From positions 17,934,291-17,998,290 of the forward strand of contig OZ020515.1 in NCBI GenBank assembly GCA_963971425.1: DNA of 64,000 nucleotides. The letters run 5' to 3'. Position numbers and translations under genes: made by a program. Positions 1-64,000 of this stretch are shown one piece after another. Within the stretch, counting starts at the first letter, position 1, and every line of letters begins with the position of its first letter. This DNA is from Bryoerythrophyllum caledonicum. Its lineage: Eukaryota > Streptophyta > Bryopsida > Pottiales > Pottiaceae. The notes beneath the pieces are model-generated. The model made no database searches, had not been told where the DNA came from, and saw nothing but the letters and a program-made list of their open reading frames with translations.

Positions 1-1
1 A

Positions 2-1279
2 AATCATTACAATCTAACACAGCTCCCCCATGAAGTTGAGATTGATGAAAACGGGTTTGCATTCGATTATCATATTGCCATCTTCTTTGAGGTAGGGGAA
101 CTTGTGATATTAAAAGATGATGTGATGGCAATGGTTGTTGCAAGATTGAAACACATGAATATTGTAGTGGGGGATGTACTTGGTGAACCCATTGCAATCA
201 TGTGTTATCATGGGTCAAAGAGATGGAGTGGAGCAATCAAAATACACCTCAAAGACCCTAAAACGGATGGAACGGGGCTCTTACAAGGTCTCCGTCCATT
301 CATCCTTAAGTTGGATGAACAAATCTGTAGGGGGAAAGTGTGTAAATCCTTTGACTCCATTGCCATTGCGAGTTTACTCTCTATAAGAGTAAATAGTGCA
401 AACCTAAAAGGCAAGAAGTGGTATAACATGTTTGAGGAAGTTGTCATGGATGGTTTCTCTAGAGGTCTAGATTTTGAAGTGACCAATATCTAAAAAAATG
501 AAGGGGCAGACTTTGCTTGGATCAAAGCACCGTCCCCGGATGAAGCTAAAAGGATAAGATCCCTCAAAATTTCCTTTTCCAATGAGCTTATGGAAGCATC
601 ATTTGCAAGCAAGGGAAAGATGTCAGAGGATGACAAGGCCAAGAAAAACTCCGTAGTCTTAATTGTCAAAAATTTAAACAAAATCAAATCCATTTCATCA
701 CTAGAAGAGGGCATCAAAGCATACATGGGTGAAAGAAATGTGGTGAATGCCTTCTTTCGATTGGAAAATAGTAAGCATATAGGGTCTTGCAATATCCAAT
801 GTCTAAATGCGGCTGTATACAAAAAGTTTGTCAAACAAAATGCAAAAATATTAGGAAAATATGTCGAGTTTTGCCCCCATCCAAAAAGCTTGGATGGAAT
901 AAACGCACCAACATCCGAGGAGCTTACACGGCTTGGCTTCACAGATGTGAACACCGCCCTTGCCAATATCGTGCAAGCTTTGGAAAATGCACCAACACAA
1001 AACTTCACCAAATCAGACCTCAACCGAATGGTTGAGGAAGCTGTAAACAAAGGTGCAGTAACAACATTGGGGGAAATTAGGAAAGAAATGAGTTTGCTCA
1101 AAAACGAGATTGTGGAAGAAGCAAAGGTATATGCGGACAAGGTTCAAGCCGAATCAAATAGAAACTCAAGAGTCCAAATAGCCCTCCTTCAAAAGCAAAT
1201 GAGAACCACCTTGGAAACCCTTCAAGCCGACCACCCCGATACACTCGAAATTGAAGGCAATATGGACATGTCAAACTAG
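2..1279 (+). pseudogene. LINE ORF1 (gag-like RNA-binding protein), one in-frame stop
   Basis: Open from the window edge, so the start lies outside. A single TAA at 491-493 interrupts it and the same frame continues to TAG at 1277-1279. LINE copy 2 has Gln (CAA) at the aligned position, so the stop is probably a C-to-T change. The N-terminal part has a basic, RRM-like look, with segments such as WSGAIKIHLKDP and LLQGLRPFILKLDE. A second region (VVLIVKNLNKI) is followed by NVVNAFFRLEN and then a charged heptad-rich tail likely to form a coiled coil. ORF1 proteins of LINEs bind element RNA; that role is inferred. The C-terminal half aligns with 60877-61720 of copy 2. Confidence 0.8.
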
Positions 1280-1434
1280 CATTGACAAATGTAGCGGCGG
1301 GAAAAATACCACTTAAAGTATATATTTATACTAAAAACAAAAAACAAAACACAAAAATAAATAAACTATCCCTAGATACTATAATAGCAAAAACCATAAT
1401 TAAATTAAACCAAAAAACCAAAATAGTTGTATTT

Positions 1435-2963
<1,529 letters not shown>

Positions 2964-3003
2964 ACAAAAACAACACTCCACTCCTCTGCCACTGACAACC
3001 ACA

Positions 3004-3066
3004 AACACTACTTATTTCAAACTATTAATTATACTCTGCGGAGACATAGAAACCAACCCCGGCCCA
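3004..3066 (+). other. 2A-like ribosome-skipping peptide in ORF2
   Basis: The frame encodes a hydrophobic stretch followed by CGDIETNPGP, matching the D-(V/I)-E-x-N-P-G-P consensus of 2A peptides at every position. The upstream part (YFKLLIIL) also resembles the Leu/Ile-rich region before known 2A motifs. In 2A peptides the ribosome fails to form the Gly-Pro bond, so the upstream product is released and translation goes on from Pro. Here that would separate the Asn-rich leader from the enzyme part of ORF2. The next codon after the final Pro is ATG (3067). Function is inferred from motif and position. Confidence 0.8.
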
Positions 3067-3726
3067 ATGCCAAATGTCTTCCAAAACCATCCAAAAGCAC
3101 ACAAAAGGTTAGCAAAAATATATTTTATTCCGAACACTATAAAACTCCACCCTGAATATCAACAACTAGCATCCTCCTTTGCACCACTCCTAAAAAACAA
3201 TCACATACTCCACCAAAACTATTCCACCCTCTATCCCAACATTTCCCACTATATACAGCAAAAAAACAACAACCACCCATCCACACACATCTTATTCGCC
3301 ATAATTACCACCCTCCACCCTTCAATAGATGAGTGCAACAACATCACCAACCAACATTCTACCAACATAAATCCAACATATTGGACGAATATATTACTAG
3401 ACTCCTTATCATCTCTACTTAATCCCCCCGAAAGACACATAGACACACTACACCCATACACTAAATTCCTAGAGGAAAAACAACACCTATTTGAACACAA
3501 AACTTCTCTACACAAAGACCTATATAACTTTATCCATAGCCAAACCCAACCCCCTTCCATCGATGAATTACAACTAAAATTTCCCTACTTCCCGAACAAT
3601 CTTATCCTTGAAGCTTTGAGATGCTTTGAACCAATTCACGATTACACGCACCCCACTCCGACACCCACCTACATCTCCCCTCCACTTTGTAACCTCAACA
3701 ATACAAACCACAGAAACACATATATA

Positions 3727-4500
3727 ACTACATGGAACGCCTCAACATTAAACACTGCTTTACCATGCATCCACAATCTAACCACCCATACCAACACACC
3801 TCCCGCCATAATTGCTATACAAGAAACTAAACTAACCGCTACTAAATCCACAAAATACATCCAAAAAACATTCCCCGACTATAAACTTATATTTAACAAC
3901 ACACATTCTATCATTTAATGCATCCAACAAAGAAGGCCATATACACCAACAAGAGGTGGTCTACTCATGCTCATACACCAATCATATGCCTTCCCCGGAA
4001 ATATCACTAAAATCCCTACCCCGGCTAATATATCACCATATCTCCAAATTATTGAAATTACTAACCGACCTCTCCAACCATGGCTCATTCTCCACCTATA
4101 CATGCCCTCACTCATAGAAGACACTAGGTTTATTCCGGAAATCCAAAATTCCATCACCTCACAAATAAATACACACACTAATCATACAATAATACTTTGC
4201 GGAGACTTTAACCGAGATATCGCCCTTATTGGTAGACAAAACGGAGAGACTCTCACCCCCCCACTTGACACAGACTATCAATGGCAAAACTATACGAACA
4301 ACCTAGAATTACACTTAATCCCAACCGACACACAATACTCCCGTCAAGGTGGACTTAATTACACTCACACTAGCCTAATTGATGGATTTTACATTAAAAC
4401 ACCTAATCATACCCGATATACATCTACCACCAATACCTCAACCAACCTAAACTCGGACCACTTCCCAATCCAGCTTAATATACCTCACAACACCCTTATA
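3727..4500 (+). other. AP-like endonuclease domain of LINE ORF2
   Basis: The usual exonuclease-endonuclease-phosphatase motifs appear in order: TWNAS with Asn at 3736, IQETK with Glu at 3823, CGDFNRD with Asp at 4204 and Asn at 4210, TSLIDGF, and NSDHFP with the Asp-His pair at 4456-4461. The domain nicks target DNA to prime reverse transcription. The TAA at 3916 falls inside it; copy 2 reads through that position with Arg, so the stop looks like a point lesion. Confidence 0.9.
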
Positions 4501-5394
4501 AGTAGACCTCTCACAACCATTAACTCAAATGATATTAAAATATTAAACCCTATTCCAAAAGAAAATCTTGACAACTTTAACACAATGTTCTTCGAGAAAA
4601 ACTCACTTCAAATAGATTCCCTTACAAATATTCTTGCTAACCACCAACACCTCACACACATACAATGGCAAGAAGCTTGTACAGCTCTTGACAAAATTAT
4701 TAACGAAATTTCTACTACACTAGAAAAGACTTGTAAAGCGCCCCCAATCCCACAACTTACACCTAGAACCTCGAAACAAGGGGGGTATCTCCCGAGGCAA
4801 CTAGCCAAAAAGTGGAAACAACATCTTGTCACATATCACACTATTCGTAAAATAATTTATATTGCTAAAACCAACCGAAATTGGCAAAACCACCCCATAC
4901 TCTCCGAACTACAAAACCTCCGACATCCCCAAATACCACAAGTACCACCACCTAACACCCCTCAAGAAAATTGGCTAAAAGACATTGCAATCATTGCAAA
5001 AACCGCCAACAAAGAAGCTCGGAAAATTACTACAAAGTATGCAAGAGAATGTGTCAAAAAAGCTATTGCTAAGTACCGTCAATTATACGAAATCAGCCCA
5101 AAGAAGATTAATAGAAAAGTCTTTAAAAACAATACAAACCTGCCACTAGATTGCATCATAGACCAAAACAATAACATATTAACGAGTCCAGATGACATCG
5201 CAAACAAAATACATCGTCAGCAATCTATAAACAATAGACCAACCACCCCACCATGTCACTTTCAACCACAACATACTCCAACATGCACATGCGGAGTTAG
5301 ACAATATCCGTGGCATGATTTAGACGGATTTACTATTGAGAAGAGAGGTGAACCTACAACCCCTCTCCACACATACTATAACAGAGACACATAC

Positions 5395-6260
5395 AACATG
5401 TGCCTAAAAAATCTGGGATCCAACAAAGCCCCTGGCCCGGACCATATACCCAACTCAATTCTAAAAAACATGCCCCCAAGATTCCACGATCTTTTATCAT
5501 TATTTTTCCTTCATTGTTACAAACAAAAATCCATCCCCGCATCTTGGAAAACAAGTCTAACAATTTTATTATACAAAAAAGGCAACCCATCCACACTAAC
5601 TAACCACCGACCTATTGCCCTAGCTAACACCATTTACAAATTATATACTAGTACACTTACATCAATACTATCGGCCTACGGAGAAATACACCAAATATTA
5701 CACGAAAGCCAAGAAGGGTTTAGAGCAGAGAGAAGTACCACACGGCAACTTCTAACCCTCATTGCCGCTCTTGAGGATGCAAAATTCACAAATAAAGACA
5801 TTTACATACTCTATATTGACTTAAAAAACGCATTCGGTTCCATTGACCATCCTCGACTGCTAGCCATTATGAGTGATCTCGGATACCCGGAAGACGCAGT
5901 CACACTAATTGGCAATATATATTCCCAATCTACCACTACATACGTTGGAGAATTTTTTGGTAAAACACGCCCTATCTCCATCCAACGTGGTACCATACAA
6001 GGCGACACATTGAGCCCATACCTCTTTATTATTTTTCTAGAACCTCTACTAAGATGGCTTCAAAGAGGAATTAATGGCTACACATTTGGCACCTCTAAAG
6101 TCACTGTAAACTCGGCTGCACATGCCGACGATCTAGCGGTCATCTCCGGACGTCTTAAATCACTCCAAATTCAATTAGACAAAATTGACAAATTTTGCCT
6201 ATGGACCGGGATGGAACTTGGGGTCCAAAAATGTGCTGTAACCGGATGCCCAAACAAATT
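5395..6260 (+). other. Reverse transcriptase domain of LINE ORF2
   Basis: Palm and finger motifs are all visible: NKAPGPDHIPNSIL, a NHRPIAL segment, QEGFRAERST, LYIDLKNAFGSIDH (first catalytic Asp at 5818-5820), GTIQGDTLSPYLF and AHADDLAVI (catalytic Asp pair at 6127-6132). His replaces the more usual Tyr or Phe before ADD. The matching place in copy 2 reads ADK, so that copy is catalytically dead while this one keeps its Asp triad. Confidence 0.93.
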
Positions 6261-8627
6261 CAAAATAAATCCGACCACCTTCAAAGCCGTTATCCAAGCT
6301 ACCAATATTCACTATCGTAACCAACCCATCCCGGTACTCAACCAAAACCAACCTTACATATACCTTGGAATAAACCTAGTTCCATCATTAAAATGGAAAA
6401 TTCAAACCCATGTTACTACTACAAAACTTATTAAACAATGCAACGAACTTACATTATCCCCAGCCTCACTACAACAAAAAATAAAAATGATTGATACCGT
6501 CATACGACCGGGTATCTCATATAGTTTCTATGCGGTCCCTTATTCCATGCCCGCCATAAACAAACTTGATAAAAAAATCATAGCCATACAAAAGAAAGTA
6601 TGTGGACTCCCTAAATGCACGCCTAATGTCATCACACAACTCCCCCACGAACTATTCGGACTAGAAGCTTTTTCCCTTAAAAATGCCTATCTACGTTGCA
6701 TTGGAGAACAACTCCAAAATGCACTTAACGACGAGGGTCGACTAGGCCTAATTTATAGTGGACTCCTTCGGCACATTCTTGCCATTTATGGAGGCACACA
6801 ACACCTCCAAAGACTTAAAAAAACTGACTGTCTTCGGTCTCCTATTACCCGCACCCTCTTTCTACTTAAAACAGAAGGTCAAACATTTCTAAAAAGCACA
6901 CTAGAAGATTTCCTATTAGGCCCCGCACCGCTCGAACAAAATTGGGCAAATGAAATACATAACCTCCCTCGCCTTGACCGACAATTATCCGCCAAACTCC
7001 TACAAAAACTTTTTTCCGCAAATATTACCGATCTAAAACAAATTACACTACCAAATGGGACACAACTTATGGACGACAAGAGCTACAAGACATTCTATGG
7101 TACCCCTCATAAATTAATAAAAAGTGCACTAAATATTGCCAAACAATTATTTTGTCACCCCCATGTCTCCCTATATGCTCCAACCCTTGCACCACTCACG
7201 CCCCACCTTACACACTCAAAGACCCGTACATCATTGGTCACAATGACATTCATCCCCACATTAATTTTCCACTAATACCTCTAAACCCGCCACACGCACG
7301 ACCATATGCCCCTCCACCACATATATTAAAAAATCCTTCCATATATCCAATAAACAACATAACCGCGCATAAACATAGAAAGTATATTGACTCCAACAAC
7401 ATAAGCAAACAACACACGTCTTACCTATGCCATTGTTCCCACAATAACACCACCTACACCAAATGGCTCCCGCAACGAAATCTTTTCCCCTGGCACAACC
7501 CAAACGCCTCCTTATATAGCACAGAAATCCTCACACAATACTACCTTAAAACTCAAAACAATTACTACCAGAACATCATACAAATACACCACCCCCAAGC
7601 ACAACCTCGAGATAGAAGATTTGTCACGCCACCTCTTATTATCCCCCTCCTTAACATTTCTACAACCGAATGCAATCCCGAAACTGACATCTTAGCACAA
7701 ACAAACTCAATCAAAATACAACAAGATAATGCCCAAATATATGAAGATAATGGTAGGCACCTAATAACCATACCACTCGCTAGACTACAATGGTTGTGGA
7801 ACCAATATCACAACGCACTACAAACCCCCATTAACATTGAACCTATACCCCAAACATTTGAAACCGAAATTGTTTGGCTATACCAAAGATATAAATACGG
7901 TATATCCAAAAATGACCCCCTTAAAAATGCACATTACACATTACCCGATCCAATCCTAGACTACCTTATTACATCTTTAAATATCACACACTCATACTTC
8001 TCATCTCCCATTACGTGTTCCACAAAAATCTCAAAATTCTTCTCTCCATTCGAACGTGATAAGATCTTTGGTTCGCTCGGTAAAGCCTTTGATTACAGAT
8101 GGAGCGGAATAGGCCTTGCACACCCTCACAACGTAGAAGAAACACAACAAGCAACACATTGGGCACGCCTAGCGGCAAACAATGACCCCAACCACAACAT
8201 CACCATTATTATTACTCCAGACACTACTTGGTACCACAACTCTAACCCACATTTAGGCCCATTCCCAGACTCTCACATCATAACACTATTTGAAGCGGAC
8301 TCTATAATTTACAAAGAACCCACTATACCACCGCAGATACAAACACCCCGCCTCGAACCAGCAACTCTACGTATCCTATGTATACATCACCAAACTCGAG
8401 AGATAGGTACTCCGGAAAACCTAACTCATCTCACCTCGATAGCAAAAAACCTAAACATTAACAAGGTATACACCGCAATTGCCCCTCCTACACCTATTTC
8501 TACCTGTGTAAACCGTAACAAAAAATGGGCTAAAACCCCCCATACATTCATCCCCGCACTACCAATTACCGAATTGAGCCTCCCCCTCCTCTATCACCAA
8601 ACTAATATCGACCCTAAATTTGACCCC

Positions 8628-9060
8628 AACTTTAGCTATTACACTGATGGCTCTTTTAAAGAACCAACCGAAGTAAGCCCAGGACATTGGCACCGAGAAA
8701 AAGCCGGTTATGGGATATACAACTCAACCAAACAAATAAAATTAGGTAAAAGACTACACGGACTCCAAAACATTTTACGAGCCGAAATGATGGCTATACA
8801 CAAAACCCTTAAGATAATCACCACTCAATACCCAAACGAACCGGCCCACATTTTTACAGATTGCGTAAATGTATTACATCTTCTAAATACACACATTAAA
8901 CACCCCACTTTACACAACAGCCACCCGGACAAAACTATCCTTACATCTATGGTTACAATGCTCCAAAGTCGCACACAAATTACTACACTCCACAAAGTCC
9001 GAGCTCACGCTAACATCGCCGGCAATGAACAAGTCGACAAACTAGCAAAGGAAGGAAGAG
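8628..9060 (+). other. RNase H domain of LINE ORF2
   Basis: YYTDGS (Asp at 8646), LRAEMMAI (Glu), IFTDCVN (Asp) and VRAHANIAGNEQVDKLA (His and final Asp) give the full DEDD-plus-His set of type I RNase H. It would remove the RNA strand after reverse transcription. Copy 2 keeps the same residues at 53600-54130. A frameshift lies just after the domain, near 9060, beside runs of A and C. Confidence 0.9.
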
Positions 9061-9424
9061 AAAAACCCACAAGGATGCCGAACACCCATACGAACACGCC
9101 CATGCCACCCCATATTACTACCATAGATATGAATGGTCCTCTATGGGCGAAACTCCCGACAAAGGCCCCATACGATTTTTGGACAAATATCTCAAAAAAC
9201 ATGATCTCATAAACAACCTAGAAAAACTCACAGAAAATTTCCCCAATATTGAAAAATGGACCGGCAACCCAAACATCCACAACATACTGTCCAACAACTT
9301 TTGGAAAAACCCAACCATTACGGACCCACAAATCACATGTCTAATCAAATTTCGCACCGGACAATACATGGGTAATGCCCGTAAACAACTCTTCTTTGGA
9401 AATGAAAGATTTCCTACAATAACA

Positions 9425-9481
9425 TGTCCAATTTGTAACACCACAGACCCGGACACATGGCTACATGTCCTACTCAAGTGC
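9425..9481 (+). other. C-terminal CCHC-type zinc knuckle of LINE ORF2
   Basis: The sequence CPICNTTDPDTWLHVLLKC has the spacing C-x2-C-x9-H-x4-C. This class of knuckle sits downstream of RT or RNase H in several LINE clades and helps bind nucleic acid. LINE copy 2 keeps it as CPICTSTDPDTWLHVLLKC on the minus strand. Confidence 0.75.
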
Positions 9482-10102
9482 CAAAACCCCCATATACACT
9501 CACTAATTATCAAAAGACATAACAAAGCCGTATGGGCTATCCGTAAATTACTTATATCATCAACCAAATCCCGTTGCTTCATTCTCATGAATGCTGGAAC
9601 CTTTAATAACAACCCACAAGAAAATACGGTCCCCCCTTGGCTATTACCATGCACATGTCATACTCAAAGATGCCACTATAATGCAAGATTCAAACCAGAC
9701 CTACTATGTGTTAGAGGGCTTTCATACAAAGACCCCCCACCAAACCACATAGACCCTAGTCTCACTATTCAGTTTATCGAATTCACATATTGCAATGATA
9801 GATTCTCCCCGGATACTATCACTAATAAAACAAACAAATACCAACCACTACTTGACGATATTCAAGCACTAGGATGGAAAGTAGACCCCCTCATTGTCAT
9901 CACGGCGGGTGCTAGAGCCACCACCTTCATCCCCTCAATGACAACCCTTGAAGAAACATTTAAAATCCCCATCACTTCAATCAAAACCACCTTTTCAAAT
10001 ATTAACACTATTGCAATTCAACATGCTATGTCGATACTCCTTCATAAACGTAAACTTGAAAACAACCAACCCCTTCTAGACGCTTCAAACCCCCCTCCAT
10101 AG

Positions 10103-10342
10103 ATCTACACTTGCATTTTGCATTTCACCGTACTTGCCCTCCCTCTTTTAGGACTTTTTGGAACCTAGGGTCCTTTGATATTGGTCACTTGTTACTGGGT
10201 ACATAGTGTCCACCCTCGAAAGGGGGAAGTAGTTCCATACTACTAACCCATGCCCGGTGGGCATGGACTTAGTGGTGGAATGAACGGACACTTTACTCAC
10301 GCCGGCCCCCTTCGGGGACCGGCGTTCTTCTTCTTCTTCTTC
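10103..10342 (+). promoter_or_regulatory. LINE 3' UTR with terminal hairpin and (TTC)6 tail
   Basis: After the ORF2 stop comes about 200 nt of 3' UTR, then a GC-rich stem-loop at 10300-10324 (CGCCGG pairing with CCGGCG, inner CCCC/GGGG arms around a small TTC loop), then six TTC repeats at 10325-10342. Related 3' ends occur at 21191-21303, 46689-46810 and, on minus, 50952-51138. The hairpin is probably the site where the RT starts copying; a simple-repeat tail fits tail-recognising LINEs. Confidence 0.75.
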
Positions 10343-10919
10343 CTACTTCCTCCGGAAGCCTTAAGTGACATTCAACCACATGACAATCAACAAGCCAGAA
10401 CCTTGTAGATCCTAGCAAAGTCCTACTAGAAGGACTCAACCCTCTCCCTCTCTACTCACACAAGTTCAACAAAAGACTCTAGACACAAGCAATGAAGACA
10501 ATACACAAACAAATCAACAAAGAGAAGAGTATTTAAACCAAGAGCTAAAGGCTCCTTAAGTACACAAAGGTCACTAACCAGGATTGCTATCTTGTGAGCG
10601 GTGAGCGGCGAGCGGCGAGCACTGAGGATTGAATTTTTGAATTTTTTTTGCAATAATTTTAAAAAAAATTGAATGGAATGCCTATGGCCGTGGTTTATAT
10701 TTAGATTGATTTGACATATGCAAAATTCAATGTAAAAATTTACAATGACAAGATACTTAGACATAAGGAAGTCTTAATAGTTGAGGTTTTTATTGCATTA
10801 GGGTTTTCAAAAATTGGAAGGGGTTGCTCATGGCTGTGGGTTTATGGTTTGGGATAACGCGGCATATCTTTATAAAAATAAATAGATAGAAGGAAAAAAA
10901 TTAAAGGATTTTCTGACAG

Positions 10920-11010
10920 ACAATTCTATTTTATACCTAGGTCATACCCTTTTATTGTACAAGTGATAACCTTGTAATACCTAGGTGATATCCATATTAT
11001 ACCATGGTGA
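10920..11010. repeat. Left subterminal short repeats of the MULE
   Basis: Several degenerate copies of a TAATACCTAGGTGATATCC-like word. Similar words recur in the right subterminal zone (16878-16980). Clustered subterminal words are common transposase-binding sites in DNA transposons; that use here is inferred. Confidence 0.4.
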
Positions 11011-11939
11011 TATCCTATATGTCTCAACTACTTTGAATTGTAAAGTATAAATATTGCGAAAAGGATTGTCCAAAATCGACCAATACATACGATTAAGGAT
11101 AGGTAAACAGAGATATGTGATGAAATTGCAAAGGTTTATCATAATGGATCAATATCACAATTGTCGGAACAAGGAGTTCTTCAATACTTTTGGCATCTCT
11201 TTACTGCAAAACTTCTACAACATTCAGATGCTACTCTCATGAGGTTCTTCAAATGAAGGTATCCATCATTGCCTCTTTCGCGGACCTACGTAGCTTTAGT
11301 TTCCATCCACTCCAAGGATGAAGCAAGGCTCATTTGGATTTTGTGGCACGAATGTAACCATTTTAAAATTCCTTGGCCCTCGGTGGCCCCAATCCCTTTG
11401 CCACTCAGATGCGAGAGGTGCTTGATACCACAATGCTATGTCATCCAAAGGCCATGGATTGGCAGCAGTCTAGACGCTCTAGATGCTCGATGACCAGCCG
11501 GGCTTAAACTGAGCGATGACCTATTTACCCCAGTCCGAACTTCGTCAAATCCGGTGCCCTGGATTTGGGATTTAGGGTAAGTTCCTCGTTTTGATTTAAC
11601 ACGATGAAGAAGATGAACACATTTTGACAAAGTCACAAACGTACACAGGACATGAAAACAACCACGATCATTATCTACAAAGAGCTTTTGTCATTATACA
11701 CTTGTACATTATGACATTTACTGAATTTTTATAAAAGAGAGCTACTATGAGGCCATAATGTTGACAGAGACAAGGAAAATAGAAGCATTGGCTGAACCGT
11801 ACCTGTTTCAGTGGGCACCCCGCCATCTTCGCTTGTACAATGGAAAGGTCCTCCGCGCTTCCATGATGATTCTTTGCTTTAGTGGTGGGTGTTTTAGAGA
11901 ATTGATGTTTTTTAATCCTCGAGGACTCTCATGGATTAC

Positions 11940-12435
11940 CTAGTATTCCATGTGCCTCACTTCCATCGATACTTAGGCATTCAAACTCATCAACATTGTC
12001 TTCAACACCCTCATTTCCATGCAATGAGCTCTCCGAGGAACTGGACCTAGCATATTCATTTGACATGTTCGCTTGTATCAACTCTTCTTCGTCTCTACTC
12101 TCACGAGAATGCACGAAACTAGGGGTGATCTGAGTAACAAATAGAGAGACAAAAGTAAAAGTCCAAAATTGATATGTGTGATTTGAACCTCAATAAAATG
12201 GCCAAAACAAGTCATGCGAAACAAAACATACCTCAACCCTTGGTTGGACAGAATGTGGTCCTTCGTGAATACTTGACAAATCTCTAAATCGCTCAATCCA
12301 TTCCAGTGTCCCGACTTCTCTATTCTCGGCAGCCAACAATGCCTGTTGTTGTTGTCGATATTTTTGCGTCCGCGTCTGCTTCGGATTAGAGATAATAATT
12401 GTTCGTCTCTTACATCCGCCTCTCTTAGTCATCAT
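11940..12435 (-). CDS. MULE accessory gene on minus strand, two exons seen, product unknown
   Basis: Exon 1 runs 12435-12232. It starts MMTKRGGCKRRTI, is rich in Lys/Arg and then Gln (KYRQQQQALLAAENRE), and ends at a GTATGT donor in phase 0. The intron ends in a pyrimidine-rich ATTTGTTACTCAG. Exon 2 is 12129-11940 and encodes an acidic, Ser-rich segment (RDEEELIQANM, SSSSESSLHG, EDNVDEFECL), ending at a GTAATC donor. Later exons could not be fixed, though a candidate lies near 11800-11860. It points away from the transposase, with about 490 nt between them. A basic N terminus suggests nuclear DNA binding; I do not recognise the family. It could be a second MULE gene or captured host sequence. 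Confidence 0.45.
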
Positions 12436-12925
12436 CCGTACAAGTATCTATCTGCTCTCCACGTCTCTCACTCAACATCCCAGACTTGCTAACATGCAAA
12501 AGAACTATGGCCAGCGCTCCCTCCACTCAGTCCTTGTATCATCAGCCTATTTCTGCCAGTTTCAATCTTCAACACAATAGTAAGTACTATATCAATGATT
12601 GTTGTCAAACTTTATTTTGAATTTTGATTATGGAGTCGTATAATGACATACTTCTACTATTTATTGTTTGCGCTCACGCAAACTTTGGATTTTTGAACTT
12701 AAATATGGTACTGCGTGAATAACGACAATAAACAAGGCTCACAAATAGTACATGACTTTTAACCCCTAAGGAAAAATTCTATAAATATTTTATATTGTAA
12801 TGCATGGCATTGCTATACAAAGTTTGCTTTCTTTTTGAGTTTATCATATTTAACTCTGACGAGGCCAAAAGGCTGCGGGATGATCATTTATTCTAAAAAT
12901 ATATGATTTCGCTATATTCAAAATT

Positions 12926-15900
12926 ATGACAACTACCTTATTTCAACAGAGAACGCAAATCATTTCTTCCTCTCTTTCACTAAACAATAGTCGTCACTTA
13001 GCAGTCGCTCTCGCATCCATTTTGAAATCAAAATACATGGCGTCTCTAACTTCCTATCAAAGGGGCCTCCCACTTGTCATGTCTATAGCTCATGATGGCA
13101 CAGTCATTGTGCCCGAGTCCTTGTTTTCTATTCGTTTTAGTTATCGGAGTGGTATAATTCATGTTGAGCATGAGGTCTTTAATAGTGATGGTGTCCACCA
13201 GTAGTCTACTTATCAAAAGAAAGATCGAGTTGCAAACGGCTTTGTCTCGAATTTGGATCGCGGTTCGTTCAAAGTGTACGGTGTCACCGAGGCTCAAATG
13301 TCCAGTCATGCGTCAACTGTCGTTATGTCCCCTCCGGACAATTCTGGTGATACGATGTTGGTGTCTGGTTTAGACACCAGCTCTATCCCAAGTGTCTATA
13401 TTCTTAGCAACATAGAGAATGAGGACCTGTTCAATATTAACCTAGGAGAGTCAAGGAACCCCTTCAAATCTCAAAAATCGGTTCATCCTGCTCTTTCCCC
13501 CCACTTCCTTCAAGATCTCAAATGTCTCTAGCTATTTCCACAAGAAAACCTCCAATCCATCCCAATTCGAGAAACGTCTGTAGCATACTGATGCATGTCC
13601 GTCAAATATGTAATAGGAGAGGGTCCAGGTCTGAGTTGTCAAAAATTGATATTGATAGTCTAGATTTGAACCACGTGAAGTATCTGCCACTAAAATATGA
13701 TGGAGACATGATATTTGAACTACCACCGCTCTCAGAGGGAATTCTTGTATAGTTTGGAGGCGGCCTCGACGGTATGAATAAACAATTTGACGGTCACACG
13801 TGGTGCAGAACAATGACTACAAATATCAAGAATGATTTTGGCCTCATGTACCGCAAATCAGTATGTACCGGGCATTTACAATGCCCAAACATCACTTGTG
13901 ACTATAAATGCAGAAACGAAGGACGTACGAATCAAGCCGAGTGGAGCGGGTTTGCCTTCACCCCATTTCCACTCAACGGAGCACCATCCGACAAATCTAC
14001 ACCGGCATGTAAGTTGTGTCAAACCCCTTCAATTTGTCTTGTTCTTTGTGATGCACGAATTTATTATGTGACCTCTAGTGATCCTGAGCGCGCACATGCT
14101 GCTATCCATTTGGGACATCATCATCCAATCTCCAAAGGCGTCGATCAAACGGCTATGGTCCTCATGCACGATTGCATTGCGAAGGAAGTTTAGCGTACGC
14201 CCAAGGCTACTAACTCAACAATTATCATGGCTGCGGGCAAGAATTTCCTATCCGACTACTTGATCCGCCCTAGTTCCTCATCATCAAACCTCGAAGTAGC
14301 ATCTATGGATGTTGTCCTGGATCTATTCGAGACTCTCTCATCTCCAAACATAAGGAATTTAGTGTCAACGTGCAAGAGGTTCTATAGTGGAGGGAAACGA
14401 GTAATGGACAACATCATGGAGTTGAAGGAGTCGTCCAAGTTTGTATTCATCCATGAAAACAAGTTCCCGGGGCAATCCAATGTAAAGTTTTTGTTTTTAA
14501 AATGTCCGTGGATCGTCCAGGGAGTCGTGTAGACGTTGTTAAGCATATGCAACCCGGGAATGACCTTGAAGATTGTTGGTTGATGTTTGATCATGTCAAA
14601 CGGATAAAGGACTGGACTACTATGGCATGTCATCTGTATGACAGTAAGTATTGTAGAGTCATGACAATCGCCATGTGTGATATGCAATCCGAGGATGCTC
14701 AAGCGCAACAACTATTTTGGAAGAACTTGAACGATACAATGAAGAACCATGGCCTTGCGGAGACGAACTTCAAACACTTCATGACTGACAGCGTTGGAGC
14801 AAATTGGCATGCCGTACGTCGAGTTTATGGCAGCGGAGACATAGACAAGCCCATGGATAACATAGAACGAACATGTTTATTCCATTGGACTAAGTGTCTT
14901 CAGCGAGCCACCACCAAAAACATTCTTCCTGGCTTTCAAGAGCAGCACATTACTCTCTACAAGACCTGGAAGAATGCGAAGACACAAGAGAAGGCTGAAG
15001 CTCAATACAACGTAATTCGAGCGTGGTGGGTATCATCCGGTTCCACTATGGAAACCAAGCGTCGTACTCTAGAAGATTGGATGGCGTTTTGGCACTTCCG
15101 TAATCGACAATGGGGCGGCGCCATGCAACTTGTAAGTGCTCTCTCTCTCTTTTATATTTTACATTTCAATATATTCTTAAGTAGTAATTTGAAGTATGTA
15201 ATGACAATTGGAGTGTCTTCATAGGATCTCACGCTTGACGAAAGAGCCGACATGCCTTTGTGCAACCTTGCCAAAACAGTCCACAACCGTTGGCTCCAAC
15301 AATCCGGAAACACAATGACATGTCTCTACGCTACAACAGTAGATGACCTCATCCGTGCCTTCATGCAAATCACGTCGTATCGAGTATGGTTGAAAGGAGG
15401 CATGCCAAGAAAAGGTCCGGACATAGGGACACTTCGGTTGCGATCCGCACAGCGTTCGGGTGATCCGAAACTCATAGCTGAGGCTGTAAGGAACTTCCCT
15501 GGGGCCGAGGATCTACAGACGAGGACGGGCGGCCTAGAAGCTGCCGATATTTTTGGGTCTACTAAACGGAAGCTTAACATGCCACTAGGGTCTAGCCACG
15601 ATTCCCACCGATCGGATATGGTGAACTACTCTCTCCCTCGCAATGGCAGAAGAGTAACTCGGGCGCGCATTGAGGAGGTCCTCAGCGGACATGACTCTAG
15701 AGTCCAGCACACAACATCCGTTATGGAATCAGACTGTGATCCATCCAAGTGGCACATTGCCCGCCTCCAGAAGAAGTCCGCTCAAAAATGCCAAGCATTG
15801 CAAGCTCACACTACGCAGTCCTGCAATACAAAAATTGCGCGTGTGAGTCATGGAACTCCAGCCCCCACATCTGTCGGTATGAAGAAGGATTACAAATCCC

Positions 15901-16592
15901 CACGGAATGTTGCTGCTGAGTTCTGGTTTTGTCCCGATGATATTGGCCGGTGTGTTAAGGGATTGAAGAAACCGTTTGTGGTGGATTGGCCAGCAGTTCC
16001 AATGACATGGCCTATAAAGCGTGGCACAAATTTAACACTAGAGGAGGTACTAGCGTTGGAGAAAGCAGGTTTTCAATTGCAGCCAGGTGGAGCTCTTTCT
16101 CCACAAAAATAATTTCAAGTGTCTATGGACATGCCACTTCCGCGATCAGACTTCCCTACTCCAATGAATCCGAATTCTTACCACACCTTTCGTCACAGCT
16201 ATGCGATTCGTAGAACGACGGATGCTCCCTCGATTGAGCAAGGCAACAAGTGGTCAAGCGTTGCTCTTATGAATAATTGCTACGTCTCCAACCTCTTTGC
16301 GATACCGTACCCAGGATGGGGATGCATTATCACTCCTGTAACAAGGAAGGAGAAGTCCTATTGCGTGACATTCACAGACCTGCCAGGGTGTTTGTGCCCT
16401 GATTTTTTGAAGATGCAATCAGAGGCGTTGGGGAAGAAGGGGAAATGGATGTATTGCAAGCATGTGTACTACGTCTTACGATACCTATGTAAGTTGGACT
16501 ACCATGAGGACTTATTCATGCATGCTCCAAGCTACAGCTTTAATGAAGTCATGCGCATTCTAGAGCTTGCCAACATCGCTGAAGAAGCGTGA
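12926..16592 (+). pseudogene. MULE transposase with N-terminal zinc cluster and C-terminal SWIM finger (decayed)
   Basis: The N-terminal part (12926-13560) is variable sequence. Next comes a Cys/His cluster (CTGHLQCPNITCDYKC, KLCQTPSICLVLC) and the RNase H-like catalytic core (YCRVMTIAMCDMQSED, FMTDSVGANW, ERTCLFHWTKCL). A GT-AG intron of 93 nt at 15132-15224 is in phase 0. The C terminus holds a SWIM finger, CLCPDF followed by YCKHVYYVLRYL, and the frame ends at 16592. Damage: TAG at 13202, a frameshift near 13525, TAG at 13750, TAG at 14191, one base lost near 14483, TAA at 16110. The Glu expected in the NL-A-E-x-VH motif reads Lys (near 15275), by my recollection of the family. Confidence 0.8.
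15132..15224 (+). other. Spliceosomal intron in MULE transposase
   Basis: GTAAGTGCTC donor after ATG CAA CTT and TCTTCATAG acceptor before GAT CTC. The 93 nt intron is AT-rich, in phase 0, and removing it joins two stretches of the same transposase frame. It marks the element as one expressed in a plant-like nucleus. Confidence 0.8.
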
Positions 16593-16877
16593 GAAAAGCG
16601 AAGAAGTCATATTTTTTTTGAATAACTACAATTCTAGATTGCTCATAGATAGCATCGCGGAGTACATGTTAAATTACTATTGGATTTCATGACTATAATT
16701 AATACTCATCGAAACTCAATTAATGTATCTATTGATATTGATATGAGCAGTAAATTGTCATACTCCACATCGACTACCATTTGCAATGGTGAATTTTGGA
16801 CTAAATTTTTTCAAAATAGACGGTATAAATTTCTTTGGAAAATTTCTAGGGATTTGTCTACATCATACTATGAATTG

Positions 16878-16985
16878 CCAATGTGATTCCCTGGTAATAC
16901 ATGGATGAGACCTATGTAATGTACTGGTGATACCCATTTCATACCAATGAGATACCCATGTAATACCTATGCCATACCCGTCGTA
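16878..16985. repeat. Right subterminal short repeats of the MULE
   Basis: Repeats of a GATACCCAT/TAATACCTATG-type word, in the same orientation as those near the left end (10920-11010). Probably transposase-binding words. Confidence 0.35.
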
Positions 16986-17707
16986 TCTAAATCACTACGA
17001 TTTATAAAAAAAATTGTACATAGTGCACGAACTTGACCACTTTGTACACTATCATAGTATGACGTCATTCACTATGAAAAAAAACTCTTTTGAATCTTAA
17101 TATGACTCCTTATGAAGAGGTTTCAAATTTTTTGAATAAAAAATAAATTAGAATCCAAGCATGAGAAGAGAAGAAGGCCTACATATTAGAAAAAAAAGTA
17201 TGGCAGACGTGATCACGGCTATAGGCTACTTTCTTAAATTAGTAAATTTTCCAAAATATGTCTGCAAATATACAGTTCCACTAAAATTACCCAAATTTTC
17301 ACATTTTTCCAGAAAAGTGACGTTTTTTTCCTTGATTTCAGAGATTTTTATGCTCACCGCTTGCCGCTCGTTGCTCACCGCTCACAAGATAGCGTCGGTG
17401 GGTCACTAACTACCTTCCAAACTTAGATCTTTAAAAAGTGGGAAACGGCATCTAAATCCTAGAATTGAGGGTTGCCTAGTCACCGGCAGATTATCGGTAG
17501 ACCGGTAAATCGGAAGACTTCCGGTCGCGGGATCGGTGAACCTTTTCCTAACAAAAGTACATAGCCGGAGAAACCACTCAAGTGATAGTGACCGGGTGCA
17601 CAATGGGGCCCCATCGACATCACTACTCTCACCCTAGCTTTAATCTAACAATTAAACAACATCCCATCAACCAATAGGATAAACCCACAATAACATATAA
17701 TATAGGC

Positions 17708-19450
17708 TCAACCGAAAGGCTCATTTGAAAGAGGGGAATTATCTCCCGGTTGATCCATAGGAGGATTGACTGGAATATTGGGAGTATCCATTGGTACATG
17801 GTCAAGAGAATCCACCGGAAGGTTGGAAGTTTCAACCGGGAGGTCTATCGATAGATTGGGAGTATCCACCGATACATGAGAAGACTCCACCAGATCAACA
17901 AGCATAGCTACGGGAGACTCAACCAATGAATCGGTTTGTGAGAAAGAAAGATCAATCGGTTCCTTCCCGGTAGGTTTGACCGGGAGGCCTCGTTGCTTCT
18001 TATTGACTTTCACACTCCACTCCTTGGAAATGGCGAATCCACACTACTCGTTGGACATTCAGTAGGTGGATCATCACTTTCAAAAGAAAGAGAATTGGTA
18101 TAGACAAACTTTTTCTTCTTCCAGGGTGGCCTCCGAGCTTGCAATGGTATGGTGGCACTCGTCTATCCAGCAAGTAACTTGATTAGCGCCACCATAGTCT
18201 CTTGTGCCTTGACCTTCTTGTCAAGGTGCTTCTTCTCGGATGTCCGGAGATCCTTCTTTACCTTGGTCAATTGTTCCAGATCTTCCCAAGTTGCAGCCAA
18301 AATGTCTCCAATATTTTCTACTCCAAACATCTTCCGGAGAGCCCTCTGAAGACTCCTTGCCTCCGGAAGTTCCATCTCCATCTGCTGAATATATCGGGTC
18401 ACATCCGGGAAAACATCGCTATGTTCTCCACCAGTGTGAGATTCTTGGATGGCCGAGGTGGTGGTGGTGGTGGTGGTGGTTTTTCCCGGTGAGACCGGGA
18501 TGCGTCGTTTGGGAGTGCGTTAGAAGATGAGGCCTCTAGTAGGATTGCCGGTAACGCCAACCGTAGCTCAGTATGGTGGGGAAAGGCCTGGGAAGCATGA
18601 TCCTGAGGAGCCATCTCTTGTCTCCAAAATCTCTTCTCTTCCAGCTCCAGACATTCATAATACTCAAATAAGTGCATGAGATATGGAGTCAAGAAGGTCT
18701 TGGAACATCCACTTTGTTGAATTGCCCGAAGTTGAGGGAAAATTGCTTCTTCTAACAAAAACCCCCAATCCGGGAAGGAATCCTTGAAAAATGCATGTAT
18801 GTAGGTTGTCGCCACCCGCGTTGTGACTCTTTTACGTTGGTTGGCATGGTAGATTAGGTTCAAAAACTCAACGACCCTACTTAATCGGTGGTTCGTGAAT
18901 CGATCACTCCAGTAGCAGTCTCACACGTCGTAAGAATTCGATGCATGCTTATCCAGCGGCTCCCGGTTGACCCTGGGTGTCCACCCCTCTTCTTGATGAA
19001 AGGAATAAACCTCACGCCATACTTTAGTAGTCCATGACCGAGGATCAGCCCGGTAGATTCCCCGGGGTGTCCTGGGAGGTAGCAAATCTGCAGTTGCACG
19101 TCCCTTTTTGAAGACCCAAGGCTTCTTGTATTATCCCCTGCAACCCATCCAGATGAGGTCATCCTCCAACTTCCACCTTTCTCAGTCTCCTCCCACTTAT
19201 TCGGGTCAATCTTTGAAAGTGCAGTGTTATTGATAGAGCCATGTTGTCCGAGATGGACTAGCTCCGTGATGTGCTTGTACTTCCACCAATCGCCCTATCA
19301 ACTTATCACAATTTCCGGTCCGGCCCAGAAAACAGAAGCATACCGAACAACCAGTGAACTTTTTTCGGAACACTTCATTAGATTAATGTGGATGCAGACA
19401 TCTCACATATCTAGTAACACAACTAACGAAACAACATCACAATTGACTAC
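17708..19450 (-). pseudogene. Gag-like ORF remnant of element R1
   Basis: Three minus-strand pieces in different frames form one decayed protein. 19162-18881 includes YGVRFIPFIKKRGG. 18863-18399 includes FFKDSFPDWGFLLEEAIFPQ and SCTYL/FEYYECLELEEKRFW-type sequence, ending in a poly-Pro run. 18402-18163 is coiled-coil like (LEQLTKVKKDLRTSEKKH). A Ser/Pro/Asp-rich tail at 18013-17708 has homology to R2's frame at 39698-39288 (VDLPVETSNLPVDSLDH against VDLPVEIFDLPGDSLDH). There are several stops and frameshifts. It looks like the gag-type frame of a plant LTR-class element; no protease, RT or integrase is present. Confidence 0.5.
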
Positions 19451-20448
19451 TTCAAGCAAAAAGAGATGACTTAGGAGAACAAGAATTTTGAAGGGGGTTT
19501 TCCGGGTAACCGGGGAGACCGGGAAAAAGATGGAAAATTTAGGCAAGACCTAGAGAAGAGGGAAGAATAGAGAAATTATAAAAGAAGACTTGCCATGAGG
19601 CAGGGATAATGGAAAATAAATGATGGGACAAAAAGGTAGACGCACAAGTACAAGAATTCAAGATCTAGGACGTATGAGGCTTAAGTAGAGTCTATTGGGA
19701 GACTTTTCTCTAGATCGGAAAGAATGCAACCGGAGTTCACCCCAGGAAAAGAAAAGTGAGAAGAGATTTGACAAACAAGGAAGTTGTACAAACAAGAAAA
19801 ATCCAACATTTGGCAAGAATCACCTTGTTCACAACTTCTTGCCACCTCCTTGTTGCACCCGCAACCTCTTCGAAGTCGTGGTGTAGTCTCTGAATCTTCT
19901 CGCCGGGGGCGTGAATCTCCTTACACCGCCTCCACGCCTAGGAATCTCCACCTCCGTTGTGTCAAAAACCTCCTCCACCACAATCTTCTTACAAATCCTA
20001 AGTTTGAAGATTCAAATCCTAGGTACTAAAACTCTCCTTCAAAACCCTAGCTCCACAAACCCTAGCTTGAAACCATAGTTTAAAATTTCAAACCTTTGTT
20101 TGATACCTCAAACTCTAGGTTGCCACGCCCTACTCCTTCTTCTTCTTCTTCTCCTCCTTCCTCTTCTTCTTCGCCTCCTTTTCTTCTCCTCCTTCTTCTT
20201 GCGGCGACTCATACACTTGCTCGTCTCTTCTGGAAGGAGCCCGACTCTACTTTGAAGCCTGACTCTGCTTTAAAGCCCGATTCTGCCTTGTCCCGCTACT
20301 TGGGGCTGCTTCTTCCGGTACCTGAGGTTGCCTCCGCCTGGTACGTGGGAGTGCCTCCGCCCCGTACCCGGGTTGATACCTGCTAGTACCTGGTACCCGG
20401 TATTGGTTGGTACCCGGTTATCAACCGCTTTTTGTTTTTATTTATATG

Positions 20449-20471
20449 TATATATATATATATATATATAT
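20449..20471. repeat. (TA)n microsatellite in R1
   Basis: A short TATATA run inside the AT-rich part of R1; R2 lacks it at the matching place, so it arose after the copies separated. Confidence 0.8.
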
Positions 20472-20911
20472 TTCTTTTTGTATTTTTTCTTTCATATGAA
20501 ATTAAATTCTTATTTTTTCAAATAAGAATTTTAGTTCTCAATAAACAAATAAAGTTAGAAAAAACCTAAACAACTAAACTAGAAAGAAAAATTAAGAAAT
20601 AATCTATCTACTTGATGAAGGCTTTGACTAGCTAATTTAGCCCTAAGTGGTGATTTGGACCTTTGTCCCGGAGATTTCCCCGGACACCCTCTTTTGATTT
20701 TTCCGGGCATAAAAACTAGTTATTTTAAGACCCAGTTTTATCACCACTATAACACTAATTAACGAGTTAAGCATTTCACTACTTTCACTATTTGCTATGC
20801 AATCTAATTCTAGGCAACACTAACTACTTTGTTGGTTATCTAAGACTAAAAATCACAATTTAACTAATTATTTTGGTAGGGGCAACCAAGTGGGAGTTTC
20901 AGACTCCCACA

Positions 20912-21190
20912 ACTACCAAGGTTCACACTTCTATATAGTGCCTAAGAATTCATATAGAGATATTGAATTTTCAAACATTATGTATTGCCTTATATAATTG
21001 AATTTTGAAACATTGTGCATTGTCTTGTATAATTTGTGCTAATGAGTTGTGATGTGTTTTTTTATTAGTTTTTTTTGAACAAAAGTAAAGACTACATATT
21101 CATTCTTGATGGGCCTTTTCTCACCACATTGACTCATCGGCCTTATGTGCACCACTTTGTCTAATGGACCCTCCTTGCACCATTATGTCT
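20912..21190. other. AT-rich spacer, no gene seen
   Basis: Non-coding sequence between the end of R1 and the small LINE tail at 21191. No open frame of note or repeat structure. Confidence 0.6.
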
Positions 21191-21303
21191 GTTGGATTGT
21201 GGCGATTCTTTATTTCTTATGTTCCATGGCCATATGTTTAGTGAAGTGAATGAACAAACACTATATTCACGTCGGTCTCCTTCGGAGACTGGAGTTCTTC
21301 TTC
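21191..21303 (+). mobile_element. Short LINE 3'-end retrocopy with 8-bp TSD
   Basis: The last about 75 nt match the LINE copy 1 terminus: GTGAATGAACAAACACTATA then a hairpin (GTCTCC/GGAGAC) and a TTC tail. TTATGTCT flanks it at 21183-21190 and 21304-21311. The stem differs from copy 1 but pairs perfectly. It is either a severely 5'-truncated LINE or a SINE that borrows the LINE tail. Confidence 0.65.
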
Positions 21304-21486
21304 TTATGTCTCTTTGCTTTGATTTTTCTTAAGAATCTTTGCAACATTTCAACCAAAATTTAAGCGTTTGAATGAAAATACAGTGCAACCAATCTAATGC
21401 AAAAGCAAATGATTGTAAGTATTCCATGTGTGATGTCCTTCCATAAGTGATTAATAGTTTGACCCACTCACAAAGATCCCACTAAA

Positions 21487-21672
21487 TACCCTAGATTGAG
21501 TGTTGCACCAAGCCTCATGCTTGGGAAGGCGGGGATGAAACCAATCCCTATTTTTAGGTTGGAGAGGGGCCTTGTTTGATCAAAGAGGGCCCTCTTGAGC
21601 TCCAAAAGTGAGAAGTCTAGAAAAATGGACCCACCCAAGGCGAAGGCTTGGTGCAACGCTCGACCAACGGTA
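21487..21672. mobile_element. Foldback MITE, 186 bp
   Basis: Ends are inverted: GAGTGTTGCACCAAGCC at left, with its complement GGCTTGGTGCAACGCTC at right. Similarity extends outward to TACC/GGTA. No coding potential. Target duplication is not clear, so the superfamily is open. Confidence 0.6.
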
Positions 21673-23367
<1,695 letters not shown>

Positions 23368-23399
23368 AGCACTTCAAAACTAGCCAATTAAGTGTCAAG

Positions 23400-23830
23400 A
23401 GTGGAAAACGGAGAAAAGATTATGATTTTCCACCATAAGATCTTTATGTGAGTTAATAAAATATAAAACTCATCAAAATTCTCAGCACATGTTGAAAGAC
23501 TTTAGTGTTTAAAGTGAAGAAATAGGCTTTTTTTTCTAGATCAGCAGGCTTTGACTTCACTTTGGAATTTTTGCATTGCAAAAGGTCTATATTTATACCA
23601 AGATGTTTAATATGGTATCACTTGCTTGTACACTAATTCTTAGAGTAGAGGACAAGTGTAGCATATTCAAGAAAATTGTGTAAACAACAGTGGTTCAAAA
23701 ATTGCCAATACAAATTAAGTTTTTGTCTTATTAAATACAAGTCAAACACTTCTAAACATTCTTGGGCAAGTACCAAAGAACTTTCAAAGCTTTTTTGTTT
23801 TTTTATTTTAGTCCATAACATGTAATTACA
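23400..23830. mobile_element. P-family (TTAA-type) element fragment
   Basis: Matches the interior of the complete copy at 51139-52070, in inverted orientation, and parallels 45070-45760. Shared blocks include TAGATCAGCAGGCTTTGACTT-like sequence and GTGTAGCATATTCAA. Non-coding; the termini are not preserved here. Confidence 0.5.
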
Positions 23831-23876
23831 TGATCTAAGGTCCATGTATAATCTGGATTGTCGTAAAATTAATGTG

Positions 23877-24579
23877 CTACACTAAAGATGATATTTAGTG
23901 TTCGCAACACTAATTACGAACTTGAACGCTAAATGTCAATTACCCTACTAATGTAACAACATTAAATGTCAATTTAAACACTAATTGTCAATTTCTGTAA
24001 CTTTTGCCCTTATTACATTTTAACATATCGACATTTAGTGTTGGTTATGTAACAATGTCATATGCCACATTTCATTGCAAGTCACCCAAATCTCGCCACA
24101 TGTCAAAAGCAAACCTTCCATGTTGGGCTGAGTTTTTTAAGGTTGGATTTTCAAATGATGATTTCGGGGGCAATTTTTGTCCAATTTGAGAGTTTCTGGT
24201 GCCTATCTATACTGATTTGAAAAGACGCTTCCAATGGCATCTTACCCATCTTCAAATTCGTCTTAAATAAAAAGTTATAGTGAATATTTTTGGGCAGATT
24301 TCTTGAGTTTTGGTTGAAAGTTTGAGGAGGCATATCTTTATCAATTTCGCACCAATTCTATCGAGTGAGGTGACCAGCTCATGTGTTTTTTCAAGGATAT
24401 TCCATCGGTATACGGTAAATCTTCTAATTCGTCGTGATGCAAAAGTTATAAGCAATTTTGTTAGACTGATTATTTGACATTAAACACTAAATGTAAACAA
24501 ATTGACATTTAGTGAAAGTCACGTCATAGGGGTAACTACACTAATGGTCCCTAAACACTAAATATCATCTTTAGTGTAG
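23877..24579. mobile_element. Non-autonomous TIR element, 703 bp, CACTA-like ends
   Basis: Perfect 26-bp inverted ends: CTACACTAAAGATGATATTT at left and its complement at right. Internal copies of ACATTTAGTG and ACACTAAATG words repeat near both ends. The right boundary reads GTAGTG, giving CACTAC in reverse, which suggests the CACTA group. No transposase inside. Confidence 0.65.
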
Positions 24580-24609
24580 TGCTCAATCCAACGCAAGTCC
24601 TTGTCTTGC

Positions 24610-24645
24610 CTCCATGATGAGTCAAAATTTTGACTCATCATGGAG
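24610..24645. repeat. Perfect 36-bp palindrome
   Basis: CTCCATGATGAGTCAAAA followed at once by its exact reverse complement. A third half-copy in direct orientation begins at 24661. It contains TGAGTCA, a bZIP-type core, but may simply be a relic of an inverted-repeat element. Confidence 0.85.
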
Positions 24646-24683
24646 TGAAATAAAAACAACCTCCATGATGAGTCAAAATTTTC

Positions 24684-26812
24684 TTACATTTTTCAAGCAA
24701 GTGCACAAATTATGTTTCATTTCCTCATAAATATTGTTGAACTTCATTGTTAACTCATTCGGATTTTTTTTGCTTTAAGAAGAAGCATGAACCTTAGTTT
24801 TGATTTTTGGATTATCAGTCTACACCAAAATTAGTTCATAAAAAATCAAAATATTATTATGTAATTTTTAAACTTCTCTTCCTAGCTTTATTTTTTTTTA
24901 ATATACTCCAATTCTCCAATACTCTAAAATTCGGTGCAGAAGGAACCAACATCAAGTATATTGTAATGGTATAAAATCTAAAACATTTGTAATGCAAAAC
25001 TTTGGCACCAAGTGCAGCATCAGAGTTTGTTGATCCTTAAAATGTAGGGAAGAAGGAGAAAAAAATACCTTCATCAAACTGTATCATCTTCCAATCAATG
25101 AGTTCAAAGATATAAAAATTTGTGGACATGTGGTTTTAGTAGAACCATATAGATTAAGATCTTATGATTGGAGATGGAAATAACAACTTTATTTTCATCA
25201 TCACTCTTTGCACTAAAATGAACAGCTTTGATTGTTTTTGGTGAGAAATGGCGAAGGATTTTGAGGGCTTGACCCTTTACCACGGAGGAAGCCCAAAATG
25301 GGACTCCAGAGGTGCTAAAACTCAATTTGCATAAAATCCATGAGGAATTAGGCTTTGAGATACTAGGTTCAGATTTGCGCACACATTACATGAACACTCT
25401 CCAACAATCAAATCATGATTTGGATTTATAGAACTGTTGGAAAAGCTAGGAATACAACACAAAATACATCAAATACACTAGAATAGAGTGAATACAATGA
25501 ATACCATGCCACATACTATGTTGTATTTCACACACAGGCACATTGATTTTGGTCTTAAATTTTGATTGAACTTTGTCTTTAAGACATTCTTCATTGTTTT
25601 GTGATTGTTGATCTCTCTCCTCATATACAAAACTTCCATTTTGATTTGTGTAAGGTTGGAACATTTTTGTATACAATCAAGTAGGAAAAAGCAAAAAATC
25701 ACCAATAATTGTGTTCAAATATTTTCTTCACATATGATATGTCAATGCGAAGCTATCAACCTAGTGCACATGTGAACCGCTCTTATTCAAAGTAAAAAAA
25801 ATTCTTGCAAGAATCTATTGATGGTTAAAGTAGTACACCCTCCAAAATCCATAGTTTTCACTACCAATATACGGTAACTTTAAACACTATAATCTATTCC
25901 ATCAACCGTTGGATGTTGTGCAAAATTTCCCCAAAATTTAGGTCATGGGTTAAGTTCAATTTTGTAAGCTTAGATATTTATATCAGGCTTGTATTTCCAT
26001 TAAATCCGGTTCATTAAGAAAAATCTTGGTTTTTCTAGAAACATAGCTGGGCGGTAAAGGCTTAATGAAGCTGCATTCTGGAAACTTTCACACCAATAAG
26101 TTAAGTTCTCAATTTTTATGAGGATCAGCGTGCGTGAATGCAAGCACACACTGGTCCGACCAAAGGAGAGAACTGCTGAAATGGTTTTGTGAGGTCTTGA
26201 GTTTGATCTCTAGTGGTGCAGTGGTAGGCAAGAAGGGTTGTTTGCAGTGCCAGCTCCGAAGCTGTTCGAGAATGACATACAGTTAATTGACAATCCATGT
26301 CCATCAATGGCATGGTCAGCAACCCACTCCAGGTGGTGGTGACAGGCAGAGCTGCACATATGAGAGGACCAGACTATCGGAATTTGGGAAGCGTTAGATG
26401 GGCAGGCGGAAACCTCTGAATCAAAATTGCAATTTTTGAATGTTACATTCTCACGTTAAAAGGACAGAACATTTGTATGGTAATTGTGTTGAGTGTTGGT
26501 GATGTAGAATTACATCACAACAACAGGACATTCTTTCCATATGATTAACCCTTGTGTCACTATGATTTTAATATGGAACAATATCCATCCCCGGGTTCAG
26601 AATTTTGCTGATGTTGAGTGAAGCACTGGGACTTGTGATTCATGGAAAATGAAGGGCACTTGGGCTACCACATATTGTGTGCTCTTCATTTCCATGAACC
26701 ACTCATTGCAATGCTGCACCCCTGGCCTTCGTGCTGGTGATGTGAAGCTGCCTGAGCCAAGAGCATAAACTCTCCGCCAAGTTACAAGCATTATTCATTG
26801 ATGCACGGGTGG
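24684..26812. other. AT-rich spacer, no gene seen
   Basis: About 2.1 kb without supported genes. Parts near 24930-25060 and 25850-25990 look like faint P-family remnants. Small open frames here show no recognisable protein. Confidence 0.55.
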
Positions 26813-26815
26813 AGT

Positions 26816-27026
26816 CACTACAAGAAAACAGGGTGGTTAGCAACGTTTTGAAAAAATTCTTAAGAACGTCTAGGAAGGTGTTTTTTTTTTAAAAACAACG
26901 TTCTAGCTGTTGCTTCTTGACAAAGCAACATCTAAAACATTGTTTTTAAAAAAAAACACCTCCCCAAACGTTATTAAGAATTTTTTCAAAACGTTGCTAA
27001 CCACCCTGTTTTCTTTTCTAGTAGTG
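26816..27026. mobile_element. CACTA-type MITE, 211 bp, TSD AGT
   Basis: Opens CACTACAAGAAAACAGGG and closes with CCCTGTTTTCTTTTCTAGTAGTG, its near complement. Inverted similarity extends about 55 nt into each side (GTTAGCAACGTTTTG and its complement). AGT is duplicated at 26813-26815 and 27027-27029. CACTACAAGAAAA is a well-known start for plant CACTA MITEs. Its transcript would fold into a long hairpin. Confidence 0.9.
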
Positions 27027-27355
27027 AGTGTTTTTGGTCCAAAATAATTAAGAATTTTAAAAGGCAAACTATCACAAAAATCACATCCTCCTTGCACCTA
27101 AACATCACTTGCCCCTTTTTCTTTGCATGTAAAGAAAATCACATGTAAATTACATGTGGCAATACAAGAAATCTTGTTGCTCATTTAAGAAGGCGTTGCT
27201 CTTCACTCATGTAGAATGTAGAAACGAGTGCGTTTTTCTTGTTTATTGTGACTGGACTCAATTGACTCACCCACTTCTAAACTGCTTGAAAGAATAAGTG
27301 AAAAATCACATGGTTGTTAACTTGTTAATAGTGATCACTTTTGTAGACAGAGAGA

Positions 27356-28336
27356 TCACTTTTGTACAATACCTTGCAAATGAGTTACGTTTATTGTATC
27401 CTCAGAGATGCCTTCCCATGCCCGTTCAATGGATTCAATCATTTCTTCTTGGTTTTTTGGTATCGGCCCATTTCGTACACAGTCCTTTACAATCATCCAT
27501 AGGTTTTCTATAGGGTTCAAGTCCGGCGAGTTTGCCGGCCACTTCAGCTTCTTAATGTGATGCGCCACTCTTCAACTTTCAGCGTATTTACTACGATGCA
27601 CTGGGGCGCCGTCTTCCATGAAGATAAGATTCTCACGCTCATCATGTATGAAATAAAAGCCACTTAAGCGACCTTCATATACAATATTCACAAAATCTTC
27701 ACTTGTGCGTTTGTGAAGTGGCATAACAATAATAGGGCACTTATCAAAGCCACTAAAGGCACCCCAAATCATGACGGAAGTGCGGCCCGACTTGAATGTG
27801 GGGGCTATGCAATCCATTGAGTAGCGTTCATACGCTCGACGCCAAACCTTGACTTGTTGGGACCTCTTTCCAATTTAAAAAGAAGACTCGTCAGTCCACA
27901 CAATGTTGCGCCAATCTGATAGAGTCCATCTCTTGTGTGCCTTTGCAAATGCTAGCCTATCTGCTTTGTGTTTCTCGCTCAAATATGGCTTCCTCACTGC
28001 AATTCGATTGCCAAAACCCAATTTGTTGATATACGTTGACAATGTGCGCTTGCAGACCTTGACCCTCATCTGCTCAATGATATCTCCACGAGATAGGTGA
28101 CGATTTTAGGTGAGAATGCGCGCAAGGTCCCTCTTATTACAAATTGAAAGCTTTTGAGCCCTTCCATAGGGCTTACGCGCTACCACTGTACCACACTCAC
28201 AGTAGTTCTTCCAAATAGTGAAGACAATTGACTGACTCATTTCCAGTTCCTTCGCAATACTATAAGCTGACATTCCAGCACTCCGCATTCCCACGATGAC
28301 CCCTCTTTCTTCCTCACTCAAAGTCCTTGTCTTCAT
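27356..28336 (-). pseudogene. Tc1/mariner transposase, lineage B, decayed
   Basis: Starts MKTRTLSEEERGVIVGMRSA with a helix-turn-helix (AYSIAKELEMSQSIV). DD34E catalytic motifs are intact: IVWTDESSF, FMEDGAPVHRS and SPDLNPIENLW. In-frame stops: TAA near 28104, TAA near 27873 (Phe-stop-Ile-Gly-Lys where family members have Phe-Glu-Ile-Gly), and a disrupted stretch around 27570. Transposase of this family cuts and pastes at TA sites. It is clearly distinct from the lineage at 33249. Terminal repeats were not found. Confidence 0.85.
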
Positions 28337-28481
28337 CTCTCTCAAATGGAACCAATACACAACAAGCATGCAAAGACAACAACAACATGCACAACTTTGC
28401 ACAAACCATATACCCAACAATTTTGACCTCCACCAACACTCAGTTTTGCTACAAACACTCTAGCACTCAAATCCACTATAA

Positions 28482-28716
28482 TACCATATTCATTATATTG
28501 GGAGATTAAGAGCCTCCCAAAATATTATATGAAGCTTAAGTCGACCTAAACATGCAAATATTTAGTGAATTTACAAAATGAAATTTGTCCTGTATGTACA
28601 ATATGGGTACATATTCAGCTCGAGTCGAGCTGAATGTGCACAAACAATTTCTATTGGGAAAATCACTCATACCTTTCAAAGTCTTGGAAATCTCCCAATA
28701 TAATGAATATGGTGTT
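28482..28716. repeat. Inverted repeat pair, 28-bp arms, 179-bp loop
   Basis: ATACCATATTCATTATATTG at 28482 onward is repeated in reverse complement ending at 28716, with one mismatch over 28 bp. The loop contains a perfect 23-bp palindrome (28612-28634, ATTCAGCTCGA-G-TCGAGCTGAAT). Probably a small foldback element next to the lineage B Tc1 gene. Confidence 0.65.
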
Positions 28717-29150
28717 CTATGATTCTTAGAACCCAAGGATCCATTTTGTAGTTGCAAGTCAGAAAAAATCTTTGTTGTGATGGCGTGTTCGCAGTTAACA
28801 TTGTTGCAAGCATTCCAGTTATAGTGACAGCAAGTTCAAGTTGTCCTTTAAAAATCCCGAATTTGTAGATGTTGACATTTTGGTATGTCCTAAATTTAGC
28901 AGCTGGTGAGTCACAACTATGATTTTCATGTATCCTCTAAGTTACGTAGCCAGGTGTTTGAAATTCTTGCCAAGATCTCATTCCGAAGTGACACCACTAT
29001 AGAAGACGTGTTCAGACATTTCAAGAAATAAACGTAACTCATTTGCAAGGTACTGTACATTCATCCCTTCCATAAGTTATATCTATGATAAGTTATAATG
29101 CCGCTTACTTACAACCTCAGCTAATTTATAACCACTATTGACAACCTCAC

Positions 29151-30971
29151 TACACCAAACACTAAATATAGTGTGGATCATAGTAGTTCGAGTTCCTACA
29201 CTAATTGGAAATTTACATCCAATTGGCAACCGACACACACTTGCTTGACAACAAATAGCCAATCAAATTTTGACAAACATGTGCTTAATGAAAATATTCT
29301 TTAGCCTCCGTGTCAACCTCCAGCCTCCATGTCATCGTCACTCCAGGAAAAGTGACAACAACCGGCATGACGTGAACTCCTTCGACCACACGGTGCAGAG
29401 GTTACAATCCGGGAATTTATGATTCTTAGGGCCAAACCACACGAGAGGAAAGGCAGTGAGTTGGATGACTCACATTGGTTCAAATTAGCAAGTGGTTGTC
29501 ACATGAGAGGAAGTAGGGGGAGTGGCAAGAATGACATGGAGCAACTTTGTAGCTTTGGAATTTGCATTGGATGTTGCTTTGGAATCTACATGGCAATGAC
29601 TTGGCACAATAATTGCCGTTGAAAACTACTAGGCACTAGTGCCTGGAAGTCCACAATGTAAGGAGGAAAAGAATATTTTTTGTGCCACTAGTGCCATGTT
29701 GGAGGAAGTTGTGAAACTTCCTCCCCCTCCCGTGTGGTAAGGCCCTTACTTATCTCCAAGATCCATGTGCACATGCCAGGGAAGAATACCGCGCCTAGTA
29801 TGATTACTGTTGTGAGCCCCGAGGACTAGGTTGTCACCGAGGTCGTGCATCTACACGCCAACGTTCAACGCGCACAGGTACAAGCTGTGCCTGTCTTCCC
29901 ACAAGGGGCTCAAGCTTGTCAAGAATAGCTGGAAGGGCACCATCTAGTTTGAGCACTACCGTAGTGCTCAATCTACAGAGTGCAGCACTAGAATTTGCTG
30001 CGGATTTTAGCATCAAGAGTGAAGGATGGCGCGTTTCTGTGCGTGCTTCAGGAGATGTTGCAAGCCTGCGTGAGTAAGCGGCTGAGTGCCGTGCTGTGCG
30101 ACATGTACTTTCATTAGCTGGACATGGTGGTGACGCGCATGCAGGTGGAACTGAACGCCAGGCCTCCGAAGAGGAAGGAGGTGCACCACTAAAGTAGCAT
30201 GATGGGTGTGCCTTTGAATGATGCAGGTGGATGGAGGTGCAATCAGACTGAAGTTACTAAACCCACTACTAACTTTTAATCTCTACAAATTCTCACCACC
30301 TCTATCCACCTGCGCCATATTTATCTATAACAAGTGTACAAGTATCATGTGTTGCAAACACATACTGAAATGGTGGTATGAGACTACCAGTGACTACATC
30401 AAAAAGTGGCAGCGAGTATACCAAAAGGTGGCAAACTATGCCAGACTCCGCAATTGTCACTGTTTGGTATAATGGTCGGTCACTTCATATCATCTTTCCA
30501 TTGTTTCGAGATAAGCCGTCGTTGCAATAGTGCTGGCATTCAATGTTCCTTTGGAAAGTGGGTGATCCAGAGAATTCCTTCAGTGTGGCAGGTTACAACT
30601 TACAACACGCAGCCACTGTTGATCCCATGACTCTGGGCATGTTGACAAGGCATCCATAATGTCCTATGTCCTATGTCCAAAATGCAATAGGTAGGGAGCA
30701 AACTAGAAATGGGAGAGAGAAAAAAGACAAGGAGCCAGTGCTATATTTCTTTAGATTTACGCTTACTACTCTGTTCCGTGAATATAGTGTAGACTAGACT
30801 ATTTGAAATTTCCTACACTAATTAAAATTTTACATGCAATTGTTGACTGACACACACTTGCTTGAGAACAAATACCCAATCAGAACTTGGCATGCACATG
30901 CTTTGATGGAAATTAGTGTGAGTGATCTACATCAATAATCCCTCTACACTACATTCACCGTTTAGTGTAGT
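29151..30971. mobile_element. CACTA-like MITE ends bracketing about 1.5 kb
   Basis: Left end CACTACACCAAACACTAAAT and right end GTTTAGTGTAGTG are inverted over about 26 bp. A further block of about 140 bp (29165-29310 and 30780-30915) recurs in direct, not inverted, orientation. It contains CTACACTAATT and CACACACTTGCTTGA. So this may be two MITE copies in tandem with unique DNA between them. No matching target duplication is visible. Confidence 0.45.
29700..30195 (+). pseudogene. GC-richer coding-like patch, product not recognised
   Basis: Between the two MITE blocks, base composition rises and codons become G/C-ending. One frame reads HRYKLCLSSHKGLKLVKNSW, another VTRMQVELNARPPKRKEVHH. Stops (for example after WKGTI, and after CDMYFH) and frame changes break it. 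It may be a captured or retroposed host gene fragment. I cannot name it. Confidence 0.3.
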
Positions 30972-31503
30972 GCAATTTGACCCTGGTTTAGTTTACTGTG
31001 TAGCCAAAACTTGGCTAGATTCCCATGTTTCATCCTTATCAATGACTTTTCATTCCAAATGTACCAATTACTTCCATACTTTCCATCCGTATATGCCCCT
31101 TTTTGATTGAAAATGTCTTTTGGGCCAAATTAGAGGTTGTTCAACTGTAGCTACAGATTTCATCAATTAGGTATTTCATCCCTTTTTTTTTTTATGAAAG
31201 TTGACAATGGGCCAATGTTGGATGCAAAACATAACCAAAGTTGGGATTTCAAGAAACAAGAAAGTCATTTGGCTCCATATGTTTAAAAAAAGATTGTGAC
31301 CATCACAATAGAGAAGGTTCATCTAGCAATGTTTGGTTGTTGTAAAACCACCATGCAACATTACACAATATATGTACAAAAGCCCTTCATTTCAAGGTCA
31401 GTATGTAACTCCAGGTTGTATGGCTTATCTATGAAGGTTATAAATCATAATTCATATACGTCTAAGTAACTTATATTTCCTATCCTAAAATGAAGTGTCA
31501 TTG
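30972..31503. other. Spacer, no gene seen
   Basis: AT-rich DNA up to the left TA of the Tc1 element at 31506; nothing recognisable. Confidence 0.55.
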
Positions 31504-31505
31504 TA

Positions 31506-32455
31506 CAGTAGGGTGACATTCAAATTGGCGTTTGGGCAATTCCAGGGATGGTGTCCCACACAGCTGCCAACTTTGACGCCCTCCACAGGGCTGAAAAATT
31601 GTTCTTTTACCCTGAAATTTTGGGAACAACATCACCTCTATGTTAAAAACATGCATACCAAATTTCAAGTCCAGGGGACTTATAAGACAAAAGATATTAA
31701 AAATTAACCACCATGGGGTAGCTGTGAGAAAAGTTTCTCAACCGCCAACTTTGACACCATCCCAAGGATTGAGGAAATTTTTTTTGCCCATGGAATTTTT
31801 GGAGTGAGAACACCTTTATGTTGATTACATGTGTGGAAATTTTCAAGTCCAAAAAATGCACAAAAAAAATCACATCCCAAATCTACCAACATGTGTAATT
31901 GTGAGAAAAAAAGGGAAAAACCATTTTACTACTTCCAACTTTGACACCCTCCCTAGGATTGAGGGTTTGTTATTTCAACATGAAATTTTTGACACATGGT
32001 AACCTTTATGTTGATAACATGTGGGAAAATTTTCAAGGCCAAAAAATGTATTCAAAAGAAGATATTCAAAATCTACTAACATGGGGGTTAGTTGTGAGAA
32101 AAGTTTCACAGCTGCCCACTTTGACACCCTCCCAAAAATTCAAAAAATTTTATTTGTCCATGAAATTTTGGGTATGAAGTCACCTTCACGTCAAATACAA
32201 GTGTGGAAAATTTCAAAATCCAAAAGATTTACACAAAAAAACATATACCAAGTCTACCAACATGTATTGTTGTGACAAACAAAGGGGAAAGTTTACCACT
32301 ACTTCCAACTTCAACACCCTTCCTAGGATTGAGTTTTTGTTGATACATAATGAAATTTTGGCCACAAGATCATCTCCATATTGGTAACATATGAGATAGA
32401 TTTCAAAGCCAAAAGATGTATATACAAAAAAAAATTATTCCATATCTACCAATGT
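31506..32455 (+). repeat. Left inverted arm of Tc1 copy 1, built of tandem about 180-bp units
   Basis: Units begin near 31559, 31742, 31936, 32113 and 32304. Each starts CCAACTTTGACACCCTCCC (or close) and runs through ATGAAATTTT, ACCTTTATGTTGA, ACATGTG, and TCTACCAACATG. Alternate units are more alike. The copy at 34250-35199 is its mirror. Confidence 0.9.
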
Positions 32456-32814
32456 TTGTAACAATGAGAAACTATATTGAAGGGGCATATTGAGAATGTC
32501 AAATTATCTTTGACACCTCGTACTCTTCATTGATTTTATTCATGTGACTAAGCTACCAAACATAAATGCATCTTGAAAAGATCAATGAAATCTACATGTA
32601 GAATTGCAGAGTTGTTTTGTGTAGAAGAATCCACTTGTCATAAGGTTTGGTGTGCATTATGCACGTATGACGAGTTTTCTCCTCCAAATATCTGTTGAGC
32701 ACTATGTAAAGGAAATGTTGTGTGTATTTTGTCATGTGATTTGTAATAGAGTGAATGTTGAGATGGTATTGAGTGGACATATTAGATATGGGCTGAGTGT
32801 TGTTGACTGATTGA

Positions 32815-32925
32815 GTAGACAAATCACATATGGGCTGATCCATTGAGTGGACATATCACATATGGGTTGATCCATTGAGTGGGCATATCACATATGGGCT
32901 GATTTATTGAGTGGATATATATTTA
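32815..32925 (+). repeat. Short tandem repeats, 32-bp unit, in Tc1 leader
   Basis: About three copies of a CTGATCCATTGAGTGGACAT-containing unit with a period of 32 bp. The second Tc1 copy has analogous but different short tandem repeats near 46838-46900. Confidence 0.7.
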
Positions 32926-33248
32926 TTTTTTTTGTTGAGTGTTGTTGACTAGTTTACTGAGTGTTGAGGAATCACATGTGGCATGAGTATGTCCAAGAGT
33001 ATTTTTTGGTTCACTCAATTGATGCACATGCCATGGTTATCATCTAATGCACATACTACGGTTATCACCTAATGCACATGCCAATGTGAGTGTTATGTTG
33101 TTGATTGATTTATTTAGTGCACATGCCATAAGCTGAGTCCTTTGTGTTTACTGAATTATATAATCCAATTGCCATAGGTTGAGTGTTATATTGATTACTT
33201 ATTGAAGAGCATTTAGCATTGTATCAACATCATAAAAAATAGTCTATA

Positions 33249-34259
33249 ATGGCAATTTCAGATGAAATCCGTGCTCGCATTATACTAGGTTTGAGTGAGG
33301 GAGGAAATACAGGAGTTCAAATTGCAGCCACTACTGGAGTTTCTGTTAGAACAGTTCAGAGGTTAGTAAAAACGTTTAAAGAAGATGGAACTTATAAGCG
33401 CAAACCTTGCGGTGGAAGTCACGCTAAAAAACTTAGTGAGAGAGATGTGAATAATATTGTGCGTTATGCAAAAACTCATCGTCGTTCCTCGGTCTCAGAG
33501 ATTACTAATATGTGCCGTACTCAAGTGTGTAGACGTACTATTCAAAGGGTATTACATAAAAGTGGTATTTTTAGTCGAATTGCAGTCAAAAAACCTTTCT
33601 TGACATCCCATCACATGTCTCAACGGTTAGCTTTTGCTCAGAAGTACCATGGATGGAGTCCAAAAGAGTGGGAGCGTATTGTTTGGACAGATGAATCTAC
33701 TTTTGAGATTGGAAAAAGTTCTCGGCAAATTCATGTTTGGAGAAGTGCATATGAGCATTATTCATCAAGTTGTATAGTTCCTACTTTTAAAAGTGGACGG
33801 ACACCTTTGATGATTTGGGGTGCATTTGCTGGAGGACAAAAGTCACAACTTGTCTTTATGCCAAAAACTCAACGTTCTGCTAAAGATTTTGTTGAAGTGG
33901 TCTACGATGGCGAATTGATTCATTTCTTGAGTAGACTTCCAGAAGGAGTGCTAATGGAAGATGGTGCACCTGTTCATCGTAGCAAAACATGTGAAGAATG
34001 GAGACAAACCCACCAACTCGAAAAGCTCAATTGGCCTGCAAACTCTCCCGATCTCAATCCAATCAAGAATGTCTGGAGGATGCTAAAAGATGTTGTGCAA
34101 CATGGCAAGGAATGCCCTAGAAACTTAGAAGTGATGAAGGTAGTTCTTGAAAAAGAGTGGAATTTGGTTAGTGGTACAAAGCTCCTTCAACTATGTCATT
34201 CTATGCCCTCAAGGTTACAAGCGGTGATTGATGCTAATGGAGGACATACACGTTGGTAG
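33249..34259 (+). CDS. Tc1/mariner transposase, full-length frame, third catalytic residue Lys
   Basis: 336 residues, a normal length for Tc1 transposases. The N terminus has two helix-turn-helix segments (GVQIAATTGVSVRTVQRLVK and VCRRTIQRVLHKSGIF). The catalytic part has IVWTDESTF and LMEDGAPVHRS, then SPDLNPIKNVW. The spacing from the second Asp to this Lys is exactly 34 residues, so Lys (AAG at about 34067) sits where DD34E enzymes have Glu. The stop codon and last codons lie within the right arm. The frame is otherwise unbroken. ATG 33249 is the first in frame and matches the degenerate copy at 47204. As it stands the enzyme should be inactive for cleavage but could still bind DNA. Confidence 0.93.
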   Translation: MAISDEIRARIILGLSEGGNTGVQIAATTGVSVRTVQRLVKTFKEDGTYKRKPCGGSHAKKLSERDVNNIVRYAKTHRRSSVSEITNMCRTQVCRRTIQRVLHKSGIFSRIAVKKPFLTSHHMSQRLAFAQKYHGWSPKEWERIVWTDESTFEIGKSSRQIHVWRSAYEHYSSSCIVPTFKSGRTPLMIWGAFAGGQKSQLVFMPKTQRSAKDFVEVVYDGELIHFLSRLPEGVLMEDGAPVHRSKTCEEWRQTHQLEKLNWPANSPDLNPIKNVWRMLKDVVQHGKECPRNLEVMKVVLEKEWNLVSGTKLLQLCHSMPSRLQAVIDANGGHTRW

Positions 34260-35199
34260 ATATGGAATAATTTTTTTTTGTATATACATCTTTTGGTTTT
34301 GAAATCTATCTCATATGTTACCAATATAGAGATGATCTTGTGGCCAAAATTTCATTATGTATCAACAAAAACTCAATCCTAGGAAGGGTGTTGAAGTTGG
34401 AAGTAGTGGTAAACTTTCCCCTTTGTTTGTCACAACAATACATGTTGGTAGACTTGGTATATGTTTTTTTGTGTAAATCTTTTGGATTTTGAAATTTTCC
34501 ACACTTGTATTTGACGTGAAGGTGACTTCATACCCAAAATTTCATGGACAAATAAAAATTTTTGAATTTTTGGGAGGGTGTCAAAGTGGGCAGCTGTGAA
34601 ACTTTTCTCACAACTAACCCCCATGTTAGTAGATTTTGAATATCTTCTTTTGAATACATTTTTTGGCCTTGAAAATTTTCCCACATGTTATCAACATAAA
34701 GGTTACCATGTGTCAAAAATTTCATGTTGAAATAACAAACCCTCAATCCTAGGGAGGGTGTCAAAGTTGGAAGTAGTAAAATGGTTTTTCCCTTTTTTTC
34801 TCACAATTACACATGTTGGTAGATTTGGGATGTGATTTTTTTTGTGCATTTTTTGGACTTGAAAATTTCCACACATGTAATCAACATAAAGGTGTTCTCA
34901 CTCCAAAAATTCCATGGGCAAAAAAAATTTCCTCAATCCTTGGGATGGTGTCAAAGTTGGCGGTTGAGAAACTTTTCTCACAGCTACCCCATGGTGGTTA
35001 ATTTTTAATATCTTTTGTCTTATAAGTCCCCTGGACTTGAAATTTGGTATGCATGTTTTTAACATAGAGGTGATGTTGTTCCCAAAATTTCAGGGTAAAA
35101 GAACAATTTTTCAGCCCTGTGGAGGGCGTCAAAGTTGGCAGCTGTGTGGGACACCATCCCTGGAATTGCCCAAACGCCAATTTGAATGTCACCCTACTG
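34250..35199 (-). repeat. Right inverted arm of Tc1 copy 1
   Basis: Reverse complement of 31506-32455 with very few differences. It begins inside the last transposase codons (CAT ACA CGT TGG TAG) and ends at the TA target duplication. Near-identity of the arms implies a young insertion or gene conversion. Confidence 0.92.
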
Positions 35200-35201
35200 T
35201 A

Positions 35202-35993
35202 CATAATATAGTCTAATGTCACATGGTAGACTGGTGGTTTCACAACAAACATCAATGATGTATGTTATGCTTGTCGGCTCAACAATGATCCACAATAGAA
35301 TCAAACTGCGGAGAATAACCTAATTATGCCCTAAACTTGTCACCATGTTACAGGAGAAGGTTAACCCATCCTCCGAATGTTGTGGAAGGGATGTGGGCTG
35401 AATAGACCAACAATTGTCATGAGAACATTCTAGATTGCTTTCATAGGGACCAGAACCCCTGTACACTTGTACAATGTGCTCACTTCAGATGTTTCTAGGG
35501 ACTTGAAAAAGGAATGTGTCAGAGCCCTAATACTCTGCCACATAAATTTACTCCACTCATACCATATGGTTTGTTTGTAAGCTTGGATGATTGAGGTGCA
35601 TCCAATCCATCCCATGTACCACAAACTTGTAAAATAATGTCATCCGAAGAATCAATTAAGTACAAGATGTGTTGTTGTAAGGAAATGGGTTTAATATCAT
35701 TTGATTGAACTGAACTTTATTGCAAAATACATAGACGGATTACAGGATTGAGGTGAACTGTGCGAGATTCCAAAGCTATCTTTGGATATGAATCAAGTGT
35801 CATGGCAAATATGGCATAACTTACATTGTGGTTCCAAACCTTTACAATGTCAGAGCATTGAAGGGTACAAGATACCCAGAGCTATACTGTACTTTGTGTC
35901 TGTATACAGTACTTAGGGGAACTTTTGGGGCACATGTACACTACCTCACAAAATTGTTCCAATCATTGGAACTTCTAGATTCAAAAGTACGTG
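35202..35993. other. Spacer, no gene seen
   Basis: AT-rich sequence between the Tc1 element and a small MITE, with no supported coding or repeat structure. Confidence 0.55.
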
Positions 35994-35995
35994 TA

Positions 35996-36171
35996 GTTTT
36001 CAACTTTCATTTCTCCTTCAAATGTATGTCCAAACTTTCATTTCTCCTTCAAATGTATGTCCAAACTTTCAAATAGTAGTTTGAGGCAAATATTACATCC
36101 AATCTAATACATATTTCTAAAAAAATCCAACTAAATCAAGTATCATTGAAGGAGAAATGAAAGTTAAAAAC
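35996..36171. mobile_element. Small Tc1-type MITE, 176 bp, flanked by TA
   Basis: Ends GTTTTCAACTTTCATTTCTCC and its complement (27 of 28 positions including the TA), with TA at 35994-35995 and 36172-36173. The left end is partly duplicated in tandem (ACTTTCATTTCTCCTTCAA at 36001 and again about 30 nt later). It abuts the lineage C transposase pseudogene. Confidence 0.65.
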
Positions 36172-36217
36172 TAGTATATACATTGGTATAGTTTTGTGAG
36201 TGCTCTAAGTAATATAG

Positions 36218-37227
36218 CTAATATTTTGTCCATTTCCCTTTTGAAGCTATTACAAATTCAATCCTTTTGGGCATACTTTCTATAAGTCTCTTACAATCAT
36301 GTGCAATAATAGAAGAAAAGACTTGTACCTTACGTTCCTATAATTCTATCATTCCTTTTGGAGGTGAATCATCTTAATTCAATTTCCTTTTGACGATGGT
36401 CCATAGATGTTCTATTGGGTTTAAATGAGGGGATTGAGCAAGCCACAGTAGAAACTAAAACATTGCATTAAAAAGCATTCTTGCATCATTTTTGTGGTGT
36501 GAAGGAAAGCATTATCTTGGTGAAAAATGACTTGTGTAGCATCTAATCCATATTTGGTAATTGACATTCCATCTATTGTCTGCTCTAAAATTTGACAGTA
36601 TTCATGCTGATTGAGGCGGCCTCCACTAGTCCTGGCCCATAAATGGTCATACTACCCCAAATCATGATTCCACCACCACCATGCTTTACTGACTCTCTAA
36701 CAGTGCGCATTGACAACTCATGTGGGTCATAACTCCCACACCGAGAGATTCCATTAGAGCAAAATCGATTGATTTTAGACTCATCAGAGAAAATGACACG
36801 ACTCCAATCATCTAACGTCCAATCTAGGTGGGCTCTTGCAAAGTCTAAACGTGCTTTGACATTCTTGACCAACAAACGTGGTTTTTTCTGCTTCACTTGT
36901 GATTCTAAACCACCGCTACGTAAAGCACATCTTACCGTTTCAACACACATTTGCATCCCAAATGAATCTTGCACATTTTTTGTAGTCTCTACCGCAGTGC
37001 TAAGCTTCCCTCTAGTCATATCCAATACACAAGACCGTTCCATTGCAGGAGTCATCTTTCTTGGTCTACCTCCATGTGATGATTCTACATTGGAAACATT
37101 CTTTTGTCAAAGCCTTTGCACATTCCAACACCCACATGCAAACTCCTTGACACTTCTCTTATAGAGTCCCCTCTTTGCAACATAGAAATAACATCTCATT
37201 TTTTTTAGAAGATACTGCAGACACCAT
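36218..37227 (-). pseudogene. Tc1/mariner-type transposase, lineage C, decayed
   Basis: Starts MVSAVSSKK at 37227. A helix-turn-helix zone is followed by HGGRPRKMTPAMER, RLDFARAHLDWTLDDWSRVI and FSDESKINRF (first Asp). HGGGGIMIWGSMT comes next, then in shifted frames FHQDNAFLHT (second Asp) and HLNPIEHLWTIVKR (Glu). The C terminus is SMPKRIEFVIASKGKWTKY, ending at 36218. At least one frameshift in the N-terminal half, one near 36590 and several stops break it. The GGG-IMIWG and QDNA words separate it from lineages A and B. Confidence 0.85.
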
Positions 37228-37840
37228 CTTTTCTACTTGGAAGCAAGGATTGCAAAGTACAAAACATTGTAGGAAATGGTCTATACACACACTGGTATAA
37301 AGTTCTACAACAAAGAAAAGTTAAAAAAAAGTCTTGAGCATATTAGATTATTAATATAAATTAAAGATCCTATGGTGCACATTGAAAATAAAAGTGTTTT
37401 TCCGTCTCCACTCTTTGCATAGGAAATTTCCTTTTCTTTGTGGTCTCAGCTACTATAAAGTAGGCTATAAAGTAGAGGATGCCAAAGGAATTCACCTCTT
37501 CTACTATTGTTCCTCAGATTTAATTTAATTTAATACATTAGAGTTATTTGTGAAGTGAGGCAAAGATACCATGGGCTTTGACCTCATTTCTCATTTTAAT
37601 TTACAAAGACTAGCCTAAATAGCTCTTGAAGTATATAATTATCTTAATGAGAAAAAACAACTAAGACTCGTCATATAACATCACCCCCCCTTCAATTTGA
37701 AAAGGTGGCTAAAACTACTTCTAACTTGAAATTATAGACCACCAAAGTTCTTCCGTATCTACTAAAAACTTTAGTGAAGAAACCACCAAACTTTTCACAT
37801 CTAAAAGCTATAAAATGAAAATATTTTAATTGAAACTATG
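37228..37840. other. Spacer, no gene seen
   Basis: AT-rich DNA between the lineage C pseudogene and element R2. A weak P-family resemblance exists near 37540-37620. Confidence 0.5.
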
Positions 37841-39287
37841 AATGATGTCGTAGTCTAGTGGTTCGTTATTCTCAAAATTAACCGAAATTAACCTTAAGCA
37901 AGCCCACCTTACCAGATCGTTTTCAGGGATTTTTATCGTGCATCAAACTCTTTAAATCTTAACAACAATTCACACATAATACCTCGGCACATCCGAGACG
38001 ATGGCTTCCTCAGTACCTTAGTCACCGGTAACAAGTAACCACATGTGTTTCAGTTAAACTCTGTTGAGCGTCAGAGTAGATTTCCGGTAAGTTTTTACAG
38101 TGCCCGGAAAGTCACTGCCCTCCGTTCTCGCAGTCCAGAGGCCACAATATCCACAATCTAATCCTACACCTTGAAAGAGTTATAAAGGTCGCAACCGGTT
38201 TACCGGACTTCACAATCTACCGGGAACTTGTGGCGGTAAACCAGTCACGCAAGCCCGGGTTCCAACTACAACCACACCCAATGAATCAAACCAAGAAGAT
38301 ACAAGACTCACAACAAGTTAGTACCAAGCAAATCATATGAGCAAAACAACCTTCCACAGAGATCGTCGGAACTCATCCACTGTAAGGGTAATAATCCCGG
38401 AATTCTCCGGACTCAGGCTTAACCAAGATGTCTCCCGATGTACCGAAAGAAGGGGGATGTCACCCTCTACTCTCCACCAATCCGAACACTTCCCACTTAA
38501 GGGACGCTATCATAAATATCCGCGAGCTTCCCGGATCCCATCCAGTAAAGCAACTCTTCCCGGTCCCATCGGTGAAAAGTCTAGAGCATAAGTCCCGGAC
38601 CTCACTCTACCTATCTTACCCGGATATCTTAGCCCCTCGGGATGTCTCTACTCACACTCAATCACTTAACACACAACAAGTCACAACCTTGCACACCTAG
38701 CAAAGACACACTAGGAGGACTCAACCCTCTCCCGGTCTACTCACACAAGCTCAACAAAGACTCTAGACACAAGCAATGAAGGCAAGACACGAGCACATCA
38801 ACAAAGAGCAGAGTACTTAACACAAGAGCCTAAGGCCCTTAAGTACACAATGGCCACTAGCTACCCTCCTAAACTAGATCCTCAAAAGGTGGAAATGGCA
38901 TCTAAAGAGTGCATCAAAGTCAATAGCTACGCTCCAAAGCTAGACCCCAAAAGGACAAAACGACATCTAAGGAGTGCACTAAAGTCAATAGCTACCCTCC
39001 AAAAGTACATCCACTACAGGACAAAACAGCATCTAGATCCTAAAATCAAGGGTAGCCTAGTCACCGGCGAATTACCGGTCGGCGGTAAACCGGAAGACTA
39101 CCGGTCCCGAGACCGGTGAACCTTTCCATAACAAAAATAAGTAGCCGGAGAAATCACTCAAGTGGTAGTGAACGGGTGCGCAATGGCCCCATCGACATCA
39201 CTACTCTCACCCTAGTGTGTAATTCTAGCAACTTAAAACATCTCACCAACCAGTGACGTAAATCAATACATAACATATAACAAAGAC

Positions 39288-39698
39288 TCAATCGGAAGAC
39301 TCGTCCGATTGAGACGTATAGGGATTGGCCCTACGTCTGGAAGTACCCTCATGGTCAAGAGAATCCCCCGGGAGGTCGAATATCTCAACCGGGAGGTCTA
39401 CCGGTGAATTGGGAATATCCACCAGGAGGTCTACTGCTGGAGTGGCGGTATCCACCAGAAGGTTGGGTGTATCTATAGATACATGTGAGGTCTCTTTAAG
39501 CTCGATTAGTATAGCCACAGAGGACTCCACCAAGGACTCCGGGGTTGAGGAAGGGAGGTCAACCGGTTCCTTCCCGGTAGAAGTTACCGGGAGGCTTCTT
39601 TTTCTCTCATAGATCTTCAAGTCCCATTCCTTGGAGGATGGGGAATCCACCCGACTCACCAGTAGAGCCATCTTGTCCAAGGTGGACAAAATTCTCAA
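39288..39698 (-). pseudogene. Gag-like C-terminal frame of element R2
   Basis: 136 codons rich in Ser, Pro, Asp and Val (for example SIDTPNLLVDTATPAVDLLVD, written in part), homologous to R1 18013-17708. Upstream gag sequence present in R1 is deleted here, so this is a remnant. No known domain. Confidence 0.45.
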
Positions 39699-40280
39699 AG
39701 TGCGTGTACTTCCACCAATCTCCCTATTAACTTGTCACAAACTCCGGTCCGGCCCGGAAACACAAGTCTACTGGTCAACCGGTAAACAACTCCGGAACAC
39801 TTTGCTAATACGTGGATAGAGGTGTCTCACACATCTAGCAACTTACTAACAACACAAGGTCACATATAATTGTAACTCGGATAGGACTTTGGAGACAAGG
39901 ACTTAGAAAGAGGTTCTTCCCGGTTGATCTGGAAGACCGGGAAAAATATAGGAATTGTGGGCAAGACCTAAAATGATAGGAGGAGGGAGACAACTCAAAA
40001 TAACAACTTGCCACAAGGCTAGGACAATTGACAACAACTGCACATGTAAACAACATAATAATGTCTAGATTAAGTCCCCCGCGGGACTTTTTCTCTAGAT
40101 CGGGGAGGATGTTACCGAGGAGTCACCCCGGTAGAAAAGAGAGGAAAAGACTCACAAACAAGAAATTCGCACAAACAAAAGAAACCCAACAGTCACCATT
40201 GTTGTTGCACCCGCAACCTCCTTCCTTTGTCTCTTATATCTTCTCGCTTTGGCCACTAATCTCCTCTACCTCCACAAACC

Positions 40281-40375
40281 CTAGAAAACGTGCACCTCTT
40301 CCTCCAAACCCTAGCTCGCGCACCTCTTCCACCAAACCCTAGCTCGCGCACCTCTTCCTCCAAACCTCCTCTTTT
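40281..40375. repeat. Tandem AAACCCTAG-containing repeats in R2
   Basis: About three copies of a 28-29 bp unit with CAAACCCTAGCTCGCGCACC. AAACCCTA is the plant telo-box. In the minus-strand element this lies upstream of the gag-like frame, so it may belong to its promoter zone. Confidence 0.6.
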
Positions 40376-42672
40376 TGAAACCCTAGTTGCATCTCCTTTT
40401 CGCTTCTTCAACTACTTCTTCAAACCCCAACTCCAAACAAAGACTACATATAGAGAGAGGGAGAACCTATGAGAGAGAGAGAGATAACTAGATAGGGAGA
40501 TAGAAGAGAAAATTTGAGGCGGGGGAGAAGATTTCAGAGAAGGAGGGGGAGAGAGAAGAGTTCTGGAGGGGTGAGAAGAACTTCTGGAGAAGAGGAAAAT
40601 TTCGGGGAGAGGGGGTCGGCCATGACTGCTAGAGTTACCCGGGCTGCTGCCCGGATGATACCCGGGTACCCGGGTATCAGCCCATATCCGGATTGGTACC
40701 CGCGCTAGTTCATACCCGGGTTGATACCTGGGTATATTTTAATATTTGAATCTTTTATTTATTTATTTATTTAATCTTTTTTTTTCTTTTTTTTTTGTCT
40801 TTTCTTTTCTTTTCTCTACCACTACTACTAATTCAAATAAGAATTAGCATCTAGAAGAACTCAATTACTTCTAACTACCTCCTAAACTTAACTAGTTAAT
40901 TTAGATTTAAGTGGTGATTTTAGACTTACGTCCCGGGATATCTCCCAGGACTCTTTTGAAATTGTTTCCCGGGACTTAAATTTGTGATTTTAAGACCCGG
41001 TTTCATCACCACTATAAACCTAATTAACTACTTAAGCATTTTCCTATTTTCTCTATTCGCTATCTAATCTAATTTCACACAATACTAACTACTTTTCTAG
41101 TTAACTAATACTAAAAACCCAATTTTAACTAATTTTTTTGGTAGGGGCGACCAAGTGGGAGTTTTAGACTCCCACAAATGACTTTATAGATAGATACATA
41201 ATTACGTATCACATCTGATGTTTATTTTTATTATTTTTAAGATTGTTTTAACTTCTAAAAGACCATGACATTTTAGCACCCAAACTCAATAATAATTGCC
41301 AATTTCAATGCATTCAACACAAAATGCAAATAAACACAGATTCAACAAATATATCCATAGGACTGGTGTTTGTGCAATTTCAGGGATAGTGTCCACACTG
41401 CTCCCAACTTTAACGTCCTCTACAGGGCTGAAAACCTATAAGTTCACCATGAATTTTTTGGGAGAAGATCATCTCTATGTTGAAAATATGTGTGCCAGAT
41501 TTTGAGTCTAGGAGATGTATTCAAAAAAAGATATTCAAGATCTACCAACATGGGATAGCTGTAAAAAAAAGTTTCATAGGTGTCGAGTTTGACACCCTAC
41601 CAGAGATTGAGAAAATGTTATTTACCTGTGGAATTTATTGCGTGAGACCACCTCTATGTTGAATACACGTGTGAAAAATTTCAAGTCCAAAAGATCCACA
41701 CAATAAAAACATATTGCAAATCTACCAACATGTGTGTTCTGAGAAACAAAGGGGAAAGCTTTTCACTACTTCTAATTTTGACACCCTCCCTAGGGCTTAG
41801 AGTTTGTTGATACAAAATGAAATTTTTGGCACAAGATTATCTCTATGTTGACAACATGCGTGGAAAATTTTCAAGGCCAAAAGATGTAGACATTAAAAAG
41901 GTATTAACTTCGAGACACAATTTGAAGGACATATTGAAAACGTCAAAATATCTTTGACACCTTGTGCTTCCGCATTGAACATAGCTATGTGACTCACCTC
42001 CAAAGTATAAAGTCTTCTCAAAAAGCTCAATAAAATATAAATGTATAAGTGTTGAATTGTTTCATCTAGAAGAATCCACTTGGTTATAAATTGTGTATCA
42101 TACAACACGCAATTAAGCAATTATGCACTTGGCCATTTAAAAGTGCACTTGGGTACAACGGCGGCCATTGCGAACAAAAGTGACAAAATTGCAAAAAAAA
42201 AAAAACTCAAAGAAATAAATGTTTTTCAAAGGAAAAAAAAATGAGCTTCTGCAACAATATTACGTAAATCATGGTTGTTAATATTGGAAGTGATTTTTTG
42301 GCATTTTCAACTAATTTTTGGTGGCCCCTCGTTACTACTAGATAAATGTGTATTTAATATAGTTTCACAATATTTCAAAGATAGATTTGAAGGATTGTAG
42401 TATACAAACAGGTGAAATCACAAAAAAACATACTTTATGCAAGGGTTTGCATTTGATTAAAAGATATTCTACGTAGTACAAAATGCATACAATGATGAAA
42501 ACTAAATATAGATGCTTCTACAATTGGACTTAGCACTAATAGTAAAAACACCTTTACTCTATAGGATTAATGACATAACGTCTTACATCACCCTTAGAAT
42601 ATACTACTCTTACACATACACTATATAGCAATTACCATACACAACTAGTATACTCTCATAAAGGCACACTAT

Positions 42673-42840
42673 CTACTCCATAGAATTTAGGGCTGCTTGC
42701 AAACGGTCGTCATCGATAGCTTCGGTTTGCATTGCAATATATTGTAATATGTGAGCCTTTGTCGATTGAAGAATGCGAATCCTGCTTTCGACCTGCACTC
42801 CAAATACATTGCACTTTCTCCACCCGCTGGCCCCAGACAT
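42673..42840 (-). CDS. Small ORF, 55 aa, possible terminal exon, product unknown
   Basis: MSGASGWRKC at the start, then a helical, charged segment (VESRIRILQSTKAH, EAIDDDRLQAALNSME) before TAG at 42673. A possible splice acceptor (TTCATATAG) lies just upstream at about 42868. It may be the last exon of a gene carried by the 4.4-kb insertion. I do not recognise it and a chance frame is possible. Confidence 0.25.
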   Translation of the reverse strand: MSGASGWRKCNVFGVQVESRIRILQSTKAHILQYIAMQTEAIDDDRLQAALNSME

Positions 42841-43667
42841 GGTTCTTTCCGGTGTGTCTACCTATATGAAATTCAAAATCCTATAATTTTTTCATTAAAT
42901 GTCCAATTTTAAAAAAACATGTTTTACCACTAAGGTCTTGGTAATGCTTTTCTATAGTAAAAATTTCAAAGAAAAATGTTTGAAATTAACACCATAGATT
43001 CATAGAATCTTGACCGAACTTTCATAAAGCTCATTTTTGACAGTCCGTCCTTTTAGGGTTAAATATGATACACCCTTCTTCACCCCTAAACATTGGTGTA
43101 CAAGGAACTAATATCATTCTTGACATGATGATAATGAATCTAGATCATGTGTGACGCAAACTTTTGAAATCAAGTGAACTGAAACGATAGGAATCGACTC
43201 AACCTAGGGAAGAAAATGAACCATGTTGTCTACTTGATATTAGTGACACGATTGGAATTTGTTACAATTGCTAATTAAAAAAAGTATTTGTACATCAACA
43301 TAAAGGTTATTCTACAAAAAACATGGTACAGAAGATCAATCAAGAATCAATTTTGAATTTGTATAAAAAAATTATTTACCTCAAGATACGTTGCAGGTGT
43401 TAGCGGTACACGCACCGATGTATAATGCGGTTCAACATTAAATCACCATTTCGTCGCTGTTGTTGGACATGTTTTTCAACCTTCGAAGAAACCTGCAAAA
43501 CATGCATAAAATTTATATGATCATTTGTTAAAATCATGTGATAAAAACTTCCAAGTATCTTCGTATTACATATAGCATGAAAATTTAACATGATATGTAA
43601 AAAGTTTAAACATAAAGAGAAACAAAGTAAAAGGACCAAAGTTCAAAAGACAAATTTGGACTAATCA

Positions 43668-43770
43668 ACTTGAGGCACAAGGTTCCAAAGTCAAATTTCA
43701 CCTTTACAACTTGAGGCACAAGGTTCCAAAGTCAAATTTCACCTTTACAACTTGAGGCTCAAGGTTCCAA
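43668..43770. repeat. Minisatellite, 41-bp unit, about 2.5 copies
   Basis: ACTTGAGGCACAAGGTTCCA starts each unit, at 43668, 43709 and 43750. The last copy is shortened. Confidence 0.85.
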
Positions 43771-44164
43771 CTTGAATATAAGGTTTCTAAACAAACCCCA
43801 CAAGTCTCTTCTCTTCCCGCTTTCGAACGTGAGCACTTTCACAATCACAATCGTTCATTACTTCATTTACTGATTTCTATTCGTTTTGTGTCTAATGTGT
43901 AGAACGGAGGAGGAAATTTGCACTTCGAGGGATTTCGTGAACTTGGTAAGTTTCTGCCTTCGTTTCAAATTCAAAGTCCAGGTTTTGAGCACAAAAATGT
44001 ATATACCAGCTTTAATATGTTCAAATTTGCAAATTCAATAGAAATGCAACGTTTACACATGATAAGAGTCAACTAGGGAGTGAAAGTGACTCTGAAACTA
44101 CTAAGAACCGAAGTCATGAGAGAAGCCCATAGTATGGCACTAGTATATACAATTTTGTGCTCAC

Positions 44165-44255
44165 AAACTGAAACCCTAGCCGCCGCAACCTACACCAAAC
44201 CCTAGCCGCCACAACCTACACCCAAACCCTAAAAAAACCTAGCCGCCGAATTCGC
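44165..44255. repeat. Telo-box tandem cluster (AAACCCTAGCCGCC)
   Basis: Three to four copies of AAACCCTAGCCGCC with CAACCTACACC between them. More AAACCCTA words occur on the other side of the gap at about 44897-44922. In plants such words mark promoters and 5' leaders of growth genes, or interstitial telomere-like sequence. Confidence 0.65.
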
Positions 44256-44632
44256 GTGACGCCTCAAGTTGAAACTGTAGACTAGAGGTGTGCGCGCGCA
44301 CACCCCATCTGCTGCTGCTCCTCCTCCATCTATCATCTCCAAAAAAGTCCTCCAAGATGTAGATCTGCACACAAACACCATTACCTCCCCCAAAATCATG
44401 ACCCTTGATTTTCCACCATCCCCTCACCTCCTTCAACCTCACAGCTACCACCTTCAAGCTACTCTCTCGAAACCCTCCTCCTCCCTCTCGAAACCCTCCC
44501 CCCCCTGCACCTGTGAAGTGAGGGTTCACTGGTCGGTTGAAGTGAGAGATGGCTAACGCGCGCAGGGTTTGCTGCCTGCGCGTTTGCTGGTCCAAGAGAG
44601 ACTTGGAAGACGCGCGCGCGCGCATACCCTGC

Positions 44633-44687
44633 CGGCCAGGCGCGGTCGCCTTCCGGCCAGGCGCGGTCGCCTTCCGGCCAGGCGCTG
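44633..44687. repeat. GC-rich minisatellite, 21-bp unit, running into the gap
   Basis: GGCCAGGCGCGGTCGCCTTCC-type units, two and a half copies, cut by the N run. The gap is probably a collapsed tandem array. Confidence 0.85.
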
Positions 44688-44887
44688 NNNNNNNNNNNNN
44701 NNNNNNNNNNNNNNNNNNNNNNNNNNNNNNNNNNNNNNNNNNNNNNNNNNNNNNNNNNNNNNNNNNNNNNNNNNNNNNNNNNNNNNNNNNNNNNNNNNNN
44801 NNNNNNNNNNNNNNNNNNNNNNNNNNNNNNNNNNNNNNNNNNNNNNNNNNNNNNNNNNNNNNNNNNNNNNNNNNNNNNNNNNNNNNN
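44688..44887. other. Assembly gap (200 N)
   Basis: Exactly 200 N, most likely a placeholder of arbitrary size. Frames that cross it are meaningless. Confidence 0.99.
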
Positions 44888-45069
44888 CTTGATTACAAAA
44901 CCCTAATCCCAAACCCTAAATTGATACCTTGTTGATAACCGGTTATGGTACCCTAGTGGTGATACCCTCGATATTGATACCCTAAGTACCTTGGTCCATA
45001 AATTATGTAGAGAATATCTCAACCAAAAATTGTTTTAAAATGCTTGTTTTAGTGCAATTAGCATGGAAA

Positions 45070-45760
45070 AAAAAAGTTTTTTTGTAGTTTTAACCGTAGG
45101 ATCTCAATTATGACTTATTAAGTAATATGCATGTAAAATTTCATAAAGTTTTACCGCACAGATTGAAAGATTATAATGTTTGAAGTAGAGAAAAGGCTCA
45201 TTTTCTTCCCTGCGTTTACTGGATCAGCAGACTTTGACTTCAATTGGTGTCCAATTTTTGCACTATAAAAGGTCTCAATTAATTAGCATATAGTTAAGCA
45301 TGATGTTAGTTCCTAGCATACCAAATTTTAGAGGTAGAAAAGGAGTGTAGCATTTTCAAAAAAATTGTGCAATGAGTGGAGGTTCAAAAATTCTCTATTC
45401 ACGTTATGTTTTTTTGTGAACTTGATATCGTTTGAAATGAGAATCCAAATGGTCAATAAGAAGGTTTACATCACATAATGCGGTAGGAAAAATCAAAAGT
45501 GAATCATACAAAGATCTCAAAGTTTTATGTGGAAAGGTAGAAGATTTTTTGGTATCGTGACCGAAAATGTGTGACAATGTGTGAAAATAATTGACTTGGA
45601 TTGATATGCTATTTCATCAAAGAACTAACAACATGCTTAACATGATGGTATTGGATTTTGATCTTGTGTAGTGCAAAAGTTATTAGAGGTAGACAAGGGG
45701 TGTAGCATATTCAAAAAAATTGTGCTATGAGTGGAGGTTCAAAAATTCTTATTCCATACT
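45070..45760. mobile_element. P-family (TTAA-type) element fragment
   Basis: Aligns, inverted, with 51139-52070 across words such as AACCGTAGGATCT, TGGATCAGCAGACTTTGACT, AGCATGATGTTAGTTCC and GAGTGGAGGTTCAAAAA. A part (GTGTAGCATATTCAAAAAA, GAGTGGAGG) recurs at about 45685-45740. Termini not kept. Confidence 0.55.
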
Positions 45761-46688
45761 AATAGTGACTATGGTTTTGTAATGATATACAGGTTTTTTG
45801 ACTGTTGTGTTATGGCACCACCAAAAATTGATAGAATCTGGGAGAGCCACGGCTCGTGAATCGCGGAAGTGGATGAGTCGAGCGCCAGAAGATGAGCTCT
45901 GAGCCTGGAGCTATATACTATAGTAGAGCATGCACGCAGTTTAGGTGGCAAGTACGTTAGTATAATGCAGTTTAAGATGTGTCTATCGCTCGGTGGGTGG
46001 TATATATTTATATTGGGTGGTCCATATGATATGTTTGATTTTAGAATCCCTCAACAATAGTGTGGAATTGCTTGATTATAAATGTTTTTGCATTATAAAA
46101 TACAGTGAGGTACTTTACACTGTCTTAGGAAGTTGCATATATATTTTTGTATCTCTTACACATTGCAGTTGAAGTGCAGTACTCTAAAATCCTATAATAA
46201 CTCAAAACACATTTATAATCTCTTTGGGCACATGATTATAATTTTGTAGTAGGATTTGCAAACTAGATTAGAAATCATATATTTTCTAAAAAAAGGTAGC
46301 CAATGTAAAAAATATATTACTTATATGAACATTAAGATGCCAATGTTTGACACGACAAACACCAAAATTTTGTGACAAAAAACATACTATACTTTTGCCA
46401 AATTTTGATTTTTAAAAAAGTTATGAGCAAATAACTTGCGGCTTTCTACCAGCAACCAGTGCACTTGGCTAAGTGCATAATTGCTTAATTGCGTGTTATA
46501 CATGGATGATGAAGTTTTCTCCTCTAAATATCAATTGAGCACTATGTAAAGGGAATGTTGTGTGTGATTTGGGATAGACTTAATGTTGAGGTGATATTGA
46601 GAGCAGAGAGAGTGTCATGTGTAATGCATGAATAATTATTCACAATGTGCATATAAAGTGAGTGATTCATTCATATGTGTGGTCATTC

Positions 46689-46810
46689 GTTCCCAACTAC
46701 TTATCCTTGTCTTCTGGGCATCAATATAGTGAAGGGATATAGTGAACGGAATGAACAGACACTTTATTCACGCCTACCTTCTTTTGAAGGCTGGAGTTCT
46801 TACTACTACT
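46689..46810 (+). mobile_element. 122-bp LINE 3'-end retrocopy with 10-bp TSD
   Basis: GTGGTCATTC at 46679-46688 and 46811-46820 frames it exactly. The insert ends GAATGAACAGACACTTTATT, then a hairpin (CCTTC/GAAGG, TTTT loop), GGAGTTCTTACTACTACT. It is inside Tc1 copy 2, so it is younger than that element. Either a heavily truncated LINE or a SINE with the LINE tail. Confidence 0.8.
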
Positions 46811-46837
46811 GTGGTCATTCACATGTGTGGGCATATG

Positions 46838-46900
46838 GTTTGATTCACATGTGTGGGCATATGGTTTGATTCACATGTATGGGCATATGGGTTGAGTGAT
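46838..46900. repeat. Short tandem repeats in Tc1 copy 2 leader
   Basis: About three copies of GATTCACATGTGTGGGCATA-type units with a period near 27 bp. Confidence 0.65.
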
Positions 46901-47203
46901 TCATTGGTATGTATGGTCATTCACATGTGTTCATTCACATGTATGTTCATTCAGGGGCATTCTCATTTATGTTCATTCATGGATTAAGTGATTCAATCAT
47001 AGGTTTTGTTATTCATAGGGACTGATTATACATATGCACATTTGATTAATTCTCATGATCACATGGGCTATTTTTTCACATGAGCTGATTAATTCACATG
47101 GGCAGAGTAATGCATGTGGGATGAGGCACATAGGCTGAGTGATGCATTAGTGTTTGTTAATGAAAGTTCAGGATCGCATTAGCATTGTGACAGAGAGTAC
47201 ATG

Positions 47204-48205
47204 ATGGCAGTTTTAGATGAAATGTGTGCTTGTATTGTAGGTATGATCGAGGGAGGGGTACAAGAGTTCAAATTGGAGCCACTATGGGAGTTTTTGCTGG
47301 AACAATTTAGAGGTTAGTAAAAAAATTCAGAGAAGATGGAACTTACCAAAGCAAACCTTGTGGTCAAAGTCACACTAATAAACTTAGTGATAGAGATGTT
47401 CATAGTATTTTGGGTTACACAAAAATCATTGTCGCTCCTTAGTTTCAGAGAGTACCAGTATATGTTTTACTCAAGTATAGACATACTATTCAAAGGCTCT
47501 TACATAGACATGACATTTTCAGTCAAATTGCAGGAAAAAAACCTTTCTTGACACCTTGTCACATGTCTCAACAATTAACTTTTGCTCAGAAGTACCGTGG
47601 ATGGAATGTAGAAGAGTGAGAGCCTATTGTTTGGACATGTGAATCTATCTTTTAAATTGGTAAAAGTATAAAGAAATTCATGTTTGGAGAATTGCATATG
47701 AGCACTATTGACCAAGTTATATGGTTCCTATTTTAAAAAGTGGACGGATTTCTCTAATGATTTGGGGCGCATTTGCTGGAGGGCAAAAGTCAGAACTTGT
47801 CCTTGAGCCTAAAAATTGACATTCTGCCAAAGATTTTGTTGAAGTGGTATAGGTTGGCGAATTGGTTCATTTCATGGATCAAGTTCCGTAAAAAGTGCTT
47901 ATCAAAGATGGCGCACCCGTCCATTGCATCAAAATATGTGAAGAATCGAGACCAACACGCCTTCTCGAGAAGCTCAACTGGCCTGCAAACTCTTCCAATC
48001 TCAATCCAATATAGAGCCTCTGGAGGATGCTAAAAGATGTTGTGCAACATGGCAAGGCATGCCCTAGAAACTTAGATGCATTGAAGGTAGTTTTTTAAAA
48101 GAGAGTAGAAGTATTAGTGGTACAAAGCTCCTTCAGCTATGTCGTTTTATGGCCTCTAGGTTACAAGTATTGATTGACACTAATGGAGGACATACACGTT
48201 GGTAG
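47204..48205 (+). pseudogene. Tc1/mariner transposase lineage A, copy 2, decayed
   Basis: Aligns end to end with the frame at 33249: starts MAVLDEMCACIV, and ends with ACACGTTGGTAG at 48205. Many stops and frameshifts. IVWTCESIF shows Asp to Cys at the first catalytic place. The third catalytic place reads NPI-stop-SLW (TAG), one base from Glu (GAG). So the ancestral residue there was probably Glu, unlike the Lys of copy 1. Confidence 0.85.
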
Positions 48206-48440
48206 ATTTGAATTTTTTTTTCTATGGATCTTTTGGACTTTCATTTTCTTCACACATGTAAACAACGTAGAGTTGGTCTATAGCCAAAAATTCCATGGGC
48301 AAATAAAAAAATTCCAACCGTTGGGGGGTGTCAAAGTTGGTAGCTGTGAAAATTTTCTCACAGCTACCCCATGTTGGTAAATTTTGAATAACTTTTTTTG
48401 AATTCATCTCCTTGCCTTGAAATTTGACACATATATTGTC

Positions 48441-48718
48441 GGCTAGGGCAAATTGACCCCCTCACTGGGACTTATCCGAGGGGGCCAGGAGGTGGTGGGG
48501 CCAAACCTGGCCCCTATTTTGTTTTTGGATGGAGCCCTATTTATAGCAAGTTAGGATCCTCTATGGTAAACAATGTCCTTAGGCGCCAAATTTGTCCAAA
48601 AAATCCTAAAAAGGCCTCTGGACCCTCCAAAATAAGAGGGCCAAAAAAATGACCCTATGCAATTAAGATGGGGCCCACCTTGGATAAGTCCCAGCGAGGG
48701 GGTCAATTTTCCCTGGCT
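48441..48718. mobile_element. MITE, 278 bp, Mutator-like, about 9-bp TSD
   Basis: Ends GGCTAGGGCAAATTGACCCC and its near complement; inverted similarity runs about 40 bp (ACTGGGACTTATCC). Flanks TATATTGTC (48432-48440) and TATGTTGTC (48719-48727) agree in 8 of 9. It interrupts a 180-bp unit of the Tc1 right arm. Confidence 0.8.
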
Positions 48719-49075
48719 TATGTTGTCTATCTGGAGATGATCTTTTGCCAAAATTTCATAATGAATTAGCAATTCTTCAGCCCTAGGGAGGGTGTCAAAG
48801 TTGGAAGTAGTGAAAGGCTTTCCCCATTGTTTCTCAGAACACACATGTTGGTAGATTTGCAATATGTTTTTATTGTGTGGATCTTTTGGACTTGAAATTT
48901 TTCACACATGTATTCAACATAGAGGGGGTCTCACGCTAAAAATTCAATGGGGAACTAACAGTTTTTCAGCCGTGTGGAGGGCGTCAAAGTTGGCAGCAAT
49001 GCGTCAAAGTTGGCAGTAGTGTGGACACTATCCCTGAAATTGCAAAAACGCCAAATTGAATGTTACCCTATTGTA

Positions 49076-49720
49076 CTATACATGTGTGTGTGGTAAAAAT
49101 TTTGTTCAATTTGATTGCATGGATTGAAAGATATCAACCTTTGAAGTGAGGCAAAAAAAATTCTTGAAGTCATATTAAACACCTTCAACAAACTTTGACC
49201 ACCTTCTATGGAATTTTTTTGCAGTGCGTCCATGATTTTCTAATTTTAACTTAAAAGGATCATATTAGGCACATGTGCGCCAAATTCTAGAAGTAGAAGA
49301 GGGGTAGAAGATGACTTAAAAAATCTTGCAATGCAACTATGTATTGAGAATTAACAATACACTTACAAGTTTTGCAAATATCATATCCTTCTCATATTTT
49401 TGAAACTCAAAAACCCATACGGTAGATGCAAATTTCTCCATTCTCTTTTTAAGAAGAATTCTTCTTTTTATTACATAAACAAAAACTCATTTTTTTTATA
49501 GAAGTTTAATGTTATACTAAACTGCTGCACTAATTGTATATGTTTCCCAAAATGTTTTGAACTGTATATTGGATTTCTACCAAAAAAAATATGTCAACGA
49601 ATAGCTAATAAAAAGTTGCTCATTCAATAAAAAATCTCAAAAAATCATGCCAAAATTTGAGATTGTGGGACTCAATTGAAACTCAAGCTGTCCCCCAAGG
49701 GGATATTGGGCTTTTAGGGG
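49076..49720. mobile_element. P-family (TTAA-type) element, one end present
   Basis: The right end reads CTTTTAGGGG next to TTAA at 49721-49724, the complement of the CCCCTAAA start seen at 51143. The inner part matches 51139-52070, inverted. The other end stops exactly where Tc1 copy 2 ends, so the Tc1 may have inserted in this element. Confidence 0.5.
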
Positions 49721-49724
49721 TTAA

Positions 49725-50951
49725 AATCCACTAACGTATTTTATGTTGTAGTAATGAATTCTACTACATCACAACTTTTGGAACATGCCCTCGGCAAAAC
49801 ATGCTTCATCAAATCTGTATCCCCAACAAATAAATCGTCGAAACAAAGTAATCAACCATTCACACATGATCACAAGCAAAGTGAATACTAACATCATAAT
49901 TGATATAGTTGTCCACTCTCAAACCATCTAAACTTAGTAATTCTGTAGAATTTAGAGAAATTTCTAAACATTCAATTTGTTTTCCAATGCCCCTCCCACC
50001 TGCTCTCTACAACTAAATGTATTAGAGGATACCTAGTGTCTAGTATAAATGCTCTAAGTACACACACCCAAATTATTTCTAAGCCATTCAAAGTTTGAAT
50101 AAGATACTTTTATATATATACACTATTATATGTCAATCTTTTCATGTGGTCCTTGGGAGGTGTTTAAGGCCACTTTTTCCAATTTTGATTTGGATATGTC
50201 CCATCTCTATGATCATTGCCAAACCAGACTGTGGAAAATGCAACTCTTTACTGTCATTTTAAAAAGAAAATTAGACAATTTTCAAATTTGAACTTGACTC
50301 AGCATCTTCCACAAGTGTTTGGTGCTCATATTGCTAATAGTAAAAAGGATCTTTCAACAAATAATTAAGCCCATATTTGCACCCTTTCCGCACATACCAT
50401 CAAGATATGGAATTGCATGTGCATGTGATGGCTAATTTTGCAGACAAAATTCAGGAGTTTTGTGCATATTAAACAAACATGATGTGTCCATCTAATATGG
50501 TGATGTAATGCTTGCGGAGACATCATGACAAGATTGCAATACAAATATACCATTGTTAAAAAAGAAATATACCATTCTAAATGTATTACAGTGTAGTATC
50601 TTGTAAATAGTATACATAACTGGTACAAAATTGTGGAAGTCAGGTTTTTTAAATTTCAATGTCTTATCCAATTTAAAATTAGGAAATTACTCCAACATTG
50701 AAATTCCAATGTTGGCACTTCAATCTTTGAGTTCTCAGTCAAATTTTGGGTATTTTCAAAAAATAAACACTAGTCTTTATTATTGGTAGAAAAATACATA
50801 AACAAGAGCAACAATTTTGAATTTTTTTTAAACCCGCCAAATGAAAATTTTGATTAAAATATACCTGATTTTTGATGATAAGGAAATAAAGTACATGAGT
50901 TTCAAGGTAAAGTAGGAGTACCTAAACTAAAAAATATATAGGAGGAAGTAG
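49725..50951. other. AT-rich spacer, no gene seen
   Basis: About 1.2 kb with only short chance frames. Confidence 0.55.
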
Positions 50952-51138
50952 TGATGAAAGAAGAACTCTGGTTCATGGATGGGGCCGGAGTGAATAAAGT
51001 GTCTGTTCGTTCCACCACTACATCCACATCCATCGGACATAAGTTTAGTAACATGGAACTACTCCCCCCTCTCAAGAATAGGCACTATGTAACCAAAAAC
51101 CAATAACCAAGGACCAATCACAACCACATGGCTCAATT
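50952..51138 (-). mobile_element. LINE 3' UTR and tail fragment
   Basis: Read on minus, it matches copy 1 3' UTR: TTACATAGTGCCTATTCTTG, GGGGGGAGTAGTTCCATG, then GTGGTGGAACGAACAGACAC and a short TTCTTCT tail. The terminal hairpin here is weak (CTCCGG against CCAGAG). It is separated from ORF2-derived sequence at 52071 by the TTAA-type insertion. Confidence 0.75.
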
Positions 51139-52070
51139 TTAACCCCTAAAGGACCAAACGTCCCCCCGGGGTCATTTTGGATTTTGGGCATGTACCTACA
51201 ATTCGAAAAAAAATCCTTTTTAATTCAACTTTTTTTTCAAGATAGGATCTGATAAGAGCTTCGTGGAGATATTTTTTAATTTTTTTTTGGATTTGTGGTT
51301 TGAAAGTTAGTACCACTTAAAGCCAAAAGTGGGACTTCGGGCACCTCCAAATTTTTTGACAAAAGTTTCTATTGACATTGAGATTTTTCACTCATATAAA
51401 GAATATTTCCTTATCTAGAAATTTTTAAAAAAAATTCTTGTCTTTAGTGTAAAAAGGCATTTTATTCCAAGTCAAACATTTTCACACATTGTCGGGCAAC
51501 GGGGGAAAGAAACTTCATCTTTTCTACATAAAACCTAGAGATCTTCATATTTTTCACTTTTTTTTTTCAAAAACAATATATGGTGAAAACCTTCTTATTG
51601 ACCGTTTGGATTATCATTTGAATACATATGTAGTTCACAAAAAAATAAAACGTGAAATGGCATTTTTTGAACCTCCACTCCTTGCACACTTGTTTTGAAT
51701 ATGCCACACCCCTTTTCTACCTCTACAAATTGGTGTGTTGGGAAATAACATCATGCTTAAGACAATGGTTAAAGATTTAGACCTTGTACAATGCAAAAAT
51801 TTGATACAAAATGAAGTCCAAGTCAGCTGATCTACTCAACGCAGGGATGAAAATGAACCATTGTTTTGACTTTAAACACTAAAATCTATCAATCCGTGCG
51901 GTGGATTGCAACCAAAATTTGATGGCATGTTTATGTGGAAGTCTATTTTAAGATCTTACGGTTGAAAAATCGAAAATTCACTTTAAAATGTGATTTTCAT
52001 GTCTCTTTTTGACAGTGGCAGTTTTGGACTAGTTTTAGAGCGAAATAGGTCGTGGTCCTTTAAGGGTTAA
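51139..52070. mobile_element. P-family element, complete: TTAA-flanked, CCC-ended, piggyBac-like
   Basis: TTAA at 51139-51142 and 52067-52070 encloses ends CCCCTAAAGGACCAAACG and CGTGGTCCTTTAAGGG, which are inverted. TTAA target sites with CCC-starting ends are the piggyBac signature. The element is non-coding. It sits within LINE 3' sequence, so it is younger than that LINE. Relatives occur at 23400, 45070 and 49076. A PIF/Harbinger origin (TTA site) is the main alternative. Confidence 0.65.
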
Positions 52071-52690
52071 GAGATGATTTGTAAAGATTAATTGTGTATT
52101 TTTAAGAGGTTTTAAGGGGTATCATGTGATTCTAGGAGAGGCTAGTTGTTTTTTTGAGATTTTGTTTGTGTAGAAGTATGGACATTGCATGTTGTATAGC
52201 AATGATATTGATTTTTGTGAATGTCTTCTTAATTGGATTAACGGAAATATTGAATGTTTTTTCAAGACTTTTCATGGTGGAGATAAAGGTAGTAGCTCTA
52301 ATCCCAGTCGCAATGACAATAAGGGGTCAACTTTCCATCCAAGAGTTGCAATGTCATTAATAAGTGGTTGGTATTTATTAAATTTGTTTTTGATTGCTTC
52401 TAAGGAAAATCTGTCATTACAATAATTGAATTCGATAAATTGGATAGTAAGGTTTGTATTTTTGTGGTCCAGTGGGGGGTCTTTATATGGTAGTCCTTTG
52501 ACGCATAGTATGACTAGTTTGAATCTTGCATTACAATGACATCTTTGGATTCCACATGTGCATGGAAGTAGCCATGGAAGGACCGTGTTCTCTTATGGTT
52601 TGTTGTTGAAGGTTTCGGCATTGAGAAGTATAAAGCAACAATTTTTTGTTCTTGTTATAGAAAAACAAAGACATGAGTAGAGAGTAGATC
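52071..52690 (-). pseudogene. LINE ORF2 C-terminal fragment (third LINE)
   Basis: Translates in broken frames to the ORF2 end: FILLNAETFNN, GIRATTFISTMKSLEKTFNI and INIIAIQHAMSILLHKQ, the last matching copy 1 IAIQHAMSILLHKRK. It is not continuous with copy 2, which stops matching near 52700 after TFKNINI and then restarts at an earlier place in the protein. So two LINE ends are joined head to tail here. Confidence 0.75.
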
Positions 52691-55600
52691 CGAGAAACCT
52701 GGTGAGGTGATGTTGATATTTTTGAAGGTGTTTGTAATTGTATCAATAGGTATTTTGAAGGTATCTTCTAGGGTTTTTATAGATGGGATAGAGGTGGTGG
52801 CTCGAGCACCGGCTGTAATTACAATAAGGGGGTCCACTTTCCATCCGAGGGTAGTGATGTCAACCATGAGGGGTTGGTATTTATTAATTTTGTTTTCGAT
52901 TGTTTCCGGGGAGAATCTGTCATTACAATATGTGAATTCGATGAATTGAATGGTGTAGTCTTGGTTAATGTGGTCGGATGGGGGGTCATTCTATGGTAGA
53001 CCCCTAACGCACAGTATGTCTGGTTTGAGTCGAGCGTTGCAGTGGCATCGTTGAGTCTCACATGTACATGGGAGTAGCCATGGTGGGATTGTATTTTCTT
53101 GTGGGTTGTTGTTAAAGGTGCCAACATTCATGAGGATAAAACATCTTGATTTGTTATGGGAGGTGATTAATTTACAAATTTCCCATACGGCTTTGTTATG
53201 GCTTTTGACGATTAGGGAGTGTATGTGGTGGTTATGACATTTAAGTAAAACATGTAGCCATGTGTCGGGATCCGTGGATGTGCATATTGGGCATGTTATG
53301 GATGGGAATCTTTCTATTCCAAAGAAGAGTTGTTTTCGAGCGTTTCCCATGTATTGTCCGGTACGGAATTTAATAAGGCATGTGATTTGTGAATCGGTGA
53401 TGATGGGGTTTTTCCAGAAATTTGTGAAGAGTTCATTGTCTATGTTGTTGTTACTAGTCCACTTTTCTATGTTGGGGAAGTTGTCTGAGATTGTGTCAAG
53501 GTTATTATATAGGTCTTGTTTTTTGAGGTATTTACTGAAGAATCTAATGGGGCCTTTATCAGGGGTGTCTTCTTTGGAGGGCCAGTCTTCTTTTTGGAAG
53601 TAGTATGGGGTGGCGTGAGCGTGTTCGTGTGGATCTTTGGCATTTTTGTGTGATTTTTCTCGGCCTTCTTTTGCAAGTTGATCCGCTTGTTCGTTCCCAT
53701 CTATATCGGCATGGGCTCGGACTTTGTGTAGGGTTGTGATTTGATTTCTTTTTAGTATCATTTGGACCATTGATTCTAGTATGATTTGGTCGGGGTGGCT
53801 ATTGTCGAGGGTAGGGTGTGTTATTTGGGTGTTTAATAGATACAGTGCATTATTGCAGTCTGTGAATATGTGTGCTGGTTCATTGTTGTATTTTGTTGTG
53901 ACAATTTCTAGTGTTTTGTGGATGGCCATGAGTTCTTCTCTGAGAATATTTTGTAATCCATGTAGTCTTTAAGCTAATTTTATTTCTTTTGTAGAGTTGT
54001 GTATTCCATAACCAGCTTTTTCTCTACGCCAGTGACCCTGGTTGATTTGTTCTAGTGGTTTAAAGGAGCCATCGGTATAATAGCTATATGCAAGGTCAAA
54101 TTTTGGTGAGGTGGTAGTTTGGTAGTCCGGGAGGGGTTGGGGGGGGGGTAAGAGGTAATTTAGTGTATAGCTATTGTAACTTAGTTTTGACCATTTTTTG
54201 TTTCTATTGACGGGTGTTCGTATAGGTGTCGGTGGGGCCATTTTTGTGTATTGCCGGTGTATGTTTAGGGTTTTTCCTATGGAGGTAAGTTCTTTTAGTT
54301 GCTCTAGAGAGCCAAGGGTGTGGTTATGGTGGTGGACACATATTATTTGTAGTGTGGATGGTTCTATCCTAGGCTTTTTTAGTTGCGGTGGTATAGTGGG
54401 TTCTTCGTATGGTATTGAGTCTGCTTGAAATAAGGCAATGATATGAGAGTCTGGAAATGGACTTACTTGTTGGTTAAAGTTTTGGTACCAATTTTTGTCT
54501 GGGGTGATGATGAGTGTGGATGTGTGGTTTGGGTCATTTTTGGCAGCAAGGCGTGCCCAGTGTAGTGTTTGTTGTGTTTTCTCTTCATTGTAGGGGTGCG
54601 CTATACCATTACCGATCCATTTGTCGTCAAAGGCCTTCCCTAGGGAGCCAAATATATTATCTCTTTCAAATGTGGAGTAGTATTTTTGTAGTTTGGTGGA
54701 ACATGTGACTGGGGAGGAGAAGTATGACTGTTCTATGTTAAAGGATGATATAAGTGAGTCTAAGATGGGGGTGGGTATTGTGTATTGTGCATTTTAGAGG
54801 GGGTTATTTTTTGAGATTTGGTATTTGTATCTTTGATATAGCCAAATTAATTCGGTTTCAAATGATTGGATTATTGGTTCAATGTTTGTGGAGGTTTGTA
54901 GTTTTATATTGTATTGGTTCTATAGCCATTGGAGTCTGGTAGTGGTAATGGTTTGTATATGTCAGCCATTTTCTTCATATAGATGTGCTAGGTTGTTGTT
55001 TATTTTGATTGTGTTTGAGATTGTGAGGATATCATTTTCGGGATTGCATTCTGTGGTGTAGATTTTTAGGAGTCGGATGATTATTGGTGGGGTTACGGAT
55101 CTTGTGTCTTGGAGTTGTTCTTGGGGGCGGTGGACTTGAATGATTTTGGAGTAGAATTTATTTTGGATCCTTTGATAGTACTGTTTTAATTTTTCGATAT
55201 TGTGAGTGGAGGTATTATGGTCGTGTTGTGGAAACAGGCTTCTTTGAGGGAGCCACTTGTTAAATGTGTTGTCGTTGTGTTGCCATTGGCATAGATATTT
55301 GATGAATGTGTTTTATATGTTGTTGATATCTTTATTTTGTATATGTTTATGGTGTATTATTCTATTGATGGGATATAGGGTGGGGTTCTTGAGGAGGTGT
55401 GTTGGGGGCCGGGGGTGATAGGGTAGTGTCGGATTGGGGGAGTGGGTTGGTTGAGGGGTAGTTCTTGGGGAGATGTTGTTGGTAGTGATAAATGGGTCAT
55501 CGAGTCTATGGGAATGTGGGTGTATGAGGCAAGGGGTGTTGCATGTTGTTGGACATGTTGGGCGGCAAAAGAGTTGTTTGGCCATATTTAGAGCGCATTT

Positions 55601-58600
55601 AATAAGTTTGGATGGGGTAAAGTGATAGGTTTTAAAGTCCTCATTATTCATGATGTGTGTGCCATTTGGGAGAGAAATTTGTTTTAATTCAAAGATATTT
55701 TTTGAAAGGAGTTTTTGTACAAGTTTTTTGGAGTGTTGGAGGTTGAGTATATTGTGATTTTGTGTTTCTTGGCTTTATGATATTTCTAATGGTGTGGGAT
55801 CAAGGAGGAAGTTTGGGATTGTGCTTTTGAGGTGAATTTTAGCTATATGTTTTAATAAGTAGAGTGTACGAGTTATTGGTGATCTTATGCAATCTATTTT
55901 TTTAATTCTAGGAATGTTATTGGCTCCACCGTGTTGAGCTAGGACACATTGAGCTAGTCCTTTGTATATTTTCCCGAGTTGCCCTTTGTCATTTAGAGCA
56001 TTTTGTAGTTGTTCACCTATGCATTTGAGATAAGCATTTTTTAGAAAGAAGGCTTCTAAGCCAAATAAATTTTGTGGAAGTTGGGTTATCGCATTTGACA
56101 TACAATTTGGCATACCACAAATGGTATTTTGTATGGCTATAATTTTTGATCTAGTTTTTTGATGGCTGGCATAGAGTATGGTACAACAGAGAAGGTGTAT
56201 GCTATGCCTGGGCGTATTACAGTGTCAACCATTTTTATTTTTTGTTTCATAGTGGCCGGACATGTTGTTAATTCTTTGCATTGTTTAATGAGTTTTGTGG
56301 TTGTGGTGTGGATTTGGATTTTCCATTTTAAAGAGGGAACAAGATTTGTGCCTAGGTATACATATGATTCATTTTGGTGTAGTATGGGGATTGGTTGGCC
56401 ATGGTAGTTGATGTTAGAGGCTTGCATTAGGGCTTTAAATGTAGTTGGATTCAATTTGGATTTATTTGGACAACCGGTAGCAGTACATTTTGGGACTCCT
56501 ACGTCCATACCGGTCCATTTACAATATCTATCAATTTTATCAATTTGTGTTTGTAATGATTTTATTTTGTTAGTTATGGTGGCAAGCTTGTCTGCGTAGG
56601 CGGCAGAGTTTATGGTAATTTGTAACGTTCCAAACATGTATCCATTATTGCCTCGCTCTAGCCATCTAAGTAGTGGTTCTAAAAATATAATGAATAGATA
56701 TGGACTAAGGGTGTCTCCTTGTATGGTTCTTCTATGAATGGGGATAGGCTTAGTCTTTCCAAAGTGTTCACCTGTGTAGTAAGTAGATGATTGTGAGTAG
56801 ATATTTCCAACTAGTGCAGTTGCATCATTTGGGTATCCAATGTCAGTCACTATTTCTAGTAGTCGAGCGTGATCTACAGATCCAAAGGCGTTTTTGAAGT
56901 CAATGAATAGAACGTATATGTCTTGATTTGTAAATCTTGCGTCTTCTAGTGTCGCTATTATGGTTTGTATTTGTCTAGAGGTACTTCTTTTTGCTCTAAA
57001 TCCTTCTTGAATATCGTGTAAGATTTAAATTTTTTCACCATATGAGGATAGTATGAAGGTAAGTGTGCTAGTGTATAGTTTATATATCATGTTAGCTAAT
57101 GCAATTGGTCTATGATTTGGTAGTAGTGAAGGATCTCCCTTTTTGTAGAGTAAGATTGTTGCACTTGTTTTCCATGAGGCTGGTATTTATTTTTGTTTAT
57201 AACAGTGAGAGAAAAATAGAGATAGTAATTTATGAAATCTTGGGGGCATATTTTTTAGTATTGAATTTGGTATGCGGTCTGGTCCTCGGGCTTTGTTGTT
57301 TCCGAGGTTGCGGAGACATGTGTCGTATTTGGCTCTATTGAAGTATATATGCAATGGAATTTCAGGCTCACCTCGTTTGTCTAAGGTAAGTCCATCTAGA
57401 TCATGCCATGGGTATTGACATACTGCACATGTGCATTTGGTTGGGTGTTGTAGTTGGTAATTACATGTTGGTACTGTGGGTCTATTGTTTTTTGTTTGTT
57501 GGTTAAATATTTCATTTGCAATGTCTTCGAGACTAGTTAGAGTGTTGTTGTGTTGGTCAATGATACAATCTAGTTGTGGAGATTTGGATTTTTTAAAAAC
57601 TTTTCTATTTAATTTTTTAGGGCTGGTTTCGTATAATTGTCTGTATTTTGAGATGGATTTTTTAATATTATCTTGGGAATGTTTTGTAGTTACTTTACGG
57701 GCTTGTATATTGGCATTTTTTGCGATTCGTGCAATATCTTTTATCCAAGTGTCGTGGGGTAGGTCTGGGAGAGGTAGGGTAGGAATTTGGGTATGGGTAG
57801 GCTTAGTATTTTGTTAACTATGGGATGATTACGCCATTGTGGGTTATTTTTCACGATTCTAATAGTTTTTTGTATTATATGGTATGTAGCTAGGTGTTGT
57901 TTCCATATTTTTGAAAGTTTGCGGGGTAAGTAACCACCTTGTTGTGATGTTCGGTTAGTCATTTGTGGTATTGGTTGGGCTTTACAAATTTGTTCTAATG
58001 TATCGGAGATGTTATTGATAAGTGTATCTAGGATGTGGCATGTTTCGTGCCATTGTGTTTGAGAGAGTTAGTTATTGTTTTCAAGGATGTTTATGAGAGA
58101 GTCTATTTGTATGGAGTTTTTTTCAAAGAACTTTGTATTGAATTTTTCTAAGTTATCTTTTGGGATGGGGTTTAATATTCTTATATTATCGTTGTTTGTG
58201 GTTATAGGGGTACGACTAATTAGTATGTTATTTGGGATGTGGAGTTGTATAGGCGTATGATCCGAGTTGAGAATAGTGTCTTTGTTTGTTGTAGAGGTGT
58301 ATTGTTTGTATTGATATAAAAGTTGTCTATTAGGCTCCAATCTCTGTAGTTATATCCGCCTTGTCTGGAGTATTGTGTATCAGTATTTGTGTAGGTGAAG
58401 TTTAGGCTTTCCGTGAAGTAAAGCCATTGGAAGTCTGTGTTTGGGGGGATGTTATGGCTACCGTTTTGTCGACCGATTAATGCTATGTCTCTGTTGAAGT
58501 CTCCACATAATATGTAAATATAATTAGGGTTATTGTTTATTTGTGATGTAATATTATTTTTTATGTCTATAGTAAATCTGGTGTCTTCGGTATGAGAGGG

Positions 58601-59700
58601 CATATACATGTGAAAGATTAACCATGGTTGTAGTGGTTGATTAGAAATTTTGATTATTTGGAGGTAGGGAGATATGTGCATTGGGGTGGGAATTTTTTTG
58701 ATGTTGCCCGGGAAAGCGTATTTTTTGTGTATTAGTGTAAGGAGGCCACCGCGACCTGGTGTGTATGGTCTGCGTTGTTGGATGCATCTTGTTAGTGCAT
58801 GTGTGTTGTTAAAAATAAGTTTGTAGTCTTGGAATATGTTTTGTATGTATTTTGTAGATTTTGCGGCCGATATTTTTGTTTCTTGTATAACTATGACGGC
58901 CGATGGTGTATCTGTATGTGTGACCAAGGTGTGTAGGCTAGGGAGAGCGGTGTTTAAAGATGAGGCATTCCATGTGATTATGCTTGTGTTTTCATTATTT
59001 GAACGAATATTTTGGTTTTGTGGGGGGAGGTAAGACGGTGGGGGTGGATGGGTATATTCTGGTATGTGGTTGAAACATTTTAGTGACTCATTAATTAGTT
59101 TGTGAGGTAGGTAAGGAAATTTTTGTTTTATTGTGTTGCTTGAAAGGGGTATATTTTGACTATGTAAAAAATCGTATAATTCTTTGTGTATTGAGTTCCC
59201 GTGGTTTATGATATTTTGATTTTCTTCAAGAAATTTTGTATAAGGGTGAGGGGTATGAATATGTCTTTTGGGTGGGTTTTGTAGATTTGATATGGTTCTT
59301 AGTAGTGTGTTAGTCCATGTATTTATGTTTGTGTTTTGAGGGTTTAGGAGACGGTTACATTCATCTATGTTAGGGTGGATGGTGATTACTAGGGCATATA
59401 AAATGTGTGTTGATGGGTGTGTATTTTGTTGTTGTATGTATTGGACAATATTTGGGTGTGTATTGTTGTGTAGTTGATGTAATGTATGTGTAGTTTAAAA
59501 AAATGGTGCAAATGTTTGAGCGATGTGTTTGTATTCTGGTTGTAGTTTTATGGTATTTGGTATAAAGTATATTTTGGCATTTTTTTAATGCGTAGTGGCA
59601 TGTCTTTTTAGTACATTAGGCATGGGTCTCGGATTGGTTTCTATATCTCCACTTAAGAGTAACAAGATTTTGTAGTGCAATGGTTTAGTGAGTTGCTTTT
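52690..59700 (-). pseudogene. LINE copy 2 ORF2 (endonuclease, RT, RNase H), decayed
   Basis: Pieces in order: N-terminal conserved region (59600-59033); endonuclease (58990-58068) with TWNAS, IQETK, CGDFNRD and NSDHTP; RT (57600-56114) with a recognisable core but AYADKLATI, losing one catalytic Asp; thumb and C-terminal region (56113-54800); RNase H (54130-53600) with YYTDGS, REELMAI, IFTDCNN and GNEQADQLA; CCHC CPICTSTDPDTWLHVLLKC near 53300. Multiple stops (for example TAA near 53971 where copy 1 has Lys) and frameshifts. Useful as the aligned partner that shows copy 1's lesions. Confidence 0.87.
59624..59680 (-). other. 2A-like motif in LINE copy 2 (proximal copy)
   Basis: Encodes LHYKILLLLSGDIETNPRP. 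The D-I-E-x-N-P core is intact; Gly of NPGP is Arg (GGA to AGA), so skipping should be lost. The LLLLSGD context is typical of 2A peptides. It lies at the same place as the intact motif of copy 1, followed by MPNVLKRH against MPNVFQNH. Confidence 0.8.
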
Positions 59701-60069
59701 GATTTTTTGGTTTATATACATTTTTTTAGATATATTGTCTTTTTGTTTTTGTTTTTAGTATTTTTGTTTACAGGTGTGTGTATGTTTTTGTTTGTGGGGT
59801 TTGTTGTGATTTTGCTTGTGATCGTGATGTATGGAGTGGTAGTTGAGGTGTAGACAATATTGGATATTTTTATGGTTGTCTTTGTGTGCATGTTTTGATT
59901 CTTCCGAGTAAATATAATGTTTATGTATATGTGTTTGTGAGTGTTGGTAGGTTAGGCATAGGGTGTGGTTTTTTTGTTTATATTTTTTGGTGAAGTGTTT
60001 GTATTTATATTTGGTGTAATATGGGGTATAGTAATTAGTGCATCTTTGTCTTTTTAGTACATCAGGCAT

Positions 60070-60126
60070 GGGTTCCGAATTGTTTTCTATATCCCCACTT
60101 AATAGTAACAGGATTTTGTAGTGCAA
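60070..60126 (-). other. 2A-like motif in LINE copy 2 (duplicated distal copy)
   Basis: Encodes LHYKILLLLSGDIENNSEP followed by MPDVLKRQ. DIE and one Asn remain, but NPGP has become NSEP. It is the second unit of the tandem duplication and has decayed further than the proximal one. Confidence 0.7.
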
Positions 60127-60405
60127 TGTTTTAGTGAGTTGCTTTTGATTTTTTGATTCATATATATTTTTTTGATAGATTGTCTTTTTTTTTTGGTTTT
60201 ATTATTTATTATTTTTTTGTTTATGGGTGTATGTATGTTTTTGTTTGTGGTGTTTGTTGTGATTTTGTTTTTGCTTGTAATCGTGATGTATGGAATGGTA
60301 GTTGAAGTGTAGGCGATATTGGGTTTTTTTATGGTTGTCTTTGTGTGCTTGTTTTGATTCTTCCAAGTGTAATGTTTTTGTAATGTGTTTGTGTGTGTTT
60401 GTAGG

Positions 60406-60750
60406 TTAGGCATAGGGTGCAGTTTTTTTTTGTTTATATTTTTTGGTGAAGTATTCGTATTTGTATTTGGTGTAGTATGGGGTATAGTAATAAGTGCATC
60501 TTGGTGTATATTTTGTGTGGTATTTGTGTTGGGAATAGTGTATGTAATGATTATATTTTGTATGGTATTCGGTATGGTATTTGGTATATTGTGCATTATG
60601 ATTTTTTATGATTTTTTGTTTGTATAGGATGTGGTATTTGTCTTTTGTGTGTTTTAAAAAATGTTTGTATTGTTTGTGATGTAGAATACAATATGGAGTA
60701 AGGTGTAAATTATGGTATGTATTGAGTATAGGTTTTAATACGGTGTACAT
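60406..60750 (-). pseudogene. Low-complexity leader frame of LINE copy 2 ORF2
   Basis: 114 codons starting MYTVLKPILN, rich in His, Lys, Tyr and Thr (YHTEYHTKYNHYIHYS). It is in the same frame as the distal 2A-like motif, though TAG near 60406 and further stops separate them. It occupies the place of the poly-Asn tract of copy 1. So a low-complexity leader ahead of 2A is shared while its composition is not. Confidence 0.45.
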
Positions 60751-60876
60751 TGATCGTATTTATATACTTGTATACGGCTACATAGTCCATACTAGTTTTG
60801 TATAGAGAGACTATAATATACTGTATAGTATAAAATACTAAGGGGTGGATACGTATTGCCATGTGGTCTTTCGAGG

Positions 60877-61720
60877 TCACATGTTTGGTTCAAGTCTTGG
60901 TTTGTTGACTTTGCCTGCGAAGGCTATCAAGCCTTCAAGTGTGGCAAGCATGGATTCTTGAATTTCTTCCATTTGTATCTTCAATTCATCATGTAGTTTG
61001 TCGGTGTATTCCCTATTCTCTTGCCTCATCTTCTTGTTGTTGTCTTCTAATAGTTCCACCATATCTCTTTTGGTAATGTTGTCACTCTTCTCTTGCATAT
61101 TGAAGGTGGATATAGTGTTGACGATTGCCGTGTTGACGTCGTCAAAGCCAAAAGTTTTCACTTGCTCATCGGTTGGTGGTTTGATTCCTTCCAAGCTCCT
61201 GCGGTGGGGTGAGAAATCAACATAGTTTCCACCAAATACATGTGTTTTCTTCACAAAAGTTCTATAGACAATGGCTTTAGAACATACGGCATTGGCACTA
61301 CCATTGTGGTTGGTGACATTATCCAAGTGGAACCAAATTCATCGTACATTAGCTCCACCCATGACTCTATAGATTTCATGGGTGGTGCTCTCAACATTAA
61401 GTGAGATGGGGAGTGGTGAGAGGATAAGAGTCAATGCATCTTTTTTAGCTTTGGTTTCGATAGTACCTTTGGGTCCTTTTGTGTCAAGGACTTGTCTTGC
61501 TTGCAAGACTTTCCCACGCAAGGTAATATGGTGCAATAGTATCTTCTTCACTTGTTGCGGAGTCATGGCGATGATGAAGGCATGTGAATCATTAGTGGCC
61601 TTTTGTACTCCCGATATTTCAAACTCATGTCCCTGGTGGAAGCTATTTCCAAGTGCTTCTTTGAAGAGTGTTTGCGCGGAGATCCTTGTAGTTATCGTTT
61701 TGGTTTGATTGGAAATAAAC
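60877..61720 (-). pseudogene. LINE copy 2 ORF1, C-terminal half, decayed
   Basis: Two frames joined by a TGA at about 61336: KEALGNSFHQGHEFEISGVQ and onward to YRVMGGANVR-stop, then VTNHNGSANAVCSKAIVYRT to LEPNM at 60877. SLEGIKPPTDEQVKTFGFDD matches copy 1 SLDGINAPTSEELTRLGFTD. The last 60 residues are coiled-coil like. The GVQKATND segment supplies the Gln opposite the stop in copy 1. Confidence 0.8.
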
Positions 61721-62496
61721 CCAAAGCACCAAATTAGTATAGGTGGATTCGTTCGCGGGGAAAGATTGTTTCTATGAATGCTTCATGTTATTGTCACGAT
61801 TGATTACACACTTGCTTACTAACTTCTCTTAACAATTACCATCACTCAATTACTCTCTTGCATCACTCTAAACCTAAATATTCTCTAATTATCCATTCTT
61901 CGTGATCTCATAATCATGTCAATTTCTCTCTTCTTCACTGTACTCACAGCAATTTATATTCAATTATTCGTCATCATCTTCCGTGATCACATTCAATAAC
62001 CAATTCTGTCACGCAGATTTCAATATCTTCACATACATCATTCAATTATCTAACTTTTCTATCTTTACAATTCTCATACAATGCTCTTAAACTTCACTTC
62101 CAATCACACATTCACACTTCCTTAACTCCAATTTCATTAATACTTCATCTAATCACAATCCTACAAAAGAAAATAGAAAAATCCAAAGAAAACAAAGAGG
62201 TAGCACCAAGGTTGCCTCGGCTTACGACTATCACAGTCTGGCCTCGAATCCATCTTCCACAAAGTCTTTATCCAAAAACAAGAATCTAACTTCCAGATTC
62301 CAACAGTCACATTCTCTTTCGCTTCTTAACCAACTTTTCATGTAACTTCCCAATCTTACTACTGTACTACGAAACTACCATGCTAATTGCCGAAACTAAC
62401 CAATTCTAAGCCGTATGTGAATACAAAAACTAATTACACATTCCACATAGTCCCACTTCTAATCGTGCAGCGCCCTCGCAAACACAAAACCAAAAC
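61721..62496. other. Non-coding, pyrimidine-rich spacer; probable 3' region of the minus-strand gag-like element
   Basis: No frame of note. On plus it is rich in CTTC/CATT words. It lies just downstream of the minus-strand stop at 62497, so it may be that element's 3' untranslated part. No LTR end could be placed. Confidence 0.4.
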
Positions 62497-63998
62497 CTAA
62501 ACCTTAATTGGTGCGTTAGCATCGTCACAGGACAACATCACAGTCTTATCCTTGGGCGTAGTGACCTCCTCCTCTTCATCGTCTTCATCTGCATCAGTGT
62601 TCAATTGGTCTCCATGTAATCGCTCCGTTAAATCTTCATTAAGCTCACCCAATACTTGTAACTGAGCCTCAAGAAGAGTGATCTGCTTCTCCCGTTCCTT
62701 CAATATCTTCTGCAATTCTTCGTTCTCAGTCGATATTGGCTCAGTATTGGTTGTCACAGGAACCAATTCTCGCAATGAAACCGCACAGACCATAGCTCCC
62801 TCCAAAGAATTGACCTTGGTCTTCAATTCTTTGTTCTCATTCTGCAACTCTTCCTGTAATGATTCCCAATCTGTCTCTGCTTTCCCTCTTGCGACGGCCA
62901 AATCTGTTACCTTCTTCTTCTCCTGTATCCACTTCGCCTGGAGTTTTTTGCGTTCATGCTTGTTGATTAACTCCAATGATTTGAACATCTTGCGCTCTTC
63001 AGTCCATTCTGCTTCCTTGGCTCTGAAATTGCTCTCCAATCTCCCACACTTGAGAGTATCTTCCGCCACTACTTGCTCCAACTCACCAATTCTAACCTTA
63101 TAACCCTCAATCTCTCTAATCCTTACCTCCAATTCTCTCTTCAGTTTGGACTCACTATCCAATTTGATAGCTGTCATCTGCAGCTGAGTGACTTGGGCTA
63201 AAATTACCTCTTTCAACCCTTCCGACTGTTGCTCACTCCCTGATGGACCAATTCGCTGATAAAGCTCCACCAAAACTAGCGTTACTGTAGACGAACTACC
63301 CAATTGACGACCCATACTTGTAACTGAGGGCCAATTTCACGCTGCTCACACCCTACTGCTCTACGACATTCGACTATACCTCGTGCAGCTTCCAATGATC
63401 GAATTGGCATTGAAACTGGTTGCTTCTTCTTCTCCGTAACAGGTACCTCCACCGCTTACACGCTCTTCTGAGTCCCCTCCTGCTTCTGCCCGTACTTGAT
63501 TGCTTCACCCACGTAATTGGCGCACAACAACGTCGTCACCTTCCCTATCTTCCGCTTTGCTTCAAGTTCGGCATGGATCCTCGTCGCCACAAAAGCTGCC
63601 CAATTGAACACCATACCTTTCAATGTAGCTACTGTTGAAAGCAACAACTTCTTTGCCATGTACGTTGTGTGTCGATTTAGCGCCAGCCTCTTCTGCACGA
63701 AGTGCATCCACTCTCCCAATTTCGGTGTAAGAGCTTCTCCGGTCTTCCATCCTTGGCCCTTCTCAAACGCTCTATCGCATGTCTTGAAATAACTGCCCGG
63801 TATAAAATCCGACTCCAAATCTCCTGACACCGGCAATTCACCCATCAGAAGATACAAAACCTTGTTCAGCACCATCTCATCTATGCCAATAATCTTGCCC
63901 TTCACTACACTCCACCCATCTCAAAGATTGTAATTCTTCAGATACTCCGCTAACAATTCTACATCAATCGGTGGCAAATTCTGCGACAAATGTATAAA
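62497..63998 (-). pseudogene. Gag-like coiled-coil protein, broken, runs off the right edge
   Basis: From the right edge the frame reads NLPPIDVELLAEYLKNYNL, then TGA (63921-63923), then DGWSVVKGKIIGIDEMVLNK, PVSGDLESDFIPG, KTCDRAF, TAYMAKKLLLSTVATLKG-like sequence and NWAAFVATRIHAELEAKRK, stopping at 63456. After a frameshift the second part (63315-62497, 272 codons) is one long coiled coil with Lys/Glu heptads (LKRELEVRIREIEGYKVRI) and an acidic end (DADEDDEEEEV). It resembles gag-type frames of plant LTR elements by feel only. No zinc knuckle, protease or RT in view. It lies 5' of LINE copy 2 and is separate from it. Confidence 0.5.
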
Positions 63999-64000
63999 CC

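What the first reader, a model, noticed from the sequence alone, without database searches (positions are those of the whole stretch)
3004..3066. Canonical 2A ribosome-skipping motif in a plant-like LINE ORF2
The motif CGDIETNPGP matches the 2A consensus at all fixed positions and has the Leu/Ile-rich lead-in. The other LINE copy keeps a homologous LLLLSGDIETNP motif at the same place, although the two copies differ a lot elsewhere, so it was held by selection. 2A peptides are known from picornavirus-like genomes, trypanosome LINEs and some animal LINEs (established knowledge). I am not aware of it as a standard feature of land-plant LINEs, but cannot check. It would cut the low-complexity leader from the enzymes.
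Basis: partly seen in the sequence, partly recalled or inferred. Interest (0 to 1): 0.88.

Follow-up and report, generated by a model that had tools for sequence, protein, structure and literature searches.

The report
2A ribosome-skipping motif in plant LINEs
A large family of jumping genes in what looks like a land plant carries, at the start of its copying enzyme, a strictly conserved short peptide signal known from viruses and animal LINEs that makes the ribosome skip one peptide bond, so it probably cuts the enzyme free from an upstream protein.

Summary
The motif is real. Window 3004-3066(+) encodes NTTYFKLLIILCGDIETNPGP; about 5e-5 such cores are expected in the window by chance. It fits the published StopGo/2A core and its Leu-rich, (A/S/C)G-ending lead-in (PMC12846837).

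It belongs to the family, not one copy. The host assembly (437 Mb) holds 1,377 exact GDIETNPGPM sites, reversed control 0. The motif is intact in 51 of 52 genomic copies read around it. Over 14 picked copies the core has pN 0 and pS 0.23. Both window copies are dead, and the second reads NPRP. Activity is untested.

Beyond the finding: in window-type families, 27 of 33 copies with a recognisable ORF1 end keep the 2A frame stop-free back to the ORF1 stop, at -1 to ORF1. In 16 of these 27 no in-frame AUG precedes the motif. A conserved G-NCA-AAC-UAR junction lies there. Best reading: -1 recoding near the ORF1 stop joins ORF1 to ORF2, and the 2A then frees the enzymes. The 2A step is well supported; the recoding step is inferred. 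My searches found no paper on 2A in plant LINEs, but two key papers could not be read.

The parts
3019..3066 (+). 2A/StopGo motif KLLIILCGDIETNPGP; predicted missing bond between Gly 3061-3063 and Pro 3064-3066
3067..3069 (+). ATG directly after NPGP; first ATG in this frame since the stop before 1255
2..1279 (+). ORF1 (C-terminal part at the window's left end), frame broken by TAA 491-493; real end TAG 1277-1279
   Evidence: tblastn to ORF1 of intact copy L018, 51% identity
1255..1279 (+). 25-nt overlap of ORF1 with the 2A/ORF2 frame, which is -1 relative to ORF1
1262..1290 (+). junction ATGGACATGTCAAACTAGCATTGACAAAT: ORF1 stop with AAC before it and AAT 14 nt after that AAC
1440..2950 (+). 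(AAC)n/(CAA)n array in the leader, stop-free in the 2A frame
3067..3915 (+). ORF2 N-terminal domain after the 2A and the start of the endonuclease
3916..3918 (+). inactivating in-frame TAA
4090..4470 (+). endonuclease domain PF14529 (best stretch)
5581..6375 (+). reverse transcriptase PF00078 (best stretch)
7848..8219 (+). PCIF1_WW-like domain PF12237 (best stretch); PCIF1 motif NPPF not kept
8634..9059 (+). RNase H PF00075 (best stretch)
9029..10102 (+). last ORF2 frame segment, after a frame break
59624..59650 (-). second LINE copy: degraded motif GDIETNPRP
52131..59650 (-). second LINE copy, ORF2 region, about 70-74% identical in DNA to the first, broken frames
60877..61338 (-). ORF1 piece of the second copy

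Best explanation
The motif is a working-type 2A (StopGo) sequence at the N-terminal edge of ORF2 of an APE-type LINE. In intact copies the ribosome reaches it after translating ORF1 and a fast-evolving leader in the -1 frame. It fails to form the Gly-Pro bond of NPG/P, releases the upstream product, and continues to make the endonuclease-RT-PCIF1-like-RNase H protein as a separate chain starting with Pro-Met. Shown: the motif, its family-wide conservation, its reading frame, and the stop-free -1 frame back to the ORF1 stop in intact window-type copies. Inferred: skipping activity, translation of the leader, and how ribosomes enter the -1 frame (most likely -1 slippage at NCA-AAC just before the ORF1 stop).
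For: Core D-I-E-x-NPGP, Gly before Asp, and an L/I-rich hexapeptide ending in CG fit the published consensus and its L-rich class (PMC12846837 sections 9 and 10). 51 of 52 genomic copies read around the motif keep GDIETNPGP (19 of 20, 20 of 20, 12 of 12). 1,377 exact sites genome-wide with varied codons, reversed control 0. Core pN 0, pS 0.231 over 14 picked copies; ORF2 dN/dS 0.11-0.23 in six pairs. Of 20 metagenomic homologues, 15 cover the site and 14 keep NPGP. Six near-identical copies differ by 1-8 nt in 5.5 kb (15 pairs; a seventh, L020, was compared without gaps and is uninformative), so the family moved recently. Frame: 27 of 33 window-type copies with the junction pattern are at -1 to ORF1 with 0 stops before the array, against 2-14 stops in each other frame; 16 of the 27 have no in-frame ATG before the motif. 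In other families 5 of 7 copies with ORF1 located, plus L065 and L066, are also at -1; in L065 the ORF2 frame opens 13 nt before the ORF1 stop codon, at CCGCCAAACATGTGA.
Against: No activity was measured. Six of 15 homologues deviate from the strict core at the enzyme-proximal site (Q at the E position in 3, H in 2, NLGP in 1); H was active in the cited assay, Q is not among the variants reported there. Eight of 12 second-type copies have LLLLLGG before D, not (A/S/C)G. 13 of the 27 frame-intact copies were fetched because their open frame was long. The overlap has no canonical slippery heptamer in the 7 second-type copies scanned, and no conserved RNA structure was found at the junction. 11 of 12 second-type leaders have in-frame ATGs, and so do 11 of the 27 window-type copies, so an own start is possible there. 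L053 has a 722-codon open leader but is in frame with ORF1 behind its stop, not at -1. In L029, extended to 2.3 kb, the leader opens without ORF1 junction or ATG. Five first-set copies and L039 are frame-broken.
Confidence: 0.8

Rival explanations
1. ORF2 simply starts at the ATG right after NPGP; the upstream frame is untranslated and the 2A look-alike is incidental or a nucleotide signal.
For: In the window copy this is the first ATG in the frame, and no ATG in any frame lies between 1290 and 3066. Metagenomic protein P0007 was annotated from that Met.
Against: The motif varies at synonymous sites but not in protein (pS 0.231, pN 0). The upstream frame is stop-free in 27 of 33 junction-bearing copies while the other frames are not. 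In P0012, P0013, P0015, P0016 and P0018 the residue after NPGP/NLGP is not Met. The ATG context has C at -3 (sequence).
Confidence: 0.1
2. The 2A works, but the upstream product is only the leader, begun at its own AUG, a non-AUG codon, or by reinitiation after ORF1; there is no ORF1-ORF2 fusion.
For: In-frame ATGs in 11 of 12 second-type leaders and 11 of 27 window-type copies; homologues P0009, P0010, P0015 and P0021 start with a similar Met-led hydrophobic N-terminus (P0015/P0021 23 aa, E 3.7e-4 in a tiny database). Near-cognate codons exist in the window leader. PMC5009743 passages say LINE ORF2 is thought to start by an unusual route.
Against: In 16 of 27 window-type copies no AUG precedes the motif, yet the frame is open right up to the ORF1 stop, and the overlap is as short as 13-25 nt in several families.
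Confidence: 0.35
3. Entry into the -1 frame is by a short ribosomal hop (bypass): peptidyl-tRNA-Asn leaves AAC before the UAR stop and lands on AAY 14 nt downstream, instead of slipping by -1.
For: In 20 of 22 distinct window-type junctions AAC-UAR is followed 14 nt on by AAC or AAT, inside a second G-N-CAAAY; third codon positions are fixed while first positions vary.
Against: Two of 22 junctions have TAC or AAG there (L011, a broken copy, and L048, a frame-intact one). Other families do not keep the second Asn codon (L051, L055, L057 AAG; L061 AAA). The window-type junctions are related, so they are not independent.
Confidence: 0.1
4. Pseudogene relic: the motif has no present function.
For: Both window copies are broken.
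Against: Near-identical copies with open frames of 2,500 codons or more exist in the same assembly.
Confidence: 0.02

Closest known systems
StopGo/2A sequences of RNA viruses, L-rich (LLLLSG-like) class
   Same: Core D(V/I)ExNPGP, Gly before it, L-rich lead-in ending in (A/S/C)G (PMC12846837, sections 9 and 10 read)
   Different: Found in a LINE of a plant-like genome; that paper reports no convincing StopGo in plant viruses (abstract and passages)
[quoted passage not shown] Odon 2013)
   Same: 2A in frame with LINE proteins; existence stated in passages of PMC4981915 and PMC11512398
   Different: Odon 2013 and Heras 2006 are not held, so clades and positions could not be compared; here the element has a PCIF1_WW-like and an RNase H domain and an AUG-poor leader at -1 to ORF1
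N-terminal 2A of sea-urchin NLR genes
   Same: 2A near a protein's N-terminus; works in Nicotiana benthamiana cells too (PMC4981915 passages)
   Different: There the 2A is also a signal sequence at the very N-terminus; here long upstream sequence precedes it
Green-algal LINEs with RT, PCIF1_WW and RNase H (Haematococcus, Pleodorina proteins)
   Same: Related RT; 19 of 120 listed hits carry PF12237
   Different: None of the 114 proteins new has the 2A core; many do not reach the N-terminus

Membership tests
StopGo/2A | Core D/G/C/N-V/I-E-x-N-P-G-P | tested here: met
   Window and 51 of 52 copies; strict core in only 9 of 15 distant homologues
StopGo/2A | Suitable upstream hexapeptide (L-rich, ending in A/S/C-G) | tested here: met
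   LIILCG in the window; 8 of 12 second-type copies have LLLLLGG instead
StopGo/2A | In frame with coding sequence on both sides | tested here: met
   Open frames on both sides in intact copies; translation upstream is inferred
StopGo/2A | Bond skipping in translation | not testable with these tools
   -
APE-type LINE | AP-like endonuclease plus RT | tested here: met
   PF14529 and PF00078
APE-type LINE | 5'-truncated and full copies dispersed in the genome | tested here: met
   Copies on many contigs; L046 is joined to unrelated sequence within the leader
Canonical -1 frameshift site | X XXY YYZ heptamer in the overlap | tested here: not met
   None in the 7 second-type copies scanned; the 25-nt window overlap has none by eye
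Canonical -1 frameshift site | Downstream stimulatory RNA structure | tested here: inconclusive
   No consensus pair in 12 junctions of 60 nt; more distant structures not tested
Translational bypass | Matched take-off and landing codons around a stop | tested here: inconclusive
   20 of 22 distinct window-type junctions; not kept in second-type families

The most novel reading that the evidence does not exclude
In these plant LINEs two recoding events act in series: ribosomes leave ORF1 into the -1 frame at a conserved, non-canonical G-NCA-AAC-UAR junction (by slippage, or even by a 14-nt hop to a matched Asn codon), read through a stop-free low-complexity leader, and the 2A then splits the ORF1-ORF2 polyprotein. 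This does with StopGo what retroviruses do with a protease.
Probability: 0.42. Interest if true: 0.88.

Novelty: new variant of a known kind. Interest (0 to 1): 0.72.

Why it matters
Natural 2A use is described as mostly viral, with rare cellular cases, and no convincing case was found among plant viruses (PMC12846837). A strictly conserved 2A in more than a thousand genomic sites of a plant-like genome would extend it to plant LINEs and give plant-native 2A peptides. How LINE ORF2 is expressed is an open question (PMC5009743 passages); recent, near-identical copies with an AUG-less frame and a conserved junction make that directly testable.

Tried and rejected
Chance: rejected. Viral contigs: an A1 scan matched 103 stretches by pattern but none encoded a relative. 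Rfam and tRNA scans of the window gave 0 hits. A transposase search meant to name the host returned 91 proteins without organism names. Conserved RNA structure at the junction: none. Matched-codon bypass: kept as a rival only, since other families lack the second Asn codon. An NPGP in ORF1 of the L018 copy (VVEENPGP) has VVDASPNV at the same place in L016 and was dropped. A motile-sperm family search (PF04712) to place the host did not complete. Structure prediction was not used.

Full report
OBSERVATION. Window 3004-3066(+) encodes NTTYFKLLIILCGDIETNPGP in frame with the LINE endonuclease (PF14529), RT (PF00078), a PCIF1_WW-like domain (PF12237) and RNase H (PF00075) that follow in broken frames. 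Expected core matches in the window by chance are 5.3e-5. The second copy (minus strand, about 70% identical DNA) reads SGDIETNPRP: it agrees up to NP but has lost the Gly. Both window copies are dead.

FIT TO 2A. PMC12846837 (outline, passages and sections 9 and 10 read) gives the core (D/G/C/N)(V/I)ExNPGP, a Gly before p12 = D, and L-rich upstream classes ending in (A/S/C)G; representatives of four upstream classes were active in reticulocyte lysate. LIILCG-DIETNPGP fits. The same paper reports rare core variants, including His at the Glu position, with about 90% activity or more.

DISTANT RELATIVES. The region search gave 20 proteins. Fifteen cover the motif site; 14 have NPGP and one (P0013) NLGP. 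At the Glu position 10 have E, 2 H and 3 Q, so 9 of 15 match the strict core. P0009 and P0010 carry two motifs each. Seven leaders (P0002, P0003, P0004, P0005, P0006, P0008, P0021) share an 80-100-residue block ending at the motif. An RT search (143 hits, 120 listed) reached green-algal proteins named Haematococcus lacustris and Pleodorina starrii; none of its 114 new proteins has the core, but many do not extend far enough upstream to judge.

OWN GENOME. The window lies in a 437-Mb, 894-contig assembly. From 40 scored DNA matches I fetched 20 copies: 19 have GDIETNPGP, and L011 has NPSP. That query included the motif. From 137 scored protein matches to the domain after the motif I fetched 20 more with long open frames: 20 of 20 keep it. 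From 99 matches to the second window copy I fetched 12, mostly with long open frames: 12 of 12 keep it. Together 51 of 52. Genome-wide, the degenerate pattern for GDIETNPGPM has 702 plus 675 exact sites, with 0 in the reversed control, and the 100 sites listed show varied codons. Over 41 copies (29 distinct sequences), conservation rises sharply from the leader into the motif, where every core residue is 100% except Gly at 97%. In 14 hand-picked window-type copies, all with an intact motif (L011 was not among them), core pN is 0 and pS 0.231, and lead-in pN 0.147 and pS 0.357. ORF2 dN/dS is 0.11-0.23 in six pairs. Six L018-type copies differ by 1-8 nt in 5.5 kb (15 pairs); a seventh, L020, differs by about 220 in an ungapped comparison, probably an indel, not checked.

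FRAME UPSTREAM OF THE MOTIF. In the window copy there is no ATG in the 2A frame from 1255 to the motif; the first is 3067, just after NPGP. In intact copies the 2A frame stays open back into ORF1. Of 22 entries tested (20 loci and both window copies) ORF1 was found in 21, and 16 are at -1 to ORF1; one of these, window copy 2, has 18 stops in the leader. With the junction pattern, 33 of 41 copies could be scored: 27 are frame-intact with 0 stops between the ORF1 stop and the array and 2-14 in each other frame; 6 are frame-broken. Thirteen of the 27 come from the set picked for long open frames. Of the 8 unscored, L029, L030, L035, L037 and L044 did not show the full ORF1 end in the piece, L046 is 5'-truncated, and L026 and L028 are altered or decayed; L029, extended to 2.3 kb, still showed no junction. 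Sixteen of the 27 have no in-frame ATG before the motif; 7 of the other 11 share one ATG 102 codons in. In the array the 2A frame reads poly-N, poly-Q, N/H or Q/P in different families, so staying open seems to matter more than which residue is coded.

JUNCTION. Among 22 distinct 81-nt junctions the search pattern itself fixed ATGGAY, the AA and the stop's T; positions not fixed by it are still constant: G at -7, C at -5, A at -4, C at -1 (22 of 22 each), G at +7, A at +10 and A at +12 (22 of 22), C at +9 and A at +11 (21 of 22), and C or T at +13 (21 of 22). The result is G-NCA-AAC-UAR-N4-G-NCA-AAY with a 14-nt period. Third codon positions are fixed while first positions vary, which points to nucleotide-level constraint. 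In the second-type families ORF1 was located in 7 of 12 copies; 5 of 7 are at -1, and so are L065 and L066. Their ORF1 ends read TCA-AAC-GUG-GAU-UGA or NCA-AAC-AUG-stop. In L065 the ORF2 frame opens just 13 nt before the ORF1 stop codon. NCA-AAC therefore lies where the frame change must occur, but the second Asn codon is not kept there, and no canonical heptamer or conserved structure was found. Against this reading: 11 of 12 second-type leaders have in-frame ATGs; L053 has a 722-codon open leader that is not at -1; L061 is broken.

LEADER. Between leader pairs of second-type copies pN/pS is about 0.5-0.75, and 17 of 22 internal gaps are multiples of three: weak coding constraint. Leaders grow partly by duplicating the 2A segment: L058-L060 contain a degenerate second copy (GGDMETNPRPMPN), and L063 has two intact motifs in one frame 170 codons apart.

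MECHANISM. Shown: motif, conservation, frame, open leaders. Inferred: bond skipping; translation of the leader; -1 entry near the ORF1 stop. I favour an ORF1-leader product released at NPG and an ORF2 enzyme starting Pro-Met. If recoding is inefficient, this would give much ORF1 and little ORF2, as gag and pol do (recalled analogy).

HOST. NAM/NAC (PF02365) gives 31 exon-wise matches at about 18 loci, with 0 of 14 control genomes ringing. CpG o/e is 0.55 and CHG o/e 0.59 in the window.

LITERATURE. Searches listed no paper describing 2A in plant or algal LINEs. Odon 2013 and Rao 2025, the likeliest places, were seen only in reference lists. Passages of PMC5009743 note that bypassing was considered for TART and mammalian LINE ORF2 and that the route is unresolved.

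Noticed in passing
window 7848-8219 (+), and 19 of the 120 proteins listed: A PCIF1_WW-like domain (PF12237, E 2.8e-10; PCIF1 chain 6irx at E 0.012) sits between RT and RNase H of this LINE clade; the PCIF1 catalytic NPPF aligns to HPHN here, so it may be a non-catalytic cap- or CTD-related module. A search for PCIF1 with retrotransposon, reverse transcriptase and RNase H found no paper.
   Followed up: partly
P0009, P0010; L063 (two intact motifs 170 codons apart): Some copies carry two 2A motifs in one frame, produced by duplication of the 2A segment; this would release a short middle peptide.
   Followed up: partly
window 1440-2950 and leaders L009-L048: Long (CAA)n/(AAC)n and AAC-CAC arrays, up to at least about 890 codons without a stop or ATG (L030 with L049), persist between ORF1 and ORF2.
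   Followed up: partly
L018 ORF1 N-terminal region: VVEENPGP, close to a rare 2A variant with Val at p12, in ORF1 of the L018 copy; VVDASPNV in L016.
   Followed up: no
window 33243-34259 (+) and 36585-37106 (-): Tc1-type transposase frames: the first 338 aa and open (HTH_Tnp_Tc3_2, DDE_3), the second partial (HTH_Tnp_Tc3_2).
   Followed up: no
window 14457-16592 (+): A transposon-like gene with in-frame stops at 15222-15224 and 16110-16112; 91 unnamed homologues, no Pfam hit.
   Followed up: partly
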